Part shown: positions 1-51,887 of the stretch, piece after piece
Layout: the number at the start of each line of letters is the position of its first letter
Position numbering within the stretch: the first letter of the stretch is position 1
Assembly (NCBI RefSeq): GCF_009765975.1
Contig: NZ_LMUJ01000030.1
Coordinates: 74,912-126,798 of the forward strand
DNA: 51,887 nt
Reading direction: 5' to 3'
From: Acidisphaera sp. S103
Lineage (GTDB): Bacteria; Pseudomonadota; Alphaproteobacteria; Acetobacterales; Acetobacteraceae
Made by a program: the position numbers and the translations under genes
The notes under the pieces: generated by a model
The model's database searches: none
What the model saw: only the letters and a program-made list of their open reading frames with translations
Told to the model about the DNA's origin: nothing

Positions 1-337
1 GGTGACGCCGCTGCGCGACGGCATGAACCTGGTCGCCAAGGAGTACGTCGCCGCACAAGACCCGGAAAATCCGGGTGTCCTGATCCTGTCCCGCTTCGCC
101 GGCGCCGCCGAGGAACTCACCGAGGCCCTGATCGTCAACCCGTATGATTCCGACGACATCGCCAAGGCCATGCATATCGGCCTGTCGATGGACCTGGAGG
201 AACGCCAGCAGCGCTGGCGGTCGCTCCACGAAAAAGTGACGACCAATACCGCCCAGCGGTTCTGCGCCGTGTTCCTGAAGCATCTGGACCGGGTGGTCGC
301 CCATCCAGAGCATCCAAGGCTGCGCGCGGTGTCCTGA
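1..337 (+). CDS. otsA: Trehalose-6-phosphate synthase, C-terminal fragment
   Basis: The reading frame is open from the window edge, so only about 111 C-terminal residues are seen. They match the end of GT20 alpha,alpha-trehalose-phosphate synthases, which join UDP-glucose and glucose-6-phosphate in the cytoplasm. The visible signature is PLRDGMNLVAKEYVAAQ, the UDP-glucose-binding loop of the C-terminal Rossmann domain, followed by GVLILSRFAGAAEEL and VNPYDSDDIAKAM. The remainder lies upstream of position 1, where an otsB phosphatase partner might also be. Trehalose production would serve as an osmotic or desiccation protectant. Family assignment is firm; nothing can be said about its start or promoter. 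Confidence 0.93.
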   Translation, partial: VTPLRDGMNLVAKEYVAAQDPENPGVLILSRFAGAAEELTEALIVNPYDSDDIAKAMHIGLSMDLEERQQRWRSLHEKVTTNTAQRFCAVFLKHLDRVVAHPEHPRLRAVS

Positions 338-428
338 TCGTTTCACCGCTTCGTGATGATCCCGCCCCCGCGACGCCATAATTGATTGCCATATCACGAC
401 TTTCGTTGCAGGAACGAGGAATTTAGCG

Positions 429-728
429 ATGAAACGGTTTGTTGTGCCATGTGCGTTGGCGATCGGTATGGCGCTTTCGGTCAGCGCCTGCACCGACCCC
501 TATGACCCCGGCCAGCGCGCGGTCGGCGGTGGGCTGCTGGGTGCGGCCGGTGGAGCGGCGATCGGCGGAGCGCTGGGTGGCGGCAGCGGCGCCGTGGCCG
601 GTGCCGTGATCGGCGGAGGTGCCGGCGCCGTCACCGGCGCGGCGACCACGCCGCAACGGCCCCCGCCGCCCGGCTACTACCAGCAGCCGGGCTACGCGCC
701 GCCTCCGCCGCGGTATAATCCGTACTAA
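429..728 (+). CDS. Glycine-zipper lipoprotein (YMGG/OmpA-like anchor type)
   Basis: 99-residue precursor with a lipoprotein signal: a short basic N-terminus, a hydrophobic stretch and the lipobox LSVSAC with Cys at about residue 21. Residues 30-75 are a glycine zipper (GGGLLGAAGGAAIGGALG and a second copy), a pattern that packs as membrane-embedded helices in small outer-membrane lipoproteins. The tail is Pro/Tyr-rich (PPPPGYYQQPGYAPPPP) and may contact the envelope or peptidoglycan. Its TAA stop overlaps the TAG stop of the convergent lactonase gene by two bases. Exact role unknown; envelope stress or structural lipoproteins of this kind are common in alphaproteobacteria. Confidence 0.85.
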   Translation: MKRFVVPCALAIGMALSVSACTDPYDPGQRAVGGGLLGAAGGAAIGGALGGGSGAVAGAVIGGGAGAVTGAATTPQRPPPPGYYQQPGYAPPPPRYNPY

Positions 729-1591
729 TCCGCGAACAGGCCAACCGGAGCGCCCACCGCCGGCGCATCGGCACGGAACAGCCCACCCAGCGTCGGGAAC
801 GCGGCCAGCACATCGGCCGATTTCCCCTCGCGCAAAGACGTCACGTACAGCGCGCCGTCGGCAAAGCACGGCATGGTCGGGCCGGGCACCGGGAACGCCC
901 ATTTCCGCAACAACGCCCCGGTTGGACTGAAGCAGTTAAGGCAACCCGCGGATGGACCGGCAGACCAATAATTGCCGGCGGCGTCGGTGGCGGCACCATC
1001 CGGGCGCCCATCCTCGTTCGTCAGCGTCGCCAGGACCCGGCGATGGGTGCGCCCGCCTGTGGCCGGATCGAAATCCCATGCCTCGATAACGCCCGCGGTG
1101 GAATCGGAGTGATACATGACGCGTCCATCGGGCGACCAGGCCAGACCATTTGACACCGCGTAGCCGTCCTCCTGCTTTGTGATCCGGCCATCGGCGGTCA
1201 CCCGATACAGGCCGGCGATCTTCTGCCGCGGTGAGTTCTCATCCATGCCGCCCACCCAGAACGCACCATCCGGCCCGACCTTGCCGTCGTTCAACCGGTT
1301 GGTCGGGGGCTCCTGGATTTTCGGCGTCAGGTCGGTCAGGGCGCCCGATCTCGGGTCGAACAGCACCACGTGATGGCGCTGCGCGACAACCAGGCGCCCG
1401 GAATGGCACAAGCCAAAACTGCCGACGACCTCGGGAAAGTCCCATGACTCGCGCGCGCCGGTATCCACCGACAGCGCATTGATCCGCTTGCCGTTGATGT
1501 CGCAGAATAGCAGGCGCCGGGTGGCCGCGTCCCACACCGGCGATTCCGCCACGCCGCAGCGTGAATCCCAGGCCAATTCGAAATCACTCAT
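725..1591 (-). CDS. SMP-30/gluconolactonase/LRE family protein
   Basis: 288 residues, the usual length for regucalcin/gluconolactonase six-bladed beta-propellers, which hydrolyse aldonolactones using one divalent metal. The metal-ligand motifs are in order: AESPVWD (Glu) near residue 15, NDGKVGPDGAFWVGGMD (Asn/Asp) near 103, and NGLAWSPDGRVMYHSDS (Asn, Asp) near 148. The ATG at 1591 has GGGAG eight bases upstream. It converges on the glycine-zipper gene. Substrate is uncertain: an L-arabino-, glucono- or other sugar lactone is possible. A second, distinct family member lies at 18001-18960. Confidence 0.88.
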   Translation of the reverse strand: MSDFELAWDSRCGVAESPVWDAATRRLLFCDINGKRINALSVDTGARESWDFPEVVGSFGLCHSGRLVVAQRHHVVLFDPRSGALTDLTPKIQEPPTNRLNDGKVGPDGAFWVGGMDENSPRQKIAGLYRVTADGRITKQEDGYAVSNGLAWSPDGRVMYHSDSTAGVIEAWDFDPATGGRTHRRVLATLTNEDGRPDGAATDAAGNYWSAGPSAGCLNCFSPTGALLRKWAFPVPGPTMPCFADGALYVTSLREGKSADVLAAFPTLGGLFRADAPAVGAPVGLFAD

Positions 1592-1713
1592 ATGGCTGCT
1601 CCCATCGGCGTCCGTCGCCAGGGTAAGCAGTATCTCACGTCTTCACGGGCCGTTTAAGGGCGGGTGGCCACCAATCCAGCGATTGTCATCGGCCGCCCGC
1701 GACAGCGGCGATA

Positions 1714-2115
1714 TTACCGGTCTCGCGGGAACGGTTCGCGTCCCTCGGAATAACCCGGACCATCGAAATGGTCCTGTCCCGTCGCGTACTCAGCCGTGCC
1801 GATCGACGCCGCGAGGTCCGGATGCGCCTCGGCATACCAAGCCTCGTCGACCTCGATCCGATAGGGCAGCCGGCCCTCGAAATAGCCGTGATCGACGAAG
1901 TGCTCCCGAGCGGACCGGATCCCACCGTGGCTGATGCCGGCCGCGACGTCCGGATAGCGGGTGAGATAGAAGGTCTCGTCCACCTCCACCACCGTCAGGA
2001 GGGTGCGGATCATTACCTGAAGGTCTTCGTAGGTCATGTCTACCCGGGTTCTGCCGCGCGTGGACGTCAGGTTCAGCATGCCTTTGATGACTTCGAATGG
2101 CGGAAGGTATCTCAC
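1714..2115 (-). CDS. Hypothetical protein with two PD-x-A repeat units
   Basis: A 133-residue protein if translation begins at GTG 2115, which has AGGAG six bases upstream. Longer in-frame extension is possible but lacks a ribosome site. Residues 50-130 contain two copies of a unit of about 42 residues: VDETFYLTRYPDVAAGI followed by HFVDHGYFEGRLPY, and VDEAWYAEAHPDLAASI followed by HFDGPGYSEGREPF. Similar short units occur beside or inside glycosyltransferases and secreted proteins of proteobacteria, but I do not know a defined function. No signal peptide is visible, so it is probably cytoplasmic. It ends 122 bp from the lactonase start, same strand. Confidence 0.7.
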   Translation of the reverse strand: MRYLPPFEVIKGMLNLTSTRGRTRVDMTYEDLQVMIRTLLTVVEVDETFYLTRYPDVAAGISHGGIRSAREHFVDHGYFEGRLPYRIEVDEAWYAEAHPDLAASIGTAEYATGQDHFDGPGYSEGREPFPRDR

Positions 2116-2177
2116 CAGGGTCTCCTGCAAGGGTTGCCTAATTGATAGCTGGCAATTCCTGCAGAAGGAACGGTTGT

Positions 2178-2621
2178 TTATCGATCGTCCGTCGATCCGG
2201 GGACGAATGTCATCGCTATGCCATTCATGCAGTAGCGCAAGCCGGTCGGCCGCGGCCCGTCCGGGAACACATGGCCGAGATGGCCGCCGCAGTCGGCGCA
2301 ATGCACCTCCGTGCGAGTCATGAACAGGCTACGGTCCTCTGTCGTCCCGACCCCGCCGTCCAGCGGCTGCGTGAAGCTCGGCCAGCCGGTGCCGCTCTCG
2401 AACTTGGTGCCGGAGGCGAACAGCGCCTTGCCGCAACCGGCGCAAACGAACGTCCCCGGCCGCTTTTCGGCGTTCAACGGACTGGTTCCCGCGCGTTCCG
2501 TGCCGTGCTTGCGCAGCACGTGGAACTGCGCGGGATCGAGACGTTGGCGCCATTCCTCGTCATTATGTGCGACGGGAAATGCCTCCGCCGGTGTGTCGTG
2601 GCCGCCGAACAGACGCTTCAT
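2178..2621 (-). CDS. msrB: Peptide-methionine (R)-S-oxide reductase
   Basis: 147-residue MsrB that reduces methionine-R-sulfoxide in oxidised proteins using thioredoxin. It carries two zinc-binding CxxC pairs (CAGCGK near residue 60, CADCGG near 109), the substrate motif SGTGWPSF, HLGHVFPDGP, and the catalytic cysteine in RYCMNG near residue 130. The length fits a single-domain cytoplasmic enzyme. It is divergent from the padR-type regulator gene; the 164-bp gap holds a double palindrome (2699-2728) that could control both genes. Identity is secure. Confidence 0.95.
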   Translation of the reverse strand: MKRLFGGHDTPAEAFPVAHNDEEWRQRLDPAQFHVLRKHGTERAGTSPLNAEKRPGTFVCAGCGKALFASGTKFESGTGWPSFTQPLDGGVGTTEDRSLFMTRTEVHCADCGGHLGHVFPDGPRPTGLRYCMNGIAMTFVPGSTDDR

Positions 2622-2698
2622 GTCGATGCCCTCCGCTGATGGTGTCGCCCCCAGCCTATCCCGGGGAGCCGGATCGCGGAACCGGGCATGAGATAGAT

Positions 2699-2728
2699 AA
2701 GATATATCTTGACGATAAGATATGTCTT
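2699..2728. promoter_or_regulatory. Double palindromic operator, probable PadR site
   Basis: Two 12-bp palindromes lie in the msrB/padR divergent gap: AAGATATATCTT (2699-2710, perfect) and AAGATATGTCTT (2717-2728, one asymmetric base pair). Their centres are 18 bp apart and the tract is AT-rich in a GC-rich genome. PadR winged-helix dimers typically bind their own promoter at such sites, so autoregulation is inferred. Strength of the match to any published YqjI box is not claimed. Confidence 0.7.
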
Positions 2729-2785
2729 AACTATATCGCATTCACCGGACCACTTCGGTTCGGCTGCAAAGGAAAACCAGACAGA

Positions 2786-3385
2786 ATGCACCATCACACC
2801 CACAACGGGCACAACCACGACCGGCATGGCGGGTCGCGCACCGGCACCGGCCACCATTTCGGAGAGCGGCGGTTCGCCCGCGATACCGGCGACCACTTCG
2901 GCGGCCGGGACCGTCATCATGGCGGCCGCCGCCGCGTATTCGACCACGGCGACCTGCGCTTCATCCTGCTCAGCATGATCGCGGCCAAACCCGCCCACGG
3001 CTACGACCTGATCAAGGCGCTGGAGGACCGGATGGGCGGCGGCTACAGCCCGAGCCCCGGCGTGATCTACCCCACGCTGACCATGCTCGAGGAACAGGGT
3101 TTCGCCGGGATCACCGCCGAGGACGGCAAAAAGCTCTACCAGGCCACACCGGAAGGCGAGGCCTTCCTGAAGGCCAACCAAACCGCCCTGGCCGCCATCC
3201 AGGCCCGAATCGACGGCATCGCCCGGGAGCGTAACATGGTCCCCGACCCGCGGATCATACGAGCGATCGAGAACCTGAAGATGGCCCTGCGCCTGCGCAT
3301 CGCCGCCGGCCCGATCCCGGATGAGCGTGTCCAGGCAATCGCCGCCGCGATCGACGCCGCGGCCGGAGAAGCGGAACGGACCTGA
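2786..3385 (+). CDS. His-rich PadR-family regulator, YqjI-like metal sensor
   Basis: 199 residues from ATG 2786. Residues 1-50 are packed with histidine (MHHHTHNGHNHDRHGG, then GHHFGE, GDHF, RDRHHGG), as in E. coli YqjI, a PadR repressor that releases DNA when nickel or iron binds its N-terminal tail. The winged helix follows: RFILLSMIAAKPAHGYDLIK, then YSPSPGVIYPTLTMLEEQG, then a C-terminal dimerisation helix pair. YqjI normally controls a siderophore reductase (yqjH), which is not in view; the divergent neighbour is msrB. Metal sensing is inferred from the tail and the homology. The start is chosen because the His-rich tail begins there; the SD-like AAAGGAAAA is rather distant. Confidence 0.85.
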   Translation: MHHHTHNGHNHDRHGGSRTGTGHHFGERRFARDTGDHFGGRDRHHGGRRRVFDHGDLRFILLSMIAAKPAHGYDLIKALEDRMGGGYSPSPGVIYPTLTMLEEQGFAGITAEDGKKLYQATPEGEAFLKANQTALAAIQARIDGIARERNMVPDPRIIRAIENLKMALRLRIAAGPIPDERVQAIAAAIDAAAGEAERT

Positions 3386-3402
3386 CCCACGCAGGCGTCG
3401 AT

Positions 3403-3428
3403 GGCGGCCGGCATTCGTGCCGGCTGCC
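3403..3428 (+). terminator. Strong hairpin with TTCG loop after padR
   Basis: An 11-bp stem (3403-3413 with 3418-3428, one G-U pair) closes a TTCG tetraloop, 18 bases after the padR-type stop codon and about 70 bases before the next start codon. No T-run follows, so it may be a weak intrinsic terminator or a 3'-end stabiliser. Confidence 0.5.
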
Positions 3429-3499
3429 AACCCGTAACGCACCAATTCCAGTCAGCCGCAAAACGCTCTACGCTCCCGCCAAACCGAGGAAGCGTCCCC

Positions 3500-4681
3500 A
3501 TGAGCCCATTCACGACCCAAGTCCGTGCCGCCCTGCCCGACGACGCCGCCCGCGCCACCTTGGCCGGCCGCGTCTGGCGTCCGGACCTGGCCGGCCCCTC
3601 GGTGGTCGTCATTCGCGACGGCAACGCCCTGGATATCTCGAAGCAGTTCCCCACCATGCGGGACCTTTGCGAAACCCAGGATCCCGCCGCCGCCCTGCGC
3701 GCTGCCGACGGTGAAACGATCGGCACTGCCGACGCCCTGCTGACCAACACCTCCGTCGAGGCTCGCGATCCCGCCCGCCCCTGGCTGCTCGCGCCGCTCG
3801 ACCTGCAGGCGATCAAGGCTGCCGGCGTCACGTTCGCCATTTCCATGCTGGAACGCGTGATCGAGGAACGCGCCCGCGGCGACATCAACGCCGCCGGCAC
3901 GATCCGGCAGGAGGTCACCCGCCTTGTCGGTGACGACCTGGGCAAGCTGAAACCCGGTTCGCCCGAAGCCATGCACCTGAAGCAAGTCCTTATCGAGCAA
4001 GGCGCCTGGAGCCAGTATCTGGAAGTCGGCATCGGCGCAGACGCCGAAATATTCACCAAATCGCAACCGATGGCTTCGGTCGGCACCGGAATGGACGCGG
4101 GAATCCATCCGAATTCCTCCTGGAACAATCCGGAGCCGGAAGTCGTTCTCGCCGTCTCCTCACAAGGCCGCATCGTGGGCGCCACGCTGGGCAACGACGT
4201 CAACCTGCGCGACGTCGAGGGCCGGTCCGCCCTGCTTCTGGGCAAAGCCAAGGACAACAACGCATCCTGCGCCATCGGCCCGTTCCTGCGCTTCTTCGAT
4301 GGCGGCTTCAGCCTGGACGACATCCGTTCCACCACAGTCACCCTGCGCGTCGAGGGACCGGAGGGCTTCGTGCTGGAAGGATCGTCCTCCATCGCCAAGA
4401 TCAGCCGCGATCCGGCCGACCTGGTCGCGCAAATGGTCAACACGCATCACCGCTATCCCGACGGCGCGGTGCTGTTCCTGGGCACCATGTTCGCGCCGGT
4501 CCAGGACCGCGACACCCCGGGCCAGGGCTTCACCCACAAATACGGCGACATCGTTACCATTGCCGCACCAAAGCTGGGTCGCCTGGTGAACCGGATCATG
4601 CCGACCGACCAATGCGAGGCCTGGACCTTCGGCCCCGGCGCGCTGATGCGGAACCTCGCCGGACGGGGTTTACTGACCTGA
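3500..4681 (+). CDS. Fumarylacetoacetate hydrolase family protein
   Basis: 393 residues from ATG 3500 (GAGGA nine bases upstream; the frame is open further 5' but without a site). The C-terminal two thirds show the FAH fold: HPNSSWNNPEPEVVLAVSS supplies the metal-binding Glu pair, and VGATLGNDVNLRDVEGRSA the Asp and following loop, as in 2-keto-3-deoxy-sugar acid dehydratases/hydrolases and fumarylacetoacetases. These enzymes cleave or dehydrate beta-diketo or 2-keto acids with Mg2+. The N-terminal ~90 residues are the variable cap. Proximity to a sugar lactonase would fit a sugar-acid pathway, but they are not in one operon, so substrate is unassigned. Confidence 0.85.
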   Translation: MSPFTTQVRAALPDDAARATLAGRVWRPDLAGPSVVVIRDGNALDISKQFPTMRDLCETQDPAAALRAADGETIGTADALLTNTSVEARDPARPWLLAPLDLQAIKAAGVTFAISMLERVIEERARGDINAAGTIRQEVTRLVGDDLGKLKPGSPEAMHLKQVLIEQGAWSQYLEVGIGADAEIFTKSQPMASVGTGMDAGIHPNSSWNNPEPEVVLAVSSQGRIVGATLGNDVNLRDVEGRSALLLGKAKDNNASCAIGPFLRFFDGGFSLDDIRSTTVTLRVEGPEGFVLEGSSSIAKISRDPADLVAQMVNTHHRYPDGAVLFLGTMFAPVQDRDTPGQGFTHKYGDIVTIAAPKLGRLVNRIMPTDQCEAWTFGPGALMRNLAGRGLLT

Positions 4682-4704
4682 TCCGCCATCGATCGGAATA
4701 ATCA

Positions 4705-5169
4705 ATGCACAGGATAGAAACGACCCGCGATCGTCCGGACCTGGCACCCATCGTCGCCGCCTGGCTGGTGAAGGAATTCGGCTACCCCGGCGGCCGGACC
4801 CCGGAACAGGTGACCGCGCGTATCCTGGCGCCGCCCAACGGTCCTGAAGAGACGTTTGTCCTGCTCGAGCAGGGCAAACCCGTGGGTAGCGCCCGCCTCA
4901 CCCACGACGATCTGGCGTCGCGTCCCGACCTGACCCCGTGGCTCGCCGGGGTCTTCGTCGATCCTGCGGCGCGAGGCCGCGGCTATGCCACCGCCCTGGT
5001 GCGGCAGGTAGAGGCCTTCGCGGCCGCCGCCGCGGTGCCAACCCTATGGCTGTATACCTGGACCGCCGAACAACTCTATGCGCGCCTGGGCTGGCAACGC
5101 GTCGGCTTGGAGACGGACAGGGGAAAGGACGTCGTGCTGATGACACGGCGTCTGTCCGGCCGGGACTGA
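4705..5169 (+). CDS. GNAT family N-acetyltransferase
   Basis: 154-residue single GNAT domain transferring an acetyl group from acetyl-CoA to an unknown amine. The core is visible: PVGSARLTHDDLASRP (beta4 region), then GVFVDPAARGRGYATALVRQ with the R-G-x-G-x-A pyrophosphate-binding loop near residue 90, then LWLYTWTAEQLYARLGWQRVG (C-terminal YxxLGF-type motif). It starts 23 bp after the FAH-family gene on the same strand and may be cotranscribed. No substrate can be inferred. Confidence 0.87.
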   Translation: MHRIETTRDRPDLAPIVAAWLVKEFGYPGGRTPEQVTARILAPPNGPEETFVLLEQGKPVGSARLTHDDLASRPDLTPWLAGVFVDPAARGRGYATALVRQVEAFAAAAAVPTLWLYTWTAEQLYARLGWQRVGLETDRGKDVVLMTRRLSGRD

Positions 5170-5206
5170 CATCGGTCGCGAAATGAATAATCCCCGTCAT
5201 TCTCCT

Positions 5207-5239
5207 ACCGTCATGGTGGGCGGGGGCCTGCCGTCCGCG
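5207..5239 (+). repeat. Degenerate copy of the 19020-19103 repeat (left part)
   Basis: This stretch aligns without gaps with the left end of the palindromic element at 19019-19051: both begin ACCGTCATGG and continue through a G-rich block, GGC and a C-C-x-T-C-C-x-C-G ending, differing at scattered positions. The right half of the element is not recognisable here. Confidence 0.5.
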
Positions 5240-5348
5240 TCGGGATCGACACTGGAAAGTCGTGAGTGGTGGGTCTTCGTGCCATGGGCGAAGATAATAA
5301 CCGCGGCCGTTGATGTTGACACATCGGGCTCGTCTTGGATCAGCGAAG

Positions 5349-5393
5349 TCCGGGCCATCTGACCCAGCACCTTACTGAGGCGGATGGCCCGGA
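5349..5393. repeat. Inverted repeat, 11-bp arms
   Basis: TCCGGGCCATC (5349-5359) and GATGGCCCGGA (5383-5393) are perfect reverse complements separated by 23 bases. It lies in the gap where transcription from the GNAT and from ntrX converges, so it may act as a terminator hairpin or be part of a repetitive element. Confidence 0.5.
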
Positions 5394-5396
5394 TTT

Positions 5397-5446
5397 ACGC
5401 CGGGCCGTAACGAATCGGCTGACGCCGGGCCATGACGAATCAACTG
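5397..5446 (+). repeat. Two tandem 25-bp units
   Basis: Units 5397-5421 and 5422-5446 match at 21 of 25 positions (ACGCCGGGCC, then ACGAATC, then CTG). A related stretch, CGCCGGG then ACGAATCGGCTG, occurs at 39944-39968 directly after another gene. Confidence 0.55.
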
Positions 5447-5501
5447 GGGTTGGCATAAGACTTGAAGGACTGGCCAGTTTTTATCTTGGTACCTCGCGCC
5501 C

Positions 5502-6899
5502 CTATCCCCCGACCCGTTCGTCCGAATTCACCCCCAACTGCTTCAGTTTTCGGTGCAGCGCCGACCGCTCCATCCCGACAAACTGTGCTGTCCGGGAAAT
5601 ATTTCCGCCGAACCGCAATAGTTGCGCATGCAAATACTGCGTCTCGAACAAATCTCTGGCCTCCCGCAGCGGCAGCGACATGATATCCGCTGTCGGGTCG
5701 ATATTCAGCAGCGCCGGCGCCCGCGATCCGATCTCCGGCGGCAGCATGTCCGCTCGTATCGGATCGCCCGCGGCCCCGGGCGCCATGATCAGCAGCCAGT
5801 CCATCAGGTTCCGCAACTGCCGCACATTGCCCGGCCAGTCGTACGCCTGCAGCGCCGCCAGCGTATCCGCCGATAGCGCGCGCACCGGAATCCCCGATGT
5901 TTCGGCGGAACGAGCGATAAATTGCAGCGCCAGATTGGGTACATCCTCACGCCGCTCCCGCAGCGCTGGTATCTTCACCGGAACGACCGCCAGCCGGTAG
6001 TACAAATCCTCGCGGAACCGCCCCGCCGTGATCTCGGCCTGCAGGTCGCGGTTCGTCGTGGACAGGACCCGCACGTCCACGGTGACCCTGGCCGACCCAC
6101 CCAGCCGCTCGAACGTCTGATTTTGCAGCGCCCGCACGATCTTGCCCTGGGTCTCCAGCGGCATGTCGGACACCTCGTCCAACAGCAACGTTCCGGTATG
6201 CGCCCGCTCCAGCACGCCCGCCCGCCGCGGGTGCGTGGCCGAGTCGCTGCCGGCCTCCATCCCGAACAGTTCTTCCTCGAACCGTCCCGGATTCAGCGTC
6301 GCGCAGTTCATCACCACGAACGGTCCGGTGGACCGGCGGGAACGCGCATGGATCATCCGCGCGACGACCTCTTTCCCCGACCCGGCCGGCCCCGAGATCA
6401 TCACCCGCGACCCCGTCGGCGCCACCCGCTCCACCTGGGACCGAAGCTGCCCGATCAGCGCCGACTCGCCGGTCAGCGTCACCTCCGGACCGGCGCGCAG
6501 CCGCAGTTCCGCGTTTTCCCGCGCCATCGCCGCGGCTTCCAGCGCGCGCCGCACGATCAGCAACAACCGGTCGGACTGGAACGGTTTCTCGATGAAGTCG
6601 TAGGCACCGTGCTGGATCGCACCCACCGCCATCTCGATCGTGCCGTGGCCGGAGATCATCACCACCGGCACATGCGGATCATCCGCGCGCAACGTCTCCA
6701 GGATGGCGATGCCATCCATGCGGGAGCCTTGCAACCACACATCCAGCACCACCAGAGACGGCCGCCGCGCCCGAAACGCGGCGATCGCTGCTTCCGCGTC
6801 GCCGGCGCCACGGGTTTCATAGCCCTCGTCGCGCAGAATCCCCTCAATCAGCAGCCTGATGTCCGGCTCGTCATCGACGATCAGGATTTCATGCGCCAT
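5502..6899 (-). CDS. ntrX: Nitrogen assimilation response regulator NtrX
   Basis: 465 residues. Receiver domain 1-120 has the acidic pair IVDDEPD, phospho-acceptor Asp in VVLDVWLQG near residue 54 and Lys in YDFIEKPF. The AAA+ domain follows (about 140-370) with Walker A GPAGSGKE and Walker B-like LLLDEVSDMP. The GAFTGA loop that contacts sigma-54 is missing: after EEELFGMEAG the sequence goes straight to GVLERAHTGT. This loss is usual for alphaproteobacterial NtrX, which works with sigma-70 polymerase. A Fis-type helix-turn-helix ends the protein. Partner of NtrY, whose gene ends 11 bp inside the ntrX start region (overlap), showing translational coupling. Confidence 0.94.
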   Translation of the reverse strand: MAHEILIVDDEPDIRLLIEGILRDEGYETRGAGDAEAAIAAFRARRPSLVVLDVWLQGSRMDGIAILETLRADDPHVPVVMISGHGTIEMAVGAIQHGAYDFIEKPFQSDRLLLIVRRALEAAAMARENAELRLRAGPEVTLTGESALIGQLRSQVERVAPTGSRVMISGPAGSGKEVVARMIHARSRRSTGPFVVMNCATLNPGRFEEELFGMEAGSDSATHPRRAGVLERAHTGTLLLDEVSDMPLETQGKIVRALQNQTFERLGGSARVTVDVRVLSTTNRDLQAEITAGRFREDLYYRLAVVPVKIPALRERREDVPNLALQFIARSAETSGIPVRALSADTLAALQAYDWPGNVRQLRNLMDWLLIMAPGAAGDPIRADMLPPEIGSRAPALLNIDPTADIMSLPLREARDLFETQYLHAQLLRFGGNISRTAQFVGMERSALHRKLKQLGVNSDERVGG

Positions 6900-9183
6900 G
6901 CGACACCTGTGTCATCTCACTGCCTGTCGCTACGGGAGCCACGGTCAGGGGCAACACCAGGGAGGCAATCGCCCCGAGCCCGTCCGGCTGGTCATCCAGC
7001 GTCAACGTTCCCCCATGGTCTTCCATGATCTTCTTCACGATCGCCAGTCCCAACCCGGTTCCCTTCGGCTTGTGCGTCACATACGGTTCGGTCAATCGCG
7101 AACGGTCTTCCTTCGGCAGGCCGACTCCGTCGTCCGCGACGCTCAGCAGCACCCCGTCCGGCAGGTCTCGCACCGTCAGCGCGATATGGCCAGCGCCGTC
7201 CCGCATCCCCACCGCATCCGCCGCGTTCTGCAACAAATTCGTCAGTGCCTGACGCATCATGCGCCGGTCGCAGGGCGCTACCGGCCCGCGTTCGGGTATG
7301 TCGGTCACCCATTCGATGCCGGGCCATGCGGTCTTTTGCAGGACGAAGGCTTCGCGGGCGATACGGCCGATATCTTCCGGCTTGATCACCGGCTGCGGCA
7401 TCCGGGCAAATGCCGAGAACTCATCGACCATGCGCCCGATATCGCCGACATGGCGAATGATCGTGTCGGCGCACTGCGCGAACGTGTCGGGATCGGACTG
7501 GATTTCCTTGGTGAAGCGCCGCTTCAGCCGCTCCGCCGAAAGCTGAATGGGGGTCAGCGGATTCTTGATCTCGTGCGCGATGCGCCGGGCGACGTCGGCC
7601 CAGGCGGCCTTGCGCTGCGCCGATTGCAGTTCGGTGATGTCGTCGAATGTAACGACGAATCCATCTGTCCGTCCGCCCGACAGCTCGGCACCGATACGCA
7701 CCAGCAGGTGACGCCGGTGATTGACCGGCCCGGTCTGGATTTCCGCTGTCCGAGCCTTGTCCGGGCTGGCCGCGACCTCGGCGAACAATGTGGAAAACTC
7801 CGGAACGATCTCGGCCAACAGGTGACCCGTCGCGGCCAGCAGGTCCAGCCCGAGCAGCTCGTCCGCCGTGCGGTTGGGCAGTTCGATGCGCCCGTGGGCA
7901 TCAAGGCCGATGACACCGGCTGACACCCCTGCCAGCACGGTTTCGGTAAAGCGCCGCCGTTCATCGATTTGGCTATAGGCATCCATCAACTCGGTGCGCT
8001 GAGCCGCGAGTTGTCCCGTCATGCGGTTGAACGCCCGGGACAGGCCGGCCAGTTCATCGCCTGTCGCCGCTTCCTGCACGCGGACGTTAAGGTCGCCGCT
8101 GCGCACCCGGTCGGTGGCACTGATCAGCATGCCCACCGGGCGGGCGATCTGATTGGCGATGACCAGGCCGATCAGTCCGGCCGCGAGCAGAACCAGCAGG
8201 GCAACGATGGCGAAGATCCAGGCAAAGGCGATCTGCAGCCAGGACCGGTTTTCATCCATCCGGTGATATTCAGCCACCGCCTGTTCGGTCCGCTTCATAT
8301 ACCCCAGGATGCTCGGATCGATCGGCCGGCCGATCATCAGCATCAGCGGCGGAGTCGATTCCAGACGCACCACCGCCCGCACCCGCGTCCCGTCCCCCGC
8401 GTTCAGGATCACAACATCGCCGTTCAGCGCCTGCTGCGTCGCCGAGGTCGGCGGTGCCTCCACCCCCATGCCGACGAACATGCCCGCGGCGGCCAGCACC
8501 TGGCCTGTGGACGGTTCGTAAATGACCGCCTCGGTCAGTCCGCGCAGTGTGGTCTGGGTGTCCAGCACCTCGGCGAACACCGTGGGATCGGCCGACATGA
8601 ACCGCCCGGCACGCGCCAGGTCGTTCGCCATTTCCAGCGCCACCGCGCGGATATTGTCGCGATGTTCATCCAGGTAGCCGCGCGCGACCTGCAGCGATCC
8701 TTCCAGCGACGTGCGCACCGGATCGTTGAACCAGGATTGGATGCCGAAATGGAAGAACGCCACCGCGAAACAGGCGACCAGGATGGTGGGCAGGACGGCG
8801 ACGCCGCTGAACAGGAACACAAGCCGGACATGCAGCCGAGACCCGGCCGACCCGCGCCGCCGCTCCACCCAAACCCGGGTCAGCCTGGCCCCCAGCACCG
8901 CCCCCAGCATCAGCAGCACCGACAGGTTCGCCAGGATCAGGCCGAAGCCGACACCCGGCTTCCAGCCCAGCGGCGATCCCCGCGCCAGGATGATGAACGT
9001 GGCCAGCCCGACCATCAGCGCCAGCGTGGTCAGTGCCAGCGTGACGCCCTTGCCCAGCATGATGTCGGCGAACTGGCCCGCCCGCGACGATCTGGGTTCG
9101 GAGATGATGTCGCGCGGCACCGCGGGCCGCAGGCTGCTTCTTGGTGTCAAGACGTTCATGTCGTCTGCCATGGGCGACCCCAC
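6889..9183 (-). CDS. ntrY: Nitrogen sensor histidine kinase NtrY
   Basis: About 760-residue membrane kinase. Three or four N-terminal transmembrane helices (GVTLALTTLALMVGLATFII near 50, ILANLSVLLMLGAVLG, LVFLFSGVAVLPTILVACF) flank a periplasmic loop, then another helix near 310, a HAMP segment (ANQIARPVGMLISATDRV), a PAS domain, the phospho-acceptor H-box RRIAHEIKNPLTPIQLS, N-box NLLQNAADAV and G2 box GTGLGLAIV. It phosphorylates NtrX. GTG 9183 is the longest start; ATG 9171 is equally possible, and neither has a strong ribosome site. Fourth gene of the dusB-ntrB-ntrC-ntrY-ntrX operon. Confidence 0.94.
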   Translation of the reverse strand: MGSPMADDMNVLTPRSSLRPAVPRDIISEPRSSRAGQFADIMLGKGVTLALTTLALMVGLATFIILARGSPLGWKPGVGFGLILANLSVLLMLGAVLGARLTRVWVERRRGSAGSRLHVRLVFLFSGVAVLPTILVACFAVAFFHFGIQSWFNDPVRTSLEGSLQVARGYLDEHRDNIRAVALEMANDLARAGRFMSADPTVFAEVLDTQTTLRGLTEAVIYEPSTGQVLAAAGMFVGMGVEAPPTSATQQALNGDVVILNAGDGTRVRAVVRLESTPPLMLMIGRPIDPSILGYMKRTEQAVAEYHRMDENRSWLQIAFAWIFAIVALLVLLAAGLIGLVIANQIARPVGMLISATDRVRSGDLNVRVQEAATGDELAGLSRAFNRMTGQLAAQRTELMDAYSQIDERRRFTETVLAGVSAGVIGLDAHGRIELPNRTADELLGLDLLAATGHLLAEIVPEFSTLFAEVAASPDKARTAEIQTGPVNHRRHLLVRIGAELSGGRTDGFVVTFDDITELQSAQRKAAWADVARRIAHEIKNPLTPIQLSAERLKRRFTKEIQSDPDTFAQCADTIIRHVGDIGRMVDEFSAFARMPQPVIKPEDIGRIAREAFVLQKTAWPGIEWVTDIPERGPVAPCDRRMMRQALTNLLQNAADAVGMRDGAGHIALTVRDLPDGVLLSVADDGVGLPKEDRSRLTEPYVTHKPKGTGLGLAIVKKIMEDHGGTLTLDDQPDGLGAIASLVLPLTVAPVATGSEMTQVSHGA

Positions 9184-9190
9184 GCGATCA

Positions 9191-10648
9191 TCACATCAGT
9201 CCGCGCACGACCGGGATTTCCAGATCCCGTATTTTCTTCCGCAACGTGTTGCGGTTCAGGCCCAGCATCGAGGCGGCCTTGATCTGGTTGCCACGCGTGG
9301 CGGCCAGGGTCAGCCGGATCAGCGGCCGCTCCACCTCCGCGATGATCTTGTCGTACACGTCGGTGACACCCATGCCGTCGTTGTGTGCAGCCAGGAACTC
9401 CTTGATGTGGCGCTCCACCGCGCTTGACAAGGTTTCCGGGCCGCCACCGGGCAAAGCCGGCGCCGCCGGCCCGGGCATGGGCAACGGATCGGCCAGTTCC
9501 GTCTCGATCACCTCGGCGTTGATCACCTCTTCGGGACACAGCGCGGCCAGCCGCCGCATCAGGTTTTCCAGCTCGCGCACGTTGCCCGGCCAGCCATGCT
9601 GCTTCAGCCGGTCCACCGCGCTCTGGTCGAGGCTCTTGGACGGCAGCCCGTCTTCCCGAGCGCGCTCCAGGAAATGCCTGGCCAGCAGCGCGATGTCTTC
9701 CACACGCTCCCGCAGGGGCGGCAGGCGTATCGGCACGACGTTCAGCCGATAGAACAAATCTTCCCGGAACTGCCCCTGCCGGATGGCGGTGCGCAGGTCG
9801 CGGTGGGTGGCGGCGATGATGCGGACGTTGGCCTTGATCGGTTGCCGCCCGCCGACGCTGGTGAACTCGCCTTCCTGCAGCACCCGCAGCAGCCTTGTCT
9901 GCGCCTCCGGCGGCATGTCGCCGATCTCATCAAGGAACAGCGTGCCGCCATTGGCTTGCTCGAATCGGCCCTGGGAGCGGTTGGTGGCGCCAGTGAACGC
10001 CCCGCGCTCATGCCCGAACAGCTCGCTTTCGATCAGTTCGCGCGGAATGGCGGCCATGTTGATGGCGACGAACGAGCCGGCCCGGCGTTTCCCGTAATCG
10101 TGCAGCGCGCGTGCCACCAGTTCCTTGCCGGTACCGGATTCGCCGTTGATCATCACCGTCAGGTCGGCAGTCGTCAGGCGCGCGATGGTGCGGTAGATCT
10201 CCTGCATCGCCGGGCTGCGGCCGATCAGGGGCAGCCGTTCGTCGGTGTCTTTCGCCTCCGGCGGGCTGAACGTCGGTTCGGCCGGCGTCGCCAGGGCACG
10301 TGCCACCACCGACAGCAGTTCGCGCAGGTCGAACGGCTTCGGCAGATATTCGAACGCCCCGCGCTGGGTTGCCTTTACCGCGGTCATCAGCGTGGACTGC
10401 GCGCTCATGACCACGATGCGCAGTTCCGGGCGGATGCGTTTGATGCGGGGGATCAGGTCCAGGCCATTTTCATCCGGCATCACCACGTCGGTGATCACCA
10501 GGTCGCCTTCCCCGTCCTCCACCCAGCGCCACAGCGTCGCGGCATTGCCGGTGCTGCGCACCTGGTAGCCGGATCGACCCAGCGCCTGCGTCAGGACGGT
10601 GCGGATGGATCGGTCGTCGTCGGCGATAAGAACGGTGGGCAGGGTCAT
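9191..10648 (-). CDS. ntrC: Nitrogen regulation protein NtrC (NR-I)
   Basis: 485 residues: receiver domain with IADDDRS, phospho-Asp in [13 protein letters not shown] (about 54) and Lys in FEYLPKPF; sigma-54 AAA+ activator domain with Walker [16 protein letters not shown], the intact GAFTGA loop ([20 protein letters not shown]) and Walker [12 protein letters not shown]; and a C-terminal Fis helix-turn-helix ([20 protein letters not shown]). It activates sigma-54 promoters of nitrogen-assimilation genes when phosphorylated by NtrB. Its start overlaps the ntrB stop by four bases; its stop lies eight bases before ntrY. Confidence 0.96.
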
Positions 10649-11805
10649 TGATCCGCGTCTCTTTCCGTGACGACAGGCAGATGCAGCCGGAATTCGGTGC
10701 GGCCAGGGCGGCTGTCGACCTCGATCAGCCCGCCGTGGTCGCCGATGATCTTGGCGACCAGCGACAATCCCAGCCCGCTGCCGGTGCTTTTCGAGGTGAC
10801 GAACGGTTCGAACAGATGCGGCCTGATGTCCTCGGGGATGCCGGGCCCGTTGTCGCGCACCGCGACGAACAGCGGCAGGTCCAGCCGTTCGCTGCTGCCC
10901 GGAATCGCCACCCGCATGCCATGCTGGAAGCCGGTGGACAGAATGATCTCGGGGTGGTGGACGCCGTCCTGCGTGACCGCCTCGGCCGCGTTCTTCACCA
11001 GGTTCAGCACCACCTGCACAAGCTGGTCACGATTGGCCCAGACCGGCGGCAGCGACGGATCGTACATCTCCTGGAAGCGGATATGTGCGGCGAACCCTGA
11101 CTGCGCCAGCTTGCGGACGTGTTCCAGCACACGGTGGATGTTGATCGCGGTCCTGGCGATCGGCTTTTCGCCGAACGCCTCCATCCGGTCCACGAGGTCG
11201 CGGATGCGATCGGCCTCATCACGGATCAGTTCGGCCAGTTCGCGGTCGGCCGGGCCGACGCTGCTTTCCAGCAACTGTGCCGCGCCCCGGATGCCCGACA
11301 GCGGGTTCTTCACCTCATGCGCCAGGATCGCCGCCATGCCGCTGACGCTGCGGGCGGCGCCACGAAACGCCAGTTGCCGGTCCAGCGCCCGCGCCGCCGA
11401 GGCATCCTGCATCACCAGCAGCACCGAACCGGGTTCCTCCGGCAGCGGCGATCCCTGCACGGTGATCCCGCGCTTGTGCAGCCGCGGGCTTTCCAGGTTC
11501 AGGTCGTGGTCGGAGATGGTCGCCTCGGTGTCGCGCACCTGCTCGATCATGCGGAACAGCGGATTGTCCAACGGCAACAGGTCCTCCAGCCGAAGCTGCG
11601 CGAGACCGGCCGCGGAGATACCAAGGAACTGTTCCGCCGCATTGTTGACGTGGCGAAACCGGTTCTCCATGTCGAGCACCATCACCGGCACCGGCATCGC
11701 GCCCAGGATGGCGGCCGCATCGGGTGGCTTGGGGGTCAGATCGCCTGCCCCCCTTGTACCGCGTCCCGTCAGCAGGCGGGACGCCCGCGCGACGACCGCG
11801 CTCAT
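10645..11805 (-). CDS. ntrB: Nitrogen regulation sensor kinase/phosphatase NtrB (NR-II)
   Basis: 386-residue soluble histidine kinase, with no membrane helix. A PAS domain occupies about 30-130 ([20 protein letters not shown]). The H-box is [21 protein letters not shown]-box [11 protein letters not shown]1 box [10 protein letters not shown] and G2 box GSGLGLSLV. With PII protein it phosphorylates or dephosphorylates NtrC according to the glutamine/2-oxoglutarate balance. It overlaps the dusB stop and the ntrC start by four bases each (ATGA), so the whole operon is translationally coupled. Confidence 0.95.
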
Positions 11806-12878
11806 GCGGCTTCTTCGGAGAAGGCCGCCGTATCGGCCTCCATGGTCCGGGTCACGCCGCGGGCGATCAGCGGATCATAGAACCGGTCGATCAGTTCCAG
11901 TACCGAATCGGCATCGCCCATCCGGTTCATCGTCGACCGAAACTCCGCCGATCCGGGCAGGCCGCGCGAATACCAGGACAGATGCTTGCGTGCGAGGCGC
12001 ACCCCGGGGCCGACCCCGAACTGCCCGAGCATCGCGTGGTAATGGGCCAGCATGATGGATTTCTGGCGTTCCAGCGACGGTTCAGGAAACCGTTGGCCGG
12101 TGCGCAGGTAATGCGCCGCCTGCGCCAGGAACCACGGCCGGCCGTAACAGCCGCGCCCGATCATCACCCCGTCGGCACCGGACTGGCGCAGCGCGTCGGC
12201 GGCATCGTCCTCGGTCAGGATGTCGCCGTTGACGATGATCGGTATATCGACCGCATCTTTCACCTGCCGCACGAACGCCCAGTCGGCGGTGCCGGTATAG
12301 AATTGCTGCCGTGTGCGGCCGTGGATGGTGACCATGCGGATGCCCGAGTCCTGGGCGATCCGCGCAAGCCGCGGCGCGTTCAGGCTGGCGTGATCCCAGC
12401 CCATGCGCATTTTCAGCGTCACCGGAACCGGGACCGCCTTGACCGTCGCCTCCAGGATGGCCGCCGCCGCGACTTCATCGCGCATCAGCGCCGACCCGGC
12501 GGCCTGGCCGACGGCGACCTTCTTCACCGGACAGCCGAAATTGATGTCGATCAGATGCGCGCCCTTGTCGACGGCCAACCGCGCGGCCTCGGCCATCGCC
12601 ACCGGATCGCAGCCGGCGAGTTGCACCGCCGAGACGCCGCCGCAGCCGTCGATCTCCGCCATTCCCAGGGTTTTCTGGTTCTCCCGGATCATGGCCCAGG
12701 AGGCGATCATCTCCGACACCACCATGCCGGCACCCAATTGCTTGGCGGTGCGGCGAAACGGCAGGTCGGTGACGCCTGACATCGGCGCCAGGATGACCGG
12801 CGTCTCGATTCGAATGCCCCCTCCCAGATCGATTGATCCGAGGGCAGTGGGTGTGATGTGTGAACGACAGTTGCCCAT
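11802..12878 (-). CDS. dusB: tRNA-dihydrouridine synthase DusB (NifR3)
   Basis: 358 residues if started at ATG 12878. FMN-dependent TIM-barrel enzyme reducing uridines in the tRNA D-loop. Signatures: [15 protein letters not shown] (FMN loop), [11 protein letters not shown] with the catalytic cysteine, [18 protein letters not shown] and [15 protein letters not shown] (phosphate binding). As in many alphaproteobacteria and as in the fis operon logic of enterobacteria, dusB leads the ntr operon. ATG 12878 has no good ribosome site and its first codons fall in a hairpin (12870-12890); a start some 15-25 codons downstream is possible because typical family members begin nearer the [12 protein letters not shown] segment. 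Confidence 0.93.
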
Positions 12879-12890
12879 GATTTGGGCAAC
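12870..12890 (-). promoter_or_regulatory. Hairpin spanning the annotated dusB start codon
   Basis: On the minus strand GTTGCCC (12884-12890) can pair perfectly with GGGCAAC (12870-12876), leaving a seven-base loop that includes part of the ATG at 12876-12878. In the dusB-ntr mRNA this would hide the initiation region. It may be an attenuating structure, an operator, or simply indicate that translation starts further downstream. Confidence 0.4.
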
Positions 12891-13076
12891 TTACAGACAC
12901 ATCCGTCAGCGCGCAATCTTTCATCGGCATGAATGCAGGCGACCGTGAGAAGCAACCTTACAGGCGGTCTCAAAGCTGTCGGGTACAATGCCCTTCCGCC
13001 TGCACGCGGCAAATTAACGGGTTATTCATCTCTTCCTGCCAACCTCGCACGATTCAACGTCCTTCGCGAGGTCCGC

Positions 13077-14225
13077 ATGCCCGCCTCCCTCTCGTCCCAC
13101 GATGTCGCTCGGCTGATGTCCGAACCGTCCCCAGACTTGCGGGCCGAACTGGCGGGTAAGGTCGCCGCCGATCTGGCGGGTGCCGGCCTGACGTCGTCGG
13201 AGGTCAAACTGGCCCAGGACATCGTGCGCACCCTGGCCCGGGACGTTGCGGAGAAGGTCCGGGCATCGCTATCGCGCGGTCTGCGCCATTCTTCGCACCT
13301 GCCGCGGGATGTCGCCCTGCGACTGGCCCGGGACATCGACTTCGTCGCCCTGCCGATGCTGGCCGACTCCCTGGTGCTGACCGACGAAGACCTGATCGGG
13401 ATCGTCCGCAACGGTTCATCCTCCAAGCAGGAGGCGATCGCCAGCCGTCCCAACCTGGCCGAGACGGTATCGGATGCCCTGATCACCCATGGCGAGGAGC
13501 CCGCCGTCGCCGTGCTGATGGCCAACAACTCGGCGTCCATCGCCGAGGACAGCTTCAACCGAGCGGTGACCCGCTTCGCCGACAGCAACCGGGTGAAGGA
13601 GGCGATGGTGCTGCGCGAAAAGCTGCCGATCACCGTCGCCGAACGGCTGGTCACGATGGTGTCGAGGGCGTTGCAGGCGCACCTGGTGAAGACCCACGAA
13701 CTGGCCCCGGCGACGGTGGCGGACATCGTCCTGACCTCCCGCGAGCATGCGATCATCCACCTCAGCCTGGGGGCCTCGGATGAGGATCTGCGGCAGATGG
13801 TGACGCAGATGCAGCGGAACGGGCGGCTAACTCCGTCGCTGATCCTGCGGGCGCTGTGTACCGGCGATATCGCGTTCTTCGAGGCCGCCATGGCGGCGAA
13901 AAGCGAGGTGCCGCTCGATAACGCCCAGATCCTGATCCACGAGCCCAGCCGGCGGGGCCTGGCCGCGCTATACCGGAAGGCCAGAATGCCGGAAGCGCTG
14001 TACAGCGCGGTCCAGGCGGCGGTCGATGTCGTTGACGAAACAGGTTTCGACGGTGAGGCGCGCGACCTGGAGCGGTTTCGCTCCCGGGTGATCACCCGGA
14101 TACTGACACTGGTGGAGAACGTCGATCCGTCGGACGCGGATTATCTGCTGGATAAGCTGGGCGACGTGCTGGTGCATGCACCGACGGATAACGAATCGAG
14201 CCGGCTGCACATACCGATGATCTGA
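13077..14225 (+). CDS. DUF2336 domain-containing protein
   Basis: 382 residues from ATG 13077; the frame is open 144 bp further upstream without signals. Mostly alpha-helical HEAT-like segments (for example DFVALPMLADSLVLTDEDLI, then RPNLAETVSDALITHGEEPA, SFNRAVTRFADSNRVKEAMV), the pattern of DUF2336 proteins, which are frequent in alphaproteobacteria and have been linked to cell-cycle or surface regulation in some species. No catalytic motif, signal peptide or membrane helix is seen. It is divergent from dusB with a 198-bp gap. Function unknown; probably a protein-interaction scaffold. Confidence 0.82.
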   Translation: MPASLSSHDVARLMSEPSPDLRAELAGKVAADLAGAGLTSSEVKLAQDIVRTLARDVAEKVRASLSRGLRHSSHLPRDVALRLARDIDFVALPMLADSLVLTDEDLIGIVRNGSSSKQEAIASRPNLAETVSDALITHGEEPAVAVLMANNSASIAEDSFNRAVTRFADSNRVKEAMVLREKLPITVAERLVTMVSRALQAHLVKTHELAPATVADIVLTSREHAIIHLSLGASDEDLRQMVTQMQRNGRLTPSLILRALCTGDIAFFEAAMAAKSEVPLDNAQILIHEPSRRGLAALYRKARMPEALYSAVQAAVDVVDETGFDGEARDLERFRSRVITRILTLVENVDPSDADYLLDKLGDVLVHAPTDNESSRLHIPMI

Positions 14226-14244
14226 CTGTCGGTTTGAACGCGCT

Positions 14245-15789
14245 TTAGGGCCTGAAGTGTTGTGACAGCGCCACGCCGAGGGCATCCGGCGTCCAGTCGC
14301 GGCGTTGGTAAAAGAGTTCGATCAGGGCGGATGTCTCCTGGTCCCGGTCCAGCCCGGCGGCAGCAACAACGCGGCCATTCTTGACGTAGTAGGCAAGAAA
14401 CTCCGGTTTCTCCAGGTCGCCGTGGACGATGATGTCGTCCCACTCCTTGGCATGGCCGATGTAGGTGAGACATTTCATGTATTGGATGGTCCAGAACACC
14501 GGAACCGCGTCATAGCGAACGGTTTGTCCAGCCATGTTCACGGCCGCGATCCGGCCGTGTTGTTCGGCGACACGCCAGTGCTCGACACGAACGGGGGCAC
14601 CATCGCCTTGCAGCGGGAAGCTGGCGATGTCGCCGGCCGCATACAGGCCATCGGTGGCTTTCAGCGTGGCATCGACGGATACGCCGCCGTCTTTATTCAG
14701 CCTGACGCCGTGCAGGTAATCGGTGACGGGATGGACGCCGAAGCCGATCACCACGAGGTCGGCGGGCAGGCGCTCGCCGTTGCGCAGGACGACGGTTTGG
14801 ACGCTGCCGTCGCCCTCCAACGCCTGGATTTCCTGGCCGAGGCGGAAAGTGACGCCGTTCTTCCGGTGCAATCCGACCAGCGCATTGCCGATCTTGGCAC
14901 CGAGCTGTTTCTCGAAGGGGGATGTTTCCTTGCCGACCACGGTCACGTCCAGGCCGCGTTCGCGCAGGCTGGCGGCAACTTCCATGCCGATGAAACTGGC
15001 CCCCAGGACGACGGCGCGTTCGCTGCGTTCGGCCTGGGCGAGGATGGCGTCCGCGTCTTCCCGGGAACGCAGGACGAAGACGTTGCCCAGGTTGGCGCCC
15101 GGGATGTCCGGACGAATGGGGGCGGCGCCGGTGGCCAACAGGGCGGCGTCATAGGCCAGGGTGAAGCCGTCAGCGCAGCTTATGGTTTTCCGAACTGCGT
15201 CCAGGCTGGTCACCTGGGCGGTACGGCGCTCGATGCGGTGCTGCCGGTAGAAGGATTGGGATTGAAGCGGGGATTTTTCAGCGTTTTGTTCGCCGGACAG
15301 GACGTATTTGCTGAGGATGGTGCGGTCGTACGGGACCCTGTTGTGCTGGTCGAGCATGACGACACGGCCGTTGAAGCCGGTCTCGCGCAGGGTTTGCGCG
15401 GCGAGGGCACCAGCGGCTCCGGCACCGACGATGGCGAAAACGCGTTGATCGGGCGCCAGGGCCGGTTGCGCCGGTTCGACCGGAGGGGTGGTGACCAGGA
15501 TGCGCTGACCGTCGATGCGGGCTTCGTAGCGCGGTAGATTGTCGACGGCGGGCGGGTCCAGCAGCGCGCCGGTGCGGATGCAGAAGGCCGCTTTGTGCCA
15601 TGGGCAGATGATGCGGTCGCCATTGCGGACGCCTTCTTCCAGTGGGCCGCCGGCATGGGGACAGGTCGCGCCGATGGCATGCACCGTCTGGCCGTCACGG
15701 ATCAGCAGGATTTTCTCGCCATCGACCTCGATCGGATGCATGGCTCCATCGGGCAGATCAGTCAGTTCTGCGACGTTGTGCTGCGGCAT
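14245..15789 (-). CDS. Rieske-containing FAD/NAD(P)-dependent oxidoreductase (AIF-like)
   Basis: 514 residues. The N-terminal Rieske [2Fe-2S] domain (about 1-100) has C-P-H in ATCPHAGGPLEEG and C-x-x-H in IICPWHKAAFC. The pyridine-nucleotide-disulphide reductase part follows: GAGAAGALAAQTLRETGF (FAD), ALLATGAAPIRPDIPG, VVLGASFIGMEVAASLRERG (NAD(P)) and LYAAGDIASFP (FAD ribityl). This architecture resembles AIFL-type ferredoxin reductases, probably soluble and passing electrons between NAD(P)H and an iron-sulphur partner. A single-protein electron carrier rather than a dioxygenase, since no dioxygenase subunits are adjacent. Convergent with DUF2336. Confidence 0.88.
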   Translation of the reverse strand: MPQHNVAELTDLPDGAMHPIEVDGEKILLIRDGQTVHAIGATCPHAGGPLEEGVRNGDRIICPWHKAAFCIRTGALLDPPAVDNLPRYEARIDGQRILVTTPPVEPAQPALAPDQRVFAIVGAGAAGALAAQTLRETGFNGRVVMLDQHNRVPYDRTILSKYVLSGEQNAEKSPLQSQSFYRQHRIERRTAQVTSLDAVRKTISCADGFTLAYDAALLATGAAPIRPDIPGANLGNVFVLRSREDADAILAQAERSERAVVLGASFIGMEVAASLRERGLDVTVVGKETSPFEKQLGAKIGNALVGLHRKNGVTFRLGQEIQALEGDGSVQTVVLRNGERLPADLVVIGFGVHPVTDYLHGVRLNKDGGVSVDATLKATDGLYAAGDIASFPLQGDGAPVRVEHWRVAEQHGRIAAVNMAGQTVRYDAVPVFWTIQYMKCLTYIGHAKEWDDIIVHGDLEKPEFLAYYVKNGRVVAAAGLDRDQETSALIELFYQRRDWTPDALGVALSQHFRP

Positions 15790-15797
15790 GGTGGGGT

Positions 15798-15833
15798 CCC
15801 CGGTTCGTCCGTAGCCATGACGGACGGCCGGGG
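15798..15833 (-). terminator. Nested hairpin between tlpA-like gene and Rieske reductase
   Basis: CCCCGG-tt-CGTCCGT (15798-15812) pairs with ACGGACG-g-CCGGGG (15820-15833): 13 bp of pairing around a two-against-one internal loop and a seven-base apical loop. It sits 32 bp after the TlpA-like stop and 9 bp before the reductase start, so it could terminate the former or lie in the leader of the latter. No T-run. Confidence 0.45.
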
Positions 15834-15864
15834 GGCAGCGTTTGGTGCCACGCGGGGTTGTGAT

Positions 15865-16419
15865 CTATCCCGCCGTCAGCTTCTGGATCAGCGCCTGTGC
15901 TTCCGGCGTGCCCCAGTCGGCGGCGCCCTCCAACCGAGCGACGACTTTTCCCGCTTTGTCGATGATGACCGTGGTGGGAATGCCGCGAGCGTTGAATGCC
16001 CTCGACAGCGCGCCCTTCGGGTCCAGCAATACGGGGAGCGCGGTGATGTCGTGCGCATGATACCACGCTCGCACCGCATCGGCGCCGCCCCGGTCCGACG
16101 ACAGCGGCAATACGGCGATGTCGTGCGGCGCCAGCTCCTTGGACAACACCTGCAGCGACGGCATCTCGGCCACGCAGGGCGCGCACCATGTGGCCCACAT
16201 GTTGACCACCATCCCTCGGCCCTTGAATTCGCTTAGATGATGGGTCGATCCATCCTGCGCGACGAACACCGCGTCCGGCGGCGGATCCTGCGGCGGCGAC
16301 ACAGGTTCCAGCCCCTCGGACAGGGGCGCCAGCGTCTCGGCGAGCGGTTTGCGCGGCAGCGCGGTGGCGGCTAGGGTGCCGCCCGCTGTCGCCAGGAGTA
16401 TCCGGCGTCGGATCATCAT
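15865..16419 (-). CDS. TlpA-family thioredoxin-like protein, exported
   Basis: 184 residues from ATG 16419 (ATG 16416 and TTG 16422 adjoin; AAAGGG precedes). The N-terminus [20 protein letters not shown] looks like a Tat/Sec signal, so the protein acts in the periplasm. The thioredoxin fold has the redox motif WCAPC in [18 protein letters not shown] near residue 80 and the cis-Pro loop [12 protein letters not shown]. TlpA/ResA-type proteins keep cysteines reduced for cytochrome c maturation or copper delivery; no such genes are adjacent. It is divergent from argH, starts 18 bp apart, implying overlapping promoters. Confidence 0.87.
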
Positions 16420-16437
16420 CAAGCTGGAACCCTTTTT

Positions 16438-17862
16438 GTGACCAATATGCCCGACCGCCCGTCCGCGGATCGCATCAATGAGCCGGCCAATATGCAATGG
16501 GGCGGCCGCTTCGCCGGTGGTCCGTCGGTGATCATGCAGGACATAAATGCCTCCATCGGCTTCGACCGCAAGCTGTGGCGGCAGGACATTCGCGGATCGC
16601 GCGCCCATGCGGCGATGCTGGCCAGGATCGGCCTGCTCAGCGCGGAAGATGAGAAGGCCATCGCCGGGGGTCTAGACGCGATCGCCCAGGAAATCGAGGC
16701 CGGCCGCTTCGCCTTCGATGTCGCGCTGGAAGACATCCACATGAACATCGAGGCTCGTTTGACCGACCGCATCGGTGAGGCCGGCAAGCGGCTGCACACC
16801 GCCCGCAGCCGCAACGACCAGGTGGCGACGGATTTCCGCCTGTGGGTGCGCGATGCGATCGACGGTCTGTCGGCGCAGATTTCCGACGTCATGCTTGCGT
16901 TGGCGCAGCGAGCGGCGCAGCACGCGGCGGACCCGATGCCCGGCTTCACCCATCTGCAGACCGCACAGCCAGTGACCTTCGGACACCATCTGCTGGCGTA
17001 TGTGGAGATGCTGGATCGGGATCGGGGGCGGCTGGCGGATTGCCGCCGCCGGCTGAACGCGTGTCCGCTGGGATCGGCGGCGTTGGCCGGAACCTCGTTC
17101 CCGATCGACCGGACGATGACCGCGGCGGCGCTGGGCTTCGACCGGCCGACGGCGAACAGCCTGGATGCAGTGTCGGACCGCGATTTCGCGATGGAATTTC
17201 TGTCCGCGGCGGCGATCAGCGCGGTGCATCTGTCCCGCCTGGCCGAGGAAATCGTGATCTGGTGCAGTGCTCCCTATCGCTTCATCCGGCTGTCCGACGC
17301 CTTCACCACCGGATCATCGATCATGCCGCAAAAGCGCAATCCGGATGCAGCCGAGTTGGTGCGCGCGAAAACCGGGCGGGTCACCGGCGCCCTGGTGGCG
17401 CTGCTGACCGTGATGAAAGGCCTGCCACTGGCCTACGCGAAGGACATGCAGGAGGACAAGGAACCGGTGTTCGACGCCGCCGAGGCCTGGGCGCTGTCGC
17501 TGGCGGCCACCGCCGGCATGGTGCGTGACATGACCCCGGATGTCGGCCGGATGCGCGAATTCGCCGGCTCCGGCTTCGCCACGGCGACCGATCTGGCGGA
17601 CTGGCTGGTGCGGGTGCTGCGCCTGCCGTTCCGCAGTGCGCATCACGTCACCGGACGGCTGGTGGCATTGGCGGAGGCACGCGGTGTCGATCTGGCCGGT
17701 TTGTCGCTGGCCGAGATGCAGTCGGTTGAAGCCGGTATCACGAGCGACGTGTTTTCAGTGCTGACAGTGGAGGCTTCGGTGGCGTCTAGGGTGAGCTACG
17801 GCGGCACGGCGCCGGCCAACGTCGCCGAACAGGCGGCGCGGTGGCTGGCGGTGCTGGCATGA
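16438..17862 (+). CDS. argH: Argininosuccinate lyase
   Basis: 474 residues; cleaves argininosuccinate to arginine and fumarate, last step of arginine synthesis. Motifs: [12 protein letters not shown] at the N-terminus, [34 protein letters not shown] with the catalytic His region, and the superfamily signature [12 protein letters not shown] near residue 295, which holds the catalytic serine loop. GTG 16438 gives the longest form; ATG 16447 (MPDRPSA) is an alternative. Its TGA overlaps the start of the lipoprotein gene, a conserved pairing in alphaproteobacteria. Confidence 0.96.
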
Positions 17863-17984
17863 GGGCGATCGTGGCACTGGCGGTGGTCCTGGGGTTGCTG
17901 GTGGCGTGCGGCAAGAAAGGCCCGCCCGACCCGCCCGGACCAAAAGAGAAGATCATCTATCCGAAGAGTTATCCAACGCACTGA
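17859..17984 (+). CDS. lptM: LptM-like small lipoprotein (YifL family)
   Basis: 41 codons, ATG 17859 overlapping the argH stop (ATGA). The peptide is a hydrophobic signal ending in the lipobox LLVAC, followed by [16 protein letters not shown], the CGxKGPLxxP signature of LptM/YifL. In E. coli LptM is an outer-membrane lipoprotein that binds the LptD-LptE complex and promotes LptD disulphide maturation. Location behind argH is the usual alphaproteobacterial place (often followed by lysA, which is absent here and replaced by a lactonase gene). Called on motif plus context. Confidence 0.82.
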
Positions 17985-18000
17985 AATCAAGGAAACGCCC

Positions 18001-18960
18001 ATGTCAGGACCCGCCGCTCGTTGGGAGTCGTCAACGCCCGTCCGCTACCCCGATCCGGACGTGGTCGTGCTGGATCCCAGGTTCCAGAAGATCTTCATCG
18101 GCAATGCCGGTATCCAGCGCATCGCCACTGGGTTCGACTTCACCGAGGGGCCGGTATGGTTCGGCGACGGGCGGTATCTGTTGTTCTCCGACATTCCGAA
18201 CGATCGGATCCTGCGGTGGGATGAAACCACCGGTGGCGTCAGCGTGTTCCGCAACCCCTCGCATTATGCCAACGGCAATACGCGCGATCGGCAAGGCCGG
18301 CTGATCACCTGCGAGCATGACACGCAGCGGGTTACCCGGACGGAATATGACGGCACCGTCGTTGTGCTGGCCGAGCAGTGGGAGGGCAAGAAGTTGACCG
18401 GCCCGAACGACGTGGTGGTGAAGTCCGACGGTACGATCTGGTTCAGCGACAACGGTGCCGGCACCCGCGGCAACTACCTGGGACATACAGCGCCGCAGCA
18501 GCATCCGTTCCGCGTGTATCGCTTCGATCCTCGCACCAATACCTTGACCATCGCTGTCGGCGACATGGCTCGGCCGAACGGTCTGTGTTTTTCCCCTGAC
18601 GAGACGCGGCTGTACGTCGTGGATACGCCGGGCACCGGGCCGAAGAGTACCTGGGTCTACGACATCGTCGATGATGGAACCACGGCGGTGAATGGGCGGG
18701 TGTTCTTCGATGGGGCCGGCTGGGCGGATGGTATCCGTTGCGATACCGAGGGCAATGTCTGGGCCGGGTTATCCGGCGGCGAGGGTCAGGACGGTGTGGG
18801 CGTCTTCGCGCCGGACGGCACGCTGATCGGACGCATTCTGCTGCCGGAACGGTGTGCGAACGTGTGCTTTGGCGGCAGGAAGCGGAACCGGTTGTTCATG
18901 GCGGCCAGCCAGTCGGTTTATGCGCTGTATGTGGAGGCGCAAGGGGCGGTTGGGGGATGA
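18001..18960 (+). CDS. SMP-30/gluconolactonase family protein (second copy)
   Basis: 319 residues with the calcium-dependent lactonase propeller: TEGPVWFGDGRYLLFSDIPN (metal Glu near residue 48), LTGPNDVVVKSDGTIWFSD (Asn), RPNGLCFSPDETRLYVVDT (Asn/Asp) and GWADGIRCDTEGNVWAG (Asp). Sequence and length differ clearly from the 725-1591 paralogue, so it is likely of different substrate range (gluconolactonase-type). No signal peptide. It starts 16 bp after the lipoprotein gene and may be read through from argH. Sugar-lactone hydrolysis is inferred from the family. Confidence 0.88.
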   Translation: MSGPAARWESSTPVRYPDPDVVVLDPRFQKIFIGNAGIQRIATGFDFTEGPVWFGDGRYLLFSDIPNDRILRWDETTGGVSVFRNPSHYANGNTRDRQGRLITCEHDTQRVTRTEYDGTVVVLAEQWEGKKLTGPNDVVVKSDGTIWFSDNGAGTRGNYLGHTAPQQHPFRVYRFDPRTNTLTIAVGDMARPNGLCFSPDETRLYVVDTPGTGPKSTWVYDIVDDGTTAVNGRVFFDGAGWADGIRCDTEGNVWAGLSGGEGQDGVGVFAPDGTLIGRILLPERCANVCFGGRKRNRLFMAASQSVYALYVEAQGAVGG

Positions 18961-19019
18961 TCTTCCCATGTCGTCATACCAACCCGCGTTATTGTTGATC
19001 GTTTGGCACCGTCTTGCGA

Positions 19020-19103
19020 CCGTCATGGCGAGCGGAGGCTCGCCATCCACGCCTTTGTTTTCGCGGCAGAAGGCGTGGATGCCGATCTGCATCGGCATGA
19101 CGG
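19020..19103. repeat. Palindromic MITE/REP-like element
   Basis: 84 bp with near-perfect terminal inverted repeats (CCGTCATGGC at 19020-19029, GGCATGACGG at 19094-19103). Nested inside are GGCGAGC/GCTCGCC (19027-19033 with 19038-19044), a perfect 12-bp pair CATCCACGCCTT/AAGGCGTGGATG (19044-19055 with 19070-19081), and GCCGAT/ATCGGC near the right end. No coding. It fills the convergent gap between the lactonase and lysE-type gene, where it could also stop transcription. A degenerate relative is at 5207-5239. Confidence 0.7.
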
Positions 19104-19142
19104 ACGGTAGCTGCCGAAGCGCCGATGACTATGCCGTTGGTA

Positions 19143-19778
19143 TCAAATCCGCCGCCAGACGCCCGGTGCCGCCGTGGCAATTGCATGCATGCCGAACCCC
19201 AGGAACAACACCCCCGACACACGTGTCACCCACAGCGCGTGCCGCCGGTAGAACCGGCGGACCACGCCGGCCCCGATCACCGTGATCAGGACGCCGTCGG
19301 CCGCGACGAACCCGACGCACGCTGCTGCCAGCAGAGGGACGAACGCACTCCAGTCCAGTGCGCTCGCGTAACGCGCCAGCAGCGCGGTGAACATCGCCAC
19401 CGCCACAGGATAGGCCTTCGGATTCGACAATCCGAAGGCCAGCCCGCGCAGCAGCGGCCGCTTAGGTTCCGTCGTCACCGCCCCGTCAATGCCACGCGTG
19501 GCCGTGGCGGACCGGACACCCAGCCAGCACAGGTAGATCCCACAAACCAAACCCAGGACATCGAAAAACAGCGACCCGATGGTCCGGGCACCGATGATCG
19601 CCGTCAGCGACAGTGCTGCCCACAGCACGTCACCAACGAAATGGCCGCACAGGAACAGCGCCCCGGCCCGCCGGCCTCGGCCGGCACCGATTCCCAGCAA
19701 AGCCAGGAACGCGGGACCCGGCGCCAAGGTATAGGCGGCGCCGGACAAAGCCGAGGCGAGCAGCAGCCCGAATGTCAC
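19143..19778 (-). CDS. LysE/RhtB family amino-acid exporter
   Basis: 211 residues from GTG 19778, whose GTGA overlaps the stop of the upstream hydrolase gene; an upstream GTG at 19799 is less likely. Six hydrophobic helices are visible, with the family hallmark PGPAFLALLGIGAGRGRRAG near residues 20-40 and the later GLSNPKAYPVAVAMFTALL. Members export amino acids such as lysine, threonine or homoserine lactones across the inner membrane. The partner hydrolase does not reveal the cargo. Confidence 0.88.
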   Translation of the reverse strand: MTFGLLLASALSGAAYTLAPGPAFLALLGIGAGRGRRAGALFLCGHFVGDVLWAALSLTAIIGARTIGSLFFDVLGLVCGIYLCWLGVRSATATRGIDGAVTTEPKRPLLRGLAFGLSNPKAYPVAVAMFTALLARYASALDWSAFVPLLAAACVGFVAADGVLITVIGAGVVRRFYRRHALWVTRVSGVLFLGFGMHAIATAAPGVWRRI

Positions 19779-20656
19779 CCCCCGAACGCCTGATCCCACG
19801 GCTCCGGCACCATCAGGTAACCGTCCTTCGACTTCGCCAGATAGGCGAACCCGGGGAAGTGCACATGCATCCCGGCGATCAACTGCCGGTCGGTCGCCAC
19901 CATGTCGAACGTCCGCTTGCGCGTCGCGGCGGCGGCATGCGGGTCGGTATCGAACACCATGGTGACCTCGGGCCGGGGCACCTGCACCTCCGGCACATGG
20001 GTGATATCGCCCCAGATCAGCAACGACTTGTCACCCGAGGCGATCATGTACCCGGAATGACCCGGCGTATGCCCATGCAACGGCATCGACGTCACGCCCG
20101 GAAAAACCTCGACCGCACCTGAGAATGTCCGCATCTGATTGTGATACGGCGCCATCTGTTCGCGCGCGCACTGAAAATACAATTTCCGAGCGCGATCGTC
20201 CGCTCGGGACATGGCGCCGTCGTCATTCCAGTGGCGCGGTTCGTTCTCATGTACCACCAATTCGGCGTTGGGGAAGAATTTCTCCCCGGTCTTCGGGTCC
20301 GCCAGCCCAGCGGAATGATCCGGATGCATGTGCGTCAGGATCACCGATTCGATGTCCGCCGGATTGACGCCGGCCGCCTTCAGGTTCTGCTGTAGCTTGC
20401 CCGCCGTCGGCAGCAGATAATCGCCTGATCCTGTCTCGATCAACGCCAGCCGGCCAGCGGAATAGACGAGGTAGCAGTTGACCGACGTCCGCCGCCCGGG
20501 ACGGAACCCGTCGGTCAGCAACTGCGTCGCATCGCCGGGCGATATGTTCTGCATCACCTCCACGGTGCCATCCAGATAACCGTCTGACAGCGCGGTGACG
20601 ACGATGTCGCCGATCCGCCGGTGATAGACGCCCGGGATCTGTGAACTCGGAACCAT
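19775..20656 (-). CDS. Metallo-beta-lactamase-fold hydrolase
   Basis: 293 residues, ATG 20656 with AGGAG eight bases upstream. Binuclear zinc motif HxHxDH is seen as LTHMHPDHSAGL near residue 113; further ligands are His in LHGHTPGHSGYMI near 195, Asp in IWGDITHV and His in AGMHVHFPG. This is the lactonase/AHL-lactonase-like branch (no signal peptide, cytoplasmic) rather than an antibiotic beta-lactamase; the substrate may be a lactone or thioester. It lies between an SDR (13 bp upstream) and an overlapping LysE-type exporter: a three-gene minus-strand operon. Confidence 0.87.
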   Translation of the reverse strand: MVPSSQIPGVYHRRIGDIVVTALSDGYLDGTVEVMQNISPGDATQLLTDGFRPGRRTSVNCYLVYSAGRLALIETGSGDYLLPTAGKLQQNLKAAGVNPADIESVILTHMHPDHSAGLADPKTGEKFFPNAELVVHENEPRHWNDDGAMSRADDRARKLYFQCAREQMAPYHNQMRTFSGAVEVFPGVTSMPLHGHTPGHSGYMIASGDKSLLIWGDITHVPEVQVPRPEVTMVFDTDPHAAAATRKRTFDMVATDRQLIAGMHVHFPGFAYLAKSKDGYLMVPEPWDQAFGG

Positions 20657-20669
20657 GTATGCACTCCTG

Positions 20670-21413
20670 TTATTGCGCGATGTAGCCGCCGTCGATGACC
20701 AGTTCCGTTCCGGTGACGAACGAGGCTTCGTCGGAGGCTAGGAACAGCACGCCGTACGCGACTTCGATCGGTTCGCCAAGCCGGCGCAGCGGCGTGGCCT
20801 CGATCTTCGAGGCACGTCCGGCGGCGTTGGTTGCGTTCAGCATCGGCGGCATGTAGCCCGGATGCACCGAGTTTACCCGAATGCCTGATGGACCGTATTT
20901 CGCCGCCGCCGCCTTGGTATATAGCCTGACAGCGCCCTTGGAGGCGGCATACCCCGGATGGCTGTCGGCGCTGCCGACGAAGCCCATGATCGACGATATG
21001 TTGACGATCGAACCGCGTCCGTTCGGGATCATGGCCGTCGCGGCATGCTTGGTGCCCAGGAACACGCTGGCGGCATTGACGGACAGCAGTTTCTGCCATC
21101 CCTCCAGACCATCCACGTCACCCACCGAACTGCCGCTGATTCCGGCGTTGTTGACCAGGATGTCGAGCCGTCCATAGGTGGCGATCGTCTCGGCGATCAG
21201 CTTCTGCCAATCGCTTTCCGACGTCACATCCGTTCGGATAAACCGCGCCCGGCCTTGGCTGGCGGCAATATCGGCGGCAACCGCCTCGCCTTCCTTCGTC
21301 AGCATGTCGGCGATAACGACGGCGGCGCCTTCCTTGGCGAACAGGCGGGCCTCGGCTTCACCCATGCCGTGCGCGCCGCCGGTGACGATGGCGACCTTGT
21401 CTTTCAGACGCAT
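20670..21413 (-). CDS. Short-chain dehydrogenase/reductase
   Basis: 247-residue classical SDR from ATG 21413, preceded by GAGGAGG six bases upstream. Motifs: TGGAHGMGEAEARLF (NAD(P) glycine loop), IADM with the Asp that favours NAD(H), NNAGISG, catalytic Ser in NISSIMG, and YAASK with Tyr/Lys near residue 155; C-terminus TGTELVIDGGYIAQ. Resembles cyclohexanol or 3-alpha-hydroxysteroid type dehydrogenases. First gene of the SDR-hydrolase-exporter operon. Substrate unknown. Confidence 0.92.
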   Translation of the reverse strand: MRLKDKVAIVTGGAHGMGEAEARLFAKEGAAVVIADMLTKEGEAVAADIAASQGRARFIRTDVTSESDWQKLIAETIATYGRLDILVNNAGISGSSVGDVDGLEGWQKLLSVNAASVFLGTKHAATAMIPNGRGSIVNISSIMGFVGSADSHPGYAASKGAVRLYTKAAAAKYGPSGIRVNSVHPGYMPPMLNATNAAGRASKIEATPLRRLGEPIEVAYGVLFLASDEASFVTGTELVIDGGYIAQ

Positions 21414-21649
21414 TTTTTCCTCCTCGGTTTGTGGCCCGGCGCTGCCTCGGAAGCCAGCGCGGCGGGGCGAACTACCGAAGCAGGTCTTCCGATCGGCGTC
21501 CACCATGCGGCCTGCCGGTATCAAGACCATTTCCGCGCATGGTGCATAAATCCAATAACCAAAACCCCGATTATCGTCCCCACCGCGAAGACCTATCTGC
21601 GGACCCATGAAAGCCGGACACACCGCCCGACCAAAGATGGAGAACCCCG

Positions 21650-21817
21650 ATGAAGACCATGATCCTTGCCGCTTTCGCAGCGCTGAGCCTGACCGCGGCG
21701 ATCGCCCCGGTGGCGAATGCCGCATCCTTCGGGCGGCCGACCTTGACCTACCATCAGGGGTCATATGACAACACCGCCAACAGCCTCGGCGGCCGGTATG
21801 TCGGCGGCGGGGACTAA
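21650..21817 (+). CDS. Tiny exported peptide of 55 residues
   Basis: ATG 21650 with GGAG seven bases upstream; 55 codons then TAA. Residues 1-25 form a Sec signal (MKTMILAAFAALSLTAAIAP) with an ANA-A cleavage site, leaving a mature peptide of about 31 residues with the segment TYHQGSYDNTANSLGG and a glycine-rich end. No cysteine. It is a plus-strand orphan between minus-strand genes and is followed 26 bp later by a perfect intrinsic terminator, which together with the signal and ribosome site argues that it is real. Function not recognised. Confidence 0.75.
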   Translation: MKTMILAAFAALSLTAAIAPVANAASFGRPTLTYHQGSYDNTANSLGGRYVGGGD

Positions 21818-21842
21818 CCTTCTGCCGCTAAACGCGAGGTTG

Positions 21843-21869
21843 GGGCCGGGGTAATTCCCCGGCCCTTTT
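21843..21869 (+). terminator. Intrinsic terminator of the exported-peptide gene
   Basis: Perfect 9-bp stem GGGCCGGGG/CCCCGGCCC (21843-21851 with 21857-21865), loop TAATT, followed by TTTT on the plus strand. Ideally placed behind the stop at 21817; on the minus strand it lies just after the cupin stop and may work there too. Confidence 0.85.
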
Positions 21870-21880
21870 CGCGTCCGCCG

Positions 21881-22231
21881 CTATTCGACCGGCACGAAAA
21901 TCGAATGCCGCATTTTGCCGCCGATCGACTTCGACAGATGCCCCTTGCCGCGGATGTCCTCGACCAGGATCACCTCGCCGGCGCCGATTTCACGTGCCTC
22001 GCCGTCGCTGGCGGTGATCTTCACCCCACCGTCCAGATTGATGATGTATTGGCGCCGCGGCGCCGGATGCCAGCTCAGGTCGTAATCGCCGCCGGTCTCG
22101 CGGAAGATGATGCCGTTGGCGGGCAAGCGGGCGGACAACTTGCTGCCGTTGCGCTCCTCGACCCATTGGACCTCGACGTCGCGCCAGTGGGTTTCGCCGG
22201 CGTCATCGACGTATATGTTATGGATTCGCAT
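21881..22231 (-). CDS. Small cupin-fold protein, copy A
   Basis: 116 residues from ATG 22231 (GGGAG ten bases upstream). A single beta-barrel pattern of short strands: WHPAPRRQYIINLDGGVKIT and GEAREIGAGEVILVEDIRGK, as in small cupins. The typical metal-binding histidine cluster is sparse (one His in SWHPAP and one in KGHLSKS), so it may bind a small ligand rather than catalyse. It is a tandem duplicate of the neighbour at 22245-22601, 13 bp apart. Distal gene of the amidohydrolase operon. Function unknown. Confidence 0.8.
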   Translation of the reverse strand: MRIHNIYVDDAGETHWRDVEVQWVEERNGSKLSARLPANGIIFRETGGDYDLSWHPAPRRQYIINLDGGVKITASDGEAREIGAGEVILVEDIRGKGHLSKSIGGKMRHSIFVPVE

Positions 22232-22244
22232 TGGTTTTGTCTCC

Positions 22245-22601
22245 CTATTCGATCGGCACGAAGATCGAGTGCCGCATCTGGTTGTTGACGGATTTGGACA
22301 GGTGGCCTCGGCCGGTGATGTCTTCCACCAGGATGATTTCGCCGGCACCGATAACGCGGGATTCGCCGTCGCTGGCGGTCAGTTCCACGCCGGCATCGAG
22401 GTTGATGATGTATTGCCGGCGCGGTGCCGGATGCCAGGGACGATCGTGCTCTGCCTGCGTCTGGCGGAAGATGATGCCGGTGGCGGGCAGACGGGCGGAG
22501 GTCTTTCCCTCCGGCCCTTCCTGAGCCCAGTCGACCTGGACGTCCCGCCAATGGGACTCGCCCTGCGCATCGCAATACAGGTTGTGGACGCGGATGCCCA
22601 T
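22245..22601 (-). CDS. Small cupin-fold protein, copy B
   Basis: 118 residues from ATG 22601, which lies two bases from the amidohydrolase stop. Strongly similar to copy A throughout: HNLYCDAQGESHWRDVQVDW, SARLPATGIIFRQTQ, PAPRRQYIINLDAGVELTAS, GAGEIILVEDITGRGHLSKS and RHSIFVPIE. The duplicates differ mainly in the loop around residues 50-60. Cotranscription with the Tat amidohydrolase and Tat alpha/beta hydrolase suggests a shared pathway, though the cupins have no export signal while the hydrolases do. Confidence 0.8.
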   Translation of the reverse strand: MGIRVHNLYCDAQGESHWRDVQVDWAQEGPEGKTSARLPATGIIFRQTQAEHDRPWHPAPRRQYIINLDAGVELTASDGESRVIGAGEIILVEDITGRGHLSKSVNNQMRHSIFVPIE

Positions 22602-22603
22602 TT

Positions 22604-24097
22604 TTATGCCCTCCGGACGTAGCCATAACGCAGGTTGCTGGGATCGGGGCCGTCGCGCAGATACTCTTCCTTCAACATCCCGAAACGATCCGGCTTGGCG
22701 AGTTCGGCGTGGCGGTCGTAGCCGAACAGGCGGAAGCCGTTTTCCGCGAAGACACCGCGTTTGACTGGACCGTCGGCGGCACCGAGCGGGGTGAAGCCGT
22801 GCTTTTTCTGCATGTCCTCGGGGATTTCCAGCCGGCGCAGGCCCTCGATCTGCCATTGCGGCGCGCCGGTCCAGACTGCATCCGTGCCCCAGATCACGTG
22901 GTCGGGGCCGAGGCCCTTGATCAGCGTGCCCATCAGCGCGGCGGCCAGGCGTGGTTCGGCGATGCTGGTGTAGGCGAAAAGCTGGCCCAGGTCGCCGTAG
23001 ACGTTCGTCACGCCATATTTTGCGGGGATCTCGGCGAGATCGCTGACCCAGGAACTGCGGCCGGTCTGATCCCATTCCGCCATCGCATCGGCAGGCGAGC
23101 CGCCGACATGGCGATAGCCGGAATGATAGACGACGAAATTAAGCCCCGGCCAATCCTTCGCAGCCTTGCCGACGTCGCTGACATCGACGTAGCTGCGCAG
23201 GTTCGGGAACAGCTTTTCGGCCGACGGTGGAAACAGGCCTTTATGGATGCAGACGTTTTTGATGCCGGCTTTCTGGAAGCGTTCGTAGGCCGGATACATC
23301 AGCTTCTCGTCATCCAGATGCCATGGATAGTGGCTGGTATCCTTATGGGTGTTGTCGCCGATCGTGTAGCCTTTCCAGCCATCCGGCCGCAGTGTCGCGA
23401 TCGCATGGTCGATGCCGTCCATCCAGCCTGGCTGGCCGGGCACGATGGTGTAATGCGCCAGCAAACGGCGGGCGCCAGCCTGCTTGTTCACCTTGTCGCG
23501 CGTCTGGAAGACCATTTCATTGGTCAGGAACCAGTCTTGCGGAACGTCGGACGGGGAGTTGGTCAGCAGCGCCACCTTGGTGTCGCTGTCGAGAAACACT
23601 TCCTTGAAGTAGTTGTCGAATTTCAGGTCGGCGAGGGTCTGTTCCTTGTCACCAAGCTGCTTGTTCCAGCCGAACTTGCCGACCGCGGCGCGCTGGGCAA
23701 CGAAGTTGGTCAGTCGCGTGTCGTCGCGCAGGAAATGCGTGTGGCAGTCGAACACATCCTGGCCACGCAGCACGATAGCGCGTTCGTCGGCCATTTCCGG
23801 CGTGGCGGCCTCTGCCTCGGAGACCGTGAACAGCTTCCCGTAGACCTGGTTCATCGCCACGAATGCGGCGGCCATGCCCGATGCGGTCTGGAAGAAGCGG
23901 CGGCGGCTGACGCCCTGGCGCTTGGCGTAATGATCGCCCATTTCCGCTAGACGATCCTCCACCTGCTTCTGCTGGGCGGTCTGGGGTTCGGGGAAATATT
24001 CGTCACTCGACACGATCTGCGTGGGGATCGGAAAACGATGCGGCAGGTCCTCGGCCGGCGATAGTTGGGCGCGTTCCTCGTCGCTGAGAAATCCCAT
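22604..24097 (-). CDS. Tat-exported amidohydrolase family protein
   Basis: 497 residues from ATG 24097 (AAAGGAGG nearby upstream). The twin-arginine signal is internal: SRRRFFQTASGMAAAFVAMN near residues 62-80, preceded by an unusually long charged leader. The mature part is an amidohydrolase_2 TIM-barrel: metal motif VFDCHTHFL, His in NVCIHKGLF, His in VVYHSGYRH, and the catalytic Asp in VIWGTDAVW. Such enzymes decarboxylate or hydrolyse aromatic or lactone carboxylates. Followed by the tandem cupins, preceded 14 bp by a Tat hydrolase gene. Periplasmic location is inferred. Confidence 0.87.
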   Translation of the reverse strand: MGFLSDEERAQLSPAEDLPHRFPIPTQIVSSDEYFPEPQTAQQKQVEDRLAEMGDHYAKRQGVSRRRFFQTASGMAAAFVAMNQVYGKLFTVSEAEAATPEMADERAIVLRGQDVFDCHTHFLRDDTRLTNFVAQRAAVGKFGWNKQLGDKEQTLADLKFDNYFKEVFLDSDTKVALLTNSPSDVPQDWFLTNEMVFQTRDKVNKQAGARRLLAHYTIVPGQPGWMDGIDHAIATLRPDGWKGYTIGDNTHKDTSHYPWHLDDEKLMYPAYERFQKAGIKNVCIHKGLFPPSAEKLFPNLRSYVDVSDVGKAAKDWPGLNFVVYHSGYRHVGGSPADAMAEWDQTGRSSWVSDLAEIPAKYGVTNVYGDLGQLFAYTSIAEPRLAAALMGTLIKGLGPDHVIWGTDAVWTGAPQWQIEGLRRLEIPEDMQKKHGFTPLGAADGPVKRGVFAENGFRLFGYDRHAELAKPDRFGMLKEEYLRDGPDPSNLRYGYVRRA

Positions 24098-24111
24098 GGT
24101 CTTGCCTCCTT

Positions 24112-25110
24112 TTATGCGGTTTTCGGCATCGTCAGGAATTCGTGCATCACGTGCCAGAAGTCGGCGCGCGTCAGGCTCATGCCGATGGCGTGCGCGGCAC
24201 CCGGGATGACGTTGTATTGCTTGTCCGGCGTGGGCAGCTTGGTGAAGAAGTCGAGCAGATCTTCCTCGGTGGAAATGCCGTCGTATTGCCCGCGTACCAT
24301 CAGCACCGGGCACTGGACCTTGGCGGGATCGACCAGCGGCAGATTGGCCGTCATGTCGAGATAGGTGCCGGTCGGAACGGTGTCGCCATTCGGCATCTCG
24401 GCCTTGGCGAGCGCCACGGGCACCCGCGGGTCCGATGTGCCGGGCTTGTCGCGGGTGAAGATGCTCAGGATCATGGCTTCATCGCGCTTGCGGCGGTTGT
24501 GGGTGCGGTAGAATTCCGTCTGTTCGCCCCGCTTGGCGAGCGTCGGCGATCCCTTGCCGGTATAGGTGAAGGCTTCCAGCACAAGCCGCTCCACGCGAGC
24601 CGGTTCCGCCGCCGCAAAGGCCCCTGCCCTGATCGCGCCGCTGCTTTCGCCCATGAAATGGAATTTCGTCTGTCCCGTCTCCCGCTCCACCATGGGCACC
24701 ACGGCGCGCAGATCGGCGACGCCCGATGCGATGTCGGAATTGCCTGACGTGACGGTCGATTTGCCATAGCCCTCGAAATCCATGGTCCAGACATCGAAGC
24801 CCCAGCGCGCGAAGACGTTCATCAGCGAGTATTCCCCCGCCCCCGGTACCGTCAAATCGAAGCTCGGCAGTGACGAAATCGACGATCCATGGACCAGGAA
24901 CAGGACTGGCAGTTTCGCTTCCCCGGCACGGGGTGCATGCAGCCGTTTGCGGTAGATCGCCAGCGTAACGTCGCCCTTCCTGGCCTGGTACTGCGCTGTC
25001 CAGAACGATTCGGCGGCGGCCGCCGGCCGGGTAACGGCAGCCACGGCAAGCGGTGCGCCGATCATGACTCCACGTCGAGAGGCCGTCGTGATGTGGTCGT
25101 TCCCCGCCAT
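24112..25110 (-). CDS. Tat-exported alpha/beta hydrolase
   Basis: 332 residues if started at ATG 25110; ATG 25140 is an alternative. A Tat-like signal ASRRGVMIGAPLAVAAVTRP covers residues 8-30. The hydrolase core shows the oxyanion turn LVHGSSIS, the nucleophile elbow GESSGAIRAG (GxSxG), the acid in VRGQYDGIS and the catalytic His in PGAAHAIGMS. Probably a periplasmic esterase or lactone hydrolase. First gene of a four-gene minus-strand operon with the amidohydrolase and two cupins; divergent from the MaoC hydratase gene. Confidence 0.86.
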   Translation of the reverse strand: MAGNDHITTASRRGVMIGAPLAVAAVTRPAAAAESFWTAQYQARKGDVTLAIYRKRLHAPRAGEAKLPVLFLVHGSSISSLPSFDLTVPGAGEYSLMNVFARWGFDVWTMDFEGYGKSTVTSGNSDIASGVADLRAVVPMVERETGQTKFHFMGESSGAIRAGAFAAAEPARVERLVLEAFTYTGKGSPTLAKRGEQTEFYRTHNRRKRDEAMILSIFTRDKPGTSDPRVPVALAKAEMPNGDTVPTGTYLDMTANLPLVDPAKVQCPVLMVRGQYDGISTEEDLLDFFTKLPTPDKQYNVIPGAAHAIGMSLTRADFWHVMHEFLTMPKTA

Positions 25111-25243
25111 GCGTCGCCCGCCTGATTTGATTTTCGCCATTGAGGCCCGTTTTGCGCCGTACGTCCAGGGCGGCCCGAAACCCTTCTTCCCATAAATCCC
25201 GGGATGCGGTTGACTCGCGCGAACGCAAGGGAAGGATCGGAAC

Positions 25244-25705
25244 ATGGCGGGGCTTTATTACGAACAATTCTCGGTCGGGCAGGAATTCGCCCATCCTTGG
25301 ACGCGGACGGTCACCGAGATGGACAACACGCTGTTCAGTGCCCTGACCATGAACGTCCAGCCGTTGCATCTCGACGCCCATTTTGCCGCCGAAACCGAAT
25401 TCGGCCAGCGGCTGGTGAATTCGGTGTTCACCCTCGGCCTGATGGTAGGCATGACGGTGAATGACACCACCCTGGGGACGACCGTCGGCAACCTGGGATT
25501 CACCGAGATGAAGTTCCCCAAGCCGGTGTTCCACGGCGATACGCTGCGGGCGCGGACGAAAGTGCTGACGATGCGCGAAAGCCGGTCCCGCCCCGATGTC
25601 GGGATCGTCGAGTTCGAGCATACATGCTGGAATCAGCGCGACGAAATGGTGGCGATCTGCACGCGCCAGGCGATGATGCGCAAGCGCCCGCCCGAGCGTC
25701 CATGA
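25244..25705 (+). CDS. MaoC-family (R)-hydratase-like protein
   Basis: 153-residue single hot-dog domain. The hydratase dyad lies in NVQPLHLDAHFAAETEFG (Asp and His of the D-x4-H type), followed by GQRLVNSVFTLGLMVGMTVN. The Ser/Gly stretch and the FPKPVFHGDTLRARTKV motif match mesaconyl-CoA hydratase/MaoC relatives that add water to enoyl-CoA. Cytoplasmic. It overlaps the next small gene by four bases. The organic acid it serves is not evident; alcohol dehydrogenase genes follow. Confidence 0.87.
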   Translation: MAGLYYEQFSVGQEFAHPWTRTVTEMDNTLFSALTMNVQPLHLDAHFAAETEFGQRLVNSVFTLGLMVGMTVNDTTLGTTVGNLGFTEMKFPKPVFHGDTLRARTKVLTMRESRSRPDVGIVEFEHTCWNQRDEMVAICTRQAMMRKRPPERP

Positions 25706-25872
25706 CCAAGCCGCCCAAGACCGACCCCAAAGCGGACCGAGCAGCCCGGGAAGCCGCGGCGCTGCGGGAGAACCTTTTGAAACGAAAAGACCAGGCCCGT
25801 CGGCGGCAGGACGCCAAAGCGGAGCCAGCGCCGCGGGACGGCTTGCCGAAACCACCCGGACAGCCACAATAG
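25702..25872 (+). CDS. Small charged protein, 56 residues
   Basis: ATG 25702 overlaps the MaoC stop (ATGA). Very rich in Lys, Arg, Asp/Glu, Ala and Pro (KADRAAREAAALRENLLKRK, then PRDGLPKPPGQPQ), predicted as one charged helix with a disordered proline tail. No known domain. The coupling to the hydratase gene and the alternation of charged residues favour a real, probably nucleic-acid- or protein-binding peptide, but composition alone could mislead. Confidence 0.55.
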   Translation: MTKPPKTDPKADRAAREAAALRENLLKRKDQARRRQDAKAEPAPRDGLPKPPGQPQ

Positions 25873-25898
25873 TCCCCTCGCTACCAAGGATACCGACC

Positions 25899-27029
25899 AT
25901 GAAGATGCGCGCCGCCGTGCTGCGGGAACAGGGCAAGCCACGCCCCTATGCCACCAGCAAACCGATGACGATCGAGACCGTCGACCTCGACCCGCCTGGG
26001 CCGGGTGAGGTCCTGTATAAGATCGTCGGCGCCGGGCTGTGCCATTCCGATCTGTCCACCATCGAGAACCTGCGGCCGCGCAAACTGCCCACCATCCCCG
26101 GCCATGAAGCCGCCGGCATCGTCGAGGAAGTCGGACCCGGCGTCACCAGCCTGAAGCCTGGCGACCATGTCATCAGCGTCTTCGTCACCAGTTGCAACGA
26201 GTGCCGCTACTGCAACGGCGGGCGGCCGAATTTGTGTCAAAGCTCCAATACGTCCCGCACCAACGGCACGCTGATCTCCGGCGCCCGCCGCCTGTCGCTG
26301 AACGGGGAGCCGATCTACCACTACAGCGGCCTGTCGGTGTTCGCGCAGTATGCCGTCGTCGCGCAGAACGCACTGATAAAGATCCCCGATGAGGTGCCGC
26401 TGGAGGATGCCACGATCTTCGGCTGCGCCGTCGTCACCGGCGTGGGCGCGGTGCTGAATACCGCACAGGTGCCGCCGGGCGGGCAGATGGCGGTCGTCGG
26501 CTTGGGCGGCGTGGGCATGAACGCCCTGATGGGTGGGGTTATCGCCGGCGCCGAACGCATCGTCGCGGTCGACCTGAACGCCGACAAACTACGGATCGCC
26601 CGTGAACTCGGCGCGACCGATACGTTCCTTGCCGGCAACGCCGACGTGGTGGAGGAAATCCGCCAGGCCACCGGCGGCGGTCTGGACTACGTGATCGAAA
26701 CCGCTGGCTCGATTCCGGCGATGAACCTCGCCTATGCCATCGCCGCCCGCGGCGGTGCGGTGGTCAGCGCCGGGCTTCCCGCCTCGACCGCCACGTTCTC
26801 CTACCTGCATTCCGCCCTGGTGAGTGACGGAAAGAGTATCATGGGCAGCTATATGGGCAGTTGCGTGCCCAAGCGGGACATTCCCCGCTTCATCGCATTG
26901 TATCAACGTGGCAAACTGCCGGTGCAGAAATTGCGTTCGGGGACCATCACCTTTGACGAGATCAACGAGGGCTTCGACCGCCTGTCCGACGGCTCCGTAC
27001 TTCGCCAGGTCCTGCAACCGCACGCGTGA
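25899..27029 (+). CDS. Zinc-dependent alcohol dehydrogenase (MDR family)
   Basis: 376 residues. Catalytic zinc ligands: Cys in [10 protein letters not shown] near residue 48 and His in [13 protein letters not shown]; structural zinc cysteines in [19 protein letters not shown]-binding Rossmann loop [13 protein letters not shown] with Asp at the end of strand 2 ([10 protein letters not shown]). Length and the [15 protein letters not shown] segment place it near class III/AdhE2-like enzymes. It oxidises or reduces an alcohol/aldehyde pair in the cytoplasm. ATG 25899 chosen; ATG 25905 also possible. Follows the MaoC operon by 26 bp. Confidence 0.92.
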
Positions 27030-27059
27030 CACGCGCCTTGGCGAGGTGTCACCAGCCCC

Positions 27060-27992
27060 ATGACCACCTACCTCGTGACCGGGGGAGCCGGGTTCATCGG
27101 CTCCCACCTTTGCGACGCCCTGGTCACCCGCGGCGATACGGTGCGCGTGCTCGACAACCTGTCCACCGGCAACAGATCCAACCTTCCTGCCGGTGCGACC
27201 TTGATCGAGGGCGATGTCGCCGACCCGGAAATCGTCGCCGCGGCGATGGAGGGTGTCGATGGCTGCTTCCATCTCGCCGCCATCGCCTCGGTCGAGCGCG
27301 GCATCACCGATTGGCTTGGTACCCACAACGCCAACATCACCGGCACGATCACAGTGTTCGACGCGATTCGCCGCCAGGGCAGCAAAATCCCGGTGGTTTA
27401 CGCGTCGTCGGCCGCCGTTTACGGCGACGCCCCCACGGTTCCGATTGCCGAGACCGACCCTTGCACACCGCTATCCGCGTACGGCGCCGACAAATACGCC
27501 TGCGAGCTGCACGCCCGCGTCGCCAGCCACGTCCACGCTATCCCCACCACCGGCCTGCGTTTCTTCAACGTCTACGGTCCTCGCCAGGACCCGAAATCGC
27601 CGTATTCCGGGGTCATCTCCATCTTCTGTCAGCGCATTGCCGCCGGCCAGCCGATCAAGATTTTCGGCGACGGGCAGCAAACCCGCGATTTCGTCTATGT
27701 CGCCGATGTTGTCGCGGCGCTGCTGGCCGGCATGGGCCTGCGCGCGACGGATTCCCCGGTGTTCAACCTCTGTACTGGGATTCCGACTTCGGTCGAGGCG
27801 CTTGCCCGCCTGATCGCCGACCTGGCCGGGAAGAACCTCAACGCCCGTTCGGAACCGCCCCGCGTCGGGGAGATCAGACACTCCTTCGGCGTGCCCACTC
27901 ACGCCAATGCCGTCCTGGGATTGTCGGGCCGCGTGCCGTTGCGCACCGGCCTCGCCAACGTTCTGGCCTGGATGGCCGGCTCGACCGATTGA
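27060..27992 (+). CDS. NAD-dependent sugar epimerase/dehydratase (GalE/WbpP-like)
   Basis: 310-residue extended SDR. NAD loop VTGGAGFIGSHLCDALV, LDNLSTGNRSNL, catalytic serine region VVYASSAAVYGD, Tyr/Lys in SAYGADKYACE and the sugar-binding RFFNVYGPRQDPKSPYSGV. It converts nucleotide sugars such as UDP-glucose or UDP-GlcNAc for polysaccharide synthesis. It opens a plus-strand run with YdcF-type and FemAB-like genes (8 bp to the next start), consistent with an exopolysaccharide locus. Exact sugar not determined. Confidence 0.92.
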   Translation: MTTYLVTGGAGFIGSHLCDALVTRGDTVRVLDNLSTGNRSNLPAGATLIEGDVADPEIVAAAMEGVDGCFHLAAIASVERGITDWLGTHNANITGTITVFDAIRRQGSKIPVVYASSAAVYGDAPTVPIAETDPCTPLSAYGADKYACELHARVASHVHAIPTTGLRFFNVYGPRQDPKSPYSGVISIFCQRIAAGQPIKIFGDGQQTRDFVYVADVVAALLAGMGLRATDSPVFNLCTGIPTSVEALARLIADLAGKNLNARSEPPRVGEIRHSFGVPTHANAVLGLSGRVPLRTGLANVLAWMAGSTD

Positions 27993-27999
27993 ACGCACC

Positions 28000-28734
28000 A
28001 TGAAAGCCATTCTCGAGGCCCTGGCGCTGCCGCCCACAATTTTCGTCGTCCTGATCACGGCCGGCCTGCTGCTAGGCGGCCGGTGGCAACGGCCTGGCCG
28101 CTGGCTGACGTGGGCGTCGCTGATCGCGCTGATCCTATTCGGCATGCCGGCGGTTTCGGGCAGCCTGCTTCTGGCCCTGGAAACCGGCCTGCCCATGACC
28201 CCCCCGGCCGACCATCCGCCGCAGGCCATCGTCGTCCTCAGCGCCGAGTATACCCGCTCCAGCGACGACGCACTGGGTTACAGGCCGGGCCTGCTCTCGC
28301 TCGACCGGTTGCGCACCGCCGCCGCGCTGCATCGGCGCACCGGCCTGCCGATCCTGGTCAGTGGCGGTGTCGGTCAGGCCGGGGCGCCGGCGTTGGCGAT
28401 CGTCTTGGCGCAAAGCCTGAAGGATGATTTGCAAACCCCGGCCCGCTGGACCGAAGCAAGATCCAAAGACACCTGGCAGAATGCCCGCTTCAGCGCCGAA
28501 ATCCTGCGCGCCAACGGCATCTCCTCCATCTATCTCGTCACCCATTCCTGGCATATGCGGCGCGCCCTGGTGGCGTTCCGGGCTACCGGACTGACGGTGA
28601 CCGCCGCCCCCACCGCGCTGGATGAGCCACTCGGACCGGATCTGGATGATTTTCTACCCCGAGCGGCCGGCTGGCAGACTGGCTACTTCGCCATGCACGA
28701 ATGGATCGGGTATGCGTGGTACGAACTGCCCTGA
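28000..28734 (+). CDS. YdcF/ElyC (DUF218) family membrane protein
   Basis: 244 residues, ATG 28000. Two N-terminal transmembrane helices (about 8-26 and 38-55) then the DUF218 domain: AIVVLSAEYTRS, LLSLDRLRTAAALHRRTGLP, ILVSGGVGQ, the conserved SKDTWQNARFSAEIL and VTHSWHMRRALVAFRATG. ElyC-type proteins influence envelope polysaccharide/lipid-carrier metabolism in E. coli. Its 3' end overlaps the next gene by 23 bp. Periplasmic placement of the catalytic domain is inferred from topology. Confidence 0.88.
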   Translation: MKAILEALALPPTIFVVLITAGLLLGGRWQRPGRWLTWASLIALILFGMPAVSGSLLLALETGLPMTPPADHPPQAIVVLSAEYTRSSDDALGYRPGLLSLDRLRTAAALHRRTGLPILVSGGVGQAGAPALAIVLAQSLKDDLQTPARWTEARSKDTWQNARFSAEILRANGISSIYLVTHSWHMRRALVAFRATGLTVTAAPTALDEPLGPDLDDFLPRAAGWQTGYFAMHEWIGYAWYELP

Positions 28735-29764
28735 AACCTTCGCCTCGGTCGCGGCATTGCCGCCCGACGCCCTGGCCTTGCTCGACAACGCCCCCGGCCT
28801 TTTCGCCGGACGCGCCTGGTGGGATGTCGTGCAGTCGCACGCGATACCGGCCGGAAGCGAGCCATTATTCGTCACCATTCGCACCGAAGGCCGGGTTGTC
28901 GCGATGCTGCCGATGTTGCGAACCGGCAGCCGGCTGAGCAGCCTGACCACGCCCTATACTTGCGAATACATGCCGCTGCTCTCGGCCGGACTCAGTCAAT
29001 CCGCGCGAATCGCCGCCATGACTGCATTCGGCGCACTATGCCGAGGCCGGGGAAGCGTCCGGCTCGATGCGTTGCCCGCCGAATGGGTTTACCTGAGCGA
29101 CCTGGAGACCGGCGTGCGCGAGGCCGGTCTGCGCGTCCTGCGCTTCGATCATTTCGGCAACTGGCACGAGGATGTCGCCACCCTGGACTGGTCCGGCTAC
29201 CTGGTCGGGCGGCCTGGCGCCCTGCGTGAAACCATCCGCCGCCGCCTGCGGCGCGCCGAGAAACTGCCGGACGCGCGGTTCGACCTGTTCACCCAGCCAG
29301 CCCAGATGGACCAGGCCGTGGAAGCGTTCGAATCCGTCTATAGCCGAAGCTGGAAGGATGCCGAACCCTTCCCGACCTTCAACGCCGCGCTGATCCGCAG
29401 CACGGCCGCACTCGGTTTGCTGCGACTCGGAGTCTGGTCGATCGGCAGCCAGCCTGCCGCGGTGCAGTTCTGGGTGGTGAGGGACGGCCGCGCCATCGTG
29501 TTGAAACTGGCGCATGATGAGGCGTTCAAGGCGCACTCACCCGGCACCGTGCTGACCGCGCTGATGGTGCGGCATCTGTTGGACCAGGAGCATGTGGCAG
29601 CGATTGATTTCGGCCGCGGGGACGACGCCTACAAGCAAGGCTGGGCAACAAGGCGCCGGCAACGCATCGGGATGCTGCTGGTCAATCCGTGGCGGATGGC
29701 TGGGGCAATGGATCTTCTGCGCCATACCGCCGGGCGGGTTCGCGCGGCGGTAACCCGGCGTTGA
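28712..29764 (+). CDS. FemAB/CelD-like GNAT acyltransferase
   Basis: 350 residues from ATG 28712 (GGATCGGG upstream), overlapping the YdcF gene. Tandem GNAT fold of the BioF2/CelD type: LETGVREAGLRVLRFDHFGN, the loop ETIRRRLRRAEKL near residue 170, LLRLGVWSIGSQPAAVQFWV and IDFGRGDDAYKQGWATRRRQ. Such proteins are found in exopolysaccharide and exosortase loci and probably acylate sugars or lipid-linked oligosaccharides in the cytoplasm. A second, only distantly related member is at 32071-33198. Confidence 0.82.
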   Translation: MRGTNCPETFASVAALPPDALALLDNAPGLFAGRAWWDVVQSHAIPAGSEPLFVTIRTEGRVVAMLPMLRTGSRLSSLTTPYTCEYMPLLSAGLSQSARIAAMTAFGALCRGRGSVRLDALPAEWVYLSDLETGVREAGLRVLRFDHFGNWHEDVATLDWSGYLVGRPGALRETIRRRLRRAEKLPDARFDLFTQPAQMDQAVEAFESVYSRSWKDAEPFPTFNAALIRSTAALGLLRLGVWSIGSQPAAVQFWVVRDGRAIVLKLAHDEAFKAHSPGTVLTALMVRHLLDQEHVAAIDFGRGDDAYKQGWATRRRQRIGMLLVNPWRMAGAMDLLRHTAGRVRAAVTRR

Positions 29765-31813
29765 TCAGTCTTTTTGAGCGGCGCGCTTCCGGCGGCGGAA
29801 GCCGGCGAGCCCAGCCAGCCCGGCACCCAGCACGGCGAGTGACGTCGGTTCCGGCACGCTCGTCGCGGTCAGGGCGTAGGTGAAGTTCTCACCGTAGCCG
29901 CCAAGCCCGGTTCCTTCGTCGGTGAAGATCGTCAGGCTGGAACTCAGCGTCGAATACGGGATGTTGCTGGTCACCGTGATCGGCACCACCAGCATGCCGC
30001 CTTCGGTGATGACGGAAGACACCGAGGAGACGGAGAAAGCCGACGCATTCGCGCCGGTGATCGAATACGCGTCGATCGTCAGGTTGGTCAGGTTGGCGTT
30101 GCCGCCATTGGCGTCGGTGGTGACGTTCCCCAGATCCAGAAGCAGGGTCGTAGCCACGTTATAGCTGACCACCCCGAAGCTGATCGTCGCCCCGGCGGCG
30201 CCCGCCGTGTGACCGGTGCCATTCACCGTTGGCGTGTTGACGCCCTTGCCCACCAGCGTGCTGGCATAGGTGGGGCCGACCGCCGACCCGGTCAGCGTGG
30301 CCGCAACCGACTGGCTCAAATTGGTTCCGGCCGAACTGCCATCGCTGAAAGTGATCGGATCGGTGACCGAGGTGCTACCGCGGCTGCTACCTGGCGTGTA
30401 GGTGTATCCCAGTGTCGATGTCGCGGTGGTGCCAAGCGCCGTGGGCGATGTGGCATTGCTGACCAGATTGATCGTCGCGGCCGAAGCGGCGAAGCCCCCG
30501 CTGGAGACCCCGGACACGCTTCCGTTCAGCGCAGTTTTCGCGCCGCTGCCGGCGAGGTTGCCATCGCCGATGTTCGCGACAACGAACGACCCGCTGACCG
30601 AGGAACCGGAACCGATACGGCCATACACCGTCGAGTTCGCAATCGATTGGATGGGCGCGACACCGGTGCCGGTCAACGTCGTGGTCTGGATCGACGCGAG
30701 GTTCTGGCCATTGGAAGAACCGTTCGACAGTGTCTCCACCACCATCGCGGAGGACGAACCGACCACTGTCGGTTTATAGGTGTAACTATAATTCGTCGAC
30801 GAGGTATCAGTCAGGTTGATCGATGCACCCGCCGTGGCCGCGAAGCCGCTGACGCTGCTCAGCGCGCCAACGCTACCCCGCAGATTGCTGATGGCCCCGG
30901 CACCGGACAGGTTGCCATTACCCGTGTTGCTGACATTGACCGTTGCCGTGGAACTCGATGTCACCAGCACATAGCCGGCGCTGGCGGACCCGGCGACAGA
31001 TGCCACTGGCGCCACGCCGGTGCCGCTGAGCGTCGTCACCACGGACGTCCCGACGTTTTTTGTCGTGCTGCCGTCAGTGAAAGTGGTGACCACCGTCGCC
31101 GACGCCGCCCCCGTGCTCGTCGGCGTGAATACATACCCATACGACGACGAACTGCTGCTTTGAGCAGACTTTGTGCTGTTGTCGGTCAGCGAAAAACTTG
31201 CTGTTCCCGTGCCCACGAAAACGGAGTTGCCCGAAGCACCGTAAGACCCATTCAGGTTGTAGGTCGAGCCAGATCCCGCCTCGTTGCCATTGCCGGTGTT
31301 GGCGACGCTCAGCGTTGCTGTTCCGCTTTGACCGACCAGCACAAAGCCACTGCCGACCACGGCGGTTGTCCCCGGGCCGGAAATCGTTGGCGCCACGCCC
31401 GTGCCAGTCAGCGTGATGGTCGCCGAACCTTCGTTGGTGCTGCCATGGATGTAGCTGGCGGTGAGGACGTCGCTGACCCCGCCGGTAACCGTCGGCGTGA
31501 AGGTGAACGCGGAAGAACTTATGGTAGCTGACGAGGCACTCGAGCCACTCGTAACCGTTTGGAAAACCGCGATACCGGAAAACTCCCCGGTCGCGCCGGT
31601 GATCGTCCCGAAACCTGGACGGGTGCTGATTCCTAAGCCGCTGATTGTCGCTTTATCCGTGACACTGGCGCTGGTCGTGGCCGGCGACGTCACGAGAACG
31701 TAACTTAGCGACTGCGTCCCGATCGTGGTCACGTCAGGCGTCGCACGCGCCTCATGCCCCTCCATCAGAAGCAGTGCCAGCAGAGAAGTCGCGGATGCCA
31801 GTGACGCTCTCAA
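29765..31813 (-). CDS. PEP-CTERM surface protein with four repeats
   Basis: 682 residues, starting at TTG 31813 (AGGTAGGG upstream). Sec signal with ALLLMEGHEARA cleavage. Four modules of about 110-130 residues each end in GTGVAP-type turns (TLTGTGVAP, TLSGTGVAP, TLTGTGVAP, TLTGSAVGP) preceded by a Y-x-F-T-P-T/Y-T-Y-x-P strand and SNGSS-like loops; this resembles choice-of-anchor/fibronectin-like surface repeats. The C-terminus VPEPTSLAVLGAGLAGLAGF plus RRRKR is a PEP-CTERM sorting signal, cleaved by an exosortase, none of which is in the window. Ser/Thr/Gly-rich with few charges; likely an exopolysaccharide-associated adhesin. Confidence 0.9.
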   Translation of the reverse strand: MRASLASATSLLALLLMEGHEARATPDVTTIGTQSLSYVLVTSPATTSASVTDKATISGLGISTRPGFGTITGATGEFSGIAVFQTVTSGSSASSATISSSAFTFTPTVTGGVSDVLTASYIHGSTNEGSATITLTGTGVAPTISGPGTTAVVGSGFVLVGQSGTATLSVANTGNGNEAGSGSTYNLNGSYGASGNSVFVGTGTASFSLTDNSTKSAQSSSSSSYGYVFTPTSTGAASATVVTTFTDGSTTKNVGTSVVTTLSGTGVAPVASVAGSASAGYVLVTSSSTATVNVSNTGNGNLSGAGAISNLRGSVGALSSVSGFAATAGASINLTDTSSTNYSYTYKPTVVGSSSAMVVETLSNGSSNGQNLASIQTTTLTGTGVAPIQSIANSTVYGRIGSGSSVSGSFVVANIGDGNLAGSGAKTALNGSVSGVSSGGFAASAATINLVSNATSPTALGTTATSTLGYTYTPGSSRGSTSVTDPITFSDGSSAGTNLSQSVAATLTGSAVGPTYASTLVGKGVNTPTVNGTGHTAGAAGATISFGVVSYNVATTLLLDLGNVTTDANGGNANLTNLTIDAYSITGANASAFSVSSVSSVITEGGMLVVPITVTSNIPYSTLSSSLTIFTDEGTGLGGYGENFTYALTATSVPEPTSLAVLGAGLAGLAGFRRRKRAAQKD

Positions 31814-32070
31814 AGCTTCAGCCCTACCTTTGTCCGTTTACATATCGTGCCGTTTGACGATACACAACTACTTTTTTATACATTCCATGCTCGCACCGCC
31901 GCGGCGAATTACGCATGCTTCATACCGTATATCGTAATATTTTATGTCGAATATCGACATATAACATCGTCATGCATTTTCTATGTTCGATATCGATATT
32001 TTTTGTTGTCAATTCGCTGAAGCGAGTCGTGCTATGCACACATCATGCCAGAACTCGAAACCTTTTGGTA
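31814..32070 (-). promoter_or_regulatory. AT-rich promoter region of the PEP-CTERM gene
   Basis: 257 bp with much lower GC than its surroundings, between the PEP-CTERM start and the end of the FemAB-like gene, both on the minus strand. It holds a perfect palindrome TATGTCG-AATAT-CGACATA (31943-31961) and a nearby related CGATATCGATATT, with several TAnnnT-like boxes. It presumably carries regulated promoter(s) for the surface protein. No coding seen. Confidence 0.55.
31943..31961. promoter_or_regulatory. Palindrome, 7-bp arms, candidate operator
   Basis: TATGTCG and CGACATA form a perfect inverted repeat around AATAT, 130 bp upstream of the PEP-CTERM start. Dimensions suit a dimeric helix-turn-helix regulator. 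The regulator is unknown. Confidence 0.5.
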
Positions 32071-33198
32071 TCAATTCGTTGGTGGGCGATTTATCTCAAT
32101 AACCGACGAAACTGTAAAATTTTCCGACACTGTCCCGGCTTTACCCACCCATCGCCGAGCCACCGCCAAGCCCGCCCGAAACAGCCGAATGGGCGACCAG
32201 AGAGGTCCCGCTTCCACCCAGACCTGCCGATATGCCCCATCGGCGAGGCTGCGTTTGTAACGGTCCTCCCCTACTAAAAAATCATAGATTTCAATCTCTT
32301 GATCCAATGCGAACTGAATGGCCCGGTAATGGCAGGTCAGGCCCGGTTTCGCCCGGGGCGCCGTCGCCCGGTAGGCGAAACCACTCTGATAGGCCAACAT
32401 TCTACCTTGGAAATGAAAATTATACAAAATACCGATGACAGCCCCATGACATGACACTTTCAGCAGCACCACCTCGCCACGTGGCATCCCTGCCGCGATC
32501 AGGTCCCGATGAAACCGACCAAAAAACGGCCGGGCAAAACTGCCAGGCCGCCCCCTGGCGGTCCACGCCGCTTGATGCAGCACCGCCATCTCCGCCAGCA
32601 TCGCGTGCCCCGCCGCCACCGACTCGGCCCGCTCCACCACAATCGACCCGTAAAACCGTTCCGACCGGCGGATCTGCTGGCGCGTGTTGGCGCTGCGCCC
32701 AGCCAGGTAATCCCCGCCCGCCGCCCGCAACGCGGCCAGGTCGACAAACGGCGCGGCCTGCGACCGCACAACCCGCATCAACCCCGCCGATCGCCCGACC
32801 GCGGCCAGCACCGAGTCGTCCATGCCCGACAGCACCAGGTCGTACCGGCCCGTCACCGCCCGCAGGCACAGTTCGGTCAGTTCCGCCTCCCGCCCCGCCT
32901 CGGTCAGCACCCCGTTCTGCTCGACATACGGACAATCCAGCTCCGCCGAACCGTTTTCATCCAGATACAGGACCGCCGGCCCGACAAGCCGGCGAACCCG
33001 GTTGAACAAGGCCAGCGCAACGGTCCGTCCGTCGTCGGTCGCCTCCACCAGAACCGGGTCAGCAAACCGCTCCGCCGCCAGGCAGCCAACCCAGGTCCAG
33101 CTTTGGAAGAACGACAGCGCCGCACGCTGTTCCAAATCCCGCCATCGACACCCCAATTCGGCGAAATCCGCCACGCCGGAAACCCGAACCACCGTCAC
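32071..33198 (-). CDS. FemAB/BioF2-like acyltransferase
   Basis: 375 residues from GTG 33198, whose GTGA overlaps the glycosyltransferase stop; GTG 33222 would add eight residues. GNAT-like tandem fold with AGRSANTRQQIRRSERFYGS, LHQAAWTARGRPGSFARPFF, GAVIGILYNFHFQGRMLAYQ and YDFLVGEDRYKRSLADG, the signature of BioF2-type acetyltransferases in exopolysaccharide clusters (CelD/FemAB group). Cytoplasmic. Coupling to a GT4 enzyme supports acylation of the glycan that enzyme builds. Confidence 0.84.
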   Translation of the reverse strand: MTVVRVSGVADFAELGCRWRDLEQRAALSFFQSWTWVGCLAAERFADPVLVEATDDGRTVALALFNRVRRLVGPAVLYLDENGSAELDCPYVEQNGVLTEAGREAELTELCLRAVTGRYDLVLSGMDDSVLAAVGRSAGLMRVVRSQAAPFVDLAALRAAGGDYLAGRSANTRQQIRRSERFYGSIVVERAESVAAGHAMLAEMAVLHQAAWTARGRPGSFARPFFGRFHRDLIAAGMPRGEVVLLKVSCHGAVIGILYNFHFQGRMLAYQSGFAYRATAPRAKPGLTCHYRAIQFALDQEIEIYDFLVGEDRYKRSLADGAYRQVWVEAGPLWSPIRLFRAGLAVARRWVGKAGTVSENFTVSSVIEINRPPTN

Positions 33199-34295
33199 GG
33201 CGCCGCGGCCCCCCCGCGCCACAGCGCGCCATGCGTGGCGAACATCGCCGCCTGGTCGAAATCCCGCTCCGCCTTCGCCCGGTTGTCCGATCCGATTCGC
33301 CGCCGCGCCGCGGGGTCGGCGGCCAACCCCGCCAGCGCACTTGCCAGCGCCGCATCGTCCAGGCCGGTGACAAGGGGCGCGTTGGCCTCCGCCACCATCA
33401 GCCGCACGTCACCGACATCCGTCGAGACAACCGGCAGCCCGCTTGCCATCGCCTCGATCACCGAAAGCGGCATCTGCTCGGTGTCCGACGACAAGGCGAA
33501 GATGTCGAACGTCGCATAGAACGCGGCGGTATCCTGGTGATGGCCGGCGAAGCGCACTCGGTCCGCCACGCCCAGCGACACCGCCAGCGCCTCCAGCGCC
33601 GGACGCTCCGGCCCGTCGCCGACAATGACCAGCCGGCCCGCCGGCAGCAGGGCGAACGCACGCAGCAGCCGGGAGATATTCTTCTCCGCCCGCAAAGCCG
33701 CGATGGTGCCAATGACCGGTTCGCCGGTTCCCCGCTTTGTGCCGTCCGTCACAAACCGAGCCAGGTCGATTCCGTTCGGCACGTAGCGGATCACCCGGGG
33801 CGGCAGTTTCCAGACCTCGGTCGCGATGCGCACCAGGTTGCGGGATGGCATGACGACCGGCGTCCGGCCCAGCGCGATCCTCCGTATCAACACGCGACGC
33901 CGAATCTGGGTGTTGCGTTCCTCCGGCCCGAACCCGTCCACGACATGCATGTGACGGGTGACCGGCACGATGTTGGCCAGTGAGAACTCGATCGCGCCCC
34001 AGTTGCAGGTGACCAGCACATCCGGCCGCCAGCGTCGCAGCAGCAGCCGGTAATGCCAGGCATTCGACAGCATGGCGTTCTTGGCCGCCGCGACCGCCGG
34101 AAACGTCACGTCCAGGCCGGGATCCAGCCGTTCCCGGCACGCCAGGTTGCCGTCCAGGGAGACCACGATGTGGCGGAACGCCGAACCAAAATGGTTGGCG
34201 ACGGCGGCGAAACGCACTTGTGCGCCACCCACCGCGAAGGTCGGGAATACGTGGACGACCAACGGTGCCGCTGTCTGTCCGGTTGCCAGTTTCAC
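33195..34295 (-). CDS. Family GT4 glycosyltransferase
   Basis: 366 residues from GTG 34295, which has GAGGAAAG eight bases upstream; ATG 34331 is an alternative. GT-B fold: N-terminal HVFPTFAVGGAQVRFAAVAN acceptor loop, RYVPNGIDLARF, then GTIAALRAEKNISRLLRAFA, VIVGDGPERPALEALA and the donor-binding E-x7-E region SSDTEQMPLSVIEAMASGLP. It adds a sugar to a lipid-linked or polymer acceptor at the inner membrane. Divergent from the beta-helix protein, starts only 38 bp apart; translationally coupled with the FemAB-like gene. Confidence 0.91.
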   Translation of the reverse strand: MKLATGQTAAPLVVHVFPTFAVGGAQVRFAAVANHFGSAFRHIVVSLDGNLACRERLDPGLDVTFPAVAAAKNAMLSNAWHYRLLLRRWRPDVLVTCNWGAIEFSLANIVPVTRHMHVVDGFGPEERNTQIRRRVLIRRIALGRTPVVMPSRNLVRIATEVWKLPPRVIRYVPNGIDLARFVTDGTKRGTGEPVIGTIAALRAEKNISRLLRAFALLPAGRLVIVGDGPERPALEALAVSLGVADRVRFAGHHQDTAAFYATFDIFALSSDTEQMPLSVIEAMASGLPVVSTDVGDVRLMVAEANAPLVTGLDDAALASALAGLAADPAARRRIGSDNRAKAERDFDQAAMFATHGALWRGGAAAP

Positions 34296-34333
34296 CTTGA
34301 CTTTCCTCAGGCCTTCCGCCGACACGACCATCG

Positions 34334-35269
34334 ATGACCTGGTCCTGGCATACCGCAATCGCTTTCGGCACCGCAATGCTTTGCGCCCTGCTTCCCCCCT
34401 TGCCCGCCAACGCTCGCGATCTATCGGTCGGCCGAACCCGGCTGCTGAAAGTGCCGAGCCAGGCCGCCACGATCGCCGCCGATGGCGATGTTGTCCGTAT
34501 CGATCCCGGCGTCTACACGGATTGCGCGATCTGGAACGCCTCCCACCTGGTGATCGAGGCCACCGGACCCGGCGTCGTGATCGCCGGCAAAACCTGCGCC
34601 GAGATGGGCATCTTCGTCACCCAAGGCGACGACATCACGGTCCGAGGCATCACCTTCGCCGACGCCTCCGTCATCTGGCACAACGGCGCCGGCATCCGCG
34701 CGGCCGGCGACAACCTGACGGTCGAGCACAGCCGCTTCCTGCATAACGAAAACGGCATCCTGGCCGGCGGCGGTCCCGACAGCGTGGTGCGGATCAGCGA
34801 CAGCACGTTCATCGGCAACGGCACCTGCATCGGGCGGTGCGCGCATGGCATCTATGCCGGCGCGCCGATCGCCCTGCTGGAGATCGACCACAGCGTCTTC
34901 CTGGACACCAAGGTTGGCCACCACATCAAGTCGCGGGCCCGCAACACCGTCATACGCGACAATCGCGTCGAGGACGGACCGACCGGCACCGCCAGCTACC
35001 TGATCGACATTCCCAACGGCGGCAACGTGCTGATCCAGGGCAACACCATGGAAAAAGGCGCCGGCAGCGAAAACCCCGCCGTCGCGATCTCCATCGGCGA
35101 GGAGGGCATGAAAAACCCCACCTCGGTGCTGATCGTTGAAGACAACGTTTTCCACAATGACGAGCCGACGCGCACCATCTTCGTCCGCGACAGCACGCCG
35201 ACGCCGGTCGAGATGTCCGGCAACACCATCACCGGCGACGTCGAACTTCCCGCCGAACCGTCAAAGTAG
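34334..35269 (+). CDS. Secreted right-handed beta-helix protein
   Basis: 311 residues with a Sec signal ending around PPLPANA (residue 26). The body repeats short coils of a parallel beta-helix: VRGITFADASVIWHNGAGI, LTVEHSRFLHNENGILAGG, VRISDSTFIGNGTCIGRCAH, VIRDNRVEDGPTGTASYLID and VLIQGNTMEKGAG. Such folds occur in polysaccharide lyases, epimerases (AlgG-like) and surface scaffolds. No catalytic triad is obvious. Divergent from the GT4 gene and probably acts on or holds the exported glycan in the periplasm. Confidence 0.85.
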   Translation: MTWSWHTAIAFGTAMLCALLPPLPANARDLSVGRTRLLKVPSQAATIAADGDVVRIDPGVYTDCAIWNASHLVIEATGPGVVIAGKTCAEMGIFVTQGDDITVRGITFADASVIWHNGAGIRAAGDNLTVEHSRFLHNENGILAGGGPDSVVRISDSTFIGNGTCIGRCAHGIYAGAPIALLEIDHSVFLDTKVGHHIKSRARNTVIRDNRVEDGPTGTASYLIDIPNGGNVLIQGNTMEKGAGSENPAVAISIGEEGMKNPTSVLIVEDNVFHNDEPTRTIFVRDSTPTPVEMSGNTITGDVELPAEPSK

Positions 35270-35283
35270 CCGGCGTAACGACG

Positions 35284-36525
35284 TCACGGCCCGGCACCGG
35301 TCCCCGCCAATTCCAGCACCGCATCGAGCAGCACCTGGGTTCCCCGCGCGATCTGCTCCTTGGTCGAGTATTCCTTCGGATTATGCGTTATCCCCGCCAC
35401 GCTCGGCACGAACAGCATCGCGCTCGGGACCAACGGGGCCATCAGGACCGAATCGTGACCGGCGGCGGCGATCATGTCCCGGGTCGAAAGCTGGCGACCG
35501 GCTGCCTTCCCGCGCAGCAACGCGCCCAACTTCGTATCGAACACGATCGGTCCGAACGTGGCGTAAGGATCGACGTCTATACGTACGCCTCGGCGCCGGG
35601 CGATGTCCGATAGTGCCCGGCGCAGGGAAGCCTCCATCGCGACGGCCTCATCCGCGCTGTTGTGGCGAACGTCGCAATGCAGCCGGGTGATGTGCGGCAC
35701 ATTCCCTCGGGCATTCGGAATATTCTCGATCCAGCTTGCGCTCGCCCGGCCGAATGGTTCGGCGGTGAGGCCAATTCGTTCCACAGCCAGGATCACCTCG
35801 GCCGCCGCCGCCAGGCTGTCGTGGCGCCGGTTCATCTCGGTCGGACCGACATGACTGGGCTCGCCCGTGATCGCTAACTGGAAGTAACGGGCATGCATCG
35901 TGCCTACGACAATACCGATGTCGGCACCGGTCGCTTCCATCACCGGGCCTTGCTCAATATGCAGCTCCAGCCAGGCGCTCCAGTCACGCGGCGCGGGGGT
36001 CAAGGACCCGGCCTGGCCACTGTCCGCCAGCGCCTGGGCGACCGACACGCCGTCGTCGTCCGTCATCGCGAGAGCCACGTCCAGCGGCAACTCGCCGGCG
36101 GCGACGCGGCTGCCCATCATGGCGGGGCGGAACCGGCTGCCCTCCTCATTCATCCAGTTCACAAGTTCCAAGGGCGCACGCGTTCGGATGCCGGCGTCGT
36201 CCAGCGTCCTGATCACCCCCAGCCCCGCCAGCACGCCGGCGACCCCATCGAAGCGCCCGCCCGTGGGCACCGTGTCCAGATGGCTGCCAAACGCGACAGC
36301 CGGGGTAGCCATGTCGATACCGGTTCGGTGCAGGAACATGTTGCCGATCGCATCCTGCTGATGATGCAGGCCGAGTGCCTGGCACCAGCGCAGGAAAAGG
36401 GTGCGGGCGGCGGCGTCCTCGGCGGTCAACGCCAACCGGCGGCTGCCGCCTTCTGGTGTCGGACCGATTTCGGCGATGTCCATGATGGATTGCCATAGCC
36501 GGTCGGCATTGATCGTCGGGTTCAT
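35284..36525 (-). CDS. M20-family amidase (hydantoinase/carbamoylase, allantoate amidohydrolase type)
   Basis: 413 residues from ATG 36525, overlapping the globin stop (ATGA). Two-domain zinc peptidase fold: metal ligands in FGSHLDTVPTGGRFDGVAGV (His, Asp), WMNEEGSRFRPAMMGSR (Glu pair), LELHIEQGPVME (His) and the C-terminal GITHNPKEYS (His); dimerisation domain in the middle. It hydrolyses N-carbamoyl or amidino groups (N-carbamoyl-L-amino acids, allantoate, ureidoglycolate); the exact substrate cannot be read. Nitrogen salvage would fit the ntr genes but distance is large. Confidence 0.9.
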   Translation of the reverse strand: MNPTINADRLWQSIMDIAEIGPTPEGGSRRLALTAEDAAARTLFLRWCQALGLHHQQDAIGNMFLHRTGIDMATPAVAFGSHLDTVPTGGRFDGVAGVLAGLGVIRTLDDAGIRTRAPLELVNWMNEEGSRFRPAMMGSRVAAGELPLDVALAMTDDDGVSVAQALADSGQAGSLTPAPRDWSAWLELHIEQGPVMEATGADIGIVVGTMHARYFQLAITGEPSHVGPTEMNRRHDSLAAAAEVILAVERIGLTAEPFGRASASWIENIPNARGNVPHITRLHCDVRHNSADEAVAMEASLRRALSDIARRRGVRIDVDPYATFGPIVFDTKLGALLRGKAAGRQLSTRDMIAAAGHDSVLMAPLVPSAMLFVPSVAGITHNPKEYSTKEQIARGTQVLLDAVLELAGTGAGP

Positions 36526-36929
36526 GCGGCGGCGGCGTCCTTCATCACGGTGGCGAGAATCGTATAGGCTTCCGTCCATGCCGCTTCCACCGGCGGCGTG
36601 AAAGCATCGCCCAATCCTTGCGCCAGGGTCCAGAGCAGCGCGGCGGCGACAGTATCGTAATGGGCCGCCCGGACGCCGTATTCCGCGTGCCGGCGGCCCA
36701 GGTCGCGCACCGCCGGAACAATCACCTCCAGTTTGTGCAGGTTGGCGACCGCGGTGCCGATCATCGTCATCAGCTTGCGTCCCTGTTCGGCCATGTCGCC
36801 CTTGAACAGCGGTTTCAGCGCCGGATCGAGCACGAACAGCCGATCGTAGAACAGTGCCGCCGCCTGCGAACCGATCGGGGCGACCTTGGCGAAGGAATCA
36901 CGGACAAGCGCCTGGTTTTCGGGAGTCAT
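36522..36929 (-). CDS. Single-domain bacterial globin
   Basis: 135 residues from ATG 36929 (GCGAGG upstream). Globin helices A-H: PENQALVRDSFAKV, LFYDRLFVLDPALKPLF (CD1 Phe region), GRKLMTMIGTAVANL, and proximal histidine in LGRRHAEYGVRAAHYDTV. This is the flavohaemoglobin-like (SSDgb/Vgb) type without the reductase domain, binding O2 or NO. It leads a two-gene minus-strand operon with the amidase. A role in NO detoxification or O2 delivery is inferred from the family. Confidence 0.88.
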   Translation of the reverse strand: MTPENQALVRDSFAKVAPIGSQAAALFYDRLFVLDPALKPLFKGDMAEQGRKLMTMIGTAVANLHKLEVIVPAVRDLGRRHAEYGVRAAHYDTVAAALLWTLAQGLGDAFTPPVEAAWTEAYTILATVMKDAAAA

Positions 36930-37049
36930 GGAAGCCTCGCTCTGCCTGTTGTAGAGACAAAGCGCCATGCAAATGTCGGGCCGGACCAGAGTTCCTTACT
37001 TGATCGTGTGCTTCAGACCTCCGGCGATTCCGCCTCCGGTCATCGCGCT

Positions 37050-38384
37050 TTACCCGATCTTGTCGCGGGTGATCACCGCACCGCAGGCGACCAGTTTCTC
37101 GGCCATGCCGTCGTATCCGCGGTCCAAATGGTCCAGCCCGTCCAGGACCGTGTCCCCCTTCGCACCCAGGCCCGCCAGCACCAGCGCCGCCGCCGCCCGG
37201 ACGTCCGTCGCCATGACCCGAGCGCCCGCCAGCCGATCCACGCCGCGCACATGGGCTGTGGTGCCCAGGACGGTGATGTCCGCGCCCATCTTCCGCAGTT
37301 CGTCGACATGGCGAAACCGTTGCTCGAAAATCGTCTCGGTGATCGCACTGGCCCCCGCAGCGGTCGCCAGCATCGCCATCGCCGGCGATTGCAGGTCGGT
37401 CGCGAACCCGGGGTAAGGCCGGGTCTGGATGTCGATCCCGGTCAACCCCGCCGGCGACCGGCGCGCGATCACGCCATCCCGGACATCTTCCAGCACGACC
37501 CCGGCCGCGGCAAATGCGGGTCTTGCCGTGCCCAGCAGTTCGGCGTGGGCATGGCGCAGCAGGACCTCTCCGTCCGTGACCGCCGCGGCACAGGCGATCG
37601 TCCCGAGCTCGATACGGTCCGGCATCACCGTGTAGTCGGCACCGGCCAGTTCCCGGCCACCTTGGATTATCAGGACGTCGCTGCCGATCCCCGTGATCGC
37701 CGCACCCATCATCGTCAGGCACTGCGCCAGATCGGTGATTTCGGGTTCCCGTGCCGCGTTGCGGATGATGGTCTGTCCCTTTGCCAGGACGGCGGCCAGC
37801 AGCAGGTTCTCGGTCGCGCCGACGGATGGCTGGGGCAGCACGATCTCCGCGCCACAAAGACCGTATGGCGCGGTCGCGTGGATCAGGCCGCCGTTCACCT
37901 CGACCTCGGCGCCCATGGCGCGCAGGCCGGCGATGTGGAAGTCGATGCCGCGCAGCCCGATCGCATCGCCGCCCGGCAGCGGCAGGCTCGCTTCCCCGCA
38001 GCGTGCCAGCAGGGCGCCCAGCAACAGGACGGAGGCGCGCATGCGGGCCACCAGGTCGCGGTCTATCTGACGCGGATGGATCCGTTCGGCGCATACCGTC
38101 AGTGCACGCCCGGTCCGGCCGGTCGACCAGGTCAGGTCCGCGCCGAGACGCTGCAGCAGGTTCGACAGCACGGCGACGTCCAGGATGGCCGGCACATTGT
38201 CCAGGACAACGGGGCGCGGCGTCAGCAGCGCCGAGACCATCAGCGGCAGGACGGCGTTCTTCGCGCCGCTGACCCCGTAGGTGCCGACCAGCGGACGACC
38301 GCCCTGAATCACCAGGCAGGTGCCGGGGTTGGGGCGCCACCAGGGCGAGGCCCCGAGCAAAGAGACGTCGGAAAGATGATTCAT
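37050..38384 (-). CDS. murA: UDP-N-acetylglucosamine 1-carboxyvinyltransferase, Cys-to-Asp variant
   Basis: 444 residues, ATG 38384. Transfers enolpyruvate from PEP to UDP-GlcNAc, first committed step of peptidoglycan synthesis. SGAKNAVLPLM holds the substrate-binding Lys; ARMRASVLLLGALLAR, PLPGGDAIGLRGIDFHI and PDRIELGTIACAAAV follow; the C-terminus has RGYDGMAEKLVACGA. The residue equivalent to catalytic Cys115 of E. coli (usual P-G-G-C-A-I-G) is Asp140, codon at 37965-37967. The same replacement in Mycobacterium and Chlamydia keeps activity and gives fosfomycin resistance. An N-terminal extension of about 20 residues (MNHLSDVSLLGASPWW) is atypical. Divergent from the GlcD-like gene. Confidence 0.93.
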   Translation of the reverse strand: MNHLSDVSLLGASPWWRPNPGTCLVIQGGRPLVGTYGVSGAKNAVLPLMVSALLTPRPVVLDNVPAILDVAVLSNLLQRLGADLTWSTGRTGRALTVCAERIHPRQIDRDLVARMRASVLLLGALLARCGEASLPLPGGDAIGLRGIDFHIAGLRAMGAEVEVNGGLIHATAPYGLCGAEIVLPQPSVGATENLLLAAVLAKGQTIIRNAAREPEITDLAQCLTMMGAAITGIGSDVLIIQGGRELAGADYTVMPDRIELGTIACAAAVTDGEVLLRHAHAELLGTARPAFAAAGVVLEDVRDGVIARRSPAGLTGIDIQTRPYPGFATDLQSPAMAMLATAAGASAITETIFEQRFRHVDELRKMGADITVLGTTAHVRGVDRLAGARVMATDVRAAAALVLAGLGAKGDTVLDGLDHLDRGYDGMAEKLVACGAVITRDKIG

Positions 38385-38562
38385 ACGGTGGAGTCGCTCA
38401 GGTTCAGTCTTTGATCTTAGCGAAAGAAGCCACCGAGCCGCTACCCGGCTTGCAGCGCCCACTCGCGGTGGACCGGATATGTGATCGTGGCCTGTTGAAC
38501 AGGCTTGCCAGCACGCCACCACCGGTCCAATCCTGCGCCAACCAAGTAAACGGGACCCGTCC

Positions 38563-39939
38563 ATGCCTGTCGAAGCCGTTATCGCCGCCGCCCGTGACTT
38601 CCTTGGGGACCGCATCACCACCAACGCGGCACTGCGCGACCATCACTCGCACGGCCAGGACAGCCAGCCGCCGGTCCAGCCCGACGCCGTCGCGTTCATC
38701 GAAACCACCGAGGAGGCGTGCCGCCTGATGGCGCTGTGCCACGCGGAACGCGTGCCGGTCGTGCCCTGGGGCGCGGGCACATCGCTGGAAGGCCACGTCA
38801 CCCCCGTCCGCGGCGGCATCACCCTGGACCTGTCGCGGATGAACCGCGTGCTGGACGTCAGCCAGCCGGACATGGACTGCCGGGTCGAGGCCGGCGTGAC
38901 CCGCGAGCAGTTGAACGTCCACCTGCGCGATGTGGGCCTGTTCTTCCCGGTCGATCCCGGAACGTCGGCCTGCACGATCGGCGGGATGTCGGCCACGCGA
39001 GCCTCCGGCACCAACGCTGTGCGCTATGGCACCATGCGCGACAACGTCATGGGATTGACCGTGGTGATGCCGGACGGGCGGTTGATCCGGACCGGGGGCC
39101 GCGTGCGCAAATCCGCCTCCGGCTACGACCTGACCCGCCTCTTCGTCGGGTCGGAGGGAACACTGGGGATCATCACCGAAATCCAGCTTCGGCTGCACGG
39201 CATCCCCGAAGCGGTTTCCTCCGCCACCTGCCAGTTCCGAACGCTGCGCGATGCGGTGGAAACCGTGATCGCCATCCTGCAATTGGGCATTCCAGTCGCC
39301 CGCATGGAATTGCTCGACGACGTGCAGATGGCCGCCTGCATCGCCTACTCCAAGTTGGAGGGGCTATCCGAACTGCCGACATTGTTCTTCGAGTTCCACG
39401 GCACGCCGGCAGGTGTCGCCGAACAGGCAACCCAGGCGGAGGAAATCGCCCTGGGTTTCGACGGTCTCGGCTTCGCCTGGGCCACCGAAGCCGCCGCCCG
39501 CGCCAAGCTCTGGCAGGCTCGGCATGATGCTTACTGGGCGTGTTTGGCCCTGAAGCCAGGGCATCAGGGGATCGCAACGGATGCGATCGTGCCGATTTCC
39601 CGCCTGAACGAGGCGATCCTGGGCGCCAAGGACGACATCGCCGCTTCCGGGCTGACCGCGCCGATCGTCGGGCATGTCGGCGACGGCAATTTCCACACCG
39701 TCATCCTGGTACCGCCCGAACCGGACGGCATGGTTCGGGCCTGGGAACTCGACAAGAAGATCGTCGGCCGGGCGTTAGCTCTGGGTGGGTCGTGCAGTGG
39801 AGAACACGGCGTCGGCCTTGGCAAGCGCGAGTTCCTGGAGCAGGAGCACGGCGCCGAGGCCCTGACGGTCATGCGCGCCGTGAAGCAAGCGCTGGACCCG
39901 CGCGGCGTGATGAACCCGGGAAAGATTTTCCTGAATTAG
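38563..39939 (+). CDS. FAD-linked 2-hydroxy-acid oxidase (GlcD/D-lactate dehydrogenase type)
   Basis: 458 residues. FAD-binding_4 domain: VPVVPWGAGTSLEGHVTPVR, VEAGVTREQLNVHLRD, PVDPGTSACTIGGMSATRAS and FVGSEGTLGIITEIQLRL. C-terminal FAD-oxidase domain with GHVGDGNFHTVILV (metal His) and CSGEHGVGLGKREFLEQEHG. Matches D-lactate dehydrogenase (cytochrome)-like enzymes and GlcD; no glcE/glcF genes adjoin, so a stand-alone D-2-hydroxyacid dehydrogenase is likely. Convergent with the class II aldolase. Confidence 0.91.
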   Translation: MPVEAVIAAARDFLGDRITTNAALRDHHSHGQDSQPPVQPDAVAFIETTEEACRLMALCHAERVPVVPWGAGTSLEGHVTPVRGGITLDLSRMNRVLDVSQPDMDCRVEAGVTREQLNVHLRDVGLFFPVDPGTSACTIGGMSATRASGTNAVRYGTMRDNVMGLTVVMPDGRLIRTGGRVRKSASGYDLTRLFVGSEGTLGIITEIQLRLHGIPEAVSSATCQFRTLRDAVETVIAILQLGIPVARMELLDDVQMAACIAYSKLEGLSELPTLFFEFHGTPAGVAEQATQAEEIALGFDGLGFAWATEAAARAKLWQARHDAYWACLALKPGHQGIATDAIVPISRLNEAILGAKDDIAASGLTAPIVGHVGDGNFHTVILVPPEPDGMVRAWELDKKIVGRALALGGSCSGEHGVGLGKREFLEQEHGAEALTVMRAVKQALDPRGVMNPGKIFLN

Positions 39940-39943
39940 GGCT

Positions 39944-39968
39944 CGCCGGGAAATAAACGAATCGGCTG
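39944..39968 (+). repeat. Relative of the 25-bp tandem unit
   Basis: CGCCGGG followed by a variable six bases and ACGAATCGGCTG; the last twelve bases equal 5410-5421. It begins right after the GlcD-like stop codon. Confidence 0.4.
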
Positions 39969-40059
39969 GCGGGGGCCGTCAGCCTCTCATCGTCATGGCG
40001 GAACTGGGCGACCGTGCCGACATCGAAGCACTTATTTATCCACGAAGCCTTAGCGAAGT

Positions 40060-40084
40060 CCCCCGGTTCGCGGTGAACCGGGGG
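40060..40084. terminator. Perfect hairpin between convergent genes
   Basis: CCCCCGGTTC (40060-40069) pairs perfectly with GAACCGGGGG (40075-40084), loop GCGGT. It is placed 8 bp beyond the aldolase stop (minus strand) and 120 bp past the GlcD-like stop. No T-run on either strand, but stability and position suggest a bidirectional terminator. Confidence 0.6.
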
Positions 40085-40091
40085 CAGGCCA

Positions 40092-40871
40092 TCAGCTCCG
40101 GTAGTCGGGTTTGCCGTCCTCGATCAGGCGCAAGGCGGCGTCCCAGACCATGGCGTAGTGTTCGTCGTGCTCGTGCGCCTTGAACTGGTCGGAGGTGTGC
40201 TGGCAGACCTCGGGCGGCGGCAGGATCAGTTCGCGGCCGCCGGACATGGCGTCGACCTGGGCGGCGCAGGCACGTTCCAGCATGTAGATGTTCAGGAACG
40301 CCTCGGGGATCGAGGTGCCGCCGACCAGCAGGCCGTGGTTGCGCAGGATCATCGCCTTGTGCTGGCCGAGGTCGGCGACCAGGCGTTCCCGCTCATCCAG
40401 GTCCAGGGCGATGCCTTCGTAACCGTGGTAGCCGATGCGGTTGTAGAACTTGCAGGCATGCTGGGACAGCGGTAGCAGGCCCTCCTTCTGGGCGGACACG
40501 GCGATGCCGGCGGCGGTGTGGGTGTGGATGACGCACATCAGGTCGTGGCGCGCCATGTGGATGGCGGAATGGATGCAGAAGCCGGCGGCGTTGACGTCGC
40601 GGCTGCTGAGGCCGCGGGTTTCCTCGACGATGGTGCCGTTGACGTCGATCTTCACCAGGTCGGAGGCACGCATGTGCTGGAAGTTGACGCCGTACTTGTT
40701 GATCAGGAAGTGGTCTTCCTTGCCGGGCAAACGAGCACTGAGGTGAGTGTAGATGAAGTCGGTCCAGCGATGATGGGCGATCAGGCGATACAGCGCGGCG
40801 AGATCGCAACGGATCTGCCACTCGGCTTCGGAAACGCCGGCGAGGGAGGCCGGGGAGGTCTCGATGTTCAT
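40092..40871 (-). CDS. Class II aldolase/adducin family protein
   Basis: 259 residues from ATG 40871 (CGAGGA upstream). Zinc-binding histidines in VIHTHTAAGIAVSA and RNHGLLVGGTSIPEAFLN, with substrate loop FIYTHLSARLPGKEDHFLIN. The full length and the FHSAIHMARHD-like segment match adducin-like class II aldolases that cleave or isomerise sugar phosphates or act on 3-oxo acids. Cytoplasmic. No pathway partner is adjacent, so the reaction is open. Confidence 0.9.
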   Translation of the reverse strand: MNIETSPASLAGVSEAEWQIRCDLAALYRLIAHHRWTDFIYTHLSARLPGKEDHFLINKYGVNFQHMRASDLVKIDVNGTIVEETRGLSSRDVNAAGFCIHSAIHMARHDLMCVIHTHTAAGIAVSAQKEGLLPLSQHACKFYNRIGYHGYEGIALDLDERERLVADLGQHKAMILRNHGLLVGGTSIPEAFLNIYMLERACAAQVDAMSGGRELILPPPEVCQHTSDQFKAHEHDEHYAMVWDAALRLIEDGKPDYRS

Positions 40872-40951
40872 GGCGGGGTATCCTCGTATTTTTGTGGCCG
40901 GCAGAGTCGGCGTTGCGGGCGGTTGCGTCAAGCTATTCTGCTGGCTTGCGC

Positions 40952-41556
40952 CTACGATGGCGCCATACCGACGCCGTATTGTTCGGCCACCTCCCAAAAC
41001 CAATCCTGGTCCAGGTCGATCTGCGGCTGAATTCCCGGACGGCGGGCGCGGCACGTTCGAAGATGGCGTAACAAAGCGCCTCATCATCATGCCGAGCATG
41101 GTAGGCAATTCCATCGTACGTGCCGGGATGAGCAGACAGCGCTTTCGATCAGGCCTGCGGCACATCGTACGGTTTTCCGCCGTGTACCACCTGAGCCGTT
41201 GCTCCCAGGCGCGCCAAACCCGGCCCAGCCATTCGAACGAACCGCAGCGGGCGAAGCACCTCGAGCGTGGTGTAGGCTTTCTTTGCCAGCAAATCCGAGG
41301 GAATTTGCGTCAGTCCAGGGGTTCGCAGAAAGGTTTCGGCGAAGGCGCCTTGCGCCGCTTGTGCCGTGTACAGAACACCGTAAGTGCCATCCGGCGCATT
41401 CAACCGACCATCGCGGCCGCGATCGAAGTAAATGGGATCGAGAGCGGCGGTGTAGAACCGATGCAGCACTTCGCCGGCTGCAACTGTCAGTTCGAGTGGG
41501 ATGCGTGTTGTCAGGTCTCCGGGCGGCCCGGGTGCGGCCTCGGGCGGCGGTTTCAC
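40952..41556 (-). pseudogene. RES-domain toxin, broken by a stop and a frameshift
   Basis: The start (ATG 41556) overlaps the antitoxin stop (ATGA). 135 residues read well as a RES-domain NAD+-degrading toxin: GEVLHRFYTAALDPIYFDRG, TYGVLYTAQAAQGAFAETFL, PLRFVRMAGPG and GKPYDVPQA. Then TGA (41149-41151) stands where relatives have Trp; the same frame goes on as SKALSAHPGTYDGIAYHARH and DDEALCYAIFERAAPAVRE. Around 41024-41031 the frame shifts, and the last part QIDLDQDWFWEVAEQYGVG ends at TAG 40952-40954. So about 200 residues of homology are split by one nonsense change and one indel. The intact form would deplete NAD+ in the absence of antitoxin. Confidence 0.88.
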
Positions 41557-42221
41557 CCGCCTTGCATGCCCATCCCGCGCGCCGCCGAAACGACAAGTGC
41601 CACGTCACCACCGCGCAAAACATCGATCGGCTTGCGGCCGCCCAGGCGATCATCCGGGCGAACAAAAAAATTCAGCACCGCCCAAGGATTATGTGTCGGA
41701 AGTGCGTGCTGCACCTCCCTGAGGCCCGGCACCAGGCCATCGCGCGTAAACTGCACCGCCGGATAACGGCGGCGGTTGCTCGGCCCCGGCACCGCCAGAA
41801 GACTACCCTCCTTGACCCGTTTCTCTACTGCCTGACGTGAGACGCCATTCAGCAGTGCCTGTACCTCTTCGAGATCAAACGCCCCACCTGCCTCCTTCAG
41901 ATCAGCGGCAGCAATTTGAGAGCCTTGCAGAAGGGCACGGGCACGAGGACCTAACGCGTAAGCATTGGTCTCGATTTCTTCGCGAGTCTGGTCGTGATCG
42001 ATATCCTCTCCGTATTTCTTGCTGACAAATGCGCGCAACTTCTCCTTCGCCGCCGGTGACGCCGCAACGAAAGCAAAGTCGACACCCGTCGGCGGCCGTT
42101 CCCTGAGGACGAACTCATTCATAGGCTCAGGCAATGCGTATACGAGATCGTTGCCCTTGAACCGTACACGGCCGCCCTGTCGAGAGGATGAACGGGCAGG
42201 CGATTTTCGTGCTTGGGCCAT
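41553..42221 (-). CDS. Xre/ParS-type antitoxin of a RES system
   Basis: 222 residues from ATG 42221 (AAGGAG upstream; ATG 42224 adjoins). The C-terminus NPWAVLNFFVRPDDRLGGRK plus PIDVLRGG is the MbcA/ParS/Xre toxin-binding domain, which plugs the RES active site. The centre EVQALLNGVSRQAVEKRVKE is a helix-turn-helix that should repress its own promoter. The N-terminal 90 residues are a longer, variable extension than in minimal Xre antitoxins. The partner toxin downstream is a pseudogene, leaving this gene as a remnant or anti-addiction factor. Confidence 0.87.
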   Translation of the reverse strand: MAQARKSPARSSSRQGGRVRFKGNDLVYALPEPMNEFVLRERPPTGVDFAFVAASPAAKEKLRAFVSKKYGEDIDHDQTREEIETNAYALGPRARALLQGSQIAAADLKEAGGAFDLEEVQALLNGVSRQAVEKRVKEGSLLAVPGPSNRRRYPAVQFTRDGLVPGLREVQHALPTHNPWAVLNFFVRPDDRLGGRKPIDVLRGGDVALVVSAARGMGMQGG

Positions 42222-42316
42222 CATTGCTCCTTGGGACCGGAACATGGGCACCCTTTGTCAGCGTGTCAACTTCGACAACCTGGACAACATGAGCGTGCGC
42301 AAGAGTTGTCGCAACC

Positions 42317-43561
42317 TTAACCCGCCAACTCCCCCAACACCGGCAGCAGATAATCGGCAAACAGCCGTGGATTCTCCGCAAACGGGAAATGGCCGATCCC
42401 AGGCATCGGGCGGAAGGTTACGCCGGGGATTTTGGCGGCAGTCGCCTCGGACAATTCGATGGTGCAGGAGTAGTCGTATTCGCCGGTCAGCATGAACAGG
42501 CGGCAGCGGTTGGTGTCGATGCGCCCTACCCTTTCCCGACCATCCCAGTCGCCCGAGTAAAACGCGATATCGCCGTAGAACACCGATGCGCCGCCCTGGC
42601 TGTAGTGCCAGGTGATGGTCTCCTGATACTCCGCCGGGCTTTGCGGGGCGCTGAGCGCTCGTATCCATTCGGGGACGAACAGGGACGAATTCACCTTCGG
42701 ATCCACCGCCCAGGTGGTTTGGCGCTGGTTGATTTTGTCGCAGGCCTCGCAAGCGACGATGCCGCCGAAGGAGTCGGGGTGGCGGTAGGCGAGTTCCAGG
42801 CAGATTTCGCCGGACATCGAGGCGCCAAGGGCGATCGGCTTGTTCAGCCCGGCGGCCGCGATGAAGCCCATGATCAGGTCGACATAGAGGTCGGTGTTCA
42901 GCCGCCAAGATCCGGGGACGGCGCCCTCGGGCGGCAGGGATTTACCGTGCCAGGGCAAGTCGAACGAGACAAGGCGATGGCCGTTGGTGATGCGTTCGTC
43001 GGCCATCAGGCCGTGGAACTGGCGGCCGTCGGAGCCGGCGGTGTGCATGCACAGGACGTCCCGGCCGGAACCGGCGGTTTCATAGTAGATTTGATAGGTG
43101 GTGCCGCCGACGGTGACGGGGACATAGCCACCCTGAACTTTCGGAACCGCTCGGGGACCACCACGCGGGGCTAAGCTCAAGGGAACGGGCAGCGCATTGC
43201 CCAGGGTCAGCCATTTGCCGACCTCCAGGATACGGCGAGCGACATGAACATGCTGCATGAAGGCCCGTTGATCGCCCTGAATGACGAACTCCGGCAGGCG
43301 ATAATGCATTGCGAACAGGCCGTGATGGTGGCGCGGCGGGATCGGCAGTAGGAACTTCGCCCATACCCCGGCCGGCGCCGACAGGGTGAAAGCCGGTTCG
43401 CCGCCACCGGGCTGGACCTTGCCATCTTCAAGGTTGAACACGGTCGTGTCTGCACCACTGGCGATGGCGAAACAGATCGACCAGGGGCCGGCCCAGGCGG
43501 CCAGGGACGCATCGCCGACACACGCCTTGCGCCAGGCGGCGGCCTCGGGGAAGGTGCTCAT
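42317..43561 (-). CDS. Alpha/beta hydrolase with N-terminal extra domain
   Basis: 414 residues. Residues 1-120 form a separate domain (AGPWSICFAIASGADTTVFN, AGVWAKFLLPIPPRHHHGLF) resembling SCP2-like lipid-binding folds, though I am not certain. The hydrolase part has LCMHTAGSDGRQFHG (oxyanion), the nucleophile elbow ALGASMSGEICLELAYRHP (GxSxG), Asp in LTGEYDYSC and His in PGIGHFPFAENP. Substrate unknown. Its start overlaps the stop of the upstream dehydrogenase (ATGA), so the two form an operon. Confidence 0.86.
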   Translation of the reverse strand: MSTFPEAAAWRKACVGDASLAAWAGPWSICFAIASGADTTVFNLEDGKVQPGGGEPAFTLSAPAGVWAKFLLPIPPRHHHGLFAMHYRLPEFVIQGDQRAFMQHVHVARRILEVGKWLTLGNALPVPLSLAPRGGPRAVPKVQGGYVPVTVGGTTYQIYYETAGSGRDVLCMHTAGSDGRQFHGLMADERITNGHRLVSFDLPWHGKSLPPEGAVPGSWRLNTDLYVDLIMGFIAAAGLNKPIALGASMSGEICLELAYRHPDSFGGIVACEACDKINQRQTTWAVDPKVNSSLFVPEWIRALSAPQSPAEYQETITWHYSQGGASVFYGDIAFYSGDWDGRERVGRIDTNRCRLFMLTGEYDYSCTIELSEATAAKIPGVTFRPMPGIGHFPFAENPRLFADYLLPVLGELAG

Positions 43562-44463
43562 TGCGGGTCGATCACCTTCAGCACCACCGGGTGGTATTGG
43601 TCGCCATACCCGGCGGCGTCCGCCTGCTTCAACCGTTCCATCGTCAGCTTGGCGGCTGCCATGTCCAGACCGGACGCCTCGGCCATTTCCAGCGCGTAGG
43701 ACAGGTCCTTCATGGCGTAGCGGGTGGAGAACGCACGCTCCGGGAACGTGCCGGGCAGCATCGATTTCGTGCCATGATTGCGCAGCACGAAACTATCGCC
43801 CGATCCCATCGCCATGGTCGGCAGCAGCACGTCGGCGGGGACACCGTTGCGGCGGCCGATGGCGATCGCCTCAGCCAAAGCGCCGCAGTGCTGGAACACC
43901 AGCATATTGTTGAGGATCTTCACCACCTGGCCGCAACCGATGGGGCCGCAATGGGTAACGTCGGTGCCCATCGTCTCTAGGATCGGGCGGACGCGGGCGA
44001 AGGTGTCGTCGGTGGCGCCGACCATGATGCTGAGTTCACCGCGCGAGGCGGCCTCGCGGGTGCGGGCGACCGGCGCGTCGGCGTAGAGAATGCCCTTTTC
44101 GGTCAGGCGGGCGCCGATCTGGCGGGTCAGTTCGACCGAGGACGTGCTGGTATCCACCACACACTGGCCGGCGCGCAGATTGGGTTCCAACTGCCCGACC
44201 ACAGCGGCGACGGCCTTGCCGTCCGGCAGGGACAACAGAATCAGGTCGCAGGAAGCCGCTATCTGCTGCATCGACGCGGCCTTCACGCCGGATGCCGCGA
44301 GGCGTTCCAGCGGTTCGGGGCGAAGATCGTGCGCCAGGACCGGGATCCCGGAGCGGCGCGCCAGATGGCCGCACATCGGTTCGCCCATCACGCCGAGACC
44401 GATGAAACCGAGGGTGGAAATCCCCTGCCCTTTGGATAATTGCGGCGTGGATGATGCGGACAT
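43558..44463 (-). CDS. Beta-hydroxyacid dehydrogenase (3-hydroxyisobutyrate dehydrogenase family)
   Basis: 301 residues from ATG 44463 (GGGAAGGG upstream). Rossmann loop GFIGLGVMGEPMCGHLARR, VDTSTSSVELTRQIG with DAPVARTREAASRGELSIMV (substrate loop, usually DAPVSGG), and catalytic Lys in GCGQVVKILNNMLVFQHCGA. Reduces or oxidises a short beta-hydroxy acid such as 2-hydroxy-3-oxopropionate. The substitution in the DAPVSGG motif hints at an altered substrate. First gene of the pair with the alpha/beta hydrolase. Confidence 0.91.
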   Translation of the reverse strand: MSASSTPQLSKGQGISTLGFIGLGVMGEPMCGHLARRSGIPVLAHDLRPEPLERLAASGVKAASMQQIAASCDLILLSLPDGKAVAAVVGQLEPNLRAGQCVVDTSTSSVELTRQIGARLTEKGILYADAPVARTREAASRGELSIMVGATDDTFARVRPILETMGTDVTHCGPIGCGQVVKILNNMLVFQHCGALAEAIAIGRRNGVPADVLLPTMAMGSGDSFVLRNHGTKSMLPGTFPERAFSTRYAMKDLSYALEMAEASGLDMAAAKLTMERLKQADAAGYGDQYHPVVLKVIDPQ

Positions 44464-44619
44464 GGCGTTTCCCTTCCCGAAGATCGCGCTGTTTTCCGTG
44501 TACGCTCCACGGATGTCAAAGTCTGCATCACCGTTTCCAGGCGTCGGATCATGAGACAGAATGACGTCCCGTAAATGATATGCGTCATGCAACCATCATC
44601 GTCCGCTTGAACGCGGGGG

Positions 44620-46005
44620 GTGGACTGCTGTATTGATATTGGGCATTTTTGCTCAGGCGATAAACCGTCCCATACAGGTGAATTTTTGGACGCGGCTTTT
44701 GTCTTTGGAACCTTGGGAAATCTTTCGGCCGCCCTCGGCGCCGGGTGGTCGTCCGAGGAGGCGTTTAGTTGGGCCATTGGCGCCGAAAGCGAACTGACGC
44801 TGCCTTTGCAGGGCGACAGCCTGCCCACCATCCTGCGGTTCGACCTTCATCCCGCGATCTACCCACCAAAGATCGCCTGCCAACGGCTGATGATCCGAGC
44901 CGGCAAAATCGTGCTGGGATCGTTCGAGATCACGGCTCGGCAGACCCTTGTCATCCCGCTGCCGGCGGAACTGACCAGCGGCGCGGAACGCCTGGAACTC
45001 ACGCTGGTTCATCCCGATGCCGTCCGGCCGCGCGATCATCTTCCGATCGATGATTCGCGACGCCTGACGTTATGCTTTCATTCGGCCAGTCTGGAGCGAC
45101 CCGGACCGGACGGTGCTGGAGTGTCCTCGGCCGCGGAACCGGCAATGCTGGAGCTGGTTCACGGGGTAATCGCCGGCGACAGCACGGCGATGCGCATGGC
45201 CGAGGTGATCGGCAAGCTGCCCAGCCTGAGAGGCCGATTCGGCATCCGTTTCCTGGATCTGTCGAAGCCGTTGGATCAGGCGGTGGAACGCCTGCCACCG
45301 GAAACCCTGGAGACGATGCGGTTCTGCTGGATCCAATTGAATGCCGGCATATCGGAGAGGCGCGATTCGCTGCGCCAGCGTCTGGCCGCCGATTGCGTCC
45401 TGCGCACGTATTATGCGCCGATCATCCACGCGTTCTGGCCGTTCCAGGGACCGGATCCCAGGGCGGTGCCTGAACCGGGGCGTTACGATCCGTCGCGATA
45501 TCCCTATGGTGACCGGCTCGCCCGGGCGCTCGCCGCGATGAACCTGCCCGACGACGTCACTTATCTGATGTATGAAATGTCGGCTGGCCAAGAGGCGCTG
45601 GACTTTGAGGAGATCTTCGCCAACGACCTTCGCCGGTGGCGGGCCGAAGGCCGGAAATCCGACCTGCAGCTCGCGAATTTTATCGAGGACCACCTGAGCA
45701 CCAGCCGTCTTTTCATCGCCCCCAACCGGGTGGGACCGGTGTTGCTGCGGGAAATGGTCGGCCAGGTCCTTGACGATGGCCTGGTGCGCGATATCGCGAC
45801 ACCGGAAACGCTGGCGGCCGAACTCGATGCTCTGCTGGATGGCTACGCCGGCTGGCAGGAGGAAGTGCCTGTCCACAAGCGGGTCGCAGACCATTTCAAC
45901 CTGGCCTGGTGGTCGCCCGACATGAAATACCGCTGGGAGAACAACCTGCGCACTTACCGCGAGTATATTCTCGACTACATCAGATGGGTGCAGTGGCGGC
46001 CATGA
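44620..46005 (+). CDS. WcbI-like protein with N-terminal beta-sandwich domain, motif lost
   Basis: 461 residues; GTG 44620 gives the longest form and the true start is uncertain. Residues about 40-155 are a beta-rich module (ESELTLPLQGDSLPTILRFD, IACQRLMIRAGKIVLGSFEI, RLELTLVHPDAVRPRD) that recurs in the DUF1796-like protein at 48670-49776. The C-terminal half is the WcbI polysaccharide-biosynthesis acetyltransferase fold: IIHAFWPFQGPDPR, RLFIAPNRVGPVLLREMVGQ and YREYILDYIRWVQW align with the neighbour 46002-46850. The motif N-C-Q-G that should follow the first strand is replaced by IQLNAGISERRDS, so it may be a non-catalytic partner. Stop overlaps the next start. Confidence 0.8.
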   Translation: MDCCIDIGHFCSGDKPSHTGEFLDAAFVFGTLGNLSAALGAGWSSEEAFSWAIGAESELTLPLQGDSLPTILRFDLHPAIYPPKIACQRLMIRAGKIVLGSFEITARQTLVIPLPAELTSGAERLELTLVHPDAVRPRDHLPIDDSRRLTLCFHSASLERPGPDGAGVSSAAEPAMLELVHGVIAGDSTAMRMAEVIGKLPSLRGRFGIRFLDLSKPLDQAVERLPPETLETMRFCWIQLNAGISERRDSLRQRLAADCVLRTYYAPIIHAFWPFQGPDPRAVPEPGRYDPSRYPYGDRLARALAAMNLPDDVTYLMYEMSAGQEALDFEEIFANDLRRWRAEGRKSDLQLANFIEDHLSTSRLFIAPNRVGPVLLREMVGQVLDDGLVRDIATPETLAAELDALLDGYAGWQEEVPVHKRVADHFNLAWWSPDMKYRWENNLRTYREYILDYIRWVQWRP

Positions 46006-46850
46006 GCCATTCGATCCTGATCTACGCGAACTGCCAGGGTGAAGAACTGCAGAAGACCGGCCGCTTCATGCAATGCATGGCCGGGCGGCTGAACTTCAAG
46101 TGGATCCCGTTTCACCTTGTGACCGAACGCGACTGGGCCAGGACATACGGCCAGGACTTCATGACCGACGTGGTGACGGTGTGGGAGCAGGTGGAGACCG
46201 GCGGGCTGTCGTCGAACCGCGCGACCTTGCATGAACGACTCCCGAAGAATGTGCCCATCGTGACCTTTCCGCCGTTCACCGCGACCTGCCTATGGCCATT
46301 CGCCGGCAACGATCCACGCGTCGCGCGCGATCCGGACCGGTATCCGTGGCCGGATTCAATCGCCGCGGTCCTGTCGACCGAAGATCTGCCCGATGATGAA
46401 CTGTTCGAGAAATATCTCCGCGTCACCGCCGAACGCATGCCCGATCTCGACCGGCGGTTGCGCCTGGACATCGCGCGCTGGAAAGCCGCCGATGCCATCG
46501 CCGACATTCCGCTATCCGAATGGGTGGAGAAGACATTCCAGACGGTGAGTCTGTTCCATACCAGCGGGCACATCACCGCACCCGCCGTCGGGTATCTGAT
46601 GAAGCAACTGTTGAACCGCACCACCATCCTTCCCCCCGCACTCGCCCGGGCCGCGATCGGCGATGTCGATATCCTGTTACGCCGGCACACCGGGCAGAAT
46701 TTTGAGTGCGTGCCGATCCACCCGCTGGTGGCCGAACGACTGAACCTTCGCTTCTACGATCCGGACGCGACATATCGCTGGCATGCGCATGAGTGGACGT
46801 TCCGGCAATACATACTGCACTACATTCGTTGGGCGGATTATCTGGTGTAG
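46002..46850 (+). CDS. WcbI-family polysaccharide acyltransferase
   Basis: 282 residues, ATG 46002 overlapping the preceding stop (ATGA). The signature ILIYANCQGEELQKTG at residues 4-19 is the nucleotide/CoA-binding start of WcbI, which in Burkholderia capsule loci binds CoA and is thought to acetylate the capsule. FTATCLWPFAGNDPRVARDP, FHTSGHITAPAVGYLMKQ and WTFRQYILHYIRWADYLV follow. Likely cytoplasmic. With the degenerate neighbour it is a tandem paralogue pair. Confidence 0.84.
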   Translation: MSHSILIYANCQGEELQKTGRFMQCMAGRLNFKWIPFHLVTERDWARTYGQDFMTDVVTVWEQVETGGLSSNRATLHERLPKNVPIVTFPPFTATCLWPFAGNDPRVARDPDRYPWPDSIAAVLSTEDLPDDELFEKYLRVTAERMPDLDRRLRLDIARWKAADAIADIPLSEWVEKTFQTVSLFHTSGHITAPAVGYLMKQLLNRTTILPPALARAAIGDVDILLRRHTGQNFECVPIHPLVAERLNLRFYDPDATYRWHAHEWTFRQYILHYIRWADYLV

Positions 46851-46956
46851 GATTGCCTGTTATGGCCAGGCTGCTCTAGCCTGCCTGGAACATGGCGCCG
46901 GTCGGCGGCTGTGAAAAACGGCTCCGGTACCGGTGCCGGATAAATCAGGAGGTTAC

Positions 46957-48303
46957 GTGACCAGTCAGGCAAAGAAAGTATCCCGTCGGCGCACCTTGAA
47001 GCTGGCGGCGGCATCCGCAACGCTTCCATTGGTCCATATCCGGACGGGTCGGGCCGCGGGCAAGGTCTCGATCGGCTTCTGGGATCACTGGGTTCCGGAA
47101 GGCAACGAAATCATGAAGAAGCAATGCGAGGCATTTGGCGCCGCGCATCAGGTGGAGGTGCAAGCCGATTTCATCACCTCGGTCGGGTCGAAGAATATCC
47201 TGACGATAGCGGCTGAAGCGCAAGCCAAGACCGGACATGACGTTCAGCAATTTCCTGAGTGGGAGGTGCAGAACCACGCCGATCAGCTCGAGCCGATCGA
47301 TGATGTGATGAAGCGACTGACAGACAAATATGGTCCCGTGGCCGCCGCGAGCCAATATTTGTTCAATATCAAGGGGCATTGGTTGGCGGTGCCAAGCAGC
47401 GCCGGCAATCAAAACAAGGGTCCATGCGGCCGCATCTCTGTCCTGAAGGACGTTGCGGGACTGGACATCGTGAAGATGTATCCCTCCGGCGCCGATGCCA
47501 CGCCGGACGCCGACAACTGGACATACGACACGCTGCTGAAGGTTGCCGAGGCCTGCAAAAAGGCCAACATGACCGTCGCCGTCGGGCTCGGCACCACGCC
47601 CGATTCCGTCGATACGGCCGGATCGATGTTCGCCGCGTTCGGGGCTGATCTCATCAGCGCGAAAGGCGATATCAACGTTCACACCGACAATGTGCGCCAA
47701 GTGCTCGAATACGCCCAGCAACTGGTCAAATACCTGCCCGAGGATGCGGTCAGCTTCGATGACGCATCGAACAATCGCGCGCTGATCTCGGGCAAAAGCG
47801 CGCTGATCTGGAATCCACCCTCGGCCTGGGCTGTCGCCAAACGCGATGCCCCCAAAGTGGCCGCGGATTGCTGGACATTCCCCGCGCCCAAAGGTCCCAA
47901 AGGGCGGTTCCTGCCGCTGGGCGCATTTTCCTGGGGTGTGTGGAATTTCAGCGCCAATAAGGCAGCCGCGAAAGACCTGATCGAGTTCTTGTCGCAGCGG
48001 GAAAATGTCGAAGCGCGGTGTACCGTAACCCAGGGTTATGATGTCCCGCCATTTGCCAGCATGACGGACTTCAAGATCTGGGCTGAAGTCGAGCCCCCCC
48101 GAGGCACCGTTTACCACTACCCGATCCGCAAGTCGCATCATCAGGAGAATTGGATCGCGATGGCCCCTGCCCCACCGGAGATCGCGGTGCAGGCTTACAA
48201 CCGTGGCACGCTGCCAACGATGCTGGCCAAACTGCAAAGCGGGCAGTCCATCAAGGAAGTACAGGATTGGGCGCAAGACGAGCTTGAAGGCTTTACCCGC
48301 TGA
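46957..48303 (+). CDS. Tat-exported extracellular solute-binding protein
   Basis: 448 residues from GTG 46957 with AGGAGG five bases upstream. Tat signal SRRRTLKLAAASATLPLVHI then cleavage near GRAAG. The mature part is a family 1 (sugar-type) binding protein: VSIGFWDHWVPEGNEIMKKQ, HDVQQFPEWEVQNHADQLEP, DSVDTAGSMFAAFGADLISA and WNPPSAWAVAKRDAPK. No ABC permease or ATPase gene is in the window, so it is an orphan, perhaps working with a distant transporter or holding a glycan fragment. Followed by a hairpin (48343-48373) that isolates it from the acyl carrier protein gene. Confidence 0.88.
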   Translation: MTSQAKKVSRRRTLKLAAASATLPLVHIRTGRAAGKVSIGFWDHWVPEGNEIMKKQCEAFGAAHQVEVQADFITSVGSKNILTIAAEAQAKTGHDVQQFPEWEVQNHADQLEPIDDVMKRLTDKYGPVAAASQYLFNIKGHWLAVPSSAGNQNKGPCGRISVLKDVAGLDIVKMYPSGADATPDADNWTYDTLLKVAEACKKANMTVAVGLGTTPDSVDTAGSMFAAFGADLISAKGDINVHTDNVRQVLEYAQQLVKYLPEDAVSFDDASNNRALISGKSALIWNPPSAWAVAKRDAPKVAADCWTFPAPKGPKGRFLPLGAFSWGVWNFSANKAAAKDLIEFLSQRENVEARCTVTQGYDVPPFASMTDFKIWAEVEPPRGTVYHYPIRKSHHQENWIAMAPAPPEIAVQAYNRGTLPTMLAKLQSGQSIKEVQDWAQDELEGFTR

Positions 48304-48342
48304 GTTCGGCTTGATCGGCGTTTCCGCATCCGGCGAATGGGG

Positions 48343-48373
48343 CCAACCGGCGAGCCGGCATAACGCCGGTTGG
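48343..48373 (+). terminator. Perfect 10-bp hairpin after the binding-protein gene
   Basis: CCAACCGGCG (48343-48352) and CGCCGGTTGG (48364-48373) pair completely, 11-base loop, 40 bp downstream of the stop codon. No T-run follows; probable terminator or mRNA stabiliser. Confidence 0.6.
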
Positions 48374-48434
48374 TACGAATTCCAGTGCGGATTAGGCGAA
48401 ATCCGCTGCTTTCCGCGTGAAAAGGAATGATCGT

Positions 48435-48668
48435 ATGGCGGAAGATTCACTGCTGATCTTGATCGCGGGGACCCTGGGGATCGATCCGTCGGAGGTGACC
48501 GATAACTCCGACATGTCCAACACGCGCAAATGGGACAGTCTCCGGCAGATCATGCTGATGACCGAACTGGAAACACATTTCGGCTGCGAACTCAGCGACC
48601 AGCAGATGCTGGAAACGACTTCGGTGGCGAAAATCCGTGCGCTGCTGGCCCGTCAAGGTGTGGGCTGA
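48435..48668 (+). CDS. Acyl carrier protein
   Basis: 77 residues from ATG 48435 (AAAGGAAT upstream; GTG 48417 is also possible). Four-helix carrier fold: LLILIAGTLGIDPSEVTDNS, then the phosphopantetheine attachment site KWDSLRQIMLM with Ser near residue 36 and LETHFGCELSDQQML. It is the D-S-L type rather than fatty-acid AcpP (no fab genes near), as used in modification pathways. Convergent with the DUF1796-like gene; FkbH-type protein lies 1.2 kb away. Confidence 0.9.
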   Translation: MAEDSLLILIAGTLGIDPSEVTDNSDMSNTRKWDSLRQIMLMTELETHFGCELSDQQMLETTSVAKIRALLARQGVG

Positions 48669-48669
48669 C

Positions 48670-49776
48670 TCAGTCGCCGATCAGCGAGATACGATAGAAC
48701 GCCACCGCGAGGCGCCGGTCGTCATTCTGTCCGGTGGCCGCGCGCGGGCTGGTCGCCGCGGGGTGATCCAGCACGATCTCGACCCTATCCCGGCCGTGCA
48801 ACAGATGAGCCGGGACCGCGCAATCAACCTTGCCACGCGGCAGCGGATCGAAGGTGTGAATCAGTTGGCCGTTGACGGTGACACCCAGCGGCTGTGCCGC
48901 GAGCGCGGGTGAGGCGACGAAGGGAACGACTTCCATTTCGAGCCGGTAGCTGTGCGCCGCCGCAGGTTTCGCCATGGTCAGGACGCTGCGCTGATCGATC
49001 GACCATGTGAAGCCGTTTTCGGGACCCGACCACCCGTCGCCTTGGCAGGCGGCTGCATTGCCCTCGTGTCCAAACACCGTGTCGATACGCCTTGGCGGCG
49101 ATGCGGCCGTCGTCGCCTCGGCCGGAACGGTGGAGCGGATCGCATGGGCTTCGCGCAGCATTGTCAGCCAGGAGGGAAGATCGAAATCCGGTGCGTTGTC
49201 CCGCCGAGCCAATCGGGTCACGTAGCCGATCATCAGCGTGTCGTCGACGATCGTCACGGTGCCGGGGGGATGACCGGACCGGGTCGCCTGCACCCAAAGC
49301 AGGGTGGCGGGACCATAGGCGGACAGCGCCGCGCGAAAGTCCAGCAGGTCGTTCGCCGACACGTCCTCATTCTGGCGAAAAACCATGATTTTTTCGGGCT
49401 TTTCAAGATCGGCAATCAACTTGTCGATCAAAAAGCGAACGTTTCGGACCTGCTGCCGATGCAGCACCGCGGGGTCGGCTTCGCCAATTTTCACGTGGGC
49501 ATGATAGATAAAATCGTATTTGGTCAGCTTGATCATGTATTCGCTGTTCTCGGGCTGAACACGGACATGTTCGGGGTCCGCCATGCCTGCGAACCGTGCT
49601 GCCATCGCCCGTGTCAGGTGCCGCACGGGGGCGCCGGCGAACCGGAACATGCCAAGCGGTTCGGCCCCGACCCGGCGTTGCACAAGGCCCAGTTCACAAC
49701 TGTCGCCCAGGCTCTCGAACTGAAGGACAAGGTCTCGATCGGACAGTGGTGATTCAACCGGGATGTCGATACTCAT
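48670..49776 (-). CDS. DUF1796-like protein with C-terminal beta-sandwich domain
   Basis: 368 residues from ATG 49776. Residues 14-220 begin LQFESLGDSCELGLVQRRVG (an S-L-G-x-x-C motif as in DUF1796, a putative papain-like cysteine peptidase family) and later have YDFIYHAHVKIGE with histidines. Residues about 250-365 (GFTWSIDQRSVLTMAKP, YRLEMEVVPFVASPALAAQP, GRDRVEIVLDHPAATSPR, NDDRRLAVAFYRISL) match the extra module of the WcbI-like protein at 44620. Role unknown; the shared module suggests the same glycan or partner. Divergent from fkbH-type gene by 142 bp. Confidence 0.7.
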   Translation of the reverse strand: MSIDIPVESPLSDRDLVLQFESLGDSCELGLVQRRVGAEPLGMFRFAGAPVRHLTRAMAARFAGMADPEHVRVQPENSEYMIKLTKYDFIYHAHVKIGEADPAVLHRQQVRNVRFLIDKLIADLEKPEKIMVFRQNEDVSANDLLDFRAALSAYGPATLLWVQATRSGHPPGTVTIVDDTLMIGYVTRLARRDNAPDFDLPSWLTMLREAHAIRSTVPAEATTAASPPRRIDTVFGHEGNAAACQGDGWSGPENGFTWSIDQRSVLTMAKPAAAHSYRLEMEVVPFVASPALAAQPLGVTVNGQLIHTFDPLPRGKVDCAVPAHLLHGRDRVEIVLDHPAATSPRAATGQNDDRRLAVAFYRISLIGD

Positions 49777-49918
49777 CGTGCGATCTGGACCCTCTGCCGT
49801 GCGCCGCCTGGGCCGTTTATAGTCGGCTGGCGCGATTTCCCACAACGAACACTGTCTGCGACCGAGGATGGATTGTAGGATGGGATGAAATCGTCGTGCG
49901 GAAGGATTTAGCGACCCT

Positions 49919-51733
49919 ATGCTTGATCGTCCAACGTCCACAGCCACGTTCCTGTCGAGCCTTGGGTTTGGCGACAAGCCCGCTACCCTGCCGTCGATTT
50001 TCCAGGCAGGGGACCGGATTTTCGACGCTGCCGCCGAACCGTCCGCGATCCCGGGCGGCACGACGATGCAGCTCATTGCTGTCGTGGGGGCGCTTACCAT
50101 CGATTACCTGGCGCGGGCGATCGCCTGCTCGGTTGTACAGGAAGGGGTTTTTCCCTTTGTTTACCAGGCACCGTTTGGTTCGTACGTGCAAGAGGTGCTC
50201 GATCCCGGATCCGGCCTGCATGGTTTTGGTCCCGAACTTGTGGTCATCGCGCCGGACTGGCGCGACATGGTCGTATCGCTGCCGGTCGATGCCTCCGCCC
50301 GCGACGTCGACGCGGCGCTGGCATCGAAGGTGGGGCTGTTGCAGGCGATGTGGGGACAGCTTGCCGGAAAGGATGTGAAGGTCATTCAGCATGTGCTGGT
50401 TCCGCCGGCCTGGCGCTATCGCGGGGTGGCGGAACGGCTGGCACCGGCTTCACCGGCGAACCAAATCCGGCGGTTGAATGAGATGCTGCTGGAGGCGGGG
50501 CGTGGCCTCGTCACCTGGGTCGATATGGACGCGCTGGCGCGGGAAATCGGCACGCGGCGGTTTGCGCCGGCGAAGTTCCACCATGCCGCCAGGCTGGACC
50601 ACGACCCGAAATTTCTGCCGGATTACCTGCCGCTGTTCCGCTCGGCCTGGCGGTCCGCCAATGCCCGCGCCAAGAAGGTGCTTGTGCTCGATCTCGACAA
50701 CACGCTGTGGGGTGGCGTGATCGGCGATGATGGTGTCGAGGGCATCGCGCTCGGTTCGGAGTCCCCGGCCGGTGAGGCGTTCGCGGATTGGCAGCGTTAT
50801 GTCAAGGCATTGGGCGAGCGGGGGGTAATTCTTGCTGTTTGCTCGAAGAACGATCCAGCGGTGGCCGCTGCGGGGTTCGAGCATCCACATTCCGTTCTTC
50901 GGCGATCGGACTTTTCCGCGTTCGAATGCTCCTGGAACGACAAAGTCGCTGGCTTGCGGCGGATAGCCCGCGACTTGAACGTCGGTATCGACAGTTTTGT
51001 CTTCTGTGACGACAATCCGGCGGAATGCAACCTGGTGCAGCGGGAATTGCCCGAGGTGGCGGTGGTCTGCCTGGGTGCCGATCCAGCCGCGTTCGTCGAT
51101 CTGTTCGACGCGGGGCATTGGCTGGACACCGATCATTACACGCGGGAGGACCTGGGGCGTGCCGCCGCCTATACCGCGCGCGCCGCGGCGTTGGCGGAGC
51201 AGGCGGAGGCAACCGATTTCGCCGGCTATCTGGCCGGTCTGGGGATGAAGGGGTCCTTGCAGCGGCCACGCGAAGCCGATATCGCCCGGGTCGCACAATT
51301 GGAACTGAAGACCAATCAGTTCAACGTCACGACCCGACGTCACAGCGAAGCGGCGATCAGGGGCTTCCTGGATCGGAACGATGCGATTGTATTGGCGTTC
51401 CGTCTGGCGGATCGTTTCGGCGATCACGGGCTGACATCGACATTGGTGGCGTTCCACGAAGGCGACACAGTCCGGATCGATAGCTGGCTGATGAGCTGCC
51501 GGATTTTCTCGCGTTCGGCGGAGCAGTTCATGATGCACGGCCTGATCGCGATCGCAGCGGAATTAGGGGCAAAACGCCTGCTCGGTGAGTATCTGCCAAC
51601 GCCGAAGAACGGCGTGGTCGAGGATCTTTACCCCCGACTTGGGTTCGCCTCGGCGGAAGGATCGTTCTTCATCAGGGACATCGGCGGGCCGATCGACAAT
51701 CTGGTTACATACGTAACCGATTCGCCGGTATGA
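49919..51733 (+). CDS. FkbH-family HAD-IIIC phosphatase/acyltransferase
   Basis: 604 residues, three parts. Residues 50-250: SGNH-like domain. About 250-400: HAD-IIIC domain with VLVLDLDNTLWGGVIGDDG (nucleophile Asp near 257), VCSKNDPAV and FVFCDDNPAECNLV. 430-600: GNAT-like domain ending GEYLPTPKNGVVEDLYPRLG, with LKTNQFNVTTRRHSEAAI typical of FkbH. Known FkbH proteins dephosphorylate 1,3-bisphosphoglycerate and load the glyceryl group on an acyl carrier protein for polyketides; relatives occur in surface glycan loci. The nearby carrier protein at 48435 is the natural partner. ATG 49919 has AAGGA about 14 bases upstream. Confidence 0.86.
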   Translation: MLDRPTSTATFLSSLGFGDKPATLPSIFQAGDRIFDAAAEPSAIPGGTTMQLIAVVGALTIDYLARAIACSVVQEGVFPFVYQAPFGSYVQEVLDPGSGLHGFGPELVVIAPDWRDMVVSLPVDASARDVDAALASKVGLLQAMWGQLAGKDVKVIQHVLVPPAWRYRGVAERLAPASPANQIRRLNEMLLEAGRGLVTWVDMDALAREIGTRRFAPAKFHHAARLDHDPKFLPDYLPLFRSAWRSANARAKKVLVLDLDNTLWGGVIGDDGVEGIALGSESPAGEAFADWQRYVKALGERGVILAVCSKNDPAVAAAGFEHPHSVLRRSDFSAFECSWNDKVAGLRRIARDLNVGIDSFVFCDDNPAECNLVQRELPEVAVVCLGADPAAFVDLFDAGHWLDTDHYTREDLGRAAAYTARAAALAEQAEATDFAGYLAGLGMKGSLQRPREADIARVAQLELKTNQFNVTTRRHSEAAIRGFLDRNDAIVLAFRLADRFGDHGLTSTLVAFHEGDTVRIDSWLMSCRIFSRSAEQFMMHGLIAIAAELGAKRLLGEYLPTPKNGVVEDLYPRLGFASAEGSFFIRDIGGPIDNLVTYVTDSPV

Positions 51734-51763
51734 TGTCGACCGGCGTTATCGCTGGCCCCATCC

Positions 51764-51887
51764 GATAGGGGTCGGGAAGTTTCCTCCCCGACCTCCGAAC
51801 CGTGCGTGCGGTTTTCCCGCACACGGCTCTCCAGTCGCTGGTTTCCTCATCGGGGGTGTCTCGCGTCTTCACAGGCTGTAACCAGGG
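51764..51887 (-). mobile_element. Group II intron, 3' end (partial)
   Basis: Read on the minus strand, GAGCCGTGTGCGGGAAAACC followed by GCACGCACGGTTC (51797-51829) is a domain V hairpin: AGC triad, bulged lower stem, apical GAAA. Next is a domain VI-like stem of 10 bp (51784-51793 with 51770-51779, one G-U pair) with a GAAA loop; the intron would end near CCCCTATC at 51764. Thus the intron and its reverse transcriptase lie to the right, outside the window, pointing left. No bulged branch-point A is obvious in the stem, so domain VI may be altered or folded otherwise. Confidence 0.75.

What the first reader, a model, noticed from the sequence alone, without database searches (positions are those of the whole stretch)
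44620..51733. Candidate carrier-protein-dependent glycan decoration locus (WcbI, WcbI, SBP, ACP, DUF1796-like, FkbH)
FkbH enzymes load glyceryl units onto an acyl carrier protein; WcbI proteins act on capsules; both, plus a free D-S-L type carrier protein, occur together here with no polyketide or fatty-acid synthase. I infer a pathway in which FkbH charges the carrier and a WcbI protein transfers glyceryl/acyl groups to a surface glycan. I know of no described system with exactly this gene set.
Basis: partly seen in the sequence, partly recalled or inferred. Interest (0 to 1): 0.78.

Follow-up and report, generated by a model that had tools for sequence, protein, structure and literature searches.

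The report
Carrier-loaded glyceryl module with WcbI pair
A bacterium carries a small gene set that probably loads a glycerol-derived acid onto a carrier protein and hands it to a pair of capsule-type enzymes for attachment to a surface sugar polymer, which would give that enzyme family the partner it has lacked.

Summary
The genes are real and at the stated places, with corrections. The conserved unit is W1 and W2 (two WcbI-family proteins, 4-base overlap), a carrier protein (ACP), D1796 and FkbH; it recurs at one site in a Rhodopila-like genus. WcbI, ACP and FkbH also sit together in one Ramlibacter and one Eremiobacterota MAG. The solute-binding gene is a passenger. The name DUF1796 has no Pfam support.

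New here: (1) ACP lies within 200 bases of FkbH in 38 of 40 fetched Acetobacteraceae FkbH stretches. (2) In 17 tandem WcbI pairs the first copy never has the active-site Cys or His; the second keeps Cys in 16. (3) W1 and D1796 share a domain that folds like carbohydrate-binding modules and is reshuffled with WcbI elsewhere. (4) No ketosynthase is near the window-type cassettes checked by profile, bar one FabF-sized hit 12.6 kb away; but one other FkbH of the genus lies beside a PKS.

Most likely FkbH makes glyceryl-ACP, and W2 with W1 moves the group to a glycan. The transfer is inferred. The contig ends 154 bases after FkbH at a group II intron, so the right flank is unknown.

The parts
44686..46005 (+). 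W1: N-terminal CBM-like beta-sandwich plus a WcbI domain without the active-site Cys and His; start uncertain (TTG 44686 or GTG 44620)
46002..46850 (+). W2: WcbI domain that keeps the NCQ Cys and the GHIT His; presumed acyltransferase
   Evidence: PF18588 E 9e-15; Cys and His align with residues 14 and 201 of WcbI 4bqn in a profile match (roles of Cys14 and His201 from PMC4104973)
46933..48303 (+). Solute-binding protein (SBP_bac_8/SBP_bac_1), a passenger between W2 and ACP
   Evidence: not found in the relatives' loci; W2 and ACP only 42-94 bases apart by profile ends in seven relatives' loci; orthologues of 75-88% on other contigs in five relatives
48435..48668 (+). ACP: free carrier protein with KWDSL motif (ORF listed from 48417)
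   Evidence: PF00550 E 5.5e-8; genus homologues of 77-79 aa
48670..49776 (-). D1796: unnamed N-terminal domain (DN) plus the same CBM-like beta-sandwich; convergent with ACP
49919..51733 (+). FkbH: presumed glyceryl-ACP loading enzyme (start may be 49919 or 50066)
   Evidence: TIGR01686 E 1e-75; DLDNT.WGG, CSKN and DDNP stretches shared with PDB 3slr; start candidates
51765..51831 (-). Group II intron 3' end (Rfam Intron_gpII) near the contig end; not part of the unit
   Evidence: RF00029 57 bits, E 2.8e-9; six further copies of the contig-end sequence in the genome

Best explanation
A glycan-decoration module driven by a free carrier protein. Step 1 (from family knowledge): FkbH takes the phosphoglyceryl group of 1,3-bisphosphoglycerate, removes the phosphate and leaves a D-glyceryl thioester on the ACP. 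Step 2 (inferred): the glyceryl-ACP arm enters the CoA cleft of W2, whose Cys and His match Cys14 and His201 of WcbI, and W2 moves the glyceryl group to a hydroxyl or amine of a sugar. Step 3 (inferred): W1, a WcbI domain without these residues but with a CBM-like domain, is the partner that binds and presents the glycan and completes the active site. D1796 shares the CBM-like domain and works on the same glycan; its own chemistry is unknown. The logic resembles Dlt (recalled): loader, small carrier, acyltransferase, surface polymer.
For: FkbH and ACP are a tight module: ACP within 200 bases on the same strand in 38 of 40 fetched stretches, within 2.5 kb in 54 of 58 (the 58 include the 40, and two overlap, L058 and L069). 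WcbI linkage in 9 of 36 genomes with both, expected 0.44 (contig ends and kinship ignored). In an FkbH tree the window's clade has 17 rows, 12 labelled WcbI-linked, including the Ramlibacter (L040) and Eremiobacterota (L043) MAGs. In 17 tandem pairs the first copy has the Cys in 0 and the His in 0; the second copies and 4 singles together have Cys in 20 of 21 and His in 17 of 21. Shuffled fusions in the frames counted: sandwich-WcbI 10, DN-sandwich 10, sandwich-DN 10, DN-WcbI 1, WcbI-sandwich-DN 1 (near-copies and a degraded locus included). Glycosyltransferases near FkbH in L037, L052, L055, L083 and L005; an MBOAT cluster in 9 loci (one member checked in Pfam). WcbI binds CoA, had no detectable acetyltransferase activity, and its authors proposed a partner (PMC4104973).
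Against: No experiment. WcbI was solved with CoA, and no ACP-WcbI contact is known to me. 0 of 40 fetched FkbH stretches had WcbI by local profile (that of G384 lies just outside the cut), so FkbH-ACP does not need WcbI. G016 has ACP, D1796 and FkbH at the site but no WcbI there (a pair lies elsewhere). In the phylum sample no other linked genome. An FkbH of G025 lies by a PKS-sized ketosynthase frame. In G001 and G003 a second FkbH/WcbI locus has a tandem ketosynthase pair about 5 kb away. The window's cassette has no glycosyltransferase and the acceptor is unknown. His is Arg in 3 and Tyr in 1 of 21 second-copy or single sequences. Three first copies have a Cys 3-4 columns off. The Ramlibacter and Eremiobacterota cases are single MAGs.
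Confidence: 0.48

Rival explanations
1. Same glycan, separate enzymes: the WcbI pair is a CoA-dependent acetyltransferase, and glyceryl-ACP is used by some other transferase. The genes sit together only because they decorate one polymer.
For: WcbI was crystallised with CoA and stabilised by CoA in melting tests; the 40 fetched FkbH stretches lack WcbI by local profile and must use another transferase, MBOAT in some.
Against: WcbI/ACP/FkbH recurs in three distant groups, and no other acyltransferase was seen among the neighbours scanned there, which were only part of each locus; in seven of nine genus stretches W2 and ACP are 42-94 bases apart by profile ends (the other two did not hold both).
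Confidence: 0.25
2. A protein-linked glycan is the acceptor: the module modifies a glycosylated surface protein or flagellin, as with the di-O-methylglyceric acid derivative on Campylobacter flagellin.
For: Campylobacter has an FkbH-domain gene, cj1302, in its flagellin glycosylation locus (PMC7099621, one passage) and a minor di-O-methylglyceric acid derivative on flagellin (PMC3958885, one passage); TylF-type methyltransferases stand beside WcbI/ACP/FkbH in L040 and L055; the genome's other FkbH-ACP lies by a TibC/GT9-type glycosyltransferase.
Against: No flagellin or surface-protein gene and no methyltransferase among the cassette genes.
Confidence: 0.13
3. Part of secondary metabolism: glyceryl-ACP feeds a polyketide made elsewhere in the genome or to the right of the contig end.
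For: In the FkbH paper whose passages I saw, FkbH and a free ACP serve a polyketide (PMC7489565). The genome has ketosynthase hits in frames of 1123-7909 aa on C113 and C83. G025:C86 has an FkbH about 1.6 kb from a ketosynthase in a 3485-aa frame. The right flank is unknown.
Against: By profile, no ketosynthase on C79 or C98 and none near 12 of 13 window-type FkbH places, the exception being a 461-aa FabF-sized frame 12.6 kb off in G033. The motif scan gave 0 of 58 and 0 of 9, but found only 3 of 6 known ketosynthases in a control and missed the pairs in L060 and L061, so it is weak. No dehydrogenase pair or O-methyltransferase of the methoxymalonate route in the cassette.
Confidence: 0.1
4. 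Chance or old synteny: the genes are neighbours without a common task.
For: The genus copies sit at one site beside the same dehydrogenase and hydrolase genes.
Against: The dehydrogenase is present (73% identity or more) in 14 of the 15 same-genus genomes that lack the FkbH orthologue, so the cassette comes and goes; linkage recurs outside the genus.
Confidence: 0.04

Closest known systems
WcbI of the Burkholderia capsule locus (PF18588; PDB 4bqn/4bqo)
   Different: Here WcbI is a pair of degenerate plus intact copies, with a CBM-like domain on the first, next to a carrier protein and FkbH. The main text of the WcbI paper has 0 occurrences of 'acyl carrier' (I read section 20, part 1 of section 13 and passages).
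FkbH and free ACP of tetronate and methoxymalonate pathways (for example Mad7/Mad8, PMC7489565, passages)
   Same: FkbH-family protein with its own free ACP.
   Different: No PKS, FabH-like closing enzyme, dehydrogenase pair or O-methyltransferase in the cassette; WcbI instead.
D-alanylation of teichoic acids (Dlt); from recall, no call
   Same: Logic of loader, small carrier protein, acyltransferase, surface polymer; some FkbH-ACP loci have an MBOAT gene.
   Different: The loader is FkbH, not an adenylating ligase; no MBOAT among the cassette genes.
Flagellin glycosylation islands with carrier proteins (PMC4875605, passages) and Campylobacter cj1302 (PMC7099621, passage)
   Same: Carrier proteins or an FkbH-domain gene in glycan loci.
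   Different: No flagellin genes here; the passages seen do not mention WcbI.

Membership tests
FkbH (TIGR01686) | Profile score over the curated cut-off | tested here: met
   254.9 bits against 146.65
FkbH (TIGR01686) | HAD-type motifs | tested here: met
   DLDNTLWGG; DDNP aligned to 3slr
FkbH (TIGR01686) | Forms glyceryl-S-ACP from 1,3-bisphosphoglycerate | not testable with these tools
   needs an assay; route as described in PMC7489565 passages
Carrier protein (PF00550) | Profile over cut-off and Ser of the DSx motif | tested here: met
   33.4 bits against 20.8; KWDSL
WcbI (PF18588) | Profile over cut-off | tested here: met
   W1 36.8 and W2 55.3 bits against 29.2
WcbI (PF18588) | WcbI fold | tested here: met
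WcbI (PF18588) | Active-site Cys14 and His201 in W2 | tested here: met
WcbI (PF18588) | Active-site Cys14 and His201 in W1 | tested here: not met
   Ser and Arg at those columns; 0 of 17 first copies have either
DUF1796 (PF08795, accession recalled) | Profile match of D1796 | tested here: not met
   no Pfam family at E 0.01
Carbohydrate-binding module (CBM35/6/36 type) | Beta-sandwich fold | tested here: met
Carbohydrate-binding module (CBM35/6/36 type) | Sugar binding | not testable with these tools
   a shared fold shows no function; no Pfam CBM match
Methoxymalonyl-ACP pathway | Two dehydrogenases and an O-methyltransferase beside FkbH and ACP | tested here: not met
   not among the ten proteins scanned; the dehydrogenase next door is found in genus genomes without the cassette; right flank missing
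Dlt system | Adenylating ligase and MBOAT beside the carrier | tested here: not met
   neither among the ten proteins scanned at 40-51.7 kb; right flank missing

The most novel reading that the evidence does not exclude
The missing donor and partner of WcbI-family capsule enzymes are, at least in this branch, a glyceryl-loaded carrier protein and a catalytically dead WcbI sister with a glycan-binding domain: WcbI acts as a heterodimeric, carrier-protein-dependent acyltransferase, giving glycerate-decorated surface polymers.
Probability: 0.3. Interest if true: 0.75.

Novelty: new variant of a known kind. Interest (0 to 1): 0.6.

Why it matters
WcbI has a solved structure, binds CoA and is needed for a capsule, yet showed no activity alone, and its authors proposed an unidentified partner (PMC4104973). 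This locus offers a testable partner set: a dead WcbI sister with a glycan-binding-like domain, and a carrier protein with its own loading enzyme. It would also give FkbH chemistry, known from polyketides, a role in surface glycans, with a Dlt-like logic in Gram-negative bacteria.

Tried and rejected
SBP as a transport part of the unit: rejected. The divergent dehydrogenase as a supplier of glycerate: rejected, since it occurs in genus genomes without the cassette (the hydrolase beside it was not searched). DUF1796 by Pfam and NCBIfam: no match. PDB sequence relatives of W1, W2 and D1796 by single sequence: none of use; W2 reached WcbI only by a profile. Phylum-wide linkage: not found beyond the window (in G114 the two share a contig about 35 kb apart). 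A named CBM family: not claimed. The ketosynthase motif scan: kept only as weak evidence after a control found 3 of 6 and a profile search found what it had missed. After that check I raised the polyketide rival from 0.08 to 0.10 and lowered the main reading from 0.50 to 0.48.

Literature: ten searches. 'FkbH' with 'glyceric acid' and 'polysaccharide' (19), 'FkbH' with 'acyl carrier protein' and 'glycan' (24), and 'WcbI' with 'acyl carrier protein' (92) gave no paper in the held library. Subscription papers are mostly missing, so this is no proof of absence. Of the papers cited I saw: PMC4104973 section 20, part 1 of section 13 and passages; PMC7099621, PMC4875605, PMC7489565 and PMC3958885 passages only.
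Full report
What is there. The window is the right end of contig C79 of an 8.37 Mb draft genome of 116 contigs. In the scan of named genome contigs the closest FkbH relatives are in two Rhodopila MAGs, 79% and 72% identical. Reading from the left, the unit is W1 (44686-46005), W2 (46002-46850, 4-base overlap), a solute-binding gene (46933-48303), ACP (48435-48668), D1796 on the other strand (48670-49776) and FkbH (49919-51733). The contig ends 154 bases after FkbH; between lies the 3' end of a group II intron (RF00029, E 2.8e-9). Six other copies of this end sequence are in the genome, four of them starting at the first base of a contig, so the assembly very likely broke at this repeat. What lies to the right is unknown.

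Conservation in the genus. Of 32 same-genus genomes searched, seven have an FkbH orthologue of 69-79% identity (G001, G003, G009, G012, G016, G022, G023); G025 has a broken one and G028 a 47-residue fragment. G001, G003, G012, G022 and G023 show W1, W2, ACP, D1796 and FkbH at one site next to the same dehydrogenase and hydrolase (D1796 of G001 is split over two frames). G009 shows the set over two contig ends. G016 has ACP, D1796 and FkbH there but no WcbI. G025 has a degraded copy. D1796 lies downstream of FkbH in G012, and G023 has a second D1796 there. G022 carries in addition a glycosyltransferase and a weak GDSL-type match between ACP and D1796. The solute-binding gene had no hit in these loci, W2 and ACP being 42-94 bases apart by profile ends in the seven loci where both are seen (one of them degraded). 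Its orthologues of 75-88% lie on other contigs in G001, G003, G009, G016 and G023. It is a newcomer in the window's genome.

Wider co-occurrence. Acetobacteraceae, 220 genomes: WcbI in 56, FkbH in 86, both in 36 by my count of the two lists. In 9 of these 36 a WcbI and an FkbH lie within about 12 kb (G000, G001, G033, G316, G354, G379, G381, G384, G418). Phylum, 200 genomes: WcbI in 11, FkbH in 46, both in 8, linked only in the window. So linkage is strong in the family but not general. The scan of named genomes with FkbH gave ten loci. A Ramlibacter MAG (L040) has methyltransferases, WcbI, TylF, ACP and FkbH side by side, and an Eremiobacterota MAG (L043) has FkbH, ACP and a facing TPR-WcbI gene; each is a single MAG. 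G418 (L055) has the same order as L040; its ACP is seen by local profile only, Pfam giving no match at 0.001. L039, L041 and L042 have ACP and FkbH without WcbI; L038 has FkbH in two pieces and no ACP by profile.

FkbH-ACP as the core. I fetched 40 of the FkbH places listed, mostly top-scoring ones, so this is not a random draw. ACP lies within 200 bases on the same strand in 38 of 40; D1796-type N-terminal domains are near in 16, an MBOAT cluster in 8, a large multi-glycosyltransferase gene in 10, at least one of these three (or the sandwich) in 28, WcbI in 0. The local WcbI profiles miss divergent members: that of G379 (L059), 4.5 kb from FkbH by Pfam, was not seen, and that of G384 lies outside the cut. 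The genome's second FkbH (C98) has its own ACP and lies by a TibC/GT9-type glycosyltransferase and a Hint-domain protein.

Polyketide genes. My motif scan found no ketosynthase in 58 FkbH stretches or 9 genus stretches, but in a control it found only 3 of the 6 ketosynthases that the profile had located. A profile search of 17 genomes is the better test. For 12 of the 13 window-type FkbH places it covers (G001:C38, G003:C50, G009:C56, G012:C341, G016:C139, G022:C1, G023:C701, G025:C155, G354:C66, G418:C31 and the records of L040 and L043, the last two judged by coordinates) no ketosynthase is near; in G033 a 461-aa FabF-sized frame is 12.6 kb away. Against this, G025:C86 has another FkbH about 1.6 kb from a ketosynthase in a 3485-aa frame, and the second FkbH/WcbI loci of G001:C164 and G003:C168 have a tandem ketosynthase pair of 427-448 aa frames about 5 kb away. 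The window's genome has ketosynthase hits on other contigs, none on C79 or C98.

FkbH tree. 64 rows, quick method. The window's clade of 17 rows (support 100) holds 12 rows labelled WcbI-linked; 6 more lie in the other clade. The label needs 8 changes, shuffled mean 16. G009 was labelled by hand, and L059 was labelled without WcbI although Pfam finds one. Long branches are present, so deep joins are unsure.

Tandem WcbI pairs. In 17 pairs, not all of them beside FkbH and many from related genomes, the first copy has neither the Cys of the NCQ motif nor the GHIT His (0 of 17 each). The second copy has the Cys in 16 of 17, the exception being in L061, where FkbH is also broken. With 4 single copies the Cys is kept in 20 of 21 and the His in 17 of 21, Arg in 3 and Tyr in 1. 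Three first copies have a Cys 3-4 columns away. The profile match to PDB 4bqn places the two residues on Cys14 and His201, which contact the acetyl-CoA in the crystal (PMC4104973).

Mechanism. FkbH proteins are described as loading glyceryl from 1,3-bisphosphoglycerate onto a free ACP (PMC7489565 passages, where it is itself a prediction for that cluster). WcbI binds CoA, whose pantetheine arm an ACP also bears; it had no detectable acetyltransferase activity, and its authors proposed a binding partner. I infer that glyceryl-ACP supplies the arm, W2 the catalytic residues and W1 the partner and acceptor-binding part. The Dlt comparison is from recall. The transfer, the acceptor and the role of D1796 are not shown.

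Other surroundings. Twenty further proteins of the window were scanned: two-component regulators, a dihydrouridine synthase, a PEP-CTERM protein between two GNAT (PF13480) genes with a GT1-type glycosyltransferase at 28.6-34.4 kb, and metabolic enzymes. No ketosynthase was among them.

Verdict.

Noticed in passing
window 51765-51831 (-): Group II intron 3' end near the contig end; six further copies of the end sequence in the genome, four starting at the first base of a contig.
   Followed up: partly
window 28622-34376: A PEP-CTERM protein gene flanked by two GNAT genes (PF13480) and a GT1-type glycosyltransferase, possibly an exopolysaccharide or exosortase-related island.
   Followed up: no
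L005 (G000:C98:184000-203999), 9212-14337: The genome's second FkbH with its own ACP, next to a Hint-domain protein and a TibC/GT9-type glycosyltransferase.
   Followed up: partly
L073, L074, L080, L086, L093, L098, L100: A recurring set of FkbH, ACP, a gene of the MBOAT cluster and an unknown gene of about 354 aa, Dlt-like in outline; one member of each of the last two was scanned, and the 354-aa one has no Pfam match.
   Followed up: partly
L058 (G384:C321:1-20000), 101-3670: One long frame holds WcbI, TPR repeats, the CBM-like sandwich and the D1796 N-terminal domain.
   Followed up: partly
L060 (G003:C168) 14886-18143 and G001:C164:13770-15563: A tandem ketosynthase pair, in L060 with its own carrier protein, about 5 kb from the second FkbH/WcbI locus; perhaps the lipid A long-chain acyl genes (recalled, not tested).
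   Followed up: no
G025:C86:18234-22233: An FkbH about 1.6 kb from a ketosynthase in a 3485-aa frame, so one FkbH of this genus may serve a polyketide.
   Followed up: no
G000 contigs C113 and C83: Ketosynthase hits in frames of 1123-7909 aa, probably modular PKS, unlinked to the window.
   Followed up: partly
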